From: Nitrospirota bacterium
GTDB lineage: Bacteria > Nitrospirota > Thermodesulfovibrionia > Thermodesulfovibrionales > Dissulfurispiraceae
Assembly (NCBI GenBank): GCA_021791055.1
Contig: JAJYXI010000028.1
Coordinates: 46,908 to 110,907 of the forward strand
Direction: 5' to 3'
Length of the DNA: 64,000 nucleotides
The notes under the pieces are model-generated. The model searched no databases. It was not told the origin of the DNA and was given only the letters and a program-made list of their open reading frames with translations. Below are positions 1 to 64,000 of this stretch, piece after piece (position 1 is the first letter of the stretch; each line of letters begins with the position of its first letter). Both the position numbers and the translations under genes were made by a program.

Positions 1-71
1 CTGCGTCCGGCATAGAATTTTGTCTCAAAAGTCATATAGTTTTTTAATTGCTGAATTGGCGGATTTTTTTA

Positions 72-109
72 TTGACAAGTATAGCTTATAATTGGTATAA
101 AGTTATACC
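72..109 (+). promoter_or_regulatory. Putative sigma70-type promoter for the sulfur-relay operon: TTGACA (72-77), 18 bp spacer, TATAAA (96-101), overlapped by inverted repeat GGTATAA-AG-TTATACC (94-109)
   Basis: Motifs read directly; about 80-120 bp upstream of first CDS. Confidence 0.5.
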
Positions 110-191
110 TATAATGCTTCCTTATAAGTATTTATTCGGCAAATACGGTCTGCATGCCAGACTTTTAAATTCATAAACAGGAGGTGTGAGG

Positions 192-488
192 ATGAAACTT
201 GGTGTTTTATTAAGTGATCACAAAACTGACTCCGATGTCCTTGGGAGGCTAACTGCGGAAAAGCTCGGCATCATCCTTGTCGGCAACGGAACCTATCTCG
301 CAACCATTAAGGAAAATGGCAAAGCCTCTCCTATTCTCGACAAGACTTCCAATCTGTATGTCCTTGTCGAAGACTTGGAAAGCCGCGGATTAAGCGCTGC
401 AAATGTCGACAGCCGCGTAAAGCCTGTAACTTACAGCGATGTGGTTGATCTCATATTCAATGATTACGAAAAAATAATCTGGCTATAA
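192..488 (+). CDS. DsrH/TusB-like sulfur-relay protein (no cysteine present)
   Basis: Small protein first in a DsrE/DsrF/TusA cluster; AGGAGG upstream of ATG 192; TusB-like pattern. Confidence 0.6.
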   Translation: MKLGVLLSDHKTDSDVLGRLTAEKLGIILVGNGTYLATIKENGKASPILDKTSNLYVLVEDLESRGLSAANVDSRVKPVTYSDVVDLIFNDYEKIIWL

Positions 489-506
489 AATAGAAAGGAG
501 GCAATC

Positions 507-869
507 ATGGGGAAATTGACTATAGGCTGTTTTTCATCTCTCGTAGGCTCGCTATCCCTCGACTTTGCAGTTAAGCTCTCAGAAGCTGCTGTAAAAAAGG
601 GACATGATGTGGATTTATGGGTATCAAGCAATGCAACAATGCTCTCAAAGAAGGGCCAGAAGCCTTTTAAAGACTATTCACACCTTGCTAAAACACTGAC
701 AGAACTCTTTGCATCCGGCAAATTCAAGGCAGTCGCATGTGAGGCGTGTGCTGAGGCAAGGGGCTATCATAAGGATGACACCATGGAGGGCTGGGGCAGA
801 CGCAGCATGGACTGGTACCTTGCAAGCGCCTTCAGCGCGGACAGAGTACTTCTCATAGGAGGTGATTAA
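507..869 (+). CDS. DsrE-family sulfur-relay protein
   Basis: DsrE-like fold pattern with CEACAEARG motif resembling the DsrE/TusD catalytic Cys region. Confidence 0.7.
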   Translation: MGKLTIGCFSSLVGSLSLDFAVKLSEAAVKKGHDVDLWVSSNATMLSKKGQKPFKDYSHLAKTLTELFASGKFKAVACEACAEARGYHKDDTMEGWGRRSMDWYLASAFSADRVLLIGGD

Positions 870-870
870 T

Positions 871-1284
871 ATGGCTATTACAAAACTCGCATTTATAGTA
901 AGGTCGCTTCCATATAAAACTGAGGCATCAAGGCTTGCACTTACACATGCAATAGCAAGCCAGACGGTTGAGATATATTTAGAGGACGGAGACAATGTCG
1001 AGCCGGTATTATGCTATATTGGCGACGGCGTACTGAACTGCCTTAAAAACCAGCAGGCTGGCAAACATTACGGAATCACAAGCCTTGAACAACATGCGAA
1101 GAACAGTCTGCTTCTTGACCTGAAGGTCATGATATGCAAAGAGGATGTTGACAAGTTTGGCCTCAAAGAGGATCAACTGGTCATGGACGCTGAGGACATC
1201 GGCGGAGAGACAAACGCGCAGTTGGTTCCGTACAGCGAAATTCAAAAAGTGATGGAAGAAGTTGACCATCTGCAATTCTTTTAA
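871..1284 (+). CDS. DsrE/DsrF-like sulfur-relay protein
   Basis: IGDGVLNC segment resembles TusC/DsrF; follows RBS AGGAGG; operon position. Confidence 0.65.
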   Translation: MAITKLAFIVRSLPYKTEASRLALTHAIASQTVEIYLEDGDNVEPVLCYIGDGVLNCLKNQQAGKHYGITSLEQHAKNSLLLDLKVMICKEDVDKFGLKEDQLVMDAEDIGGETNAQLVPYSEIQKVMEEVDHLQFF

Positions 1285-1303
1285 AATAAGGAGGATGTAA
1301 AAA

Positions 1304-1555
1304 ATGGCAGATTTGAAGTCACAGACACCAACAGAAACCCTTGATGTTTTAGGCAGGGTGTGCCCTTACCCGCTGGTCTTAACAAAAAAGGCGCTGGAAA
1401 AGTTACCCGGCGGCTCTCTTCTGAAGATTATTTGCGATGCACCGGCATCTGCAGAGGATTCAATTCCACGGTATGCAGAAAAACAGGGTTATGAGTTCGA
1501 ATCCGTAAAACTCGAGGACAAAGGCTACTGGGAACTCTACATCAAGAAAAGCTGA
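1304..1555 (+). CDS. tusA: TusA-family sulfurtransferase
   Basis: LDVLGRVCPYPLVLTKKALEKL matches TusA CPxP motif. Confidence 0.9.
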   Translation: MADLKSQTPTETLDVLGRVCPYPLVLTKKALEKLPGGSLLKIICDAPASAEDSIPRYAEKQGYEFESVKLEDKGYWELYIKKS

Positions 1556-1562
1556 TCAGGAC

Positions 1563-1610
1563 AAATAAAAAAAGGGGCGCTGAGAATTCTCAGCGCCCCT
1601 TTTTTTATTT
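1563..1610. terminator. 48-bp perfect palindrome acting as shared bidirectional terminator
   Basis: AAATAAAAAAAGGGGCGCTGAGAA|TTCTCAGCGCCCCTTTTTTTATTT between convergent operons. Confidence 0.9.
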
Positions 1611-1617
1611 TGATCTC

Positions 1618-1803
1618 TTACATCTCAGTTATGGTAATTGCATTTGGTGCACATACCTGCAAACATGTTTCGCAGAAAACACATTCGGATGACTGATAAG
1701 GATCGGACTTTCCATCCACCATCCTGAATACAGCCTGTGGACAGTTATTGACGCACTCCTCGCATCCTTCGCACTTTCCTGCATCAACTGCTACGATGTA
1801 CAT
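1618..1803 (-). CDS. Ferredoxin, two 4Fe-4S clusters
   Basis: CEGCEECVNNCP and CVFCETCLQVCA motifs. Confidence 0.9.
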   Translation of the reverse strand: MYIVAVDAGKCEGCEECVNNCPQAVFRMVDGKSDPYQSSECVFCETCLQVCAPNAITITEM

Positions 1804-1871
1804 TTAATCACCTCCTGCTCAAATAGTCTTTTTAATTTAAAAGATTCAACTTATAAATGTCCAATCTTCTA

Positions 1872-3044
1872 TCAGTGCTCTAATTCCACTCCTGCAGTCT
1901 CTTCCCTTACAGAAACCGCCACTTTATAAAGTATGGTGAGCACCAGAAAGCCTACTCCCCATACTCCGATAGTAATCAAGGCCTCTGGAGCTGTAGGCCA
2001 GTATTCCGTTACCTTTTCGAACATGTTTGGCACAAAACCGCCGATAATCAAACCAAATCCCTTGTCTATCCATAAGGACACGAATAATGCTATGCAGGCA
2101 AGGGCCAGCATGCTCTCGTTCCTCCTTATGGCCGGGAATATTAAGAGCACAAGGGAAACTATTGCAAGGATGGATGATGTCCACATCAAAGGAACAAGCC
2201 TTGCATGTCCTTCAAGCCCGAAATACAGATATTTGAACGGATGTGTATGACCCGGTATGGTGCTGTAAGCAGCGGTAAAGATTTCGAGCACAAGGAAAAA
2301 CACATTGGCAATCATCGCATATGTTACAATCTTGCTTATCGCCTGAATCGCCTCCTTGCCCGGATCAAACTTTGTGAACTTCCTGACAATCAATGCAAGG
2401 ATTATAAGAAGTGCAGGGCCTCCTGCAAATGCAGATGCAAGGAATCGTGCTGCCATGATTGCGCTCAGCCAGAAATGCCTTCCGGGAAGTCCTGCATACA
2501 GAAATGCCGTAACAGTATGGATGCTGACAGCCCAGGGTATGGAGAGATATATGAGAGGCTTTACCCATGCGGCCGGTTTTACTCCCTTTTTATCTGCATG
2601 CAGCGTTGCCCATCCTATGATGATATTGAGGCCTAAATATCCGCCCAGAACAACGCTGTCCCAGAACATGATAGAGTTGGGTGTTGGATGAAGCACAACA
2701 TTCATTATCCTCATCGGCTGTCCCATGTCCACAAAAATAAAGAGGATACACATTGTGACTGCAGAGACAGCAAGAAACTCTCCCAGGATTACGATCTTGC
2801 TGAATTTCTTGAAATCATGCAGGTAATACGGGATGACCAGCATAACTGCCGATGCGGCCACACCGACAAGGAATGTGAACTGACCTATGTACAGTCCCCA
2901 TGAAACATCCCTGCTCAGCCCTGTAATCCCCAAACCCATTTTAAACTGCTGAAGATATGTAATAAAGCCTATGCCCACAACGGCAAGCAAGAAGAATATC
3001 CATGTCCAGTATCTTTTACTGCCGACTAACGCCTTCTCAAGCAT
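1872..3044 (-). CDS. dsrP: DsrP, NrfD-like integral membrane subunit of DsrMKJOP
   Basis: NrfD-like polytopic protein following DsrO; ATG 3044 preceded by GGAGGTGA. Confidence 0.9.
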   Translation of the reverse strand: MLEKALVGSKRYWTWIFFLLAVVGIGFITYLQQFKMGLGITGLSRDVSWGLYIGQFTFLVGVAASAVMLVIPYYLHDFKKFSKIVILGEFLAVSAVTMCILFIFVDMGQPMRIMNVVLHPTPNSIMFWDSVVLGGYLGLNIIIGWATLHADKKGVKPAAWVKPLIYLSIPWAVSIHTVTAFLYAGLPGRHFWLSAIMAARFLASAFAGGPALLIILALIVRKFTKFDPGKEAIQAISKIVTYAMIANVFFLVLEIFTAAYSTIPGHTHPFKYLYFGLEGHARLVPLMWTSSILAIVSLVLLIFPAIRRNESMLALACIALFVSLWIDKGFGLIIGGFVPNMFEKVTEYWPTAPEALITIGVWGVGFLVLTILYKVAVSVREETAGVELEH

Positions 3045-3864
3045 TGCTGTCACCTCCCGATATATCTGAAGTTGGTATCTCTAATATGTAATAAACACTG
3101 GGGCGTGTTCCGAGTTCTGCCTTTCTCCTGATGGTATAATTGGTCTCAAGGATTTTCCTGATCTCGGACTTGGGGTCTGCAATATCTCCGAAAACCAATG
3201 CGCCGTTGGATGCCTCCACGCATGCAGGCATTTGGCCTTTGGCAAGCCTTTCTTCGCAGAATGTGCATTTTTCCACAACACCTATCATTCTCGATGGATA
3301 TTCAGGATTCGGCTCTTTAATAAATGGTCTTGGATCCCTGTAATTAAAACTCCTTGCTCCGAAAGGACATGCTGCCATGCAGTATCTGCATCCGATGCAT
3401 CTGTGGAGGTCCTGCATTGTGATTCCGTCTTTCCTCTTGAATGTAGCCTTTGTGGGGCATACCCTTACGCATGGAGGGTTTTCGCAGTGATTGCATAGGA
3501 GCACAAAGGGCTTGTGTTTCATCTGTTCGGGCATAAATTCATTTTCCTGCCCCGGAAATGCATGCTTGTAGGTATCTGTCCATATCCACTTAACCTCATC
3601 CTTTGGATTGTCAAAGTTCGGGACATTATGGATACGGTGGCATGCATCAACTACCTTTTTATAATCTTCCTCTGTCTTGAACTTCCTCGTATCAACAACC
3701 ATTGCCCATTGCTTTGCATTCAGGAGTTCCTTTGTCTGTGAAAATTGAGAAGCCTCTAAAAAATCTCCCGGCTTGCTGAGTATCCATCCTGCGCCTATCC
3801 CAATGGTTGCCAAAAAAGTTGAAGATCCGGCTATCTTTAAAAATTGTCTTCTATCCATGCTCAT
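3037..3864 (-). CDS. dsrO: DsrO, periplasmic ferredoxin-like Fe-S subunit with Tat-like leader
   Basis: MDRRQFLKIAGSS leader, multiple 4Fe-4S motifs (CNHCENPPCVRVCP, CIGCRYCMAACP). Confidence 0.9.
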   Translation of the reverse strand: MSMDRRQFLKIAGSSTFLATIGIGAGWILSKPGDFLEASQFSQTKELLNAKQWAMVVDTRKFKTEEDYKKVVDACHRIHNVPNFDNPKDEVKWIWTDTYKHAFPGQENEFMPEQMKHKPFVLLCNHCENPPCVRVCPTKATFKRKDGITMQDLHRCIGCRYCMAACPFGARSFNYRDPRPFIKEPNPEYPSRMIGVVEKCTFCEERLAKGQMPACVEASNGALVFGDIADPKSEIRKILETNYTIRRKAELGTRPSVYYILEIPTSDISGGDSNA

Positions 3865-4259
3865 GACTTTTTCTCCTTTGGCTCGATATGACAGGTCCAG
3901 CAGTAAGGTTTTACTGCTGCATAATTGTGGCACTTATCGCAGAACTCTTTCTTGTTGGAATGGCAGTTCATGCAGGTATTCTGAAGACTTATCCTGAACT
4001 CCTTGCCCTCTGAATTTACATATATCCTCTTGCCTTCGCGGATGGCAGAATCCCTCCAGTCATTCAAGAGCTGCATATGCTCTGCCTTCATGAACTCCTT
4101 TGACTCTACGCACTTCTTTTCAGCCAATTGCTGAATAACAGGGGTATCCAATTTTGGCTCCGGTTTGGCGCTGACCTTCCCGATATTGTTGTAAAAAGGG
4201 AATGCCGCAAAAAGCACAAAGACAATTATCCCTAAGAGAATCTTGCCGCCATTATACAT
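3861..4259 (-). CDS. dsrJ: DsrJ, triheme cytochrome c
   Basis: Three CXXCH motifs (CMNCH, CDKCH, CWTCH), N-terminal TM, between DsrK and DsrO. Confidence 0.9.
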   Translation of the reverse strand: MYNGGKILLGIIVFVLFAAFPFYNNIGKVSAKPEPKLDTPVIQQLAEKKCVESKEFMKAEHMQLLNDWRDSAIREGKRIYVNSEGKEFRISLQNTCMNCHSNKKEFCDKCHNYAAVKPYCWTCHIEPKEKKS

Positions 4260-5883
4260 TTTCAGCGCCCTCCTTTTCACCGGATTTTTGGGGAAGTGGT
4301 TCAAGCCTTAGATCTTGAGTTCTCTCCTTTTCTCCCTTCATCACAAGGGCATTGGCTACAAGCTCAGAAATTCCGGCCACTCCCACCCCTGGAACCCAAT
4401 AGTCCATTGAGGCTGAAAGAGTTGCCCTGTCAATAGCACAGATATTTGCAAGCATGTTCACACCGTGCTGCTCATGTACATATCTAACGGCATTTGCCCT
4501 CGGGAAGCCGCCCCTCATTCTCAATTCCATATTTTCAGAGGCATTCAAACCGGTACCGCTTCCGCAGCAGAAGGTCTTTTCCCTTATTGTATTTTCGGGC
4601 ATTTCATAGAAATGGTTGCAGACATTTTTGATGACATACCTCGGCTCCTCGAACATTCCCATTCCCCTCGAGGTATTGCAGGAGTCGTGGAAGGTGACCT
4701 TCAAGTGGTCGTTCCTGCCCGGGTCGAGCTTAAGCTTGCCGTGTCTGATCAAGTCAGCAGTAAATTCCGATATGTGGGTCATCTTTGTTGACTTTGCGTT
4801 ATCGAACACTGTTCCTGTTATCGGAGACTTGGGCACCTCGAGAAAATCTGCAGGACCGTTCCATGTATCCATATACTGATGGAGAACCCTCCACATATGG
4901 CCGCACTCGCCGCCCAGTATCCACTTTACACCCAATCTCTTGGCCTCGGCGTAAATCTTTGAATTGAGCCTTTTCGCCATCTCGTTTGATGTGAAGAATC
5001 CGAAGTTTCCTCCTTCAGACGCGTATGTACTCCATGTATAGTCGAGTCCTAACTCGTGGAAGAGCATCAGGTAACCCATTGCAGTATAGACGCCAGGTAC
5101 GCCGAAGAGGTCTCCTGAAGGGGTGACAAACAATATCTCGGCGCCCTTTCTATTAAATGTAGGGTTGATTCTTATGCCTGTGAGGGTCTCTATGTCATCG
5201 AGCATGAACTCGATATTGCTTTTGATGGTATGCGGCTCAAGACCGAGGTGGTTGCCCTTCATGTAACAGTTTGCGACAGGTCCTGCAATCCAGCCGAGCT
5301 GTAAGCCGAGGAGATTGGTAAGCTCCCTGCCTATCATTGTAATCTCTGCCTGGTCAATGCCGTAAGGACAGAACACAGAGCAGCGGCGGCATTCGGTGCA
5401 TTGGTAGTAGTAATACCAGATCTCTTTCAATACATCCTCTGTCAGCTCCCTCGCACCAGCCGTCTTTCCGAATATTTTTCCTCCGGTGGTGAAATATTTC
5501 CTGTACACCGACCTCAGAAGCTCTGCCCTGAGAACAGGCATATTTTTGGGATCGCCGGTGCCTAAATAGAAATGGCATTTATCTGCACATGCGCCGCACC
5601 TAACGCATATATCCATAAAGACATGGAATGAGCGGTATTTCTGGAGCCTTTCTTTTATGCCATTTATGACTGTCTCTTTCCAGTTTTCTGGGAGGTTCCA
5701 ATTCTCATCGACCGGTTTCCATTCGTGGATATTCGGAAAGCCTACGGTCTCGAGATCCTTTGCCTTTGAAGGATGGCAATACATATGCTCCCTGATTTCA
5801 ACTGGGGTATCCATCCAATCTGTCTTTGGTGTTTTAAAGTCAATTTTTAACAGTTCAGCAGGTTTTGCAGTAAACTTTGCCAT
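4252..5883 (-). CDS. dsrK: DsrK, HdrD-like Fe-S subunit
   Basis: 4Fe-4S motifs plus CCG-type C-terminal region (FHDSCNTSRG, TFCCGSGTG). Confidence 0.93.
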   Translation of the reverse strand: MAKFTAKPAELLKIDFKTPKTDWMDTPVEIREHMYCHPSKAKDLETVGFPNIHEWKPVDENWNLPENWKETVINGIKERLQKYRSFHVFMDICVRCGACADKCHFYLGTGDPKNMPVLRAELLRSVYRKYFTTGGKIFGKTAGARELTEDVLKEIWYYYYQCTECRRCSVFCPYGIDQAEITMIGRELTNLLGLQLGWIAGPVANCYMKGNHLGLEPHTIKSNIEFMLDDIETLTGIRINPTFNRKGAEILFVTPSGDLFGVPGVYTAMGYLMLFHELGLDYTWSTYASEGGNFGFFTSNEMAKRLNSKIYAEAKRLGVKWILGGECGHMWRVLHQYMDTWNGPADFLEVPKSPITGTVFDNAKSTKMTHISEFTADLIRHGKLKLDPGRNDHLKVTFHDSCNTSRGMGMFEEPRYVIKNVCNHFYEMPENTIREKTFCCGSGTGLNASENMELRMRGGFPRANAVRYVHEQHGVNMLANICAIDRATLSASMDYWVPGVGVAGISELVANALVMKGEKERTQDLRLEPLPQKSGEKEGAENV

Positions 5884-5885
5884 AC

Positions 5886-6878
5886 TTACTCCTTTTCTAC
5901 CGGTATTTCAGCCATTTTCATTTTATCCCTAAAATCTTCCTCGTACTCCTCGTATGTATGCACCTTTACAGGGTAATTCCATGGATTGACATGCCTGAAC
6001 TCACGGCTGTTTCCGAGAAGGTTTCTCGTGGGGCTTAGGAAGACGCCACCCATGTGAACCAGTTTACTAAACGGGAAATATGCGAATAATGTGCTCACAA
6101 AGAGCAGATGAATATAGAATATAACACCTAACCCTTTTGGAATAACAGGATTAAAGCTCACCAACCCCATGGCAAGCTCCTTTACCCCCACAATATCGGT
6201 TTTTAAGAAATATCTCATCAGCATCCCTGTGGTAGCAATCCCTATAATCAGGAAAAGCGGGAAATAGTCGGCTGATAGAGAGATATATCGCACCTGCGGG
6301 ATATATATCCTCCTCAGGAAGAGGAATGTTACGGCAGATAGAAGCACTACGCCGGTCATAAAAAACCTCGGCACGCCTATCTGCAGAAAGCCGTCAAAGG
6401 TCTCCAACAGATGCAGAAAAAACGGTGTTGGCTCTGCAAAAAGCCTTATATGTCTTAGTAAGACAATCAGGAAAGAGTAGTGAAATGCGATGCCAGCCAG
6501 CCAGAGCCATTTATCAGAGCCATAAACGAGTCTGGAGCTGTCTTTCATCTCGCCTTTCAGGTTTCGGAACAATGACCTGAATAAAAACACTTCCATGGCC
6601 ATTCTGCCTACGACATGCAGTGTGCTTGACGGATTTTCGAGTTTATTCTGCTTGATCCACGGAAGAGATTTCTGCTGTCCGCATGTAGTTGTTATGCAGA
6701 AGGGTACCGGCGACTTGGCCCATTTTAAAACACGGTATATAACCCCTATGATAAAGATAAAGACAGCAGCATAAGGGATGATGACTCCGAAAAGGAAGTG
6801 CAGACTTCCTCCGCTTACACCCACCATGGCAAGCAGGACAAGCGCTATTACTGCAACAAATGGAAACAAGATCTTCAT
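5886..6878 (-). CDS. dsrM: DsrM, cytochrome b-type membrane subunit
   Basis: NarI-like multi-TM protein preceding DsrK. Confidence 0.9.
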   Translation of the reverse strand: MKILFPFVAVIALVLLAMVGVSGGSLHFLFGVIIPYAAVFIFIIGVIYRVLKWAKSPVPFCITTTCGQQKSLPWIKQNKLENPSSTLHVVGRMAMEVFLFRSLFRNLKGEMKDSSRLVYGSDKWLWLAGIAFHYSFLIVLLRHIRLFAEPTPFFLHLLETFDGFLQIGVPRFFMTGVVLLSAVTFLFLRRIYIPQVRYISLSADYFPLFLIIGIATTGMLMRYFLKTDIVGVKELAMGLVSFNPVIPKGLGVIFYIHLLFVSTLFAYFPFSKLVHMGGVFLSPTRNLLGNSREFRHVNPWNYPVKVHTYEEYEEDFRDKMKMAEIPVEKE

Positions 6879-7445
6879 CTACTCACCTCTTTCTAATTTA
6901 TTGCCTTGTAAAACTTCTTCAAGGTCAATCTTGCGATACTGTGCCTCAAATATAAGGTTTGCCCTTTCCAACAGCTTGGAAGTCATATTCCTGAGCTCAT
7001 TAGCCTTAAGGTCATAAATCTTTTCCCTGCATTTCATATATATATCGAAGGACAATAACATGAGATCATCCGCCCTGCGCTCAAATGCAAGCAGCTCATC
7101 AGCGAATTGAGATTCTTTGTTCTCGTTTATCAACTCTTCTCTGACAACTCTTTTTAGCTGGATAACAAAGGCAAGAGCCTGCGAAGGTGTGAAATCCTGA
7201 ATTGCCCTTATCCTGATAATATTATCAAGAAATGTTGATATTTTATCTGTATCGCCGCCGTTTAAAAGCTCTTCAAGGAGAGAATCCATTCCATTGTAAA
7301 TGGTGCTGCCTACCGGATTGGCAAATTGGTCTTTTTGTCTTTTTAGAAAGTTAGCAGTGTCTTGGGGATAAGTTTCCAGCACTGAATCAAACCACTTTTT
7401 CAAGATGGTCTGTCTCTTTTTTAACAGGAGTTCATTCAGGTTCAT
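6879..7445 (-). CDS. RsbRD/RsbT co-antagonist N-terminal-domain-like protein
   Basis: All-helical 188 aa with conserved W and helix pattern; abuts dsrM. Confidence 0.65.
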   Translation of the reverse strand: MNLNELLLKKRQTILKKWFDSVLETYPQDTANFLKRQKDQFANPVGSTIYNGMDSLLEELLNGGDTDKISTFLDNIIRIRAIQDFTPSQALAFVIQLKRVVREELINENKESQFADELLAFERRADDLMLLSFDIYMKCREKIYDLKANELRNMTSKLLERANLIFEAQYRKIDLEEVLQGNKLERGE

Positions 7446-7601
7446 ATTCTGTAAGACGCCCCTCCTCCGCCTTCGAATAGATTATTTTTCTGCTGTACAT
7501 CTGTCTGAATAGTTCAAGGCCTGAATTATTCAAGGCTGGTACCCCAAATGAATTTATTTTATTATCCATGGGGGGCACCAAACCTTAAACATTATTTGTG
7601 A

Positions 7602-7937
7602 CTACACGCAACCTGTTGGTTTTGGAAGTCCTGCATATCTACATGCCTGTTTTGCAGGTCCGTCTGGGAAGAGCTCATAAAGGTATTTTGTGTTGCCTTT
7701 CTCCGGGCCCATTACCTTGGCGATCTCTTTTACGAGAATCTTTATCATTGGAGCGATCTGGTACTTTGCATAGTAGTCCCTCAGGAAGTTGATGACCTCC
7801 CAATGGGCCTCTGTGAGATCCAGCCCATCTCCCTTTGCCATCTGCTCTCCGAGATCCTTTGTCCAGTCATCAAGGTTTACAAGATACCCATCCTCGTCCA
7901 CCTCAATCTGTTTTCCCTGAAAATCAACTGTTGGCAT
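7602..7937 (-). CDS. dsrC: DsrC sulfur carrier
   Basis: C-terminal CRYAGLPKPTGCV (Cx10C, penultimate Cys) and WTKDLGEQMA region. Confidence 0.95.
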   Translation of the reverse strand: MPTVDFQGKQIEVDEDGYLVNLDDWTKDLGEQMAKGDGLDLTEAHWEVINFLRDYYAKYQIAPMIKILVKEIAKVMGPEKGNTKYLYELFPDGPAKQACRYAGLPKPTGCV

Positions 7938-8081
7938 TGTGCTACCTCCTTTCTCTGTTTTAATTTTGTTGAAGATTATACTACTATCGATGGTTTTTAT
8001 TCAAAACAAAAGTGGTAAGAAAATAATATAGACTTATAAGCCAGGTCAAATAAAATAATATTATATATATATTTACTATTT

Positions 8082-9164
8082 TTATTTATTCTGTTTATTA
8101 ACTATCTTATTTATTGCTTCTTTAACTATTTCGCTAACCGTCTTCTTTATCAGCTCTCCATCATGATAAAAATTTATTGTGCTGGCATCGTTTACAAGGC
8201 TGCTTATATCCTCCGAAAGGCTCTTCTCTCCCAGGATTCCGACAACCCATGCGGTATGTCCCCTGACAGAAGGATTGCTGTCCTTTATCATTAGCTGCAA
8301 ATCTTTTAATATAAATTTAACAAGGTCCGGCCTGACAGAAGCTATCCGCCCCATTGCCCATATTACGCCAGCCCTGAACATCTCTTCATCACGGAAAGAC
8401 CATACTATGGGAATAATATCGCTGAATTCATCGGGATTGTTTCTGATTATCTCACCCAGCATCTCTGCAGCGCTCCAGCCGATACCGCCTGACTCCTCTC
8501 CCATAGACCATAACAGCCTTCTTATCGTATCCCTGATAACATCGATTCTGCCTCTGGCCTGCCCAATGGAAAATTCGCCTGCCACTACCCCCATAGCCTC
8601 TATAGCCCTCCAGCTTATGACATCATCTTTGTCATATGCCAGAGAGATAATGCGCCTTATCACGCCTTTATCATTCTTTGCTATCTCTGCAATTTCATTA
8701 TACGAGCGGGTCTTCAGAAGATCCCCGATTCTGCCCTTCAAATCACCCTTTTTATTCGTCTGCCCTGTCTCTACAGCTATTTTTGAATTCATGTCATTAT
8801 AAGCCTTTGTCTCAATGCCCTGAGATTGTATCATAGCAGGCCCCTCGAGCTTTACGAAAACAAGCCTTCCCCCCGCTTCACCCATGCCTGTTGAATAAAG
8901 CCTCATATGGTTTTTAAAGTCATACTCCATATCCTCGGCCTGATAATCCACACCTTCTCCGATAAGGTCTATATCCCAGTCTCCCTTTGCCATTGCGAGT
9001 GCCTCCATGTAAGCCTCGCCGGTGTTATGACCTGTAGGGTCGCACACATAAACTGCACCGCAGTCGCATTTCCCGCTTAGCACTTCACCAAACTCCGTCC
9101 TCGTTTCCTCTGGACGGGCAACATAACGCCCGCAAAACGGACATTCAGGCGGATACTTGTTCAT
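8082..9164 (-). CDS. HEAT/PBS-lyase-like repeat protein with N-terminal zinc-ribbon-like region
   Basis: CPFCGRY...CDCGAVYVCDPTGHNTGEAY N-terminus, helical repeats; inside dsr locus. Confidence 0.7.
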   Translation of the reverse strand: MNKYPPECPFCGRYVARPEETRTEFGEVLSGKCDCGAVYVCDPTGHNTGEAYMEALAMAKGDWDIDLIGEGVDYQAEDMEYDFKNHMRLYSTGMGEAGGRLVFVKLEGPAMIQSQGIETKAYNDMNSKIAVETGQTNKKGDLKGRIGDLLKTRSYNEIAEIAKNDKGVIRRIISLAYDKDDVISWRAIEAMGVVAGEFSIGQARGRIDVIRDTIRRLLWSMGEESGGIGWSAAEMLGEIIRNNPDEFSDIIPIVWSFRDEEMFRAGVIWAMGRIASVRPDLVKFILKDLQLMIKDSNPSVRGHTAWVVGILGEKSLSEDISSLVNDASTINFYHDGELIKKTVSEIVKEAINKIVNKQNK

Positions 9165-9165
9165 T

Positions 9166-10569
9166 TTATTTTCTAAACTCCTTTGCCTTATTTATGAGCC
9201 CTCTCACCCATTCTTCTGCACCGAGAGCATGGATGTGTGTATATGTGGCAAAAACATTTTTATAACAAATTCCATCCGTCTTATCCTTTATTCCATGTCC
9301 CCTCTTCATTCTAAAGGCTGTATAAACCTCCCCTTGCCCCCCCTTGATAAGGGGAGAAGGAGGGGGAGTGGCAACAGCCGAATAATGAAATTCATGACCG
9401 TGAAGCACGGTTCCAACGGGATAAAAGGGATTCTCACGCTCGACCTCGACAATGGTATATCCGTGGGCCTGGGGCTTGCTTTTCATCTCAAATATGATGG
9501 GGAAAATACCCACCATGGGATATTTCTTGTCATCGACTATAATGGAGTCACCCAGGAACATGAGCCCTCCGCATTCAGCATAAATGGGGAGTCCGTTTCC
9601 CGCTGCACTGCGCACTGAATCTCTGAAGCTCATATTCTCTGCAAGCCTTAATGCATTTGTCTCAGGAAAGCCACCTCCTATGTAAAGGGCATCAATATCG
9701 GGCAGGCTGCTGTCTGAAAGGGCATTTATCTCCACAATCTCAGCACCGTTCTTTTCCAGTTCCTCAATGTTTTCAGGATAATAAAACTGGAATGCCGAAT
9801 CCCTGATGACGCCGATCCTTACAGTAATCCCCCCATTCCCCCCTTTAATAAAGGGGGGTAAGGGGGGATTTAATGGCTCTGCCTGCATTGCGATATTCAG
9901 GATTTTGTCAAGGTCGAGGTATTTCCTTGCAATCTCTTCCACGAATGAGATTGCATTTTCTGTATCATGATGCTCATGGTATGGTGTTAAGCCCATATGG
10001 CGCTCCGGGAATTCGCCCGAATGCAATCTCGGTATGGCGCCGAGCACAGGCAACGAGCAATATTTTTCTATGGATGCACGCACCACCGATTCATGGCGAC
10101 TGCCCGCCACCTGATTCAAAACAACTCCCTTTATATTCACATCCTTGTCGAGATTCATGCAGCCCAGTACTACGGCTGCGGATGTCCTTGTCATCTTTGT
10201 ACAGTCAACAATCAGTATGACAGGTGATTTTAAGAGTTTTGCGAGCTCTGCAGTGCTGTATGAGCCTTCTATATCCATACCGTCATACAGACCCCTGTTG
10301 CCCTCTATAATTGCTATATCGCCTCTAAAATGGGAAATAAAGGAATCCAGCACCTTTTCCTTTGAGATAAGGAAGGGGTCGAGGTTGTAACATGGATTTT
10401 TAGCAGCAATGGACATCCATCCTGCGTCTATGAAGTCAGGCCCCTTTTTAAATGGAATGACCTTCAGCCCTTTCTGTGACCTTAATGCTGCAATTACGCC
10501 GAGGGAGAGGGTTGTTTTTCCGCTTCCGCCCCTGACGCCGGCAATAACCAATCGGGGGTAATTATTCAT
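9166..10569 (-). CDS. dsrN: Cobyrinate a,c-diamide synthase family amidotransferase (CobB/DsrN)
   Basis: VIAGVRGGSGKTTLSLG P-loop; class I GATase YAECGGLMFLG; dsr context. Confidence 0.9.
   Translation of the reverse strand: MNNYPRLVIAGVRGGSGKTTLSLGVIAALRSQKGLKVIPFKKGPDFIDAGWMSIAAKNPCYNLDPFLISKEKVLDSFISHFRGDIAIIEGNRGLYDGMDIEGSYSTAELAKLLKSPVILIVDCTKMTRTSAAVVLGCMNLDKDVNIKGVVLNQVAGSRHESVVRASIEKYCSLPVLGAIPRLHSGEFPERHMGLTPYHEHHDTENAISFVEEIARKYLDLDKILNIAMQAEPLNPPLPPFIKGGNGGITVRIGVIRDSAFQFYYPENIEELEKNGAEIVEINALSDSSLPDIDALYIGGGFPETNALRLAENMSFRDSVRSAAGNGLPIYAECGGLMFLGDSIIVDDKKYPMVGIFPIIFEMKSKPQAHGYTIVEVERENPFYPVGTVLHGHEFHYSAVATPPPSPLIKGGQGEVYTAFRMKRGHGIKDKTDGICYKNVFATYTHIHALGAEEWVRGLINKAKEFRK
9326..9370 (-). 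repeat. Family A in-frame palindromic element, copy 1 (in dsrN)
   Basis: Encodes ...PPPSPLIKGGQGEV. Confidence 0.8.
9827..9871 (-). repeat. Family A in-frame palindromic element, copy 2 (in dsrN)
   Basis: Core CCCCCCTTTAATAAAGGGGGG; encodes NPPLPPFIKGGNGGI. Confidence 0.85.
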
Positions 10570-10643
10570 AAGTTTTTTTATTATACTCTATAAGACTTAA
10601 AATTAAGTATCGTTTGCTGCGAAACAACTAATCTGTAAAAATA

Positions 10644-10680
10644 AAAAGGCAGCTCCCACTTTTTTGTGGACTGCCTTTAA
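10644..10680 (-). terminator. Hairpin terminator downstream of dsrD
   Basis: AAAGGCAGTCCAC...GTGGGAGCTGCCTTTTTA on minus strand. Confidence 0.65.
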
Positions 10681-10702
10681 AATTGAAATAATAAGTAATC
10701 TA

Positions 10703-10918
10703 TTATTTGGGGGGGATCTCTACAAAACTGCCGCCAAAGTATGTATAAATAAGCTTGCCTTCGTCTATTAAATCTCTTAACGCATCCTTCACCTCATCCC
10801 TTGAAATGCCTGCTTCGGCAGAGATTGTCTTCTGAATATCGCTTGATTTGAGTTTCTTTTTCCCCGTGGACTTTTCTACCAATTCGTAAATCTTTTTCTT
10901 TACTTCTTCCTTTTCCAT
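10703..10918 (-). CDS. dsrD: DsrD winged-helix protein
   Basis: 71 aa; KKIYELVEKSTGKKKLKSSDIQK...LIYTYFGGSFVEIP; directly after dsrB. Confidence 0.92.
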   Translation of the reverse strand: MEKEEVKKKIYELVEKSTGKKKLKSSDIQKTISAEAGISRDEVKDALRDLIDEGKLIYTYFGGSFVEIPPK

Positions 10919-10932
10919 CTTGCACCCCTTTC

Positions 10933-10999
10933 AGTGATTGGTGTCAGTGATTAGTGTCAGTCTGTTTTTTCACTGACACCGTTCACTGACACTGTCACT
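10933..10999. repeat. Repeat-rich inverted repeat between dsrB and dsrD
   Basis: GTGTCAGTGATTAGTGTCAGT (10941-10961) / ACTGACACCGTTCACTGACAC (10972-10992), 18/21 pairing. Confidence 0.8.
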
Positions 11000-11008
11000 A
11001 TTAAATTT

Positions 11009-12079
11009 TTACCACTTAAATGTTGCTGCTGTTCTGAACGTCTCCCTTGCAATAACAAAGTCATCAATGTGCTGGAAGGTGAACGGCAATCCTGTAACCT
11101 TGAAGAACTTCTCCCAGCCTATCCTCTCGATCCATTCGCCGACCCTTTCATGCTTCTTGGCGTCTGCAACATAGGCGTCAAGGATCTTCCTCACTGCTGC
11201 AGTAACCTCAGGCCATCTTGGAGGGTTGTTCTTGATAAAAGGAATGGCCAGCTTTGAGAACTTGGGATTGCTTCTGAGGTTTCCTACCTTACCGCCTACC
11301 ACAATTGCAACACCGTCATACTCGGGGTCGTGAATTTCAATCGGAGGGCACACGGTAAAGCAGTTACCGCAGTACATACATTTATCCGCATTGATCTTCA
11401 CGCTCTTCTTTGAAGGCTCAGGGCTTATTGCGCCTGTAGGACATGCGCCTATTGTTGAAGGGACTTCGCACATGTTCTTAACCTTGTCATGATCAATTGT
11501 CGGAACCTTCCTGTGGATGGCAACAACGGCAATATCGGAGCAATGAACGGCACCGCACATATTAACGCAGCATGCAACAGCCATTCTTACCTTATTCGGC
11601 AAGGTTTTTGTGGTGAAGTAGTCGGCAAACTCATCCATCAATACCTTGACAATGCCCGATGCGTCGGACGCTGCTGAATGGCAGTGAATCCATCCCTGTG
11701 TGTGAACGATATTGCTTATCATGTTGCCGATACCGCCAACCATGTATTTTTTATCTTTGAGCTCTTTCTGTAACGGCTCAAGATTCTTCTCATCGGAGAC
11801 AAGAAACTCCACATTGTTCCTTGTTGTGAATCTGATATAGCCTCCGCAGTATTTCTCGGCAATGGCAGACATATCCCTTATGGTATCTGTGCTGAGGAGT
11901 CTTGGAGATGCTACTCTCACAGACCAAATCTTATCACCGCTGTTTGATACATGCACCATAACGCCGGGATTGATGATCTCATGATATTTCCAGTTTCCAT
12001 AGTTTTTCTGGATTACCGGAGGTAAAAAATCCTTATAATGAGGCGGGCCTATATCTGTTTTTCTCTGTGGTAATGCCAT
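11009..12079 (-). CDS. dsrB: Dissimilatory sulfite reductase beta subunit
   Basis: DsrB-type siroheme motifs and inserted ferredoxin domain [13 protein letters not shown]. Confidence 0.96.
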
Positions 12080-12112
12080 AACTTTCCTCCTTATATTTAA
12101 TGTTTTTAATGT

Positions 12113-13297
12113 TTATTTCTGCAAATCTGCTTCTGTCCAGAAGAAGAATGGGTCTCTTCTCGGCTCTTTTATCTGCTGAGGCTGAGGCTCAACACCGATA
12201 AACTCGAGGAACTCCCTCATTCCCTTTCTGATAATAAGCTCGCCGATCCTCTCCCTGTTCTTTCCGTACTCATCCCAGAACTCCCACATCTTCCTGATAA
12301 GGTCTTTAAACTCATCATATGGCGGCTCCATCTTTATGAATGGGACGATTACCCATGAGAGTGTTGCACCGATAACAAACGGCGCCTTGCTGCCGATAAG
12401 GATTGTTGCGCCCTTCTCGCCGGTCGGCTTCAATGCCTTTGTCATCTTTGCGATACAGTGCATACACCTTATGCAGTCGGCATCATTAATCTTTAATTCC
12501 TTTCCGTCATAGCTCATGCACTTGCTGGGGCACATATTCACAATCTCTTCCTGAATATTCATGCCCTTCTTTGCATAATTTGCAACCTCTGCCTGATCGA
12601 CTGCTATATTGCCTTTCCATGTGCCTATAATTGAGCAGTCTGCACGGGCGATGGATGCGATACAGTCAACTGCGCATCCTGCTGTCTTGAATTTAAACTT
12701 ATACGGGAATGCAGGCCTGTGCATCTCGTCCTGCCACTCCTGTGTTATGCTGTATGTAATATCGAGAGTATCTATATTTGCCCATTCACACCTTGCAGGG
12801 CCGACGCAGCAGCTTGGCGTCCTCAAAGCAGAGCCTGAACCTCCAAGGTCCCAGCCGCGTGATGAGAACTCTGCAAATATCGGCTCAAGATTTTCGGTGT
12901 TTGTTCCGAGGAGAACAAGGTCTCCGGTAGAGCCGTGAAGGTTTGTAAGACCGCTTCCATATTTATCCCAGATATCGCACATCTCATTAAGGAACTTGGA
13001 TGTGTAGAAAAAACCTGAGATGGAGTTGATTCTCACAGTATGGAAATTTGCAACATTGGGGAATTCATCAGGAAGGGATGAATACCTTCCTATAACACCT
13101 GAACCATAACCGCGAACACCGACTATACCGCCATGCTTCCAGTAACCGCGCTTGTCCCTGTAAGACTTCTCAAGCTGTCCAAGCTCGTCGGCAGCCATAT
13201 CGCTTCTTGCAGCCGCTTTCTTGATTTCTGTTACAAAACTTGGGAATGGACCTTTTTCCAGCTCGTCCAACAGCGGAGTCTCATACTTCTTTGGCAT
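12113..13297 (-). CDS. dsrA: Dissimilatory sulfite reductase alpha subunit
   Basis: DsrA motifs (GSGSALRTPSCCVGPARCEWAN); ferredoxin domain CIRCMHCI. Confidence 0.96.
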   Translation of the reverse strand: MPKKYETPLLDELEKGPFPSFVTEIKKAAARSDMAADELGQLEKSYRDKRGYWKHGGIVGVRGYGSGVIGRYSSLPDEFPNVANFHTVRINSISGFFYTSKFLNEMCDIWDKYGSGLTNLHGSTGDLVLLGTNTENLEPIFAEFSSRGWDLGGSGSALRTPSCCVGPARCEWANIDTLDITYSITQEWQDEMHRPAFPYKFKFKTAGCAVDCIASIARADCSIIGTWKGNIAVDQAEVANYAKKGMNIQEEIVNMCPSKCMSYDGKELKINDADCIRCMHCIAKMTKALKPTGEKGATILIGSKAPFVIGATLSWVIVPFIKMEPPYDEFKDLIRKMWEFWDEYGKNRERIGELIIRKGMREFLEFIGVEPQPQQIKEPRRDPFFFWTEADLQK

Positions 13298-13358
13298 AAA
13301 ATCCTCCTCTTTATTTGATTTTGAAAGGCTTAAAAGATTCACCAAAAAGGCAATACAG

Positions 13359-13413
13359 GCTAATATAGAAATATAAAAATCGTCAAATAAAAAAATCTTA
13401 TTACTATATTAGC
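13359..13413. promoter_or_regulatory. 10-bp perfect inverted repeat in dsrA/smc divergent intergenic region
   Basis: GCTAATATAG (13359-13368) and CTATATTAGC (13404-13413). Confidence 0.5.
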
Positions 13414-13471
13414 TTTATTTTAAACTTTAGCTTGACCGTTTTGATGTCTCCTGCGTAAAATGAAGGGTATT

Positions 13472-16400
13472 ATGAAAATCAAACAGATCGAGCTTATCGG
13501 ATTCAAATCCTTTGCTGACAAGACCTTATTTCCTCTCCACAGCGGCATTACATGCATCGTAGGCCCTAACGGCTGCGGAAAGAGCAATGTAGTTGATGCA
13601 TTCAGGTGGGTGCTCGGAGAGCAGAGCGCAAAGAGCCTGCGCGGCGAGAAGATGGAAGAGGTCATATTCCAGGGGTCTGCAACAAAGAAACAAAAGGGGA
13701 TGGCCGAAGTAACGCTTATTTTCTCGCAGTCAAGCCAGACAACGCCAAAGAGCGATACAGGCAATGGAAACGGCTCATCCGAAGAAGGCATATCCGATGA
13801 AATCTATGTATCGAGAAGGCTGTACAGGTCGGGAGAGAGCGAATACCTGTTAAACAAAAAACAGTGCAGGCTGAAGGATATTAAGGATATATTTCTCGAT
13901 ACGGGTCTCGATGTAAAAAGCTATTCCATACTTGATCAGGGCAGGATATCAGAAATAATAAATACAAAACCGATTGACAGAAGATTCCTAATAGAAGAAG
14001 TTGCCGGCGTAATGAAATACAAGGTAAGAAAGGCAGAGGCCCTGTCAAAGCTCGAATCATCAAAACAAAATCTCCAGAGAATAAACGATATCGTATATGA
14101 GGTTAAGCGCCAGATAAACAGTCTCGACAGGCAGGTTAAAAAGGCTGAGAGGTATAAACGACTGATAGGGGAATTGAAAGATGTTGAGCTCAGAACAGCC
14201 AAAAGAGGGCATACAGGGCTCAGCGGTGTTTTAAGCGAGCTTTTATCAGAGATAGAAGAACTGAGGGGAACAGATGCCGCGCAGAGGAGTGAACTTTCAA
14301 CATTAGAGAACTTCATAGAGACAAAGAGGCTTGAGCTTGCAGAAAAAGAAAAGGCCCTCACAGAGCTCGAAAACAGCCTGCACGAAAAAGAGAGGGCAAT
14401 ATCCGACTCCGAAAAACAAATACTCCTGTTAAAAACTAACATAGAAAACAAAAAGGCGGATATAACCCGGCTTACAAACCAGCAGGAGGAGATAAAAACC
14501 AAAAAAGAAGATCTGTCAGGAAAGATTTCAGAACTCGACGATGCCGAAAATGCCCTATTATCCAGCATGGAAAACATATCTATGGAATTGAATGAAAAGA
14601 AAGACTGGGTAGCAGATATCGAAATGAAAATCTCAGACAAAGAATCAGAGATCGAAAACAAAAGAAAAGAGCTGTTCAGGGCATCCGAAAACCTCAGTAA
14701 TAAAAAGAATGAACTGCACAAGCTCCAGTCTTCTCAAGAGACATTGAAATACAGGGAGTCCGTTTCCATAAAGGATATAGAGACCATAAAAACAGGAATC
14801 GAGGAATTAGAAAAGGCCGTTAGAGATGCTGAAGAGTCAATAAAAATCAAAACAGACGAACATCTGAAACTCAAATCTGAAAAAGAAACCATGGCCTCGG
14901 AGATAGTACAATTAAAGGAAGATATTGAAAACAAAAAGGCACTTCTTTCCAAAGAAAGAGAAGACCTTGCCTCAAATATATCGAGACTTAACTCTTTAAA
15001 AGAGATGATAGTAGACAGGTCTCTCATGGATTTTCTGTCTGGAGAGCATGGATATAGGGTTCTGTCTGATATCATAAATGCAGATAAAGACTTCGAAATA
15101 GCCATTGAGGCTGTCCTTTCAGAAAAGATCAATTCCATAGTAGTAGACAAGATTGAAGATATAATGTCAGTAGTAAAAATTGTTAAAGAGAAAAATATCG
15201 GCAGGACGGCAATACTTTATACAGGATTCGGTTATCAGGGGTCACCCCCCCAGCCCCCCCTTAATAAGGGGGGGATTGAAGGGGGGGTATCCGAGCTCCA
15301 AACTCTGAACTCCGAACTCATTTTAGGGAAGGCATCTAACTTCATAACCCTTGAAAATGGCGAAGCGCAAAAGATAGCAGGCACTATGCTTGAGAACACA
15401 TACATTGTGAAAGATTTGCAAAGTGCCATCGAGATTCTAAACTCATCACCCGTCACTCATAACTCTTCAATGATTTTGGTTACCCTCGAGGGTGAGGTTA
15501 TAAACAGCGATGGATGGCTGTTTGCAGGGCACGGGAAAGATATCCTGAAAAGAAAAAGGGAGATAAAAGAACTCCAGAGGACAATTGATGAACAGCAGTC
15601 CGGGATAAAAGAGATAGAGGATGGACTGAATTCCGACAATAATGTTTTAACAAACAAAAAAGAGTCTCTAAAAAATATCGAAGACTCCATTATAGAAATA
15701 GAAAAGAAAATATCCCTCGACAATCACTCCTTGAAAAATCATTGCGACGAACTCGAAAGAAATACGAGACGGCTCACCTTCTTAAGCACAGAGATATCTG
15801 CCATCTCTCAGGAAATAGAGTCCCTCGAAGGTCTCCTGAAGTCAAAAATAGAAGAAATAAACGATTTGGAAAAGGAGAGGAATGAGATAAATGACGGCAT
15901 AACCGCAATACAGGAATCGCTCTCGACAATAAAGGAAAAGTACGAGGAGGCAAGGTCAAACCTTACAGATATGAAGCTCTCCATGGCCTCATACAGGGAG
16001 AAGATAGATGCCCTGAGAAAGGAAAGGGATAACATCAACGATACAATTGCAGAGCTTGAAAACAAAAAGGAACAGGCAATAAAAGAGATTCTGGAGGCAG
16101 ATGGAAAAATAAAGGAGTCCTTTGAAGAGCTACAAAGACTTGAAGAAGAAATAAAATTAATAGTCATAGAGGCTGAAAGAATACAGACAGAGAGGACAAT
16201 CTTAAAGGATACTATTAGTTCAGAGCATCAGGGACTCATCTCAAAGGGCAATGTACTCAGAAATATCAGGGCACAGATAGATGAAATATCCCAACAGCTT
16301 TCAGGGCTTAATTCAAAGGCTGTAGAGAACAGGCTCAGGATAGAGAATATAGAAAACTCGATATCGCAAAAATACGGGCTTGATATAAAAGCCGAGGCAA

Positions 16401-17083
16401 TCGAAGTAGAAGGATTCGATGCCTCTGAAGACGAAAATAAAATCGATGACTTAAACAGCAAGATACGGGATCTCGGGCCCGTAAATCTCGGCACAATCGA
16501 GGAATACGAAGAGCTCAAAACCCGCTATGACTTCCTGACAAAACAGCAGCAGGACTTGACCATGTCTATCGCCGAACTGGAAGAGGCAATAAGCAGGATA
16601 AACACTACAACGAGAAGAAAGCTCCGCGAGGCATATGATGCGCTCAGAACAAAATTCTCAGAGGTCTTTACAATGCTTTTCGGAGGAGGAAAGGCCGATA
16701 TTATTCTTACTGATGAAGAAAATATATTAGATTCAGGCTTGGACATAATAGCCCAGCCCCCAGGCAAAAAACTCCAGAACATAAATCTCCTCTCAGGCGG
16801 AGAAAAGGCGCTTACATCCCTCGCCCTTTTGTTTTCCGGCTTCTTAATAAAGCCAAGCCCACTCTGCATCCTCGACGAGGCAGACGCCCCTCTTGATGAA
16901 TCAAACACAGTAAGATTTGCCAATATGCTAAAAGGACTCTCAAGAGAAACTCAATTCATAGTAATTACGCACAACAGGACAACTATGGAGGTTGCAGACT
17001 ATCTCTACGGCATTACCATGGAAGAGCCGGGGGTATCAAAGGCAATCTCACTGCAATTTGCCGAGGTCGGGAATATCAGTTAA
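13472..17083 (+). CDS. smc: Chromosome segregation protein SMC
   Basis: Walker A GPNGCGKSNVVDAFRWVLGEQS, coiled coils, hinge, LLSGGEKALTSLALLF signature. Confidence 0.97.
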   Translation: MKIKQIELIGFKSFADKTLFPLHSGITCIVGPNGCGKSNVVDAFRWVLGEQSAKSLRGEKMEEVIFQGSATKKQKGMAEVTLIFSQSSQTTPKSDTGNGNGSSEEGISDEIYVSRRLYRSGESEYLLNKKQCRLKDIKDIFLDTGLDVKSYSILDQGRISEIINTKPIDRRFLIEEVAGVMKYKVRKAEALSKLESSKQNLQRINDIVYEVKRQINSLDRQVKKAERYKRLIGELKDVELRTAKRGHTGLSGVLSELLSEIEELRGTDAAQRSELSTLENFIETKRLELAEKEKALTELENSLHEKERAISDSEKQILLLKTNIENKKADITRLTNQQEEIKTKKEDLSGKISELDDAENALLSSMENISMELNEKKDWVADIEMKISDKESEIENKRKELFRASENLSNKKNELHKLQSSQETLKYRESVSIKDIETIKTGIEELEKAVRDAEESIKIKTDEHLKLKSEKETMASEIVQLKEDIENKKALLSKEREDLASNISRLNSLKEMIVDRSLMDFLSGEHGYRVLSDIINADKDFEIAIEAVLSEKINSIVVDKIEDIMSVVKIVKEKNIGRTAILYTGFGYQGSPPQPPLNKGGIEGGVSELQTLNSELILGKASNFITLENGEAQKIAGTMLENTYIVKDLQSAIEILNSSPVTHNSSMILVTLEGEVINSDGWLFAGHGKDILKRKREIKELQRTIDEQQSGIKEIEDGLNSDNNVLTNKKESLKNIEDSIIEIEKKISLDNHSLKNHCDELERNTRRLTFLSTEISAISQEIESLEGLLKSKIEEINDLEKERNEINDGITAIQESLSTIKEKYEEARSNLTDMKLSMASYREKIDALRKERDNINDTIAELENKKEQAIKEILEADGKIKESFEELQRLEEEIKLIVIEAERIQTERTILKDTISSEHQGLISKGNVLRNIRAQIDEISQQLSGLNSKAVENRLRIENIENSISQKYGLDIKAEAIEVEGFDASEDENKIDDLNSKIRDLGPVNLGTIEEYEELKTRYDFLTKQQQDLTMSIAELEEAISRINTTTRRKLREAYDALRTKFSEVFTMLFGGGKADIILTDEENILDSGLDIIAQPPGKKLQNINLLSGGEKALTSLALLFSGFLIKPSPLCILDEADAPLDESNTVRFANMLKGLSRETQFIVITHNRTTMEVADYLYGITMEEPGVSKAISLQFAEVGNIS
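15244..15288 (+). repeat. Family A in-frame palindromic element, copy 3 (smc hinge region)
   Basis: Core CCCCCCCTTAATAAGGGGGGG; encodes SPPQPPLNKGGIEGGV. Confidence 0.88.
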
Positions 17084-17220
17084 GTCGCATCCTACAGAGA
17101 TGATTTACAATTAAACAACTTTGTTTTATACTATAGGTAGCTTTTTTAAAGTTAGGAATCCTCGGAGACTTTAAAAGGAAAGCTCTGGGGATTTTTCATT
17201 TCATCGAAAGGAGAAAAACT

Positions 17221-17550
17221 ATGGGAAAAAAAATTTATGTAGGGAACATTTCGTTCAAGGCAACAGAGGCTGACCTCAGGGAACTCTTCTCAAAACATGG
17301 AGAGGTGGAGTCTGTCAACTTAATAACTGACCCGCACACAGGACGGACTAAAGGTTTTGGCTTTGTTGAGATGTCATCAGAAGAGGATGCACAGAAGGCA
17401 ATAGCATCCCTTAACGGCTTCATATTTATGGAAAGGACACTTTCTGTTGCTGAAGCAAAGCCGCAGCAGCCGAGAGAAAGGCGCGGTGGTTTTGAAAAAA
17501 GGAGAGGTGGTTTTGGCGGAGGCAGAGGTCCGGGAAGGGGAAGGAGATAA
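17221..17550 (+). CDS. RRM-type RNA-binding protein with Gly/Arg-rich tail
   Basis: KIYVGNISF (RNP2) and KGFGFVEM (RNP1). Confidence 0.93.
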   Translation: MGKKIYVGNISFKATEADLRELFSKHGEVESVNLITDPHTGRTKGFGFVEMSSEEDAQKAIASLNGFIFMERTLSVAEAKPQQPRERRGGFEKRRGGFGGGRGPGRGRR

Positions 17551-17556
17551 ACTATT

Positions 17557-17751
17557 TTGGATATAAAAGTCTATGGTAATGATATCGAAAAAGCACTAAA
17601 GGCACTAAAACGCCAGCTCCAGAAAGAAGGACTTTTTAAGGAAATTAAAAAAAGAAGTTTCTATGAGAAGCCTTCTGAAAAAGAGAAACGGAAACAAAGA
17701 GAGGCAAGAAAAAAGAGGATAAAGGCCCTGAGATTCAGGCAACCACACTAA
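17557..17751 (+). CDS. rpsU: Ribosomal protein bS21 (TTG start)
   Basis: IEKALKALKRQLQKEGLFKEIKKRSFYEKPSEKEKRKQREARKK. Confidence 0.85.
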   Translation: MDIKVYGNDIEKALKALKRQLQKEGLFKEIKKRSFYEKPSEKEKRKQREARKKRIKALRFRQPH

Positions 17752-17773
17752 AGAATTAAGATCAATCCTGTAT

Positions 17774-17853
17774 AATTCCAAAATCCAGCGATAAGCATGA
17801 CTGATATTTGCTCACGCCCTCAAGCAAATCCTGCTTATCACTGATTTGGAATT
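17774..17853. repeat. About 80-nt near-palindromic intergenic stem-loop
   Basis: AATTCCAAAATCCAGCGATAAGCA...ATTTGCT...AGCAAAT..TGCTTATCACTGATTTGGAATT. Confidence 0.75.
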
Positions 17854-17909
17854 GCTTTTCGTCCTGTCTTAAAATTTACAGAACAGCAGAACAATTAGTA
17901 TAATCTTAT

Positions 17910-19265
17910 ATGAAAAATCCCCCGCTTTCCGGCATAGAAATCTCCACAGAAAAAGAAGACCTTATATGCTACAGCTTTGACGCCTCAAACGCAGAGGCAA
18001 CAATGCCGCAGGCAGTTGCATGGCCGAGAAATGCCGAAGAAGTCGTCAAGATAATCAAATATGCAAGCGAAAACGCTTTCTCTGTTGTTCCGAGGGGCGC
18101 AGGAACCGGCATGGCAGGAGCATCCGTTCCAGCAGGCACCAACTGCATAGTCCTGAGCTTTGAAAAGATGAGGAAGATTCTCGATATTGATACAAAAAAC
18201 ATGACTGTAACAGTAGAGCCCGGCATTGTAAATGGCAAGCTCCAGAAAGAACTGGAATACCTCGGCTATTTTTATCCACCCGACCCTGCGAGCCTTTCTG
18301 TCTGCACCATCGGGGGCAATGTGGCAACAAATGCAGGAGGGCCAAGGGCGGTAAAATACGGTGTTACACGGGATTATGTGATGGGAATCGAGGCAGCGCT
18401 TCCGGATGGAAGCATGATACATACAGGCGGCAGGACCTATAAAAAAGCTGTGGGCTACGATTTGAAAAATCTCCTCATAGGCTCTGAAGGTACCCTCGCC
18501 CTATCCACAAGGATAAGACTGAAGATGCTCCCCCTTCCTGAGGATATAATGACGCTTCTTGTTCTTTTCAAAAATATAGAGGCTTCGGGGACGGCGGTGT
18601 CAAAGATCATCTCATCAAAGATAATTCCGAGGACAATGGAATTTATGGACAGGCTTGCCATAGAGGCTATAGAGAATTACAAGCCAACAGGGCTTCCCAC
18701 CGATGTTGAGGCGATCCTTCTCGTAGAACTCGATGGATACCCTGCAACAATCAAAAAAGAGGCAGAGAGAATAGTTGACATCTGCAATACACTCGGTGGA
18801 GAGGCCATAGTTGCAGAGGACGACATGGCACGGGAAAGGCTCTGGGAGGCAAGGAGGTCTATATCCCCTGCCCTTTATCACATAAAGCCCTCAAAGATTA
18901 ATGAGGACATTGTTGTGCCGAGGGATAAGATCCCAACAATCCTCATGGATTTGAGAAGGCTTTCTGAAGAAAGCGGTATAAGCATTATAAGCTTCGGCCA
19001 TGCAGGCGATGGAAACATCCATGTGAATGTAATGGTAGATAAGAATAATAAAGAGGAATACGCAAAGGGAATGGAGATTGTAAAGAGGATTTTCGAGATA
19101 ACACTAAAGCTCGGCGGCTCGATTTCAGGAGAGCACGGAATAGGCATTACAAAAGCGCCTTACATAGGCATGGAGATAAAAGAAAAAGAGCTCGGATTAA
19201 TGAAGGGGATTAAAGGGATATTTGATCCAAAGGGAATAATGAATCCGGGAAAGATATTCGGGTAA
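17910..19265 (+). CDS. FAD-binding oxidase, glycolate oxidase GlcD/D-lactate dehydrogenase family
   Basis: PRGAGTGMAGASVP FAD-binding motif; SGEHGIGITKAPY. Confidence 0.9.
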   Translation: MKNPPLSGIEISTEKEDLICYSFDASNAEATMPQAVAWPRNAEEVVKIIKYASENAFSVVPRGAGTGMAGASVPAGTNCIVLSFEKMRKILDIDTKNMTVTVEPGIVNGKLQKELEYLGYFYPPDPASLSVCTIGGNVATNAGGPRAVKYGVTRDYVMGIEAALPDGSMIHTGGRTYKKAVGYDLKNLLIGSEGTLALSTRIRLKMLPLPEDIMTLLVLFKNIEASGTAVSKIISSKIIPRTMEFMDRLAIEAIENYKPTGLPTDVEAILLVELDGYPATIKKEAERIVDICNTLGGEAIVAEDDMARERLWEARRSISPALYHIKPSKINEDIVVPRDKIPTILMDLRRLSEESGISIISFGHAGDGNIHVNVMVDKNNKEEYAKGMEIVKRIFEITLKLGGSISGEHGIGITKAPYIGMEIKEKELGLMKGIKGIFDPKGIMNPGKIFG

Positions 19266-19267
19266 GT

Positions 19268-20200
19268 ATGGAAATCAGAAGCGACAGGATTGATTACATA
19301 ATAGAGTCTTTATCAAAATACCTTCAGGGGAAATTGAGGGCATTAAGGCTTTCTTTGGCAGCCTTTTTTTCAAAAGGACATCTCCTGATAGAAGATCTGC
19401 CGGGACTTGGCAAGACGACACTTGCCATCGGTATTGCAAAGGCACTCGGCCTCAGCTTCGGCAGGATTCAGTGCACCAGCGATTTATTGCCCACAGATAT
19501 TACGGGTTTGTCTATATATAACAAAAGCACAGGCGAGTTTGAGTTTCATGCCGGACCGATTTTCAATAACATTGTCCTTGTTGACGAGATAAACAGGGCA
19601 ACGCCAAAAACCCAGAGTGCCCTGCTCGAGGCAATGGGAGAAGAGCAGGTCACCATAGAAGGAAGAACATACAAGCTCCCAAAGCCCTTCTTTGTTATAG
19701 CAACACAGAACCCTGTGGAGCATTTCGGGACATTCCCTTTGCCGGAATCGCAGCTCGACAGGTTCATAATGAAGATAAGCATCGGGTATCCTTCGAGCGA
19801 TTCGGAAAGGGAGATATTGCGTGGAGGAAGCAAAAGGGAAGAGCTATACTCCATCGAACCCATAATGAATAGAGATGAGGTCTTGCAGATCCATGAAGAC
19901 ATAAGGGGCAATACATACATCTCCGACAGGATACTGGATTACGCACTGAAAATAATCGAGGCAACAAGGAGCAGCAAGTATCTCAATGCAGGGCTTTCGA
20001 CAAGAGGAGCATTGGCGCTGACATATACTGCAAAGACAAATGCGTATTTCCATGGAAGGGATTTTGTAATACCCGAGGACATAAAGGAGCTTGCCGAATA
20101 CACGATACCTCACAGGGTTATGTTTAAAGAAGAGTATGAAAACCTTAACAAGAAGGAGATTATAAAATCTTTAATAGAAGAGATAGAAGTCCCGGCGTAA
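19268..20200 (+). CDS. MoxR-family AAA+ ATPase
   Basis: GLGKTTLAIGIAKAL, LVDEINRATPKTQSALLEAMGEEQVT. Confidence 0.95.
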   Translation: MEIRSDRIDYIIESLSKYLQGKLRALRLSLAAFFSKGHLLIEDLPGLGKTTLAIGIAKALGLSFGRIQCTSDLLPTDITGLSIYNKSTGEFEFHAGPIFNNIVLVDEINRATPKTQSALLEAMGEEQVTIEGRTYKLPKPFFVIATQNPVEHFGTFPLPESQLDRFIMKISIGYPSSDSEREILRGGSKREELYSIEPIMNRDEVLQIHEDIRGNTYISDRILDYALKIIEATRSSKYLNAGLSTRGALALTYTAKTNAYFHGRDFVIPEDIKELAEYTIPHRVMFKEEYENLNKKEIIKSLIEEIEVPA

Positions 20201-21102
20201 TTAAAATCACGAAGACCGGCTATATATACATAGCATTAACCTTATTTTTAGGCTTTTCAGCAGTAAACACAGGAAACAATCTCGTCTACCTCATAGTCTC
20301 AGCACTGCTCAGCTTTATGGGCATATCGGGGTTCTTTGGCAAAAGAAACTTATCAAAGATTGATATAGAAGTGGAGTATCCGCAGGAGATTTACGCCAAT
20401 AAAGAATTCCCGCTGAAGATAAACCTTAAAAACAAAAGGGGCTTTCTTCCCGTGTTTCTGATGAAGGTAAAAATAAGGGGACAGTCCCTCTCAGAAAAAG
20501 GGACTGCCACCTTGGATCAATATGAACCCCTTTTCCCTTTTATCGATAAAAAGAGCGGTTCTGTTAAATATATGAACATCTCCTTTAAAGAAAGGGGGAG
20601 ATATAAAATAGAAAGCGTCCATATATGCTCTGTATTTCCCTTTAATTTTTTCATAAGATGCAAGCGGCTTAATAAGTCTTTCGAATTTATTGTTTTCCCT
20701 GAGCCCAAAAGGTGCGAGCTCCTGAGCAGTTTTGAAAAGGAAAGGATATCAAAGGGAGAAAGGCATCTGGATAAGGCAGGATACGAATCAGAGATACTAT
20801 CAATCAGGGAGTATATTCATGGAGACCCTTTCAAATATATCAACTGGAAGGCGACTGCAAAAACAGGAGAACTCAAGACAAAGGAGCTTTCATCCCTCGC
20901 ATTTCAGCCCATTGTAATCGATTTTGAAAAGAGTACTGTAAGGAATATGGAAGAGAGGATTTCGTGCATCACATATACAATCTTGCAATTATTAAAAAAG
21001 AACATACCTGTGGGATTAAAGATAGGAGATAAATTCTATAGGCCTGATGTTTCAAATGCCCATAAAATATCTATTTTAAAGGAACTGGCGTTGTATGGCT
21101 GA
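20200..21102 (+). CDS. DUF58 (MoxR-associated) protein, probable non-ATG (ATT) start
   Basis: ORF open upstream of ATG 20317 encodes TGYIYIALTLFLGFSAVNTGNNLVYLIVSALLSF; DUF58 core EIRSIREYIHGDPFKYINWKATAKTGEL-type region. Confidence 0.75.
   Translation: MKITKTGYIYIALTLFLGFSAVNTGNNLVYLIVSALLSFMGISGFFGKRNLSKIDIEVEYPQEIYANKEFPLKINLKNKRGFLPVFLMKVKIRGQSLSEKGTATLDQYEPLFPFIDKKSGSVKYMNISFKERGRYKIESVHICSVFPFNFFIRCKRLNKSFEFIVFPEPKRCELLSSFEKERISKGERHLDKAGYESEILSIREYIHGDPFKYINWKATAKTGELKTKELSSLAFQPIVIDFEKSTVRNMEERISCITYTILQLLKKNIPVGLKIGDKFYRPDVSNAHKISILKELALYG
20473..20513 (+). repeat. Family D in-frame palindromic element (in DUF58 gene)
   Basis: ATAAGGGGACAGTCCCT...AGGGACTGCCACCTT; encodes RGQSLSEKGTATL. 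Confidence 0.65.
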
Positions 21103-21113
21103 AATCTGAGTTT

Positions 21114-21305
21114 AGCGATTTATATGTCAGGCACTGCTCAAAGACTTTAAAAAGTGTTGGTTTAAGTGTATATGAGAGATAATAAATACATAATCCATCA
21201 AGTATCCAATGTAGTAGATGACGGATACAAGATAAATGTTTTTACAAGTGCGTGGTTTAAAGTCTTTTCGCAGCACCTGACATATATTTATGGCTAAAAA
21301 TCGCT
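21114..21305. repeat. About 190-bp element bounded by imperfect terminal inverted repeats (MITE-like)
   Basis: AGCGATT.TATATGTCAGGCACTGCTCAAAGACTTTAAA / TTTAAAGTCTTTTCGCAGCACCTGACATATA...AAATCGCT. Confidence 0.7.
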
Positions 21306-23263
21306 CAGTTTGGGTAAAAATTGAATATATCGTAAAGATAATAACGTACATTATCGGACTTATAGGATTTCTATCTGTCTTTAAACACATAAGCTTCATC
21401 TATTCCGCTATTTTCATAGCCCTCTATTTCGCAGCCGTTTATTTTGACTACAAAAAGAGCTTCCACATGCCGAGGTGGTTTTTAAACTTAACGGCGCTGG
21501 CAGTAATATTGCTCTCATTCTTCAGATTAAGCCTCGACAACCTCGTTGTCCCTGCAGTGGAGGGACTATTAATACTCCTGAGCATCAAATTCTTAGAAGA
21601 AAAACGATTCAGGGACTATATGCAAATTTATCTCATATCCCTGTTTCTGCTTTCGGGCTCTGCCCTGCTCACAATAGACATAGAATTCTCTATCTATTTT
21701 CTAATCATGATTTTCCTGCTAACAGTATCCATAGTGCTGCTCACATACTACTCACAGGAACCTGATTTAGAGTTACCCAAAACCACTATACTGAAGATAG
21801 TATTGAAATCGCTGCTCATACCCTTAATATCCATACCGATGACTCTGTTTCTCTTTATAATACTGCCGAGGACAAGCTATCCGTTCTTTAACTTCCTCAA
21901 CAGGGCAGAAAAGGCAAAGACAGGATTTACAGACAATGTAAGGCTCGGTGCTGTCTCCGGAATTCAGGAGGATGCAACCGCCATATTCAGGGCGCATATG
22001 GAAAAGATTGACGAAAGGCATCTTTACTGGCGGGGCATTATCCTTGACCATTTTGACGGCACATCGTGGAAGGGCACAGAGGGTAACCCCTCTAAATCCC
22101 CCCTTAATAAGGGGGGACAAAGGGGGGTTATGAGTAATGAAATGGGTCTGAAGGGGGAAAAGGTGAAACAAACAATATATATGGAGCCTTATGAAAACAG
22201 GTATCTCTTTGCCCTCGATAAGCCCTACTTAATAACACTAAAGGATATAAAAAAATATGGTGATTTGACATTCTCTTTACCTAAAGAGGTGGATAAAAGG
22301 ATAAGATATGATGCTGTATCCATACTGTCTGATGTAATCTTTGAAGAGGGTATAGATAAAAATAAATACTTACAACTTCCTGAAAACATATCGCCCGAAA
22401 TAATAGCTTTGGTAAAAGGACTGACTTCCGGAAAGGAGAGGGAAGAGACTGTAAAATCCATTCTCACCTTTTTAAAGGGAGGGAATTACAAGTATTCCCT
22501 CGAAAACCTTCCGGTATCCAGAACTCCTCTTGATGACTTTCTTTTTAAACATAAACGCGGAAACTGCGAGTACTTTGCATCGGCAATGACTGTCATGCTG
22601 AGGATTGCTGATATTCCGGCAAGGCTTGTAGGCGGCTACAGGGGAGGATACTACAATGAAATCGGGAAATATTATCTTGTCCCCCAGAAAAATGCGCATG
22701 TATGGGTTGAGGCGTATATTGATAAGGGGTGGATACGGTTAGACCCGACACCTGCATCAATAGAGGGTTTTGTATCGCATAGAAGGGATATGCTCTTTAA
22801 GATAAGGCTCGCCCTGGATACCATCAATTATTACTGGAACGCCTTTGTAATAAGTTATGACTTTGAAAAACAGATATCCCTGTTCCATAAAATACAGTCG
22901 GGCATAAAAAAGCCGCCATATTTAAAGGAGATTAAATTATCCATAAATAAAGAGAAGCTCATCAAATATCTTGTTGTTTCTATTGTTTTATCTGCAACTG
23001 TATTCACTCTTTATGTTCTCGCTTTTGGCAGGAAATCTGAAGAAGAAAGACTGATTGCACTATTTCTGAAAAGGATGGAAAGGCACGGCTATACAAAAGG
23101 GAAATCCCGGGGGCTTGAGGAGTTTGTAGCAGAAATCAGGGAAGACGATCTTAAGCATGAGACATACAGGTTTGTAAAAGAGTTCGAGGAAAATTTCTAT
23201 AAAGACAGAAGGCTTACAAAAGAAGACGCTAAGAAATTGAAAAATATAATCAAAGGCATCTGA
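21290..23263 (+). CDS. Transglutaminase-like membrane protein (TgpA/DUF3488 type)
   Basis: N-terminal TM helices; KRGNCEYFASAMTVMLRIADIPARLVGGY and HVWVEAYI active-site context. Confidence 0.92.
   Translation: MAKNRSVWVKIEYIVKIITYIIGLIGFLSVFKHISFIYSAIFIALYFAAVYFDYKKSFHMPRWFLNLTALAVILLSFFRLSLDNLVVPAVEGLLILLSIKFLEEKRFRDYMQIYLISLFLLSGSALLTIDIEFSIYFLIMIFLLTVSIVLLTYYSQEPDLELPKTTILKIVLKSLLIPLISIPMTLFLFIILPRTSYPFFNFLNRAEKAKTGFTDNVRLGAVSGIQEDATAIFRAHMEKIDERHLYWRGIILDHFDGTSWKGTEGNPSKSPLNKGGQRGVMSNEMGLKGEKVKQTIYMEPYENRYLFALDKPYLITLKDIKKYGDLTFSLPKEVDKRIRYDAVSILSDVIFEEGIDKNKYLQLPENISPEIIALVKGLTSGKEREETVKSILTFLKGGNYKYSLENLPVSRTPLDDFLFKHKRGNCEYFASAMTVMLRIADIPARLVGGYRGGYYNEIGKYYLVPQKNAHVWVEAYIDKGWIRLDPTPASIEGFVSHRRDMLFKIRLALDTINYYWNAFVISYDFEKQISLFHKIQSGIKKPPYLKEIKLSINKEKLIKYLVVSIVLSATVFTLYVLAFGRKSEEERLIALFLKRMERHGYTKGKSRGLEEFVAEIREDDLKHETYRFVKEFEENFYKDRRLTKEDAKKLKNIIKGI
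22086..22130 (+). repeat. Family A in-frame palindromic element, copy 4 (transglutaminase gene)
   Basis: AACCCC..TCCCCCCTTAATAAGGGGGG..AAAGGGGGGTT; encodes NPSKSPLNKGGQRGV. Confidence 0.9.
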
Positions 23264-23267
23264 GCTC

Positions 23268-23840
23268 TTGACATCTATTGGTGTAAATGCAAAAATGAGT
23301 AAAGATATGATAGACAAAAGGTTTGAACAGAAATTTATTATAAGATTTGCGGGTATCATACTGGCAGGTTTGGGGATAATCTTCCTGATTCTTTTCCTCG
23401 CAATTCCACGGCCCGACATCAAGGATTATACGAGGATCTCCCAGGCATTTATAGAAGCCGATGATACCCTCTCAAGCATTATCGGCATTGCCGTAGCAAT
23501 AGATGCCATTGTAATATCCGCAATAGTCGTCCTGACCGCTGTTCTCGCATCACACAAAATAGCAGGACCTCTGTACAGGTTTCAAAAAGTCCTCCATGAG
23601 GTCATGACTGAGAGAAAGGCAAAACATATACAACTCAGAAAAGGCGATCAGGCTGTGGATACTGCAAGAAGCCTTAGTTTCATGATAGAAGGTCTCAAAG
23701 GAAATTTTGATGCCATTAAATGTGCTTACGAGGAATTTGAAGAGGCAAAAAAAGGATTTGATAACACACCGGAGTCGCTGAAAAACCTGAAGGAAAAGGT
23801 GGAAACCCTTGGCAAGGCTATCGAAAAGTTCAGTCTTTAG
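23268..23840 (+). CDS. Membrane protein with HAMP-like region, no output domain
   Basis: Two TM segments and ASHKIAGPLYRFQKVLHEV; helical tail. Confidence 0.6.
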   Translation: MTSIGVNAKMSKDMIDKRFEQKFIIRFAGIILAGLGIIFLILFLAIPRPDIKDYTRISQAFIEADDTLSSIIGIAVAIDAIVISAIVVLTAVLASHKIAGPLYRFQKVLHEVMTERKAKHIQLRKGDQAVDTARSLSFMIEGLKGNFDAIKCAYEEFEEAKKGFDNTPESLKNLKEKVETLGKAIEKFSL

Positions 23841-24621
23841 AAGCCTTAGAAAGGGCATTTATAATGTGAGGCCTTTGAAATGGCTCTTAATGTCGCTCAT
23901 TATTTTAGTTCCATTACTGTCAGCAGCAAAAAAACAGACTCACGACTTCGAGGGTAAATGTTCATCCTGCCATCTTTCGCTTGCAGAGGGTAAAAAGATT
24001 TTTGTAAGAGAGATAGATTTTTTGTGCAGCGGCTGTCACAAAGAGCCAGCTATATCGCACCCATCAGGCATAAAGCCATCCATGCCCATACCGGATAAAT
24101 TCCCTCTCGACTGGGCAGGCAGACTCACATGTTCGACATGCCACGATATCCATGGCAATAATGCTGATCTCCTGAGAGTCGAAAAGCCGGGCAGGGCATT
24201 CTGTCACGCATGTCATAAAGGGCTTATGGAAAAACATGGCGGCACAGACCAGCCTGTGCATTCAGGCAGGTCTGTAAATACCATGGGCTTTGAAGTCATA
24301 GACCCGTCAACTCCGATGGATAAACTGTCCAAAGAATGCATGGGATGTCACGACAGTATTCTTGGAAGCGCAGCAGATACAAGAATAGGTTCCGGCATAT
24401 GGAACCACGGTAACGGTGTTTCTCACCCGATAGGTACCGATTATATGAAGGCATACAGAAAAGGGCGTCTGAAACATCCTTCCAGTATAAACCCTGCCAT
24501 AAGGCTGTTTAACGGGAGGCTCGGCTGCGGCTCGTGTCATAACATGTACTCCAGGGAAAAGAAACATCTCGTAACAAGCAACAAGGGCAGCGCGCTGTGC
24601 CTATCATGCCATATTGTGTGA
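23809..24621 (+). CDS. Heptaheme c-type cytochrome
   Basis: Seven CXXCH motifs (CSSCH, CSGCH, CSTCH, CHACH, CMGCH, CGSCH, CLSCH); N-terminal TM/signal. Confidence 0.9.
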   Translation: MARLSKSSVFRSLRKGIYNVRPLKWLLMSLIILVPLLSAAKKQTHDFEGKCSSCHLSLAEGKKIFVREIDFLCSGCHKEPAISHPSGIKPSMPIPDKFPLDWAGRLTCSTCHDIHGNNADLLRVEKPGRAFCHACHKGLMEKHGGTDQPVHSGRSVNTMGFEVIDPSTPMDKLSKECMGCHDSILGSAADTRIGSGIWNHGNGVSHPIGTDYMKAYRKGRLKHPSSINPAIRLFNGRLGCGSCHNMYSREKKHLVTSNKGSALCLSCHIV

Positions 24622-24630
24622 GGAGGAGAT

Positions 24631-25194
24631 TTGAATAAGAGAAAACACTATTTCATCAACCGGGGATTCCAGGGAAGGTTTATACTCTGCTTCCTGATAT
24701 ACGGCTTATTTGTCACCCTGAGCACATCTATTTTAATCTGGCATTTTTCAGCAGCGAATTTTGACAAGTTTGTTTACAGGTCTCATATCCTGCCGATAAC
24801 CCCATGGGAAGCGATTTTGCCAGTAATGATAAAGACCATTGTCGTCTCCTCTGCAGTACTGGTTATTTCTGCATATCTGCTCGCTAATTTCATATTTAAA
24901 AAAATCTCCGGAGAACTCAGGCGCTTAAATGATGCCATGGAAAATATCGGCAAAGGCAATCTCACCGTAACGATACCCGGAAACAACATAAAGGAAATCA
25001 ATGAAGCCCTGCAGATGTTTATTGAAAAAACAAGAGAGGATGTAACTTCATTAAAGGTTATCCAGAAAGAGATGAAACACCTCGTTGATAGGGCAGGAGA
25101 CGCTCAAGATAAAGAAACCGCTTCTAAGGCTATGGAGAACATAAGCAAAAAATTTATAGAAAACCTGTCTGCCTGCCGGATTAAAGTGGAATAA
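24631..25194 (+). CDS. HAMP-domain membrane protein lacking recognizable output domain
   Basis: Two TM segments, FKKISGELRRLNDAMENIGKGNLTVTIPG HAMP-like. Confidence 0.7.
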   Translation: MNKRKHYFINRGFQGRFILCFLIYGLFVTLSTSILIWHFSAANFDKFVYRSHILPITPWEAILPVMIKTIVVSSAVLVISAYLLANFIFKKISGELRRLNDAMENIGKGNLTVTIPGNNIKEINEALQMFIEKTREDVTSLKVIQKEMKHLVDRAGDAQDKETASKAMENISKKFIENLSACRIKVE

Positions 25195-25290
25195 AGCAAT
25201 CCTTTCAATCAGCTCTCGACTGATTTGTTCAGGGTCATTGTGTTAAAATAACAGACCAGAATAATTAATGACAAGAGAGGTACAGTCTTT

Positions 25291-27702
25291 ATGCCGACAC
25301 CCAATACATTCATAAGCATAGAAGAAGAGATGAAATCCAGCTACCTTGATTACGCCATGAGTGTAATCATAGGAAGGGCTCTGCCTGAGATAAGGGACGG
25401 GCTGAAGCCTGTACAGAGGAGAATCCTTTACGCAATGTTCAGGGAAGGCCTTCTCCCTAACAAGAAGTATTCTAAAAGCGCCGGTGTTGTCGGCGAGGTT
25501 CTGAAAAAATACCATCCCCACGGTGACTCTGCTGTTTATGATGCCATGGTAAGGCTGGCACAGGACTTTAATATGAGGTATATGCTTGTGGACGGGCAAG
25601 GCAATTTCGGCTCCATAGACGGTGATCCTGCCGCTGCATACAGGTACACAGAGGCGAGACTGGCAAAAATAGCAGAAGAGCTTTTGGCCGATATAGACAA
25701 GGAGACCGTAGATTTCACGCCGAACTTTGACGAGACAACAGAGGAGCCTGTTGTCCTGCCCACAAGGATTCCGAACCTCCTCATAAACGGCTCTGCAGGA
25801 ATTGCTGTCGGAATGGCTACAAATATCCCTCCACATAATCTTGGAGAGGTGGTTGACGGTTTAATAATGCTCCTTGAGAATCCTGATGTGACGATTCCTG
25901 AGCTGATGACAGTTATCAAGGGACCCGATTTCCCTACAGGTGCGATTATCCACGGAACAGAGGGAATAGTTAATGCCTATACCAACGGCAGGGGCTTGAT
26001 AAAGGTGAGGGCAAAGGCAAGGATTGACAGGGAGGCGAGAGGCGGCGACAGCATCATTGTTACTGAATTGCCGTACCAGGTTAACAAGGCGAGACTGATC
26101 GAAAAGATAGCAGAGCTTGTCCGTGAAAAAAGAATCGAAGGCATCTCGGACATAAGGGATGAGTCTGACAGGGACGGCATAAGGGTTGTTCTTGAGGTAA
26201 AGCGCGGAGAAGTGCCTCAGGTGATTCTGAATAACCTCTATAAACATACTGCGATGGAATCTACATTTGGGGTCATAATGCTCGCCCTTGTCGGAGGCCA
26301 GCCGCATATCCTTAACCTTAAAAGAATGCTGAAACACTTTTTACAGCACAGGAGGGATGTAATCCTTCGCAGGACAAGGTTCGAGCTGAGAAAGGCTGAA
26401 GAAAAGGCACATATCCTCGAGGGGCTGAAGATCGCCCTCGACCATCTCGATGAAATTATAAGCCTGATCAGAAAATCAAAGACACCTGAAGAGGCAAAGA
26501 ACGGCTTGATGACCAATTATCCGCTGACATTGATACAGGCGCAGGCGATCCTGGACATGAGACTCCAGAGGTTGACAGGCCTTGAAAGGGATAAGATTGT
26601 AAAGGATTATGAAGAGACATTAAAAGAGATAGAGAGATTAAAGGAAATCCTCGGAAGCGAGGCGCTTGTTTCAAAGATTATCAACGAGGAGCTTTCAGAG
26701 GTAAAGGCAAAATATGCTGACGAAAGAAGGACAGAGATCGTAACAGAAACCATTGACCTGACAATAGAAGACCTCATTACTGAAGAGGATATGGTTATAA
26801 CGGTTTCACACAACGGTTACATCAAAAGGAACCCGCTCTCTATTTACAGGAGCCAGCGCCGCGGAGGCAAGGGATTGACAGGAATGGAGACGAGGGAAGA
26901 GGACTATGTTGAACAGCTCTTTATCGGCTCAACGCATGATTATATGCTTTTCTTCAGCAACCTGGGCAGGCTCTACTGGATGAAGATATACCAGATACCG
27001 GAGGCAGGCAGGGCGGCTAAAGGCAAGGCGCTTGTAAATCTCCTTTCCCTTTCAGAGGGCGAGAGGATTACAACAGCGATCAATGTCAAGGATTTCAAGG
27101 AAGGCTATCTCGTGATGTTTACAAAGGCAGGGATTGTAAAAAAGACAAAGCTGGATGAATACAGCAATCCGAGGGCTAAGGGGATAATAGCGGTAACCCT
27201 TGATGAGGGCGATGAGCTGATTGCTGTTAAAAGGACAACCGGCAATAATGACATCATAATAGGCACAAAGAGCGGACTTGCAGCGCGTTTTAAAGAGGAT
27301 GATGTCAGGTCTGTAGGAAGGACTGCAAGGGGAGTCATCGGCATAAGGCTTTCAGATGGGGATGAGGTTGTTTCTGCCAATGTGGTTGAGGAAAGGATGA
27401 ACCTTCTGACAATTACGGAAAAGGGCCTCGGAAAGAGGACAAAGATAGATGAGTATCCTGTTCACAACAGGGGCGGAAAGGGTGTTATTTCGATAAAGGT
27501 TGTTGAGAGAGGCGGAAATGCGGTCGGCCTTCTCCAGGTAAAGGATGAGGATGAGATAGTCCTGATCACAAACGCTGGAAAATTGATAAGAACAGTGGCA
27601 GGTAATATCTCATTGTTGGGCAGGAATACTCAGGGCGTTAGGCTCATGGACATGGATCCTGAGGACAGGATTGTGAGTATCGGGAGGGTTATAGAGGATT
27701 GA
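25291..27702 (+). CDS. gyrA: DNA gyrase subunit A
   Basis: [32 protein letters not shown]; GyrA-box-like QRRGGKG. Confidence 0.97.
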
Positions 27703-27905
27703 AGAATACCGAAATCTGGCTGTTTATATTTATCCTTGGTCTTTTAGGCCTTAACTGGCCTCTTCTCGAAATATTCCGCATCGAGGTTGTGACATACCTT
27801 TTCGTATTCTGGGCACTCTTTATAATCCTTGTGGCATTTGCGACTTATAAGGCTGAAGAGAAAAGGCTAAGTTCAGAGTTTAGAGTTAATGAGTTGAAGG
27901 GTTAA
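27699..27905 (+). CDS. Small two-TM membrane protein paired with SSS transporter-kinase (TTG start)
   Basis: Hydrophobic 68 aa ORF overlapping gyrA stop by 4 nt, upstream of symporter-HK. Confidence 0.55.
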
Positions 27906-27957
27906 TGGGTTAATGGGTAAAAACTCATTCACTCATATACCCATATACTCATTTACT
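27868..27957. repeat. Short tandem/inverted repeat tract
   Basis: GTTCAGAGTTTAGAGTT...GGGTTAATGGGTTAATGGGTAAAAACTCATTCACTCATATACCCATATACTCATTT. Confidence 0.7.
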
Positions 27958-27983
27958 ATTTGCCTTTAGCCTGAAACATAGAA

Positions 27984-30900
27984 ATGTTTGCGCCATATAA
28001 TCTTTTCTTCATAGTTTTATGCTATCTCATTCTCCTTTTTGCAGTAGCATATTATGCTGAGAAAAAGGAGAAGGCAGGCAGAAGCATTGTTAACAATCCT
28101 TATATTTATTCCCTTTCCCTCGCTGTATACTGCACATCATGGACATTCTACGGAAGCGTTGGCAAGGCAGCCACTTCAGGCCTGTCGTTCCTTACGACAT
28201 ACATGGGCCCTACCCTCATGGCCGCCATATGGCTTGTTGTACTGAAGAAGATCGTGAGGCTTGCAAAGGCAAACAGGATTACCACAGTATCGGACTTTAT
28301 AGGGTCAAGATACGGCAAGTCCCTTTTCCTTTCTGCACTGGTCACAATTGTTGCTGTGGTAGGCATTATTCCATACCTCGGATTGCAGATAAAGGCAATT
28401 ATAAGCACATTCACGATTATATCCGGAGAGATAAAGGGAAGTGCGGCAGCAGGACTTTTTATTACATCAATACTCGGGATATTCGCAATCATCTTTGGCG
28501 CCAGACGGCTCGATTCTTCAGAGAGGCACGGCGGACTTGTCTTTGCAATCGCCTTTGAATCGATTGTTAAACTTATTGCATTTATTGCAGTTGGTGTTTT
28601 TGTAACATTTGGACTGTTTGACGGATTTGGCGATATATTTGACAGGATTAAGAATTCAGAGCACTCTGTTCTGCTTTTTCTTGGGACAGGAACAGGAACG
28701 ACCTATTTCGAATGGTTTGCGCTCCTCTTTCTTTCCATGATGGCAATAATGTTTCTTCCTCGACAGTTCCAGATGGCGGTTGTAGAGAACTATGACGAAG
28801 AACACATAACAAAGGCTGCATGGCTTTTCCCGCTCTATCTCTTCCTCATAAACATCTTTGTATTACCAATAGCCTTCGGTGGACTTTTACAGGGTAGCAC
28901 AGAAAAAATGGCAGATTACTTTGTCCTGACCATACCTCTGAATAATGGGGAGAAATACCTGTCGCTCCTTGCATTTATAGGCGGATTTTCTGCTGCAACA
29001 GGCATGGTAATTGTCGAAGCTCTGGCTTTAAGCACCATGGTAATGAACAGCTTAATCATGCCCGCGCTCATAAATTTTCATGATGCCCCTAAATTCCCGT
29101 CGGTAGTCTTGAATATAAAGAGGCTCGTCATCTTGGGGATTGTCTTTTCAGGCTACTTTTTCGCAACATCCATCGGCGAGTTTTACAGCCTCGTGGATAT
29201 GGGTCTTAAATCCTTTGAGGCAGTGACACTTTTTGCTCCTGCATTCTTTTTAGGCCTTTACTGGAAAAAAGGTACAAAGATGGGAGCGACGGCAGGGCTT
29301 ATTGCCGGTTTTAGCGTATGGTTCTACACCCTTATAGTACCTGCATTGATTAAGGCAGGCATTGTAAAAAATATAGGCATTGTCGCAATCCTCGCCAACT
29401 CCGAGATGTTCAATCCTCACAGCTTATTCGGCGTTCATGAGCTCGGCAAATGGGGAAACTCCCTTTTCTGGGGCATGTTTTTTAATCTTTTGTTTTATGT
29501 CGGAGTATCTGTATTTACGAGGCAGTCAAAGGACGAAGAGATCCAGTCACTTATATTTGTGGAATCCTATGAAAGCGTAAAAGAGCTTGCCGGCGGAGGC
29601 TCTTACACTGTTAATGACATAGAAGACATTCTCGCACAATACCTTGGCAGGACAGATGCAAGGGAGGCGATATTCGGTTTTTTGTCGAGGAAAAACAAAA
29701 AGCGCGATGAGCTCACATCAAAAGAGCTTTTTGAGTTGAGAGACGAGTCAGAAAAGATTCTCTCAGGAGCAATAGGCTCCTCCATTGCAGCGATTATCTT
29801 CGAAAACAAACTCGTTTTAACAGAAAAAGAAAGGGGAGAGCTTTCAGAGTCCATCAAGCACATTACAGAGAGCCTGAGATTTTCCCGCCAGGAGCTTGCA
29901 TCAGCAAACAGAGAACTGTCGTATCTTAAGGAGTTCAGCGAAAACATCATAGAGAGCGCACCTGTAGGCATTGCCACCATAGACGCGTTATTGAAGGTCA
30001 ATTACTGGAACAGAGAAATAGAGACAATCACAGGCATAAGGAGATCGGATGCATACAATAAATCAATAATAGTATTAATGCCGTGGATTCCCGTCGATAT
30101 ACTCTTACGGAATGAACAGAAAGAGATATCATTCCAGACCCCTGACCACCAGACATTTAATATAAATATCAGCCCCTTTAAAGATTCATCTGGATCTTTG
30201 GCAGGAGGATATGTTGTTATCCTCGAAGAAATAACAGAAAAGAAAAAGATGGAGGAGCAGTTATTGCAGACATCAAAGCTCGCAAGCATAGGCAAACTGA
30301 CCGCAGGCATATCCCACGAAATCGGTAATCCCCTTGCTTCCATCTCATCCCTGGTGCAAGAACTCAAGGAATTACAAATAAAATCCAAAGAAAAGGGGTC
30401 TGCGGAAAATTTTTCAGAGAAAAATTTTCCGGGGTATGGCGATGCAGAATTTACAGAGGAATCACTGAAGACCATAAACAGCCATATAGAAAGGATTGCA
30501 AAGATAGTCCGCAGTCTCGGCGACTTTGCAAGAATATCTTCTGCAGAAAAAACAGCATCCGATATTTCGGAAATCCTTGAACGCACCATTAACTTGGTGA
30601 AATACGACAAGAGGTTTAAGAATATCCAGCTTGTAACCGAGATAGGGGATATTCCCGGGTTAGTGATCAATCCCGACCAGATACAGCAGGTATTTTTAAA
30701 TCTCATGCTCAATGCCCTCGATGCAATGCCTGAAGGCGGCAATCTCAATATCAAAATGGAAAAGACAGGAGATCTTATTGAAATAGTCTTCAGCGATACA
30801 GGTGTCGGGATTGACGAATCAGTGATTGACAGAATATTCGATCCGTTCTTCACCACAAAGCCCCTTGGCAAAGGCACCGGATTAGGCCTCAGCATCTGCT

Positions 30901-31001
30901 ATGGTATAATCAGGGAGCATAGCGGGACAATAACAGTAAAGAGCAAAAGGGGAGAAGGGACTAAGTTTGTAATCAGGCTTCCAGTGCAATCCAATGTCTG
31001 A
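27984..31001 (+). CDS. Sodium/solute symporter fused to PAS-histidine kinase (CbrA-like)
   Basis: N-terminal 12+ TM SSS domain, PAS, SHEIGNPLASISSLVQEL H-box, GTGLGLSICYGI. Confidence 0.92.
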   Translation: MFAPYNLFFIVLCYLILLFAVAYYAEKKEKAGRSIVNNPYIYSLSLAVYCTSWTFYGSVGKAATSGLSFLTTYMGPTLMAAIWLVVLKKIVRLAKANRITTVSDFIGSRYGKSLFLSALVTIVAVVGIIPYLGLQIKAIISTFTIISGEIKGSAAAGLFITSILGIFAIIFGARRLDSSERHGGLVFAIAFESIVKLIAFIAVGVFVTFGLFDGFGDIFDRIKNSEHSVLLFLGTGTGTTYFEWFALLFLSMMAIMFLPRQFQMAVVENYDEEHITKAAWLFPLYLFLINIFVLPIAFGGLLQGSTEKMADYFVLTIPLNNGEKYLSLLAFIGGFSAATGMVIVEALALSTMVMNSLIMPALINFHDAPKFPSVVLNIKRLVILGIVFSGYFFATSIGEFYSLVDMGLKSFEAVTLFAPAFFLGLYWKKGTKMGATAGLIAGFSVWFYTLIVPALIKAGIVKNIGIVAILANSEMFNPHSLFGVHELGKWGNSLFWGMFFNLLFYVGVSVFTRQSKDEEIQSLIFVESYESVKELAGGGSYTVNDIEDILAQYLGRTDAREAIFGFLSRKNKKRDELTSKELFELRDESEKILSGAIGSSIAAIIFENKLVLTEKERGELSESIKHITESLRFSRQELASANRELSYLKEFSENIIESAPVGIATIDALLKVNYWNREIETITGIRRSDAYNKSIIVLMPWIPVDILLRNEQKEISFQTPDHQTFNINISPFKDSSGSLAGGYVVILEEITEKKKMEEQLLQTSKLASIGKLTAGISHEIGNPLASISSLVQELKELQIKSKEKGSAENFSEKNFPGYGDAEFTEESLKTINSHIERIAKIVRSLGDFARISSAEKTASDISEILERTINLVKYDKRFKNIQLVTEIGDIPGLVINPDQIQQVFLNLMLNALDAMPEGGNLNIKMEKTGDLIEIVFSDTGVGIDESVIDRIFDPFFTTKPLGKGTGLGLSICYGIIREHSGTITVKSKRGEGTKFVIRLPVQSNV
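30394..30435 (+). repeat. Family B in-frame palindromic element, copy 1 (histidine kinase)
   Basis: CGGAAAATTTTTC-aga-GAAAAATTTTCCG perfect stem; encodes KGSAENFSEKNFPG. Confidence 0.8.
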
Positions 31002-32340
31002 ACGGTTACTTATAGTTGAAGATGAAGAGACGCTCAGCGCATCCCTGAAAAGGGTTTTTTTAAGGGACGGCTATGAGGTGGATACCTCAGGCAGTGCAGA
31101 GTCCGGGCTCGAAATGCTCGAAAACGGCCTTTACGACCTCATAATAACAGACATCATCCTTCCGGGAATCGACGGCATAGAGCTCCTGAGAAGAATAAAA
31201 GAAAAATTTCCTGAAAAAATTGTAATTATAGTCACGGCATACGCATCTCTGGAGACCGCTGTAGAAGCGCTAAGAGCAGGCGCTTATGATTATGTTGTAA
31301 AGCCGATAATCCATGAAGAGATAAAGCAGATTGTGAAGAATGCCCTAAAACAGAGGGCGCTTCAGGCAGAAAACGTCCTCCTTAAAAAGCAGATAGAGAG
31401 ACAATACGACTTCAGCAGAATTATAGGCGAAAGTCCCTCGATGCAGAAGATAATTAACGAGGTAAAGAAGATTGCAGATGCAAGGAGCAATGTGCTTTTG
31501 CTGGGAGAGACAGGGACAGGAAAAGAACTCGTTTCAAGGGCTATCCACTTTAACAGCAGCAGGGCGGACAAGCCTTTTATACCCATAAACTGCAGCGCCA
31601 TCCCTGAAAATCTCCTTGAGTCAGAGCTCTTCGGCCATGTAAGAGGAGCTTTTACAGGAGCGATAACCTCAAAGAAAGGGCTTTTTGAAGAGGCAAACGG
31701 AGGCACGGTATTTCTTGATGAGATAGGGGATTTGAGCATTGGGCTCCAATCAAAACTACTGCGTGTTCTGGAAGATCAGGAGATAAGGCCTGTTGGCGGA
31801 ACACAGAGTATTAAGGTTGATCTCAGGTTTATTACCGCCACAAACAGGGATATAGAGAAAGCTGTAAAAGAAGGCAGTTTCAGGGAAGACCTCTTTTACA
31901 GGATAAATGTTATTACCATAAAGCTTCCGCCTTTGAGGGAAAGGAAGGAAGACATAGAACTTCTTGTCAGATTTTTTATCCAAAAATATTCGAAAGATCT
32001 CGGCAAGGCAGTAAATGAAATAGACGATGCGGCATTGAAGATTCTCAAGACATATCACTGGCATGGCAATATAAGGGAGCTGCAGAATATAATCGAAAGG
32101 GCAATTTTAATATCGGAGGACGGCATTATTAAAGTCGAGCATTTACCCGAAGGCATAAAGGCAGAAGGGTCATTTCTGCATCAGGCCGTTACCGGCAAGC
32201 TCTCCATTGAGGATTACACCAAGGCATTTATACAGAAATACCAGAATGAATTCAATGAGCAGCAGCTTGCGGACATGCTCGGCATTACAAGGAAATCCCT
32301 CTGGGAAAAGAGAAAGCGATGGGGAATAACGAGGGAATAA
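30994..32340 (+). CDS. NtrC-family sigma54-dependent response regulator
   Basis: Receiver domain, GETGTGKELVSRAIH, ELFGHVRGAFTGA (GAFTGA), Fis-like C-terminus. Confidence 0.96.
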   Translation: MSERLLIVEDEETLSASLKRVFLRDGYEVDTSGSAESGLEMLENGLYDLIITDIILPGIDGIELLRRIKEKFPEKIVIIVTAYASLETAVEALRAGAYDYVVKPIIHEEIKQIVKNALKQRALQAENVLLKKQIERQYDFSRIIGESPSMQKIINEVKKIADARSNVLLLGETGTGKELVSRAIHFNSSRADKPFIPINCSAIPENLLESELFGHVRGAFTGAITSKKGLFEEANGGTVFLDEIGDLSIGLQSKLLRVLEDQEIRPVGGTQSIKVDLRFITATNRDIEKAVKEGSFREDLFYRINVITIKLPPLRERKEDIELLVRFFIQKYSKDLGKAVNEIDDAALKILKTYHWHGNIRELQNIIERAILISEDGIIKVEHLPEGIKAEGSFLHQAVTGKLSIEDYTKAFIQKYQNEFNEQQLADMLGITRKSLWEKRKRWGITRE

Positions 32341-32344
32341 ATAC

Positions 32345-34456
32345 ATGAACAAGATACTCACTGTATGCCCATATTGCGGCTGCGGCTGCGGCCTCTACCT
32401 CCATGTGGAAAATGGGCAGATTGTTGGCGTCTCTCCGAGCAGGTCTCATCCGGTAAACATGGGAAGCCTCTGCGTAAAGGGATGGAATGCCCATGAATTC
32501 ATTGCCCACCCTGACAGGCTGAAATATCCTTTAATTAGAAAAAATAGACGGGGGTCCCCGGAAAATCGCAGATTTTCAGGGGTATCGTGGGATGAGGCCC
32601 TGAATCTTGTGGCTGCCATACTCGATGAGATTAAGAAAAAACACGGCCCCGACTCCATAGGAATTCTAAGCTCTGCAAAGTGCACAAATGAAGAGAACTA
32701 TCTGATGATGAAGTTTGCGAGGGCAGTCCTGGGGACGAACAACATAGACCACTGCGCAAGACTCTGCCATTCCTCCACCGTTGGAGGGCTTGCAGCAGCA
32801 TTCGGCTCAGGCGCCATGACCAATTCCATAAGCGAGATTGCTGATGCAAAGGTCCTCTTTGTCATCGGTTCAAACACAACAGAGCAGCACCCGATGATCG
32901 GAATGCATATGCTCGAGGCCGTGGATAGAGGCGCCACGCTGATAGTGGCGGATCCAAGAAGGACAAAGATAGCCGAGTTTGCGCACATCCATTTAAGACA
33001 AAAGAGCGGCACGGATGTTGCCCTACTCATGGGAATAATGAATGCCATCGTAAATGAAGGGCTTGTGGATGTGGACTTTGTAAGGAGAAGGACAGAGAAT
33101 TTCGATACATTCGAAGAAACCCTGAGACGCTATTCTCCGGATATTGTTGAAGGCATTACAGGCGTTAAGGCAGGTGACATAAGAAGGGTCGCAAGGATTT
33201 ATGCCATGGAAAAGCGATCCATGCTCTTTTATGCCATGGGCATTACCCAGCATATAACAGGTGTCGACAATGTAAGGGCATGCGCCAATCTTGTGATGCT
33301 TACAGGCCATATAGGACTGCCCATGTCGGGACTCAACCCTCTTAGGGGACAGAACAATGTTCAGGGAGCCTGCGATATGGGGGGGCTTCCCAATGTTTAC
33401 TCTGGCTACCAGACAGTAACGGACCCGGGGGCGAGAAAGAAGTTTGAGATGGCATGGAGGAGGAGGCTTCCTGAAAAACCCGGGCTCACATTGATGGAGA
33501 TGATGGACAGGGCGTACGAAGGAAAACTGAAGGCAATGTATATAATGGGGGAGAATCCTTTGATTTCAGACCCGGACCTCACGCATGTAAGAGAGGCGCT
33601 GGAGAGGCTCGAATTTTTAGTGGTTCAGGACATATTCCCAAACGAGACATCGGAGTATGCAGATGTAATACTCCCTGCATCGTCTTACGCAGAAAAAGAC
33701 GGAACATTCACAAACACAGAGCGCAGGGTTCAGCTTCTCGGAAAGGCCATTGAGCCCGTAGGCGAATCGAGGCCGGACTGGGAAATAATCTCCGACCTTT
33801 CAAGCAGGATGGGATATACAATGAATTACAGGGGGACTTATGAGATAATGGAGGAAATAGCCCTTCTCACACCTTCCTACGGCGGCATATTACATCACAG
33901 GCTGCAGGAAGGCTTTGGATTACAGTGGCCATGTCATGATATAAACCATTCAGGAACACAATATCTCCACAGGAAGAAGTTTGCCCGGGGTCTCGGCACA
34001 TTCATTACTGTGGATTTTGTTCCGCCAGATGAGCCGCCTGATGATGAATATCCGTTCCTGCTCACAACAGGCCGTGTCTATTTCCGCTATCACACAGGGA
34101 CAATGTGCGGAAGGACTGCTGTGCTTGAGAGGGAAGAGCCCGAATCCTTTGTGGAGATAAATCCTGATGACGCAGAAAGACTGGGTATAAGGAACAGGTC
34201 AATGGTGAAGGTTAGTTCAAGGAGGGGAGCCATTGAGCTCAAGGCATATGTTACAAATAGAACTCCCCTGGGTATTGTCTTTATCCCATTCCATTTCAGG
34301 GATGCTGCAGCAAATATACTCACGAACCCTGCAACGGATCCGAGTGCAAAGATACCAGAATATAAGGTATGCGCAGTAAAAGTAGAGCCCCTTGTCAGAC
34401 CTCAAAAAGTAAAGAGGGTTCCTTCTGTGGATTTAGAGGCATTGAGGATTACATGA
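32345..34456 (+). CDS. Molybdopterin formate dehydrogenase alpha subunit (FdhF-like, Cys variant)
   Basis: CPYCGCGCGLYLHVENG...CVKG 4Fe-4S; DHCARLCHSSTVGGL active site with Cys. Confidence 0.9.
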   Translation: MNKILTVCPYCGCGCGLYLHVENGQIVGVSPSRSHPVNMGSLCVKGWNAHEFIAHPDRLKYPLIRKNRRGSPENRRFSGVSWDEALNLVAAILDEIKKKHGPDSIGILSSAKCTNEENYLMMKFARAVLGTNNIDHCARLCHSSTVGGLAAAFGSGAMTNSISEIADAKVLFVIGSNTTEQHPMIGMHMLEAVDRGATLIVADPRRTKIAEFAHIHLRQKSGTDVALLMGIMNAIVNEGLVDVDFVRRRTENFDTFEETLRRYSPDIVEGITGVKAGDIRRVARIYAMEKRSMLFYAMGITQHITGVDNVRACANLVMLTGHIGLPMSGLNPLRGQNNVQGACDMGGLPNVYSGYQTVTDPGARKKFEMAWRRRLPEKPGLTLMEMMDRAYEGKLKAMYIMGENPLISDPDLTHVREALERLEFLVVQDIFPNETSEYADVILPASSYAEKDGTFTNTERRVQLLGKAIEPVGESRPDWEIISDLSSRMGYTMNYRGTYEIMEEIALLTPSYGGILHHRLQEGFGLQWPCHDINHSGTQYLHRKKFARGLGTFITVDFVPPDEPPDDEYPFLLTTGRVYFRYHTGTMCGRTAVLEREEPESFVEINPDDAERLGIRNRSMVKVSSRRGAIELKAYVTNRTPLGIVFIPFHFRDAAANILTNPATDPSAKIPEYKVCAVKVEPLVRPQKVKRVPSVDLEALRIT
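32550..32584 (+). repeat. Family B in-frame palindromic element, copy 2 (fdhA)
   Basis: GGGGGTCCCCGGAAAATCgcaGATTTTCAGGGGT; encodes RGSPENRRFSG. Confidence 0.8.
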
Positions 34457-35541
34457 AGGGCGAATTTATACTGGATAGAAACCATCTCTCCTACTGGCTC
34501 AGGCAGATGAGAAAAAGCAGGGAGCTTATCGGGCCTTTGATGGACGGCGGGAAGGACATTGTCTTTAAAAGTGTTGATAAAATCCACGAACTTGTTCTTG
34601 ACTGTCCGGCATCACTGCCATCGCCAAAGGAATTCCTTTTCCCTCAATACGAGTCCATGCTCAGATTTACCCCCCTACACCTCCCCCTTACCAAGGGGGG
34701 GCAGGGGGGGGTGTCTTTGTCAGAAAAGGCAATTGAAGACCTGTCAGACAAAACAAAAAGGGTCATATTTGGCGTAAGATCATGCGACATCTCTGCATTA
34801 AGCCTCATGGATAAATTCTACATCGAAGGACACAAAGACCCGTATTATGCCAGGAGAAGGGAGAACACCCTCTTTATATCCATCGTATGCAACAATCCGG
34901 ATCCTACATGCTTCTGCATCGGACTTGGGACAGGGCCTTATCTTGAAAAAGGATTTGACATACAGATGACAGACCTCGGTGACAGGTATTTTGTACAAAT
35001 AGGCTCTCACGAAGGCGCTAAAACAGTAAAGGCAATGTCCTTTCTTTTCAGAAGGCCGCAGAAAACGGATTATGAAGACCAATATGAGGTCTTTCTGAGT
35101 TCAAAGGCACGGTTCCACAAAAGAATAAACCTTGAAGGAATAAGGCAGATGATCCTTGAGGAAAAAGTTAAAGACGACTTCTGGCAGTGGGTTGCCGGCA
35201 GGTGCTTTGAATGCGGAGGATGTGTCTATGACTGCCCACTCTGCACCTGTTTCACTGTAACAGACAGGACATATTCTGAAGGCATTGAAAGGGTAAGGCT
35301 CTGGGATACATGCATGTTCAAAGGCTTTACCAGAATGGCAGGCGGAGTCCTGCCCAATGAAAAAATGGTTAAAAGGACAAAGCGTTGGTATTACCATAAG
35401 CTGATTTATTATCCCGAGTCCCTTGGAGGCTTTGGATGCGTGGGATGCGGGAGATGCACCATCACCTGCCCCGGAAAGATTGATATGGCCTCTATTGCAG
35501 CAAGGCTTAAGGGGCTTGTCCTTAACGAGGAGGAAGAATGA
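34453..35541 (+). CDS. 4Fe-4S dicluster protein, AsrA/HydB-like (sulfhydrogenase beta family)
   Basis: VIFGVRSCDISALSLMDKFY; CFECGGCVYDCPLCTC and CVGCGRCTITCPGKID. Confidence 0.85.
   Translation: MKGEFILDRNHLSYWLRQMRKSRELIGPLMDGGKDIVFKSVDKIHELVLDCPASLPSPKEFLFPQYESMLRFTPLHLPLTKGGQGGVSLSEKAIEDLSDKTKRVIFGVRSCDISALSLMDKFYIEGHKDPYYARRRENTLFISIVCNNPDPTCFCIGLGTGPYLEKGFDIQMTDLGDRYFVQIGSHEGAKTVKAMSFLFRRPQKTDYEDQYEVFLSSKARFHKRINLEGIRQMILEEKVKDDFWQWVAGRCFECGGCVYDCPLCTCFTVTDRTYSEGIERVRLWDTCMFKGFTRMAGGVLPNEKMVKRTKRWYYHKLIYYPESLGGFGCVGCGRCTITCPGKIDMASIAARLKGLVLNEEEE
34669..34712 (+). repeat. Family A in-frame palindromic element, copy 5 (asrA-like)
   Basis: ACCCCCCTACACCTCCCCCTTACCAAGGGGGGGCAGGGGGGG; encodes TPLHLPLTKGGQGGV. 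Confidence 0.85.
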
Positions 35542-36377
35542 AGGGCAACCTGAAAAATAATAAGAAAAACGGAAATATATACATCCCTCTGAATGGAAGG
35601 ATTGAGGAGATTATACAACTCACGAGCGATGTAAGGCTTTTCAAGGCAAAGACAGAAATACCCATTGATTACAAGCCCGGTCAGTTCTTCATGATCTCTG
35701 TCTGGGGATCTGGAGAGATTCCCATATCCGTAACATCGCTGCCTGAAAAAAACGGGATGCCTGAGTTATGCATCAGAAAGACAGGCGTTGTCACTACTGC
35801 AATCCATTCTCTACAGACAGGACAATTCGTCGGACTAAGGGGGCCTTACGGCAACGGCTTTCCCATGGATATATCAAAGGGCAGAGATGTGGTGATAGTT
35901 GCCGGCGGTATCGGCATCGCCCCGCTCAGGCCGCTTATACAGCAATTCATAAAAAAGCCGAATGAAACAGGGAAAGTGACCCTCCTTTATGGCTCAAGGA
36001 CACCTGATGAGATTATATTCAGGGATGAAGTGGAAGATTGGAAAAAGAGCGGAATAACAGTGGTCTTAACCGTGGATAAGGGGAATGATAACTGGAATGG
36101 AAATATAGGGCTTGTAACCGGATTTTGGCCAGAAGTGCGCACAAACTTTAAGAATGCAGTAGCCTATATATGCGGCCCCGAAGTTATGATAAAGGCTGCC
36201 ATGAGAGACCTGTTTTTCTTAGGCATGCCTGATGACAGGATAATCACAACCCTTGAGTCCCACATGAAGTGCGGGGTCGGAAAATGCGGACATTGCTATG
36301 CAGGCCCCAAATATATCTGCACAGACGGCCCTGTGTTTTCGTACAAAGAAATCAAAGAGCAATCCATTCTCAAATAA
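35538..36377 (+). CDS. FAD/NAD(P)-binding oxidoreductase, AsrB/HydG-like
   Basis: VIVAGGIGIAPLRPLI; ESHMKCGVGKCGHCYAGPKYIC 2Fe-2S motif. Confidence 0.88.
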   Translation: MKGNLKNNKKNGNIYIPLNGRIEEIIQLTSDVRLFKAKTEIPIDYKPGQFFMISVWGSGEIPISVTSLPEKNGMPELCIRKTGVVTTAIHSLQTGQFVGLRGPYGNGFPMDISKGRDVVIVAGGIGIAPLRPLIQQFIKKPNETGKVTLLYGSRTPDEIIFRDEVEDWKKSGITVVLTVDKGNDNWNGNIGLVTGFWPEVRTNFKNAVAYICGPEVMIKAAMRDLFFLGMPDDRIITTLESHMKCGVGKCGHCYAGPKYICTDGPVFSYKEIKEQSILK

Positions 36378-36514
36378 GCACAAACAGTAGCAAGCAGCGT
36401 TACCTATAGTAACAAAAAAGCCTGCCCATTACTTTTAGTTACAAAATTATAGTCTTCTGTTTTCAGTCCCCGTTTTAACTCCTTGATTTAAAGCAACTTT
36501 TTAAGCTAAGGGGC

Positions 36515-36530
36515 TGGTATTCTATTTGCT
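36515..36530 (+). promoter_or_regulatory. Putative sigma54 promoter TGGTATTCTATTTGCT
   Basis: GG-N10-GC with TGG and TTGCT elements, about 29 nt upstream of ATG 36559. Confidence 0.6.
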
Positions 36531-36558
36531 AAACACATAAAACCATGGAGGCAGCTAA

Positions 36559-38457
36559 ATGCTTATAGAAGATGTCATAGGTTTTTTAAAGAATGTGCCG
36601 CCCTTTCAGTTCCTCGATGAAGCAACTTTAAAGACAGTTTCTGGAAAGGTTTCTATGGAGTTTTATCCCCAAAATACCCTTATTTTGAAACAGGATGGAC
36701 TGCCAAGCGAATACCTCAGGATTATAAAAAAAGGTGGAGTAAAGGTCTCTATGGTTTCTGAGGATGGAGAAGAGGTAGTTATTGATTACAGGGGAGAAGG
36801 TGATACCTTCGGCTTTCTATCCCTTGTAGGCAAAGACAGGGTAAGGGCGAATGTAACAGCCATCGATGACACCATATGCTATCTCGTAGACAAAGACACA
36901 GCCCTAAAACTCCTCGATTCAAACCCTGTATTTACAGAGTATTTCCTTAAATCCCACCTCACAAAATACATAGACAGGACATATAAAGAGATGCACAACA
37001 AAAGCCTGTTCTACGGAGGCAGCGACCGTCTGCTGTTTACAACTCAGGTTGGCGAGATAGCAACAAGAAAAGTTGTTACTGTTAGAGAAGAGGCCGCAAT
37101 TCAGGAAGCAGCTCAGATAATGGCAAAGAACAAGATAAGCTCATTGGTGATTGTGGATGATAAGGAACTTCCTGTTGGAATTTTAACGGACAGGGACCTC
37201 AGGGAAAAGGTTGTAGCAAAAGGTCGTAATGTTTCCGAGCCTGTTAGAGGTATCATGAGCCTGCCCCTCATAAGAGTGGATTACAGGGATTACTGCTTTG
37301 AAGCCGTACTGAAGATGATAAGACATAATGTCCACCACATCCTTGTTATCAAGGATGGGACTCTGGAGGGTGTCCTAACCAACCATGACCTCATGCTCCT
37401 TCAGGGCGCCTCTCCTCTCTCCTTTGCAAAGGACATAGAAAACCAGCAGACCATCGAAGGTTTAATCCCTGTATCTGAAAAGATAACCAGAATAATAGGC
37501 CTGCTTTTAAATGAAGGCGCCAGGGCGAGCAATATCACAAAGATTATTACCGAATTGAATGACAGACTTGTTAGAAAGGTATTGGAGATTGCGGAGAAGA
37601 AATATGGACAGCCTCCGGTCCCGTATTGCTGGATAGTGTTTGGCAGCGAAGGACGCAAGGAGCAGACATTTAAAACAGACCAGGACAATGCGATTATTTA
37701 TGCGGATACAACGCCTGAGGAAGAGGAAAGGGTTAAGAAATATTTCTCTGCCTTCACCCTCTTTGTGAGGGACAGCCTTATAAAGTGCGGTTTTCCATTA
37801 TGTCCTGCCGATTTCATGGCGAGCAACCCCAGGTGGTGCCAGCCCCTCAAGGCATGGAAAAGATATTTCTCAAACTGGATATCCACGCCTACTGCAGATG
37901 CAGTACTGAATTCGATAACCTTCTTTGACTTCAGGCCGATGTACGGCGAGGTCAGCCTCTCCGATTCCTTGAGGGATTCCCTGATATCCATGCTCAAGGA
38001 CCAGAAGGTCTTTTTAGGGTATATGGCGAATATGGCAATAAAGAACAGGCCACCCATCGGATTTCTGAAGACCTTTGTAGTGGAAAAGAGCGGCGAGCAT
38101 AAAGACGAGCTCAATCTCAAGGTAAAGGGAATCGCACCAATAGTAGACATTGTCAGGCTCTTTGCCCTCGAAAAGGGCATAAAGGAGACATCCACCCTCG
38201 AAAGGATAAATGCACTGAGGGGCAAACATACAATAGTACAGGAATATGCGGAAGAGCTTGAGCAGGCCTTCGAGTTCATTATGCTCCTCAGGATCCAGCT
38301 CCAATACGAACAGATAAAGTCAGGCAGGACCCCCGATAATTTCATAAACCCGAACAAATTGAGCAGCCTCGAAAAGAAGAGCCTGAAGGAGGCCTTTAAT
38401 CTGATATCAAAGATTCAGGACATGATAATAGAGCTTTACAAGTCAATGATATGGTGA
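36559..38457 (+). CDS. cNMP-binding/CBS/DUF294 nucleotidyltransferase-like signal protein
   Basis: Cyclic-nucleotide-binding N-terminus, two CBS repeats, VFGSEGRKEQTFKTDQDNAII. Confidence 0.92.
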   Translation: MLIEDVIGFLKNVPPFQFLDEATLKTVSGKVSMEFYPQNTLILKQDGLPSEYLRIIKKGGVKVSMVSEDGEEVVIDYRGEGDTFGFLSLVGKDRVRANVTAIDDTICYLVDKDTALKLLDSNPVFTEYFLKSHLTKYIDRTYKEMHNKSLFYGGSDRLLFTTQVGEIATRKVVTVREEAAIQEAAQIMAKNKISSLVIVDDKELPVGILTDRDLREKVVAKGRNVSEPVRGIMSLPLIRVDYRDYCFEAVLKMIRHNVHHILVIKDGTLEGVLTNHDLMLLQGASPLSFAKDIENQQTIEGLIPVSEKITRIIGLLLNEGARASNITKIITELNDRLVRKVLEIAEKKYGQPPVPYCWIVFGSEGRKEQTFKTDQDNAIIYADTTPEEEERVKKYFSAFTLFVRDSLIKCGFPLCPADFMASNPRWCQPLKAWKRYFSNWISTPTADAVLNSITFFDFRPMYGEVSLSDSLRDSLISMLKDQKVFLGYMANMAIKNRPPIGFLKTFVVEKSGEHKDELNLKVKGIAPIVDIVRLFALEKGIKETSTLERINALRGKHTIVQEYAEELEQAFEFIMLLRIQLQYEQIKSGRTPDNFINPNKLSSLEKKSLKEAFNLISKIQDMIIELYKSMIW

Positions 38458-38461
38458 GAAT

Positions 38462-39142
38462 ATGCTGAGCTTAATAAAGAAAAAAAGAGTGTACGCAGAC
38501 AAACAGCGACTAATTACCGGCGAGAATTATGTTGTTGTTGATACAGAGCTCACCGGTCTCGATGAAAAGCGTGATTCCATCATCTCCATCGGGGCTATAA
38601 AAATGCACGGCGGAAGAATAGACATGGGGAATACATTTTACAGGCTCGTAAAACCAAAAACAACAATCAGAAGGGAGAGCATAATCGTCCACGAGATAAC
38701 ACCTTCAGAGGTTATGGGAGAACAGGAGATCGGAAAGGTTCTCTCCGACTTCCTCCGGTTCTGCGGTGATGATATTATCATCGGCCATTTCACATCCATA
38801 GACCTCAGTTTTATAAACAGGGAAAAGAAAAGGGTCTACGGCCCGCCTATACAGAATCCTGTTCTTGATACATTTGTCATTTACGAATGGCTCAGGGCAA
38901 GGGGTCAAATAGCATGCCCGCAGCATTATAAATTATACGAGATAGCGAAGTGCCTCGGAATTCCTGTCAACGGCGCCCATAACGCAATAATGGATGCCTT
39001 TACCACTGCACAGGTTTTTCAGAGGTTCATCCCCATGCTCATTGCGGCCGGGATAGAAAAAACAGAAGACCTTTTGAGAGTGGGAAATCCCTTAAGAGGA
39101 GGTGAGAGCCTAAGGGTAACGAGTGAGATAAGCAACTTTTAA
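38462..39142 (+). CDS. 3'-5' exonuclease, DnaQ/DEDD family
   Basis: VVVDTELTGLDEKRDSIISIGAI; HNAIMDAFTTAQVF. Confidence 0.9.
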   Translation: MLSLIKKKRVYADKQRLITGENYVVVDTELTGLDEKRDSIISIGAIKMHGGRIDMGNTFYRLVKPKTTIRRESIIVHEITPSEVMGEQEIGKVLSDFLRFCGDDIIIGHFTSIDLSFINREKKRVYGPPIQNPVLDTFVIYEWLRARGQIACPQHYKLYEIAKCLGIPVNGAHNAIMDAFTTAQVFQRFIPMLIAAGIEKTEDLLRVGNPLRGGESLRVTSEISNF

Positions 39143-39177
39143 TAATTCCAATGAAATGAGTCAACCTTAGAAAAATC

Positions 39178-39217
39178 AGGGGGATTTCATAAGGGGGACG
39201 GAGTCCCTCTTATGTCC
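39178..39217 (+). repeat. Family C palindromic element, copy 1 (upstream of DUF485 gene)
   Basis: AGGGGGATTTCATAAGGGGGACGGAGTCCCTCTTATG, 33/37 identical to copy at 45833. Confidence 0.85.
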
Positions 39218-39234
39218 CGGAAGGAGGCATTAAC

Positions 39235-39540
39235 ATGACAAAGAAAACTGCACATGAAATCATGGAGGACTCTGATTTCAAGTCGCTGGCAGGTCAGAAG
39301 AACTCCATATCGGTTGTTCTGACAATACTGGAACTGGTCCTTTATTTCGGATTCATAGGCCTTATAGCCTATAACAGGCCTTTCCTATCTTCAAAACTAT
39401 CAGGAGCAATCACCATAGGCATTCCAATAGCAGTAGGAACCATCGTGCTTTCATGGGTGCTTACCGGAATTTATGTCCGTTGGGCCAATAAAAAATACGA
39501 CCTTTTAGTCAAGAAGGTCAAAGAGAAGGTAGGAGGTTAA
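39235..39540 (+). CDS. DUF485 membrane protein (ActP partner)
   Basis: [13 protein letters not shown]...[14 protein letters not shown]; adjacent to actP. Confidence 0.9.
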
Positions 39541-39542
39541 TC

Positions 39543-41237
39543 ATGCAACAGACCACCATAGGACAGGTACATGCAACATCAATAATATTCTTTATCCTCT
39601 TTGTTCTTGTTACACTCGGTATTACTTACTGGGCAGCAAAAAGGACAAGGACAACAAAGGACTTTTATGCTGCAGGCAGAAGCATTACCGGCTTTCAGAA
39701 CGGACTTGCCCTCGCAGGCGATTACATGAGCGCTGCTTCATTCTTAGGAATAGCAGGTCTCGTCTCAACAAAGGGTTATGACGGCCTCATTTATTCGGTG
39801 GGATGGCTTGTGGGATGGCCTATTGTCATGTTTCTCATTGCAGAGCCTTTGAGAAACATCGGCAAATATACCTTTGCCGATGTCGTTGCCTACAGGCTGA
39901 ACCAGAGGCCTATAAGAGCCGCTGCCGCTGGCGGTTCCCTCGTCACTGTTCTCTTTTATCTCATAGCGCAGATGGTGGGCGCTGGAACCCTTATCAAACT
40001 TATGTTCGGTCTGCCTTACGAGGTTGCTATTGTAGTCGTCGGTACGCTGATGGTAGCCTATGTCCTCTTTGGCGGAATGCTCGCAACAACATGGGTTCAG
40101 ATTATAAAAGCGGTCTTGCTCCTCGGCGGAGCCACCCTTCTTGTTATCCTTACCCTTTCCCAGTTCGGCTTCAGTTACGGAGAACTCTTCAGTCAGGCTG
40201 TACAGAAATATACCGATAAGTTTCTTGAGCCCGGAGGCCTGATAACCAGCCCCCTTGAGGCATTCTCATTAGGACTTGCCCTTATGTTCGGTACTGCAGG
40301 ACTTCCCCATATACTCATGAGGTTCTATACAGTCCCTGATGCAAAAGAGGCAAGGAAGTCCGTTTTCTACGCAACAGGATTCATCGGGTATTTTTATATA
40401 CTTACCGTTACCATAGGCTTTGGAGCAGCAGTGCTTGTCGGACAGAAGGTTATCATGGGAATAGATAAGGGCGGCAACATGGCAGCGCCTCTCCTTGCAG
40501 AGGCCCTCGGAGGCACCCCGTTCCTCGGATTCTTAGCTGCGGTAGCCTTTGCTACAATCTTAGCTGTTGTTGCAGGATTGACCCTTGCCGGAGCATCTGC
40601 CCTTTCTCATGATTTGTACGTCGGTGTTATAAGACGCGGTGTTTCTGCTGAGAAGGAAGAGGTCAAGGTTGCAAAGATTGCCACCCTCTGCCTCGGCGTT
40701 GCCGCTATTTTGCTTGGAATCCTCTTTAAGGGACAGAACGTTGCCTTTATGGTGGGACTTGCCTTTGCAGTTGCATGCAGTGCCAACTTCCCGGCCCTAC
40801 TGTTGTCCATTACATGGAAGAAGTTCACAACAAAGGGTGCGGTGGCAAGCATATATACAGGCCTTGTGCTTGCAGTAAGTCTTATAATATTGAGCCCTAC
40901 CGTATGGGTTGATGTAATACACGCAAAAGAAAAGGCTGCTGTAGAAAAACAGATAAAAGACCTTGAAGCCCGGGAAAAGCCGAAAATAGAGGCCATGGAA
41001 AAAGAGGGCAAAACATTGGAAGCAGCCCGGGAAAAGACACAGTTAGAGACACAAACTAAAGAGTTAAAGGCTGCAATGCCAAAGGCTATTTTCCCGATGA
41101 AGAATCCGGCTGTTATATCAATGGGTGCGGCATTCCTGATCGGCATACTCTTATCCCTTGCGGGCAGAGAGAAAGAGGCTGAGGATAAGTTTGAAGAAGA
41201 AAAACTCAGGACATATGTGGGAATCGGTGCAGAATAA
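39543..41237 (+). CDS. actP: Cation/acetate symporter ActP family, with charged coiled-coil insertion
   Basis: [32 protein letters not shown] fold; acs downstream. Confidence 0.93.
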
Positions 41238-41280
41238 TATATAATATCTAAAACTTACCATAGAGAGGAGGACTACAGGA

Positions 41281-43257
41281 ATGTCTACTAAAGAGAGCAT
41301 TGATGTTTTGATGGCGGAAAAAAGGACATTCCCGCCGGCAAAGGAATTCAGCGAAAGATCCCACATCAAGAGCATGAAGGAATACGAGAAGATGTATAAG
41401 AGGTCTATTGAAGACCCTGAAGGCTTCTGGTCGGAAATGGCAGAAAAAAATCTGACATGGTTCAAAAAATGGGACAAAGTACTGGAGTGGAGCTTCGAAA
41501 AACCGGAAATCAAATGGTTCATAGGCGGCAAGCTCAATGCATCCTACAACTGCCTCGACAGGTTCATCAACACCCCAACAAGAAACAAGGCTGCCATAAT
41601 ATGGGAGATGGATGGCGGAGGATACAGGACATACACATATCAGCAGTTGTACTATGAGGTCAACAGGTTCGCCAATGTGCTAAAAAAGCACGGGATCAAA
41701 AAGGGAGACAGGGTAACCATCTATCTGCCGATGATACCGGAGCTTGCCATCGCAATGCTTGCATGTGCAAGGATAGGCGCAATCCACAGCATTGTTTTCG
41801 GTGGATTCAGCGCACAGGCATTAAAGGACAGGATTCAGGACTGTCAGTCAAAGCTATTAATTACTTCGGACAGGGGAGTTAGGGGTGGAAGATTTGTTCC
41901 TCTTAAGTCAAATGCCGATGAAGCGCTCCATGAATGCCCTACTGTAGAAAAAGTGATAGTGGTAAAAAGAACGGATCCGGCTATAGACATGGAGCCGAGC
42001 AGGGATATATGGTGGCATGATGAGATGAATGCTGCAGACATTGCGAACTATTGCGAGCCTGAATGGATGGACTCTGAAGACCCGTTATTTATCCTTTATA
42101 CATCAGGCTCCACAGGAAAGCCGAAAGGAGTCCTCCACACCACAGGCGGATATATGCTTTTTACAAATCTCACATTCAGATGGATATTCGACTATCACGA
42201 TGAAGACATACATTTCTGCACTGCAGACATAGGATGGGTAACAGGACACAGCTACATTGTTTACGGCCCGCTGAGCAACGGAGCCACGAGTCTCATGTTC
42301 GAAGGTGTTCCCACATACCCTAATCCCGGCAGGTTCTGGGAGATATGCGACAAGCACAGGGTGAATATATTCTATACAGCGCCTACTGCAATAAGGGCGC
42401 TCATGAGGGAGGGAGAGAGCTGGGTAACAAGGCATGATTTATCATCCCTGAGACTGCTCGGAAGCGTTGGTGAGCCTATAAACCCCGAGGCATGGATGTG
42501 GTATCACACCTATGTTGGCAAAGGCAAACTGCCAATAGTGGACACATGGTGGCAGACAGAGACAGGCGGAATACTTATAACACCGCTGCCCGGCGCAATG
42601 ACACTGAAACCAGGCTCGGCAAACAGGCCGTTCCCGGGAGTAGTACCTGCAATCCTCAAGGAAAACGGCTCACCTGCCGGTGTTAACGAAGGGGGATACC
42701 TTGTGATTGAAAAGCCGTGGCCCGGAATGATAAGGGGTACATACGGAGACCCTGAAAACAAGCGCGTAAAAGAGGTCTATTTTGCAAGGTTCCCGGGGAA
42801 ATACTTTACAGGCGACGGTGCGAGATTCGATGAAGACGGCGACTACTGGCTTATGGGAAGAATAGACGATGTCATCAACATCTCTGGCCACAGATTGGGC
42901 ACCGCAGAGGTTGAATCGGCGCTTGTCAGCCACGAGGCAGTTGCTGAGGCTGCAGTGGTCGGCTTCCCCCACGAGATTAAGGGAGAAGGCATCTATGTAT
43001 ATGTCACGCTGAAAGAAGGCCAGCAGCCGACTGAAGAGCTTAAAAAGATACTTGTCGGCCATGTCAGAACTGTCATTGGGCCCATTGCAACACCTGATAA
43101 ACTCCAGTTTGCGCCCGGACTGCCAAAAACAAGAAGCGGCAAGATAATGAGGAGGATCCTCAGAAAGATTGCAAAGGGAGATGTGGAGGATTTAGGGGAC
43201 ACCTCTACACTTGCAGATCCGTCAGTTGTTAATGACCTTCTGAAGGGTAGGCTGTAA
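41281..43257 (+). CDS. acs: Acetyl-CoA synthetase
   Basis: [53 protein letters not shown]. Confidence 0.97.
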
Positions 43258-43272
43258 AAGGCAAAGGTTGAC

Positions 43273-43305
43273 AGAGGGCGGGAGAAAATCCCGCCCTCTT
43301 TTTAT
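43273..43305. terminator. Terminator hairpin between convergent acs and HD gene
   Basis: AGAGGGCGGGA-gaaaa-TCCCGCCCTCT followed by TTTT. Confidence 0.9.
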
Positions 43306-43313
43306 TTATATCC

Positions 43314-44501
43314 CTACTCAAAATCCGCATATATCTCCCCGAAGTTGATGCCTGCGATGGTTGTACGTCCGTAGGTATTTCTGAATGACAGTTTTGCCTC
43401 CTGAAACTCCTGATTGTTGCTGCCGTTTTTTATTGCCATGTATGCCTCTATGAATGCTGCGAGGCTGTCTGCGGCCTTGACAATCTCTCCGTCCCTGGGA
43501 TCGAATCTCTCGTCATTGTATTTTTCATTAATATCGTCACTGCTTATCTTCTTTGCCTTCCTGTTTATTATCACAATGCTGTCGAATTCATTCTCTGTAA
43601 ACATCCTTACCTCATTGTGCCATTTCTCAGGAATCAGGCTGTAAACCTCATCTTCCATCTGCTCCTTTTCGTATTGCTTTATCAATTCACTGAGGCCGTC
43701 AATAGCCCTTTTCACAGGAGAGATAATGTCCCTCGTGAGCACCTCGGGCAGGTCATGGAATAATCCTGTAAAGTAGTTGTTGATGCATCTCCCTTTGCAT
43801 GCCTTGATTTCGAGTGAAAAGAGATAGGAAAGGATTGCTACAAACAGCGAATGTCCTATTACTGATGTCCTCGGTATCCTGTGGAGATTTGCCCACCTCG
43901 TCTGGAATCTCAACTGTCCGCATAGATCGATAAAGTTTCTGTATTTCGTATGCTGTGTCAACTGTGACATCCCTTTTAAATCCGAGTATTCTTCCTGCTT
44001 GCCTAACAATGACTGCTTTATGTAGTCTATTTCATAGCCTTCCGGGTTTGCCCGCTCTATGATGTCAAATTCCCACCTTGTTGCATAAAAATGGGCTGCG
44101 CTCAGTATCCTTCTATTAAGGTCTTCCTCTCCATGAAGGAAATAATCCTTGAACCTTTTAGAGAAATCCTTTCCGAGGGGTGATATGACCGGCTCTATCT
44201 CTTTATATACCCATTCGTTGAGTTGTCTGTATTTAACAGGGTCTTGCTTAATTCTATAGAATATGGGAGGCTTTAAATCAGTGATTACAATACGCTGCAA
44301 CAACTCGAATATGCCGCCTTCGATGATTTCTATCCAGTCAAAGCCTCTGGTATCCTCTTCAAATTTACCGAGGAAATAGGCAATGACCATCTTATGCGCC
44401 TGCTTGTCCATCTCGATGAGATCCACAGGCCGGACTTTGTCATTCCACCTCTGCATATAGGCGGCATCGAAGATCTTTAGAAGCAGCGCCTTTCTTATCA
44501 T
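43314..44501 (-). CDS. HD-domain hydrolase
   Basis: RTSVIGHSLFVAIL...GLFHDLPEVLTRDIISPVK HD motif. Confidence 0.85.
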   Translation of the reverse strand: MIRKALLLKIFDAAYMQRWNDKVRPVDLIEMDKQAHKMVIAYFLGKFEEDTRGFDWIEIIEGGIFELLQRIVITDLKPPIFYRIKQDPVKYRQLNEWVYKEIEPVISPLGKDFSKRFKDYFLHGEEDLNRRILSAAHFYATRWEFDIIERANPEGYEIDYIKQSLLGKQEEYSDLKGMSQLTQHTKYRNFIDLCGQLRFQTRWANLHRIPRTSVIGHSLFVAILSYLFSLEIKACKGRCINNYFTGLFHDLPEVLTRDIISPVKRAIDGLSELIKQYEKEQMEDEVYSLIPEKWHNEVRMFTENEFDSIVIINRKAKKISSDDINEKYNDERFDPRDGEIVKAADSLAAFIEAYMAIKNGSNNQEFQEAKLSFRNTYGRTTIAGINFGEIYADFE

Positions 44502-44567
44502 TATGGGAATTATAACAGACAGGTCGTTAAACAGCAAAACGCCTCCCTTATGGTATAATTTTTAATC

Positions 44568-45884
44568 ATGAAAATTCTCAAAAACCAAAAAGAAATAGCA
44601 GCATTTCTCAAACTCCTCAGAAAAAGGGCGTTGGGCGTCAGTCCTGAAATAGAAAAGGCAGTAAGAAATATACTTTCAGATGTGAGAAAAAATGGAGATT
44701 CTGCAGTAGAGAAATACACCCGCAGATTTGACAAACATGACCTTCCTCCAAGGCTTAAAGCTTCTGATATCGCAAAGCATGCAAAAATGGCAGATAAAAA
44801 GATTGTCAAGACATTGGATCTGTCTGCCAAAAGAATACGGGATTTCCACGAGAGACAGAAGGAAAAGTCATGGTCGTTCAAAAAAGACGGGGCATTGCTT
44901 GGACAGATAATCAGGCCGATAGAGCGGGCCGGTGTTTATGTGCCCGGAGGAAAGGCATCGTATCCTTCAACCGTATTGATGAATGTTATTCCAGCTCAGG
45001 TTGCTGGAGTTAAAGAAATAGCCCTATGCGTCCCAACACCTAACGGAGAGATAAATCCTTATGTCATGGTGGCCATAGAACTTCTCGGAGTTAAGGAAGT
45101 TTACAGAATCGGCGGCTCCCAAGCTGTTGGTGCAATGGCATATGGGACAAAAAGCATAAAGAAAGTTGATAAGATCGTTGGCCCCGGAAATATCTTTGTT
45201 GCCCTTGCAAAAAAAATGGTATTCGGAGAAGTGGACATAGACATGATCGCAGGGCCGAGCGAGATATTGATAATCGCTGATGAGACTGCAAACCCATTAT
45301 TTGTTGCCGCCGATATGCTGAGTCAGGCAGAGCATGATGAACTGGCATCCAGCGTACTGATAACAGATTCGGAAAATCTCGCAGAAAAAGTCATTAAGGA
45401 ACTCAATACTCAACTTAAACAACTAAAAAGGAAGGACATAGCAAAAAAATCATTGGCTAAGTTCGGAGCAATAATAAAGACAAAAAATATTAAAAAAGCC
45501 GTAGATATAGCAAATGAGATTGCACCAGAGCATCTTGAGATAATGACACGCTATCCTGAAAAGGATGCAGAGATGATAAGAAATGCAGGGGCTATTTTCT
45601 TGGGACAGTGGACTCCAGAGCCTCTCGGCGATTATTCCGCAGGCCCGAATCATACTCTACCGACAGGAGGCACTGCACGGTTTTCGTCTCCACTCGGAGT
45701 TTATGACTTCATCAAAAGGACGAGCCTCTTGCAATTTGACAAAAAAGGGTTTATGCTTTTATCAGATACTGTAGAGGCCATTGCAGATATAGAAGGGCTT
45801 GAGGCACACGCAAATACAATTAGAATAAGATTAGGGGGATTTCATAAGGGGAACGAAGTCCACCTTATGCTCAAAGGAGGTTAA
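44568..45884 (+). CDS. hisD: Histidinol dehydrogenase, C-terminus altered by family C repeat
   Basis: PGGKASYPSTVLMNVIPAQVAGV; AGPSEILIIADETANP; QAEHDELASSVL. Confidence 0.96.
   Translation: MKILKNQKEIAAFLKLLRKRALGVSPEIEKAVRNILSDVRKNGDSAVEKYTRRFDKHDLPPRLKASDIAKHAKMADKKIVKTLDLSAKRIRDFHERQKEKSWSFKKDGALLGQIIRPIERAGVYVPGGKASYPSTVLMNVIPAQVAGVKEIALCVPTPNGEINPYVMVAIELLGVKEVYRIGGSQAVGAMAYGTKSIKKVDKIVGPGNIFVALAKKMVFGEVDIDMIAGPSEILIIADETANPLFVAADMLSQAEHDELASSVLITDSENLAEKVIKELNTQLKQLKRKDIAKKSLAKFGAIIKTKNIKKAVDIANEIAPEHLEIMTRYPEKDAEMIRNAGAIFLGQWTPEPLGDYSAGPNHTLPTGGTARFSSPLGVYDFIKRTSLLQFDKKGFMLLSDTVEAIADIEGLEAHANTIRIRLGGFHKGNEVHLMLKGG
45833..45869 (+). repeat. Family C palindromic element, copy 2 (3' end of hisD)
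   Basis: AGGGGGATTTCATAAGGGGAACGAAGTCCACCTTATG; encodes LGGFHKGNEVHLM. Confidence 0.85.
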
Positions 45885-45885
45885 C

Positions 45886-46251
45886 ATGCCGGTAAATCAG
45901 ACATCAAATAACCAGATACAGACAGATATGGTTTCGAGATATGACATACAGAAAAAGCAGAGGAATCAGCAGTCACAGCAAACTCAGAGACAGGCGCAGG
46001 AGAGAGAGAATGCAGAAAAAAACAATCCTTCTTCGGAAGATGTCAGGGTGACATTAACCGGACAGGACAGAGCAAAGACAACAAATAAGACTGCAAACAC
46101 ACCTAATACAGAATCGCAACAGAGAGATCAAGAGACAAGAAACATCGAATCCAATCGAGCAATACAGGCATACCAGAATACAAACAGGGCTGCTGAAAAT
46201 ACAAGACCCGAAAATTCAAGGCAGAGACAGATTAGCCGCATAGTAGGCTGA
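45886..46251 (+). CDS. Hypothetical Gln/Asn-rich, probably disordered protein
   Basis: RBS AAAGGAGG, immediately after hisD, low-complexity. Confidence 0.6.
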   Translation: MPVNQTSNNQIQTDMVSRYDIQKKQRNQQSQQTQRQAQERENAEKNNPSSEDVRVTLTGQDRAKTTNKTANTPNTESQQRDQETRNIESNRAIQAYQNTNRAAENTRPENSRQRQISRIVG

Positions 46252-46543
46252 TAATTACATACCCTCCGCATGGGGGGCCTGAGCGGTTGTCGGTATAATC
46301 GCATTCATCTGTAAAGAAATCACATTTTCTGCAAACAAGGTCTGTTAATTCTTTATTTTCAGCGGGGATTTCATATTTCATATCTTTTTGAGGCTTTGAT
46401 AAGTCAAGCATGGATTTCAACTCCTGATGCGTGAAATTATCCCTCAGAAATGTATAGCCGCCGCAGTGAAACTCTTCCTTGCCCTCTTTGTAATACTTGC
46501 AAAATCCCTTGCAAATAATGTCTGTATAAACTCCGCTTTTCAT
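46232..46543 (-). CDS. Hypothetical Cys-rich protein
   Basis: ORF with 4 bp spacing to cutA operon; CxxC-like motifs VCRKCDFF. Confidence 0.6.
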   Translation of the reverse strand: MKSGVYTDIICKGFCKYYKEGKEEFHCGGYTFLRDNFTHQELKSMLDLSKPQKDMKYEIPAENKELTDLVCRKCDFFTDECDYTDNRSGPPCGGYVIISLLCG

Positions 46544-46866
46544 TACTCCATGCCTTTGGTTGCTTCTTTAAGCCAGTTGAGATAATCCTCCGAACCCTCG
46601 ACTACAGGCATGGCAATTATCTCAGGCACGGTATAACTGTGCAACTCTTTAACACGTTTTTTAAGAGGTTCAAATAAATGCCGCTGTGTCTTTGTAATCA
46701 TTAAGGCTTCCGAATCGTCTTCCATCTTCCCCTGCCAGCTATAAATAGAGCGTATACCCTTTACAATATTCACGCAGCCTGCAAGCCTTTCTTCAACAAT
46801 GGTCTTTGCAATCTTTGCTGCCTCATCTTCATTGGGTGCGGTTATATAAACAACAATCGCTTCCAT
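46543..46866 (-). CDS. cutA: CutA divalent-cation tolerance family protein
   Basis: VYITAPNEDEAAKIAKTIVEERLAGCVNIV; ELHSYTVPEIIAMPV. Confidence 0.93.
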   Translation of the reverse strand: MEAIVVYITAPNEDEAAKIAKTIVEERLAGCVNIVKGIRSIYSWQGKMEDDSEALMITKTQRHLFEPLKKRVKELHSYTVPEIIAMPVVEGSEDYLNWLKEATKGME

Positions 46867-46876
46867 AAAACCTCCA

Positions 46877-47215
46877 TCATAAAAAGAATAATGCAATCCA
46901 TATAATAATTCCGCCGAATACCGAAATAGTTATTGCATATAAGACCCTTCTGGTTTCATAGGCATCTGGCGGTAGGCCTTCAACCCTGACAATACTATGC
47001 TTTGGCACCTCTATAATGGTTGCGTTATGTGATACGGCTATTGCATTGTTCTTAATAGTGACAGCCTTCCCTGTGAGTTCTCCTTCTGCAGTTAAAACTG
47101 TTACCTGTTTATTGACGAATGACTCTTCCATGTCTACTACAAAAAGCTGGTGATAGCCCCAGAGGATGCATCCTATTCCGATTAGCAGGATAATTCTTTT
47201 TCTGGTAATAACCAT
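46877..47215 (-). CDS. Hypothetical membrane protein, two TM segments
   Basis: TM at both ends, soluble centre, same strand as cutA. Confidence 0.5.
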   Translation of the reverse strand: MVITRKRIILLIGIGCILWGYHQLFVVDMEESFVNKQVTVLTAEGELTGKAVTIKNNAIAVSHNATIIEVPKHSIVRVEGLPPDAYETRRVLYAITISVFGGIIIWIALFFL

Positions 47216-47288
47216 AAAACTGATATGAAATTAGTAACCGTTCACCTGAATCCATACTTCAGCGGGGTTGGGCTGACTTGAAGTAAAA

Positions 47289-48416
47289 TTATTCGGTTAA
47301 TACCCCCTCTCTGAGAAGACAAATCTCGCTCCCATCCTTTGTCTTTAAAATAACCATCGGCTTGAAAAATACAAAGTCCTGATGAAAGGGCGTCTTTACC
47401 TTTCCCCCAAAAGAGCTGTTATCTCCAAGTGCAATGTGTACCGTCCCGAGAATCTTCTCTGATTCGAGGATATTATCAGGCCTCTTTGCCATATCGTTTG
47501 TACCCATTCCAAGCTCTGCAATATTCCTGTTTTCTTCCCTCTCATTTAGCTTAGCCATTAGATAGTCGGCATAAGGCTCATCGCCGATGACATCTTTTAC
47601 AATACCGTCTTCAACAATCAGAGTTATAGGTGATTTCAACTCCCTTGTAGGAGCCCACTCTAAAACGAGTCTTCCATTAGCGCTTCCTTCAACCGGTGCA
47701 AGAAAGACCTCTCCTGCAGGCAGATTGCCGAATGAGCCTTGCTTCGTTAATATCCCGTCATCTGATAATGCCTGCCTTCCCTTTTTTGACATGGTGATAT
47801 GAGTGCCATTAGGCGTTTTTATCTCTATGGCTTCGGCTGTGTTGACAATCTTTGCTACAGATTTAGTTCTTTTTGAAAGCCTCTTCCAGTCAACATTCAT
47901 GGAGCTTTCGAGCATGGAGACATCAAATATCGGCATACTTGCATAGCGGCAGCCGCAGACCCTTGTTAAAAAGTCCCTGAACCTCGTATGGCTCGTGGAA
48001 TAATTCGAGAGGGCGATTACTCCATTTACAGCGGACTTCTTATTTTCAGCAATAATAGCCTCTGCCTTTTTTATTCCATTATCATTGATTTCTTTTTTAA
48101 GGAGCAGCTTTAGAAGCCTGTATTTCTTGAGCTCGCTTACAGTCTTTTTCCCAAAGGCTATCTCCCATAATTCTTCGGGAGGCTCTGCGCCGTGGCTTCC
48201 TGTTGCAGCGTATTCGTGGTAAATAACTTTTTTCGTGAATGCCTTGCCGATCTCTGCGGTTAATAATGCTATATCCCTGAGCCTTTCCCGTCTGCAAAGG
48301 TCATTTTCTTGAAGGATTTCTGTCGGCGAGATTCTATCGGTAAAAATAATGACCCTTTCGTCTCTTTTAACGCCAAGATTGACCCTGTAAATAGAACCGA
48401 TGGTCTTTGTAATCAT
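47289..48416 (-). CDS. Aminopeptidase, M29/thermophilic metalloprotease family
   Basis: GNLPAGEVFLAPVEGSANGRLVLE; ELGMGTNDMAKRPDNILESEKILGTVHIALGDNSSFGG. Confidence 0.88.
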   Translation of the reverse strand: MITKTIGSIYRVNLGVKRDERVIIFTDRISPTEILQENDLCRRERLRDIALLTAEIGKAFTKKVIYHEYAATGSHGAEPPEELWEIAFGKKTVSELKKYRLLKLLLKKEINDNGIKKAEAIIAENKKSAVNGVIALSNYSTSHTRFRDFLTRVCGCRYASMPIFDVSMLESSMNVDWKRLSKRTKSVAKIVNTAEAIEIKTPNGTHITMSKKGRQALSDDGILTKQGSFGNLPAGEVFLAPVEGSANGRLVLEWAPTRELKSPITLIVEDGIVKDVIGDEPYADYLMAKLNEREENRNIAELGMGTNDMAKRPDNILESEKILGTVHIALGDNSSFGGKVKTPFHQDFVFFKPMVILKTKDGSEICLLREGVLTE

Positions 48417-48417
48417 C

Positions 48418-49845
48418 TCATGCAAATACCAGTTCCATCTGCTCCAATCTTTCGCGCGGAAACTGGATAGGATAGTTGTTGTCAAAGCATGCTGTGCAGT
48501 AATTTTCAGGGTTTGGAACAATCCTCTTCAACCCCTCGATGCTCAGGTATGAAAGGCTGTCTGCAGTTATATATTTTCTTATCTCTTCGGTCATGTGGCT
48601 CGATGCAATCAGCTCCTGCCTTGTGGGTGTGTCGATCCCGTAAAAACACGGCCCCACTGTAGGAGGAGAGCATATCCTCATGTGAACCTCCTTTGCGCCG
48701 CCTACCTCCCTTATCATCTTAACGATCTTTTTGCTTGTAGTTCCTCTGACAATGGAATCATCCACGACAACAACCCTTTTACCCTTCAGGAGATCCCTCA
48801 CAGGATTCAGCTTTATCTTTACACCGAAGTGCCTTATGCTCTGCTTAGGCTCTATAAATGTCCTTCCAATATAATGATTCCTTATTAATCCGAAATCAAA
48901 AGGTATCATACCTTCTTCGGCAAAACCAATGGCAGCAGGCACGCCTGAGTCTGGTACGGGTACTACTATATCGGCATCCACAAACGACTCCCTTGCAAGC
49001 TGCCTGCCGAATTCCTTTCTCATTGCATTAACGTTTGTATGGTTGAAGATATAACTGTCTGGCCTTGCGAAATATATAAACTCAAATACGCAGAATGCCC
49101 TTCTATGGCTCTGCAATGCCTTGATGGAATGCAGCCCGTTATGGTTTATGACTATCATCTCTCCCGGCTCAACATCCCTGATGTACTCGGCTCCGATGAG
49201 GTCAAAGGCGCATGTCTCTGAAGCAACCACATAAGCGCCGTCCACCTGCCCTATAGAAAGCGGCCTTACGCCATACGGATCCCTTACTGCTATCAACTCC
49301 GATTCCCTTAGAAAAAGAAGGCTGAAGGCTCCGCTTACGCTGCCAAGCGCTTCTGCTATGCGCTCATATGGATTATCGCTCTTTGACCTTGCAATGAGGT
49401 GAAGTATTACCTCGCTGTCTGATGTTGATTGGAATATTGCGCCCTCGCCTTCGAGGTCATCTTTCAGCTGCTCCGCATTAACGAGATTGCCATTGTGCGC
49501 TATTGCGATAGATCCCAATGCATAATTTGCCATTAAGGGCTGGACATTCTTCAGTCCGCCGCCGCCTGCAGTTGAATACCTGTTGTGTCCTATTGCAATG
49601 TCGCCTGGAAGGCGCTTTATCCGCTTTTCCGTGAATATGTCTGCAACAAGCCCTAAAGATTTTTCGATATAAATGTTTTTTCTGTCTGACGAGCATATGC
49701 CTGCGCCTTCCTGTCCGCGGTGCTGGAGCGCATAGAGTCCCAAATAGGTGAGATTGGCAGCTTCCGGATGGCCGTACACACCAAATATTCCGCATTCTTC
49801 GTGGATGTCGTGAAAAGCAAATTTTGGATGGATATTACTATCCAA
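48418..49845 (-). CDS. purF: Amidophosphoribosyltransferase
   Basis: [52 protein letters not shown]. Confidence 0.97.
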
Positions 49846-49894
49846 GATGTGTTCCTCTTTTACCTTTTATGTGGAATTATTTTAACATAAAACT

Positions 49895-51907
49895 ATGGAT
49901 GGATTTAAGCTAAAAACAGAGTTCACTCCAAAAGGCGACCAGCCGGGAGCAATAGAGCAGTTAACCGAAGGCATAATAAAAGGGCTCAAGCATCAGGTAC
50001 TCTTGGGCGTCACCGGCTCTGGAAAGACATTTACAGTGGCGAATGCCATCGCCAATGTAAACAAGCCAACCCTTGTCATTGCACACAATAAGGCGCTCGC
50101 TGCACAGCTCTACGGAGAATTTAAAGAGCTTTTCCCGAATAATGCAGTGGAGTTCTTTGTCAGCTATTACGATTATTACCAGCCAGAGGCATACATACCG
50201 ACAACCGATACATACATAGAAAAAGACGCCCTTATAAATGACGATATTGACAGGCTAAGACATTCTGCAACCATGTCGATCCTCGAAAGGAAAGATGTAA
50301 TTGTTGTGGCATCTGTCTCATGCATATACGGAATAGGCTCGCCAGAAGACTATCTCGGGATGCATCTCTTTATTGAGGAAGGAATGAGGACAAAAAGGGA
50401 TGAGCTTTTAAAAAGACTGGTTGAGATGCTCTATGTCCGCTCTGATGCAGAGTTCAAAAGGGGGAGCTTCAGGGTAAGGGGGGATATCGTAGAAATCTAT
50501 CCGGCATTCTCACTCGACAAGGCAATAAGAGTAGATTTTTTTGGAGATGATATTGATGCAATTCACGAATTCGACCCATTAACAGGCGCGAAAATAAGAA
50601 GACTGCAGAGGCTCGTCCTCTATCCCAACAGCCACTGGATTACTCCAAGGCCAAAGCTAAAAAAGGCTTTTAAGGGCATAGAGAAGGAGCTTGAAGAGAG
50701 AATGAGATACTTCAGAAACAACAGAGACCTGCTCTATGCACAGAGGATCGAACAGAGGACAAGATTCGATTTGGAAATGCTAAAGGAATTCGGCTACTGC
50801 CACGGAATAGAAAATTATTCGAGACATCTCAGCGGAAGACTGCCCGGTGAGCCGCCGTACACACTTATAGATTATCTCATAAGCGGGCCTTCCAGAGGAG
50901 ATTATCTCATGGTAATTGATGAATCCCATGCCACTGTCCCGCAAATCGGCGGAATGTATGAAGGAGACCGCTCAAGAAAGCAGACCCTTGTGGATTACGG
51001 TTTCAGACTGCCTTCTGCCCTTGACAACAGGCCATTGAAATTTGAGGAATTCGAACATCGCACGAATCAGATGATATATGTGTCAGCAACTCCTGCTGAA
51101 TACGAGATTGAGAAATCCGGAAGAAGGATTGTAGAGCAGGTTATAAGACCCACAGGCTTGATGGATCCGAAGATGACAGTGAGGCCTGTAAAGGGTCAGG
51201 TGGACGACCTTCTTGGAGAGATAAGAATTAGAGCAGAAAAGGGAGAGAGGGTTTTAGTCACGACATTAACAAAGAAGATGGCAGAAGATATTACGGACTA
51301 TTATACCGAACTTGGCGTCAGGGCAAGGTATCTCCATTCAGACATAGACACGCTTGAGAGGATAGAAATATTAAGAGACCTGAGGCTCGGACAATTCGAT
51401 GTGCTTATAGGCGTTAATCTTCTCAGGGAAGGACTCGACCTTCCGGAGGTGTCTCTTGTTGCAATTTTTGATGCTGACAAGGAAGGCTTTCTCCGCTCCG
51501 AGCGCTCTTTAATCCAGACAGCAGGCCGTGCAGCAAGAAATGTAAATGGAGAGGTAATACTCTATGCAGACAGAATAACACGCTCAATGAAAATGGCGTT
51601 GGACGAGACAGAGAGGAGAAGAAAAATCCAGTCTTCATATAACAAGAAAATGAAAATAACTCCGGAGACCGTAAAGAGCGAGATAAAGGACATCCTCGGC
51701 TCTATTTATGAATCTGATTACTTTACAGTCCCTGTAGCTGCTGAAGAGAAGGCTGAATACGAATTAAGCGAAGATACCATCAAGAAACTTGAGTCGGAGA
51801 TGAAAGAGGCGGCGAAAAATCTCGACTTCGAAAGGGCAGCACAGATAAGGGACAGGATAAAAGAATTGAAGGAGCAGATGCTGAAGGTGGGGGTAAAAGG
51901 TATTTAA
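49895..51907 (+). CDS. uvrB: Excinuclease ABC subunit B
   Basis: [41 protein letters not shown]-terminal motif. Confidence 0.98.
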
Positions 51908-52162
51908 CAGGCTCTCAATTAAATTGGCGCTTTCTTCTTTCCGGCATAAGCTAAAAAACGGCTCCCCCAGAAGGGTCTCTTTGTTAGAGCCGGACGATTT
52001 TGCCATGTTTTACGACCTTTCGCTTTTAGTCCGTAATATCACAAAATACGGAATTGTTGAAATATCACATAATTGATTTTATACGATTTTTCTGTTTTAA
52101 AAATCTTTCGGCTGTGATATAGTTTAAATAGTTTTCGGAAAATACGACAGTTCGTATAGTAA

Positions 52163-52174
52163 TTGTTATGCATA
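52163..52174 (+). repeat. TTGTTATGCATA repeat copy 1
   Basis: Identical 12-mer at 52646-52657; inverted 10-mer at 53175-53184. Confidence 0.7.
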
Positions 52175-52188
52175 GGAGGAAATTGGAC

Positions 52189-52611
52189 ATGGGATATTTT
52201 AGGAATATTGCTTTAGTGATTTTTATGCTATTGGTTTTTTCGACTGCATATGCTGGTGATGACTATAAGTGTAAAATAATTAGACTCTCTTTAGCTGAAG
52301 GCGATTCTGGAAACATTTACAATATGTATATAAAAAATTACATTGGAAAAGAATTCACTGTAGAACGTAACTCTGGCTTAATGTCTGGTGCGCTGAAAAA
52401 CTCGTATGTCACTAAGCCACAAGTCATCGATCGTGGTTCAAAACTGAATAATTCTTACAAAGTAGTCACAACGATGAAGGTAGAAGAAGGTGCAGGAGTT
52501 GGGTCAAATATTTATGCACTTAATATATTGGAGTATGTTGAAAGTCCTAATAAGCCCTTTGTATTCATGGAAAACGAGGTGGTCTATTTTGGTTCTTGCG
52601 TACATTTTTAA
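52189..52611 (+). CDS. Secreted hypothetical protein, cassette-like
   Basis: AGGAGG RBS; MGYFRNIALVIFMLLVFSTAYAGDD signal peptide. Confidence 0.75.
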   Translation: MGYFRNIALVIFMLLVFSTAYAGDDYKCKIIRLSLAEGDSGNIYNMYIKNYIGKEFTVERNSGLMSGALKNSYVTKPQVIDRGSKLNNSYKVVTTMKVEEGAGVGSNIYALNILEYVESPNKPFVFMENEVVYFGSCVHF

Positions 52612-52645
52612 CAACAGCATATAAATCATCCCTGAACTAGGGGAT

Positions 52646-52657
52646 TTGTTATGCATA
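52646..52657 (+). repeat. TTGTTATGCATA repeat copy 2
   Basis: Identical to 52163-52174. Confidence 0.7.
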
Positions 52658-52709
52658 AGCAATTCATATGAGATATTGTCAGGCTACTATTCACAGGCTA
52701 TAATAAGAT

Positions 52710-53006
52710 ATGCTTTTATTTGAATGGGATCAAAATAAATCAATAAAGAACATTAAAATTCACAAAGTAACTTTTGATGAAGCAAGCACATCTTTCAGAG
52801 ATAACTTATCATTGACGATTTACGATCCTCTGCATTCTGAGGAAGAAGACAGGTTGATATTAATTGGGACTTCCTGTAAAAATCGTCTTCTGGTAGTTGT
52901 TCATACCGAAAGAGGAAATAAAATCAGAATAATAAGCGCAAGAAAAGCAACAAAGAATGAAAGGAAACAATATGAAGAGAATGCGGAAAGATTCAGACAT
53001 GCTTGA
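52710..53006 (+). CDS. brnT: BrnT-family toxin
   Basis: FEWDQNKSIKNIKIHKVTFDEASTSF...RIISARKATKNERKQYEE. Confidence 0.93.
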   Translation: MLLFEWDQNKSIKNIKIHKVTFDEASTSFRDNLSLTIYDPLHSEEEDRLILIGTSCKNRLLVVVHTERGNKIRIISARKATKNERKQYEENAERFRHA

Positions 53007-53181
53007 AGAATATGATTTCAGCAAAGGCATTCGGGGAAAATATGCAAAAAGGTATGCGGAAGGAACAAATGTTATTGTCATTGAGCCTGATGTTGCGAAG
53101 TTTTTCCCGGATCATGATTCTGTGAATCAGGCTTTGAGATCGTTAGCTGAGATCATTAAAAAACAGAAAAGAATTGCATAA
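52972..53181 (+). CDS. brnA: BrnA-like antitoxin
   Basis: Overlaps brnT 3' end; DFSKGIRGKYAKRYAEGTNVIVIEPDVAKFFPD. Confidence 0.85.
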   Translation: MKRMRKDSDMLEEYDFSKGIRGKYAKRYAEGTNVIVIEPDVAKFFPDHDSVNQALRSLAEIIKKQKRIA

Positions 53182-53307
53182 CAACGCGCTGCAGTGAAAT
53201 CGAACCACACGGCGCTGTTTGGGCAGGTTAGAGTATGGGGTTTGCAAATCAGTTTTTTGCATGTTGAAGTCATTCAGTGGCTCGATTCACTGAGCTTAGC
53301 GTTCGGC
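53178..53307 (+). other. attC-like recombination site (integron cassette-type)
   Basis: Begins ATAACAACGCGCTGCAGTGAAATCGA and ends TCGATTCACTGAGCTTAGCGTTCGGC; imperfect stem with one unpaired A. Confidence 0.5.
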
Positions 53308-53362
53308 GAAAAATAAAATTGCCTATTCACTATCATTAAAACTAACATAGGAGGTATCACCA

Positions 53363-53643
53363 ATGGCCAAAATCCCGAATATAGTTCCGATCACCGACCT
53401 TCGACAGGATGCAACTTCAATCGTAAAGCGTGTGACATCTTCCCGCGAGCCGCTCATTATAACGCAGAGGGGAAGAGCAGCAGCAGTGATGGTCAGCATG
53501 GAAACATATGAGCACACACAGCATGAGCTTGAGATTCTTCGGCTCCTTGCCTCTGGAGAGAAGGAGTCGATGTGGGCAAAGGCTATGACCTCGACGTGGT
53601 TCTTGCAGAGGCCGACTCTCTACTTGAAGGAATGAAACGTTGA
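53363..53643 (+). pseudogene. Phd/YefM-type antitoxin with 1-nt frameshift; no toxin partner
   Basis: Frame switch near 53570 restores VGKGYDLDVVLAEADSLLEGMKR*. Confidence 0.75.
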
Positions 53644-53651
53644 AGGTCTGC

Positions 53652-54203
53652 TTACCTGATCCTCTTTGAAATCGCCTTAAACTCCTCTGTTCCCGCTACT
53701 TTAAGCAATTGAAACAAAACCGTCTCTGTGCATGTGACTACTGCGCCTGCATCGCGCATGAATTCGACGCCTGTTTTCCAGTTTTCCTTTTCCCTTGAAC
53801 AGACCGCATCCCTCACAAGATGGACATGGAAGCCTTCCTTTAGAAGGCCGATGCATGTCTGAAGCACGCATATATGGGTCTCCATGCCTGTCAGTATAAT
53901 ACTCTTTTTGTTGAGCTTCTTTATTTCATTCAAGAAATTGGGCTCCTCGCAGCAGCTGAAGGTCAATTTTTCGATAGGCTGATATACTGGCAATTGCTCC
54001 TTTATTTCGTTCACTGTTGGGCCAAGGCCCTTTGGATACTGCTCGGTCAGGACTACAGGGATGTTCAACATCTTTGCAAGCTCGATGAGATGGAGGCAGT
54101 TTTTAACGACCTCCTCCCGCGTCTTCATTACATTCGCAAGCCTGTCCTGAATATCTATGATCAATAATGCTGTATTATCTTTATCGAGAAGAAATCTGTT
54201 CAT
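53652..54203 (-). CDS. Isochorismatase-family hydrolase
   Basis: ALLIIDIQDRLANVM; IILTGMETHICVLQT. Confidence 0.93.
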   Translation of the reverse strand: MNRFLLDKDNTALLIIDIQDRLANVMKTREEVVKNCLHLIELAKMLNIPVVLTEQYPKGLGPTVNEIKEQLPVYQPIEKLTFSCCEEPNFLNEIKKLNKKSIILTGMETHICVLQTCIGLLKEGFHVHLVRDAVCSREKENWKTGVEFMRDAGAVVTCTETVLFQLLKVAGTEEFKAISKRIR

Positions 54204-54444
54204 AAATAATCTCCTTTGGGCAATAATAAATTAAATATTGCGATATTATATCATTTTTCGAGATCGCTCAAACCATAATCAGTAAAGAAGCTTTCTAAAT
54301 ACAGGATAGCAGGTATCCATGTTTACGGATTGCGGTCAAAGGGCTTTACAGACAATTTACATTGTCAACAGTTTCTAATTGATGTATTATTTTTTTAGCA
54401 TCTAAATAATAGATTTAAAATAAGAGTAGGAGGGAGGTTGATAT

Positions 54445-56070
54445 ATGTCAACTATAGAGAAAATCAAAGGAATGTCCATCAAATGGAAATTGATGATACC
54501 CATCATAATAATCATGGTGGGCATAGGCATTGCCAACACAATATGGATGGGAATGAAGGTTAAGGAGATTTCATCCGAACAGAGCAGGAGGGATTTAACA
54601 CATTTATCGGAGACGGTATTTGGAGTAATGACGGGCTATATGACAACCGGCATGATGGCTACCCACAAAAAAACTTTTCTTGACCATATGAACAAGATGC
54701 TTCCTGTAAGTATGATATGGGGAGAGATTCTGGATAAACAATATGGTAAGAAGGCAGCAGAAGAATATCCGAGGGATGACCTTGAAAAAGAGGTGTTTAA
54801 GACTGGCAAACCTGCCTTTAAGACTGAATCTATTAAAGGAGAGACATATCTCAGGGGGATTTTCCCTTATGTAAATGTCAAGGACTACATGGGAACAAAC
54901 TGCCTGATGTGTCACAGCGAAGGAACAAAGGAAGGAGATGTTCTTGGAGCCCTCAGTATCAGCGTTTCTATGAAAAAAACAGAAGATGCAGTGGCAAGAA
55001 CAAAAATCCTCATTGCAGTCATTACAATTCTTCTTTCTGTCGGCAGCATAGGTGTAATCTACTTTATCCTTTCCAATTTCCTTACAAGACCTCTTGGAAA
55101 TATTGTAAGAGTAGTCGAAAGCGCAGGACATAAGGACTTCAGAGAGAGGCTTCAGATAAAGTTCCTCGATGAAATGGGTAATCTTTCAGAATCTATAAAT
55201 AAAATGTCAGGTGAGCTATCAAATGCCATGAGAAATGTTGCCCATGCAGCAGCCGACCTATCAAAACATGCAGTGGTGCTTAAGGGAGCCATAGATGAGA
55301 CAATAGACGGCACAAACAAGCAGGCACAGCAGGCAGCACAGATTGCGACTGCTGCAGAGGAGATGTCACAGACAGTAACAGAGATTGCACGGAATAGTGC
55401 CTCTGCCTCTGATTCTGCAAAGGACGCAATCAGTGTTGCGCATAATGGAAAAGATGTTGTGGTTCAATCCGTTGACAAGATAAATTCAGCAGGCAGCGCA
55501 ACACAGGAGCTGGCATCCATGATAGAGAGGCTGAATTCGAGGGTAACGGAGATAGGCGAGATAGTCTCTGTAATAAGCGATATAGCAGACCAGACCAACC
55601 TCCTCGCACTCAATGCCGCCATAGAGGCTGCAAGGGCAGGAGAACAGGGAAGGGGCTTTGCTGTGGTAGCTGATGAGGTCAGGAAGCTGGCAGAGCGCAC
55701 CATGAAGGCAACAACCGAGATATCGGAAAAGATTAAGGCTGTTCAGGTCGATTCAGGCCAGACCGCACACTCGATGGAGAGGGCGCTAAGCCATGTGACT
55801 GAAGGAGTTACATTTATGGAGACAGCAAGTGAATCCCTCGGTCATATTGTGAGCTCCGTTCAGAAAACAGCAGATGAGATAGCACAGATAGCCGCCTCTG
55901 TGGAAGAACAATCCGCCGCATCCGAGGAAATAGCAAGGAATATCGAGGATATATCTCATATCGCAAAAAAGACACAGGAATCCACAGAACATCTAAAGAA
56001 GATTTTCGATGAACTGAACGCCCTGTCCCAGAAGCTCAAGGCAACCATAGACGAATTCAGGTTTGAGTAG
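54445..56070 (+). CDS. Methyl-accepting chemotaxis protein with CXXCH heme-motif sensor domain
   Basis: NCLMCHSEG in DUF3365-like periplasmic domain; [47 protein letters not shown]. Confidence 0.95.
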
Positions 56071-56592
56071 CTAATGCCTTGACAAAAACTCGCAAATCAC
56101 AGATAAGGCCTCTTCAAGGGAGGCCTTATCTGTTTCTATGGTAAGTTCAGGATTTAATGGCTCTTCATATGGTACCTGCACTCCGGGCACAGGCCATCCG
56201 GCCCTGCCCTTTTTATATATGCCCTTCGGCGCTCCGCGTGTTTTTCTGCGAGAGACTTCCCTCTCCATACAAACATCTATGGGGCACTTCAGATAAATTT
56301 CAGCAAAGCTTGGGATAAGCTCCCTTGCAAGCTCTCGCCACCTGCGCATGTTTCCCGTGGCATCAATAATGACATTGCGATTAAGCTCTGAAAGGGTCTT
56401 TGCCATATAGACAATAGCGCGGTAGACCATCTCCCTTTCATCTTCAGAATAGGTCGGTTTCGGCGTCACAATCTTTCTCAGTTCATCCATTCTGAGAATA
56501 AAAAAATCAGGGAAATGCCTTTTTACGCCGTCGGCAACGGTGCTCTTCCCGCTTCCCGGCAAACCTGTTATCCATAAGACAAGACCTTTCAT
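56071..56592 (-). CDS. cysC: Adenylylsulfate-kinase-like protein
   Basis: WITGLPGSGKSTVADGVKRH; FAEIYLKCPIDVCMERE. Confidence 0.8.
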   Translation of the reverse strand: MKGLVLWITGLPGSGKSTVADGVKRHFPDFFILRMDELRKIVTPKPTYSEDEREMVYRAIVYMAKTLSELNRNVIIDATGNMRRWRELARELIPSFAEIYLKCPIDVCMEREVSRRKTRGAPKGIYKKGRAGWPVPGVQVPYEEPLNPELTIETDKASLEEALSVICEFLSRH

Positions 56593-56654
56593 AATTTAGA
56601 GGATAGCATATTTTAATATTTGACTAAACCTCTTTTATAAGGGTAGAATTTTTC

Positions 56655-59600
56655 ATGCAGCATTCTGATTTTGTCCCCCTCCATTTGCATACAGAATACA
56701 GCCTTTTGGACGGTGCAATAAAGATTGATGAGCTTGTTGAGCAGGCATCTGCCTATAAAATGCCTGCTGTTGCCATCACCGACCACGGCAATCTTTTTGG
56801 CGCCGTCAACTTTTATAAAAAGGCCATAAAAAAAGGCATAAAGCCCATTATCGGCTGCGAGGTTTATGTTGCCCCAAACAGCAGGCTTGACAGGGCAAAA
56901 ACGAATATGGACAACGGCCTCTCGGAAGAGGCAGCATTTCACCTGATACTCCTTGCCAAAGACAATAGCGGCTACAAAAATCTGACAACCCTTGTCTCAA
57001 AAGCATACATAGAGGGTTTCTATTACAAGCCAAGAATAGATAAAGAGATCCTTGAACAATACAGCGGAGGGCTTATAGGCCTTACCGCATGCCTCAAAGG
57101 AGAAGTGCCCTATTATCTTCAATACGGGCAGATAAAGCGTGCCCGTGAGGCAGCTTTACAGTATAAGCACATCCTCGGCCCCGAGAATTTCTTTTTTGAG
57201 ATACAGCACAATGGAATGCCTGAGCAGGAGGATGTAAATAAAAAGCTCATTGAGCTTTCGCAGGAACTCCATATCCCCCTTGTTGCAACAAACGACTGCC
57301 ATTATCTCAGAAAAGATGATGCAAAGGCGCATGACATCCTTCTCTGCATACAGACAGGAAAGACGGTGAAAGATGAAAAGAGAATGAGGATGTCCACCAA
57401 TGAGTTCTATTTCAAATCCCCTGATGAGATGCTTCAGGCATTTCATGAGATGCCTGAAGCAATATTGAATACAAGGATGATTGCTGAAAGGTGCAATCTC
57501 GATTTTGTCCTCGGAAAGAGCCTTCTTCCAAAGTATGATATGCCCAACGGCATTTCACCCGATTCTTATCTTGAAGAACTTGCATTTGATGGCCTTAAAA
57601 CTAAATTCAGAGGGGATCCGTCCCAGAGTTACATTGATAGGCTTAAGATGGAGCTTCGGATGATAAGAAAGATGGGGTACTCATCCTATTTTCTGATAGT
57701 ATGGGATTTTATAAGCTATGCAAGGAAAAACGGCATTCCTGTTGGCCCTGGAAGAGGCTCTGCAGCAGGAAGTCTCGTTGCCTATTGTCTTGATATAACA
57801 GAGATAGACCCGATTAAATATAACCTTCTTTTTGAAAGATTCCTCAATCCCGAAAGAATAAGCATGCCTGATATTGATGTGGATTTCTGCAAGGACAGGA
57901 GGCCGGAGGTGATCAATTATGTCGCGGAAAAATACGGCAGCGACCATGTAGCACAGATAATCACATTCGGGACAATGGCTGCAAAGGCAGCCATAAGGGA
58001 TGTTGGCAGGGTAATGGATATTCCTTATGCCGAGGTTGATAAGATAGCAAAGTTAGTCCCGGGACATAATATAAGCATTGACGAAGCCCTGAAAATCGAG
58101 CCGCAGATGAAAGAATTATATGACAGCAATCCGACAGTGAAAGAGCTGCTGGACATCGCTAAGAGGCTTGAAGGATTATCAAGACACGCCTCCACCCATG
58201 CAGCAGGTGTTGTTATATCGCCTGAGCCTTTGACAGATTTTATGCCCCTTTATAAAAACCCTTCTGAAGAGACCATTACAACGCAGTTCGACATGGGATC
58301 TGTGGAGAGTGTCGGACTTCTCAAGTTCGATTTCTTAGGATTAAAGACGCTCACAGTACTCGAGAAGACCGTTGACTATATAAAGCAGCAGGGTAAAGAG
58401 ATAATCCTATCTGAGATTCCGCTTGAGGACAAAGAAACATACAAGCTCTTAAGCTCAGGAGAGACAACCGGCATATTCCAGATCGAGAGCGCAGGAATGA
58501 GGGATATACTCGTCAAGATGAGGCCGAACAGGTTTGAAGACCTCATCGCCCTCGTTGCCCTTTACCGTCCCGGCCCTATAGGAAGCGGAATGATAGACGA
58601 CTTCATAAAGAGGAAAAAAGGCGAGACAGAGGTGGAGTATGAGCTGCCGCAATTAAAGGAGATCCTTGATGAGACCTATGGAGTAATCCTTTATCAGGAA
58701 CAGGTCATGAGGATCGCAAATAAGATAGCAACCTTTTCTATGGGACAGGCAGATCTCCTCAGAAGGGCAATGGGAAAGAAAAAGCCCGAGGAGATGGAAA
58801 AGCAAAAGGAGGTCTTTATCAGCGGTGCAATTGCAAATGGGATCCCTGAAAAGAAAGCTGCACGGCTCTTTGAGCTTATGGCGTTCTTTGCAGAATACGG
58901 CTTTAACAAGTCCCATTCTGCAGCCTATGCATATCTGGCATACCAGACAGCATATCTAAAGGCACATTATCCCGTTGAGTTCATGACAGCAAACCTCAGC
59001 GCAGACATGGGTGATACGGACAAGATCGTCAAGCTCATAAATGAATGCAGGAACATGTCCATAGAGATATTGCCTCCTGATATCAACGAGAGCGAAAGGG
59101 AGTTCAAGATTGTGGGAAGCTCTGTGAGGTTCGGCCTTGAGGCAGTAAAGGGAGTGGGCTCATCTGCAATAGAAATAATTCTTCAGGAAAGACAAAACGC
59201 ACCATTTGAATCCTTTGATGAATTCCTTTCGAGGGTGGATAATAAAAGGGTCAACAAAAAGGTTATGGAAAGCCTGATAAAGGCCGGTGCATTCGATTCC
59301 CTGTATTCTGACAATAGGTTCACGGCACGGGCAAAGGCTATGGATGCTTTAACATCGTCTTCTAAGGCAAACAGCTTTGGCCCGGGACTCTTCGGAGACA
59401 ATGAGACCGTAGCTGACACAGTCCAGCCCTGGGATGAGGCTGCATTGTTAAGCTATGAGAAAGAGGCGCTCGGCTTCTATATATCGGGCCATCCACTGAC
59501 AAGGTATAGAAGGACATTATCTGCAATGGATGTAATACAGCTTTCAGCCGTAGAAGACAAGGATGAAAGATCTGATATCTGCGTGGCAGGCGTCATAAGC

Positions 59601-60050
59601 GAGATGAAGATCAGGGCAAAAGAAAAGGGTGTCACAGCCTATCTGACCTTGGAGGACGAGACGGGAAGTTGTGAGATGCTCGCATTTCCCGACCTTTATA
59701 AAAAGAGTTCAGACCTTCTTAAAAAAGGCAATCTGCTCATGATAAAAGGGCAGGTGTTCAAGTCGGAGAAGGGAGCAAAGGTCATGGCGAGGGAGATACA
59801 GAACCTCACAGGCATGGAACTCTGCACGAAATATGAAGTGGCCTTGAAATGCGCCACCTTTGAAGATACTGCTGAAAAGCTCAGGACAATGAAAAAACTT
59901 CTGAGTGATGCTGCTAACGGTAAAGACAGCGTGGCATTCAAGTTTTATCTTCCTGATTATTGTGTTATTATAGCTTCACAGCTTCAGCCATGCAGTAATT
60001 TTGCAATAGAGGCAGAGAGGATCGCAGGAGTAAGCGTAAAGACATATTAA
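56655..60050 (+). CDS. dnaE: DNA polymerase III alpha subunit
   Basis: PHP domain FVPLHLHTEYSLLDGAIKI; PDIDVDFCKDRR; GPGRGSAAGSLVAYCL. Confidence 0.98.
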   Translation: MQHSDFVPLHLHTEYSLLDGAIKIDELVEQASAYKMPAVAITDHGNLFGAVNFYKKAIKKGIKPIIGCEVYVAPNSRLDRAKTNMDNGLSEEAAFHLILLAKDNSGYKNLTTLVSKAYIEGFYYKPRIDKEILEQYSGGLIGLTACLKGEVPYYLQYGQIKRAREAALQYKHILGPENFFFEIQHNGMPEQEDVNKKLIELSQELHIPLVATNDCHYLRKDDAKAHDILLCIQTGKTVKDEKRMRMSTNEFYFKSPDEMLQAFHEMPEAILNTRMIAERCNLDFVLGKSLLPKYDMPNGISPDSYLEELAFDGLKTKFRGDPSQSYIDRLKMELRMIRKMGYSSYFLIVWDFISYARKNGIPVGPGRGSAAGSLVAYCLDITEIDPIKYNLLFERFLNPERISMPDIDVDFCKDRRPEVINYVAEKYGSDHVAQIITFGTMAAKAAIRDVGRVMDIPYAEVDKIAKLVPGHNISIDEALKIEPQMKELYDSNPTVKELLDIAKRLEGLSRHASTHAAGVVISPEPLTDFMPLYKNPSEETITTQFDMGSVESVGLLKFDFLGLKTLTVLEKTVDYIKQQGKEIILSEIPLEDKETYKLLSSGETTGIFQIESAGMRDILVKMRPNRFEDLIALVALYRPGPIGSGMIDDFIKRKKGETEVEYELPQLKEILDETYGVILYQEQVMRIANKIATFSMGQADLLRRAMGKKKPEEMEKQKEVFISGAIANGIPEKKAARLFELMAFFAEYGFNKSHSAAYAYLAYQTAYLKAHYPVEFMTANLSADMGDTDKIVKLINECRNMSIEILPPDINESEREFKIVGSSVRFGLEAVKGVGSSAIEIILQERQNAPFESFDEFLSRVDNKRVNKKVMESLIKAGAFDSLYSDNRFTARAKAMDALTSSSKANSFGPGLFGDNETVADTVQPWDEAALLSYEKEALGFYISGHPLTRYRRTLSAMDVIQLSAVEDKDERSDICVAGVISEMKIRAKEKGVTAYLTLEDETGSCEMLAFPDLYKKSSDLLKKGNLLMIKGQVFKSEKGAKVMAREIQNLTGMELCTKYEVALKCATFEDTAEKLRTMKKLLSDAANGKDSVAFKFYLPDYCVIIASQLQPCSNFAIEAERIAGVSVKTY

Positions 60051-60059
60051 GGAGCAACT

Positions 60060-61037
60060 ATGGGTTATTACCTTGACTTTGAGAAGTCGCTGGAAGAGCT
60101 TGAGACAAAGATTGAAGAATTAAAAAAGCTCTCTGACGGCACAGAAATAGATATAGCATCAGAGATAAAGCGTCTCGAGAAAAAGACGAAGGAATTGCGC
60201 TCTGAAATATTTTCCAATCTCACACCATGGCAGAAGACCATGATAGCCCGCCATCCCGAAAGGCCTTATACCCTTGATTATATCGGTATGATAGTCGAGG
60301 ATTTCATCGAACTTCACGGCGACAGACGGTTTGCAGACGATCCTGCCATTGTAGGGGGGGTCGGAAAGATTAATGGCGTTCCCATGTTTATTATCGGACA
60401 CCAGAAAGGCAGGGGTACAAAAGAGAGGATATTCAGAAACTTCGGGCAGCCCAACCCGGAAGGATACAGAAAGGCCCTGAGATTGATGAGGCTGGCAGAA
60501 AGGTTTAAGATTCCCATAGTAACCTTCATAGATACTCCCGGCGCATATCCCGGAATAGGCGCAGAGGAGAGGGGTCAGGCAGAGGCAATAGCAACAAACC
60601 TCATGGAGATGTCGAGGATTAAGACTCCCATAATATCTATCGTCATTGGCGAAGGCGGAAGCGGCGGCGCTCTCGCATTAAGCGTTGCCGATAGACTCTA
60701 TATGCTGGAGCATTCCGTGTATTCTGTAATCTCTCCTGAGGGGTGTGCAGCCATACTATGGAAAAAGGGTGGAGAACTTACCACTGATGACTTCTCAAGG
60801 GCGGCAGATGCACTTAAGCTCACTGCTGACGATCTGAAATCCTTTAAGGTCATAGACGACATAATTCCCGAGCCCCTCGGCGGCGCGCACAGGGAGCCTG
60901 ATGCAATAGCAAAAAGAATAGCGGAGTGCATCACAAAGTCTCTGGAATCCATTCAAACAAAAAGCCCTGCGAAATTAATAGAAGAACGATATAAAAAGAT
61001 CAGAAAAATAGGAAGCCTTACTCAAACAGGGCAGTAA
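60060..61037 (+). CDS. accA: Acetyl-CoA carboxylase carboxyltransferase alpha subunit
   Basis: [65 protein letters not shown]. Confidence 0.97.
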
Positions 61038-61923
61038 CAAAATCCTCGGGATCGAAGTCCTTGAGGTCGTCAACTCCCTCGCCTATGCCGATAAGCCTTA
61101 CAGGAATTCCAAGCTCTTTTTTTATAGCAAAGATAATCCCGCCCTTTGCAGTGCCATCGAGTTTTGTAAGGGCAATGCCTGTTATGCCTATTGCTTCGTT
61201 GAATATCTGCGCCTGCCTCAAAGCATTCTGCCCTGTAGTCGCATCCACTATGAGAAGAATCTCCTGTGGTGCATCGGGTATGGACTTTTTGATAACACGG
61301 TTAATCTTTTTAAGCTCGTCCATGAGCTGGCTCTTTGTGTGGAGCCTTCCTGCGGTATCAATGATAACTATATCGATTCCGCGTGCCTTTGCAGCCTCCA
61401 CAGCATCAAAGGCAACGGCAGCAGGGTCAGAGCCACTCTGGTGCTTGACTATATCCGCTCCTGAGCGTTTCGCCCATATTTCGAGTTGCTCTATTGCAGC
61501 AGCCCTGAATGTATCTGCAGCAGCAATGATAACAGAATTGCCTTCAGAGATGAATCGTGATGCGAGCTTGCCTATGGTTGTGGTCTTGCCGACACCGTTG
61601 ACTCCGACGGTGAGGATTACAAATGGCTTTTCTCCGAAGGTTACAAGGGACTGGGACTTGCCGAGCAATAGAGCCATCTCGTCCTTTAAATAGGACTTCA
61701 CATCATCGGAGTTTCTTACCTCGCCTGCCCTTACCTTTTCTCTAAGCAGTCTGACTATTTCGTTTGTGGCCTCGGCTCCTATGTCCGATGTGATGAGCAC
61801 TTCTTCGATGTCTTCGATGGCTGCATCGTCGATGGTCCTGCCGGAAAGGATCGACTCAACTCTCTCGACAATATTCTTCTTTGTCTTTGTAAGGCCGGCT
61901 TTTAATTTGTCTAAGAATCCCAT
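61018..61923 (-). CDS. ftsY: Signal recognition particle receptor FtsY
   Basis: [43 protein letters not shown]. Confidence 0.97.
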
Positions 61924-61967
61924 GATAGATTAAAGTGAGAAAGTGCTCATTTCCTGCTCTTTACTTC

Positions 61968-63737
61968 CTACTTATCGTGTTTCAAAGTAACGGTGAGGGA
62001 GTTTTTCTCCTTTACTACATGAAACTTTGTGGGTTTTAGTTGTTCGATCTTAACGAGCACGGCGCCCTTTTCCTTCTTATCTTCCTCTACCACAACATTA
62101 CCGACAAAGGATGATTCGAACTTCACGGCCTTTTCTATCTTGCTCACTGCCGGTTTTATTTTGATAACAATCCATTTTTTGCCCCCGATCGTCTCTGCAG
62201 ATGCGCTGTATTTTATGGCTGCATCGAGGTTGGGAATATGTATTGAGATGGTGGACTTCTTTTTTGGCTCAACAAGGGATACATTTGTAATCTCAAGTGC
62301 CTTTGCCTCTGCTTTTTTCTCTTTTCTTGCCTCTTCCTTTACCTTTGCCTTCTTTGGCTTCTTCGTTTCTTTTGCAGGCGCAGCCTTCGTTGTTTTGGCC
62401 GGCGCTGCGACAGCAGGTTTCTTCACTGCAGGTACAACAGTTTTTACAGGCCCTGCAGTGATTGCAAAGGATTCTGACTTGTTGTACTGCACCTCCACAA
62501 CTGCCGTGCCATTCACAAACTCTGATGCATGTATCTTATTTGGTATGAGCGCTCCTGTTCCTGTTGTTGACAGTTGGACATCAGGACCAACTATATTATA
62601 ATTCTTGATCGCATGACCGAGCTGATTATATACGGTTATCTTTATTTTAAACCTCTGTCCTGCAACTGCTGAATCAGGGGTTGTAATCTCAAACCTCTCG
62701 GGTATGGGTGAAATCACCTTTACAAGATCGCTGGTGCCTTTCTGGGCCTTGCCGATCTCTGTGACGACAATGGCAATATCTTCAGCAGCATCGTATCTGA
62801 GATCGAATTTTGTTTGTCCGTTTACAAATTCATATGCAGCCATTGTGGAAGGGTATGGCTTAAATTTTCCTGAGGTTGTAATCGCTATTCCGTTTCCGGT
62901 TGTTGAATAGTTTGATACGACATTATTAAAGCGGTCAATGGCAGCTATGACTACCTCGAATGGCTCTCCGGCAATAGCCTCTTTAGGGACAAATACCCTA
63001 AATGAATTCACATGACCGTTGAGTATCTCAATCTTTTCGCTCGCCCCAAAGCTCCCTGTTATTAAATCCTTTGCTTCTACTATTGCTGTTCCTGCTTTCT
63101 GGGACATTAGAGAAACGACGCACATTCCATTCTTGAAATCAGGAATCGAAGCCATATCAATCTTTGGCTCGGCATTGCCCTTGAATATAAGATTCAGATT
63201 TTTCCCCAAAATCTGCTCTGAAACAGTATTCCCAAAGGAGTCTTTTGCAATTATTTTTATATCAAACTTCTCGCCTGCCTGCGCAGCACGCGGCCCCTTA
63301 ATCACAAAGGAGTTAAGCTTGTTCGGGGATATGGACAGATCCTTTGACAGGATAGGAAGGGGGATGCCGCTCTCTCTCACAGACAGATTGACGGCCTCTG
63401 CAACCTTATCCATTATGCTTATAGTTAGCGCTCCGTTTGCAAAAGAGGATGCCTTAAAAGAAGAAGGTCTTATTACGGCTGAACCGGAAACCGACACCTG
63501 AAACTCCCTCTCTGTCTCTCCAAAATTGGTAATGATGTTATTAAATGCATCCACTGCCTGCAATTTTATGGATGTCTCTTCTCCTGCAATTATCCTGTCC
63601 GGCATCGAAACATTAAAGTGATCAAACTTTCCGGGCTTTACTATAATCTCCCCTGAATATGCGAATGAAGGGACTGCTGCTATTATGGTTATAATCAGTT
63701 GCAGAAAGATGAGTGACCTCACAATGCCTCTTATCAT
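61968..63737 (-). CDS. Secreted protein with tandem Ig-like domains, Lys/Ala/Pro linker and AMIN-like C-terminal domain
   Basis: Signal peptide; repeated 'AGE.F.V.I.A.D.F.N.V' units; LEITNVSLVEPKKKSTISIHI. Confidence 0.7.
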   Translation of the reverse strand: MIRGIVRSLIFLQLIITIIAAVPSFAYSGEIIVKPGKFDHFNVSMPDRIIAGEETSIKLQAVDAFNNIITNFGETEREFQVSVSGSAVIRPSSFKASSFANGALTISIMDKVAEAVNLSVRESGIPLPILSKDLSISPNKLNSFVIKGPRAAQAGEKFDIKIIAKDSFGNTVSEQILGKNLNLIFKGNAEPKIDMASIPDFKNGMCVVSLMSQKAGTAIVEAKDLITGSFGASEKIEILNGHVNSFRVFVPKEAIAGEPFEVVIAAIDRFNNVVSNYSTTGNGIAITTSGKFKPYPSTMAAYEFVNGQTKFDLRYDAAEDIAIVVTEIGKAQKGTSDLVKVISPIPERFEITTPDSAVAGQRFKIKITVYNQLGHAIKNYNIVGPDVQLSTTGTGALIPNKIHASEFVNGTAVVEVQYNKSESFAITAGPVKTVVPAVKKPAVAAPAKTTKAAPAKETKKPKKAKVKEEARKEKKAEAKALEITNVSLVEPKKKSTISIHIPNLDAAIKYSASAETIGGKKWIVIKIKPAVSKIEKAVKFESSFVGNVVVEEDKKEKGAVLVKIEQLKPTKFHVVKEKNSLTVTLKHDK

Positions 63738-64000
63738 ATAAACCCCCTGTAAAAGGATTAGTTTTATTATAAATTTATTAACAAAAAGTATATCATAAAC
63801 ACCTGTAAATATATACTATTTTAAATATTTTCAGTATAGTAGCATATTAAAATAAAATTTACCACTACTCCCCTCCAAAAAGTTTTTTTGTAAAAATTTT
63901 TTGGAGAGCCCTGAAAATGTCCGCTGCTTCTTGAAAAATTGATAAACCATCTGATAGTATTAACAATGCCTGAGGATAGCGTAAAGGCAAGCTTGCTGCT

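Follow-up and report, generated by a model that had tools for sequence, protein, structure and literature searches.

A heptaheme cytochrome c flanked by two small HAMP proteins: a gene triad kept together across several bacterial phyla

How mineral-, electrode- or sulfur-respiring bacteria sense the flow of electrons through their periplasmic cytochromes is a largely open question. MCPs and kinases which carry a c-type heme domain of their own exist, for example DcrA of Desulfovibrio. In E. coli the pentaheme cytochrome TorC binds to the periplasmic domain of the sensor kinase TorS (PMC11727998), and in Geobacter sulfurreducens electrode sensing proceeds via the MCP, CheW, CheA and diguanylate cyclase of the Esn network (PMC5585712). 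Ca. Tenderia and Gallionella have an undecaheme complex for electron transfer, Uet (PMC10734462, PMC5371394). The membrane protein Af1503 of Archaeoglobus fulgidus contains a HAMP domain and lacks typical input and output domains, and its HAMP is functional when grafted into a receptor (PMC3585426). We analyzed a stretch of 64,000 nucleotides from a Nitrospirota bacterium (contig JAJYXI010000028.1, assembly GCA_021791055.1), hereafter the window, in which a heptaheme cytochrome gene (cyt7) lies between genes for two small HAMP proteins, HAMP1 and HAMP2. No description of this gene set was found in the open-licence papers that we searched; the parts are known, while their conserved combination appears to be new. 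The features of the locus are as follows.

23295–23840, + strand: HAMP1, inner-membrane protein of 181 aa; alternative TTG start at 23268
Parts of HAMP1: TM1 at about 23334–23402; periplasmic loop of 20 aa with conserved Tyr45; TM2 at about 23460–23546; HAMP at about 23547–23702; C-terminal coil
23547–23702, + strand: HAMP region of HAMP1 (SHKIAGPLYR ... RKGDQ ... A), the best conserved part of the protein
23866–24621, + strand: heptaheme c-type cytochrome of 251 aa, counted from GTG 23866; N-terminal hydrophobic helix; alternative TTG start at 23809
24631–25194, + strand: HAMP2, inner-membrane protein of 187 aa with two TM helices, HAMP and C-terminal coil
Conserved residues of HAMP2: His52, within the short loop in the periplasm; Gln14 (invariant), in the cytoplasmic segment at the N terminus
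24892–25038, + strand: HAMP region of HAMP2, degenerate in the clade of the window, where SGELRRL replaces GPLYR

The three genes of the window and their products

All three reading frames reported in a first-pass annotation of this DNA are present in the window, and the gap of 9 bp that it gave between the cytochrome gene and HAMP2 is correct. Two other distances were revised, as both had been counted from the first TTG of the frame. HAMP1 had been placed 5 bp after the stop codon of the transglutaminase gene, whereas its preferred start, ATG 23295, lies 31 bp past that stop; similarly, an overlap of 32 bp between HAMP1 and the cytochrome gene depends on TTG 23809, and the preferred GTG 23866 leaves a gap of 25 bp beyond the end of HAMP1. 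We consider GTG 23866 the better start because it adjoins the hydrophobic signal or anchor helix and avoids the overlap with HAMP1; TTG 23809, which also has a ribosome-site-like stretch, is a possible alternative. The triad is preceded by a gene for a TgpA/transglutaminase protein and followed by a gyrase A-like gene (named by eye), and then by a transporter-type histidine kinase and a sigma-54 response regulator (27984–32340; the kinase has an N-terminal sodium:solute symporter domain).

TM prediction gave two hydrophobic helices each in HAMP1 and HAMP2, after which come a HAMP-like segment and a short coiled coil. As for the HAMP-like regions claimed previously, the copies of the window are themselves weak matches: Pfam HAMP (PF00672) matched residues 90–124 of HAMP2 at 1.5e-4 with 22.5 bits, which is below the cut-off of 25, and a Pfam search of HAMP1 gave no HAMP match and nothing else relevant. 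Profile support came from their homologs, since 21 of 66 members of the HAMP1 family and 23 of 62 members of the HAMP2 family match Pfam HAMP at E≤0.01 (best 3e-9), and HAMP is by far the commonest Pfam match in both families. At the family level, profile comparison confirmed the HAMP identity of both proteins. An AlphaFold model of HAMP1 (mean pLDDT 90; helices 8–36, 45–106, 121–153 and 159–179) comprises a TM helix, a second long helix running into the first HAMP helix, a connector of 14 residues (107–120), the second HAMP helix and a terminal helix, and so contains the two connector-joined helices after a TM helix which are characteristic of HAMP. A PDB fold search with HAMP1 returned nothing significant, a NarQ fragment appearing only at E 9.3. 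The residues G91, P92, R115 and D118 are each present in 65 of 66 members of the HAMP1 family, and AS1, the first HAMP helix, has the highest information content among the regions of this protein. In the HAMP2 family Gln14 is found in 62 of 62 members and the periplasmic His52 in 54 of 62. Residues resembling Tyr45 were also read by eye in small HAMP proteins without a cytochrome, so Tyr45 is not cytochrome-specific. No conserved heme-ligating His was found within the TM helices.

Profile searches detected no kinase, cyclase, MCP or other output domain in HAMP1 or HAMP2, in agreement with what had been noted from the sequence at first sight. Homologs of both proteins stay about 190 aa long, and neither protein has the cytoplasmic output which marks the full-length HAMP receptors (histidine kinases, MCPs and cyclases). 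Nor was any small HAMP protein beside the cytochrome seen to be fused to an output; the long ORFs that were matched are ordinary sensor proteins with a HAMP of their own.

The cytochrome contains exactly seven CXXCH motifs (CSSCH, CSGCH, CSTCH, CHACH, CMGCH, CGSCH and CLSCH), the number originally given for it, and matches Pfam Paired_CXXCH_1, the doubled-CXXCH family (PF09699), at 3.4e-20, above the cut-off. The Cys and His residues of the motifs are all invariant across the aligned cytochromes. Seven further His residues outside the motifs (H26, H65, H96, H124, H132, H181 and H187), one per heme, are 88–100% conserved; since a conserved extra His is thus available to all seven hemes, bis-His ligation is predicted for each of them. 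Membership of the quinol dehydrogenases (NapC/NirT/NrfH) was rejected, as the cytochrome gave just a local NrfH match of 31 residues with 22.5 bits against a cut-off of 134. A PDB fold search with the cytochrome gave no significant match.

Conservation and descent of the triad

Among 40 relatives the triad was complete in seven, counting the genome of the window itself (the six others are G014, G019, G023, G031, G036 and G038). An earlier contig scan with HAMP1 alone as query had given no matches. A cytochrome alignment served as query against a collection of 84,980 species and yielded 252 confirmed relatives, 80 of which were kept for analysis, and the flanking HAMP proteins were scored with a profile built from small HAMP proteins. 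The order HAMP1-cyt7-HAMP2 was found at 69 of the 81 cytochrome loci in this set. Six of the remaining loci have a HAMP gene upstream only, three downstream only and three on neither side, and the loci without a full triad include truncated contigs and ORF-calling variants. Seven CXXCH motifs are present in the cytochromes of 78 of the 81 loci. Going by record titles, triads span Nitrospirota, Pseudomonadota, Desulfobacterota/Thermodesulfobacteriota, Acidobacteriota, Aminicenantota, Omnitrophota and a few other groups; in the class of the window the cytochrome occurs in 55 of 200 genomes and 37 of 108 genera, with an uneven distribution even inside the genus of the window. The retention of the order in these 69 loci and seven relatives argues that the triad is not a product of chance, and in several bacterial phyla the three genes have stayed together as a unit. 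The first-pass annotation had staked its proposal on conserved gene order and on profile support for the HAMP similarity; the former was found directly and the latter once homologs were used.

In a tree of 90 rows, built with a quick method and containing some long branches, HAMP1 forms one side of a branch with an SH-aLRT value of 91, and HAMP2 lies opposite with non-triad HAMPs among it. This implies that the pair diverged before the module spread and is not a recent duplication; judged by these sequences, HAMP1 and HAMP2 each belong to an old family of their own. Distances among HAMP1, the cytochrome and HAMP2 co-vary (r 0.75–0.84, Mantel p 0.0005), a sign of co-inheritance which shared phylogeny alone could give and which is no proof of interaction. 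Heptaheme relatives without flanking HAMP genes also exist (L036, L094 and L107, the first two of which begin near a contig end). Those at L094 and L107 sit amid other multiheme cytochromes, which suits an electron carrier.

Genes around the triad

Two-component genes were more frequent at positions 2–4 from the module than at positions ≥6, with 49/388 versus 14/399 over all loci (p=2e-6), 26/200 versus 10/201 over non-redundant loci (p=0.005) and p of about 0.05–0.07 with one large clade collapsed, these p values being uncorrected, with several gene classes tried and ORFs called mechanically. No two-component gene lies within four genes of the module at 53 of 77 loci. Two-component genes that are close and on the same strand, as in an operon, were found at L033, L058, L062, L069 and L103, of which L069 has the order HK-RR-HAMP1-cyt7-HAMP2-RR(HD-GYP). 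Furthermore, we observed a sister unit, in which a pentaheme Paired_CXXCH cytochrome is immediately followed by an output-less small HAMP protein, at 18 of 18 loci (L027, L028 and L178–L193). At L027 the genes that come next encode a PAS/GAF kinase with no predicted TM helix and a sigma-54-type regulator; most copies of the pair stand alone. No output partner is conserved across the triad copies.

The truncated HAMP proteins had also been proposed to act on a heme-motif MCP encoded at 54445 of the window, and this part of the proposal found no support. The gene at 54445–56070 does encode a real HAMP and MCPsignal protein, whose periplasmic part contains one CXXCH (CLMCH, residue 153). No link between this MCP and the module was seen; the neighbourhood survey found no MCP gene near any triad copy, and an MCP search of the genome gave 15 matches, that at 54445 included. 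CheW co-occurrence was discarded as a test of MCP dependence, since CheW is found in 187 of 200 genomes of the class and does not discriminate. It may be noted that G067 (87% complete) has the module and no CheW match.

Another cytochrome with at least four hemes lies within four genes at 37 of 77 loci, and many copies are located in multiheme islands. Neither cytochrome nor NHL genes were enriched near the module relative to positions further out, perhaps because the islands are wide. In several Nitrospirota a barrel-like protein, an NHL lipoprotein, an undecaheme cytochrome and a protein of 250 aa precede HAMP1, cyt7 and HAMP2; the opposite strand encodes a regulator and a kinase. The protein of about 250 aa (L088:8626–9387 and equivalents) is secreted-looking, has no Pfam match and is conserved directly 5′ of HAMP1; its equivalents stand at position −2 in eight loci and at −3 in one. 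A four-heme cytochrome of about 125–180 aa lies directly 3′ of HAMP2 at some ten loci (L032, L057, L076, L078, L083, L084, L093, L095, L103 and L104), sometimes together with a 13-heme cytochrome upstream of HAMP1. In three genomes from the family of the window (G001, G015 and G184; loci L150, L151 and L152) a triad lies between dsrB and dsrN, the dsr genes being named by eye except for the sulfite reductase subunit, which was tested with a profile. The window has its own dissimilatory sulfite reductase cluster (1872–13345, − strand) with no triad in it and a gap of 440 bp at the dsrB-dsrN site; the triad of the window differs from the dsr-embedded ones and lies 10 kb from this cluster. In some cases the module immediately precedes an operon for type II secretion (L064, Pfam T2SSE). 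Small output-less HAMP proteins were also seen, by eye, between SurA-like isomerase and peptidase-like genes without any cytochrome (L007, L009, L012 and L018).

Possible roles and comparison with known systems

From the genes, their conserved order, their HAMP and heme features and their neighbourhoods, all of which were directly observed, we propose with a probability of roughly 0.45 that the triad is a split redox receptor, a membrane unit of three gene products which senses the redox state or occupancy of the cytochrome and signals in trans. HAMP1, the cytochrome and HAMP2 would form one complex, in which the cytochrome, presumably periplasmic and tethered close to the inner membrane through an N-terminal helix, would dock on the short periplasmic loops of the two HAMP proteins. 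The latter, as non-identical two-helix proteins, may pair through cytoplasmic HAMP bundles ending in a short coiled coil. The respiratory chain that is served, putatively extracellular electron conduits in some genomes and possibly sulfite reduction in others, would set the electron load or occupancy of the cytochrome and thereby shift the HAMP bundle. With no output domain on either HAMP protein, the signal would have to act in trans, on histidine kinases or other separate proteins. Strong conservation of the HAMP, the two-component neighbours and the L027 operon make us favour this reading, and the idea of the first-pass annotation that redox state is relayed through truncated HAMPs in trans stands as the best single reading rather than as a demonstration, about two thirds of the copies having no two-component gene nearby. 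Our probability is held down by the lack of an output domain and of a fixed partner, by those 53 loci, by the absence of a nearby MCP, by the degenerate HAMP motifs in the clade of the window, by the mostly free-standing pentaheme sister unit and by the heptaheme relatives without HAMP genes. It is quite possible, though less likely than not, that the triad represents a class of split redox receptor not described before, in which a heptaheme carrier of the respiratory chain also serves as sensory subunit to a heteromeric HAMP receptor that lacks an output and drives unlinked kinases; cells could then read directly how much electron flux goes to extracellular or sulfur acceptors.

Several of these observations fit a scaffold for electron transfer as well, in which HAMP1 and HAMP2 would be anchors placing the cytochrome between inner-membrane donors and periplasmic or outer-membrane acceptors, and the HAMP would be a dimerising coiled coil and no switch. 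The multiheme neighbours at nearly half of the loci, the Uet-like gene order, the triads between dsrB and dsrN, the heptaheme relatives that lack flanking HAMP genes, the conserved His52 of HAMP2 and the missing output partner are all in line with such a role. On the other hand, the TM helices have no conserved heme-ligating His inside them, an anchor has no need of a HAMP stretch as its best conserved part, and other cytochromes are equally frequent near the module and further out, so that we hold this role to be somewhat less probable than the split receptor, to which it is a close rival; the two are not mutually exclusive. A part in assembly, in which the small HAMP proteins belong to general inner-membrane machinery that matures, exports or quality-controls envelope proteins and here serves the cytochrome, would explain their relatives beside SurA-like and peptidase-like genes and the modules 5′ of type II secretion genes. 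We consider it improbable, as such neighbours vary from triad to triad, in contrast to the heptaheme cytochrome, which is conserved. Decayed receptors which lost their outputs and persist by chance beside the cytochrome could account for the failure of HAMP1 to match Pfam HAMP and for the sub-threshold score of HAMP2 in the window, but intact frames in dozens of genomes across phyla, the retained order, the single old split between HAMP1 and HAMP2 and the strongly conserved motif residues contradict this, and we give it hardly any credence.

Under the split-receptor reading the triad would show HAMP bundles working without an attached output, and otherwise a HAMP that does not signal, either of which is unusual. 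As a whole, the triad seems to be a means, not described before, by which cells couple electron flow outside the inner membrane and perhaps report on it. Being present across phyla, in multiheme islands and in some dsr operons, it is a compact target for testing how electron flow is sensed.

The described systems each share a part of this arrangement. The undecaheme cytochrome, NHL proteins and barrel-like protein adjoining the module in several Nitrospirota resemble Uet (PMC10734462), but the described complex has no HAMP pair or heptaheme cytochrome, and the module also occurs far from Uet-like genes, as in the window, where its neighbours are the transglutaminase-like and gyrA-like genes. 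The Esn network ties sensing to growth on electrodes, without a cytochrome subunit (PMC5585712). Af1503 has TM helices and a C-terminal HAMP without output, as have HAMP1 and HAMP2, but is a single orphan for which no cytochrome partner or second HAMP protein is described (PMC3585426). TorC and TorS, which set a precedent for a multiheme cytochrome that acts on a membrane sensor, pair such a cytochrome with a membrane signalling protein, through a physical link which is known for them and would be expected for the triad. TorS, however, is a kinase of full length that detects through a periplasmic domain and TorC is of the NapC/NirT type, whereas the putative receptors of the triad are output-less with short loops and its cytochrome is of the Paired_CXXCH type. 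Finally, MCPs and kinases such as DcrA, and the MCP at 54445 of the window, resemble the triad in combining a c-type heme motif with membrane helices and a HAMP; in them a single chain with one heme motif comprises the heme, the receptor and the output, whereas the triad has seven hemes and its parts are split over separate chains.
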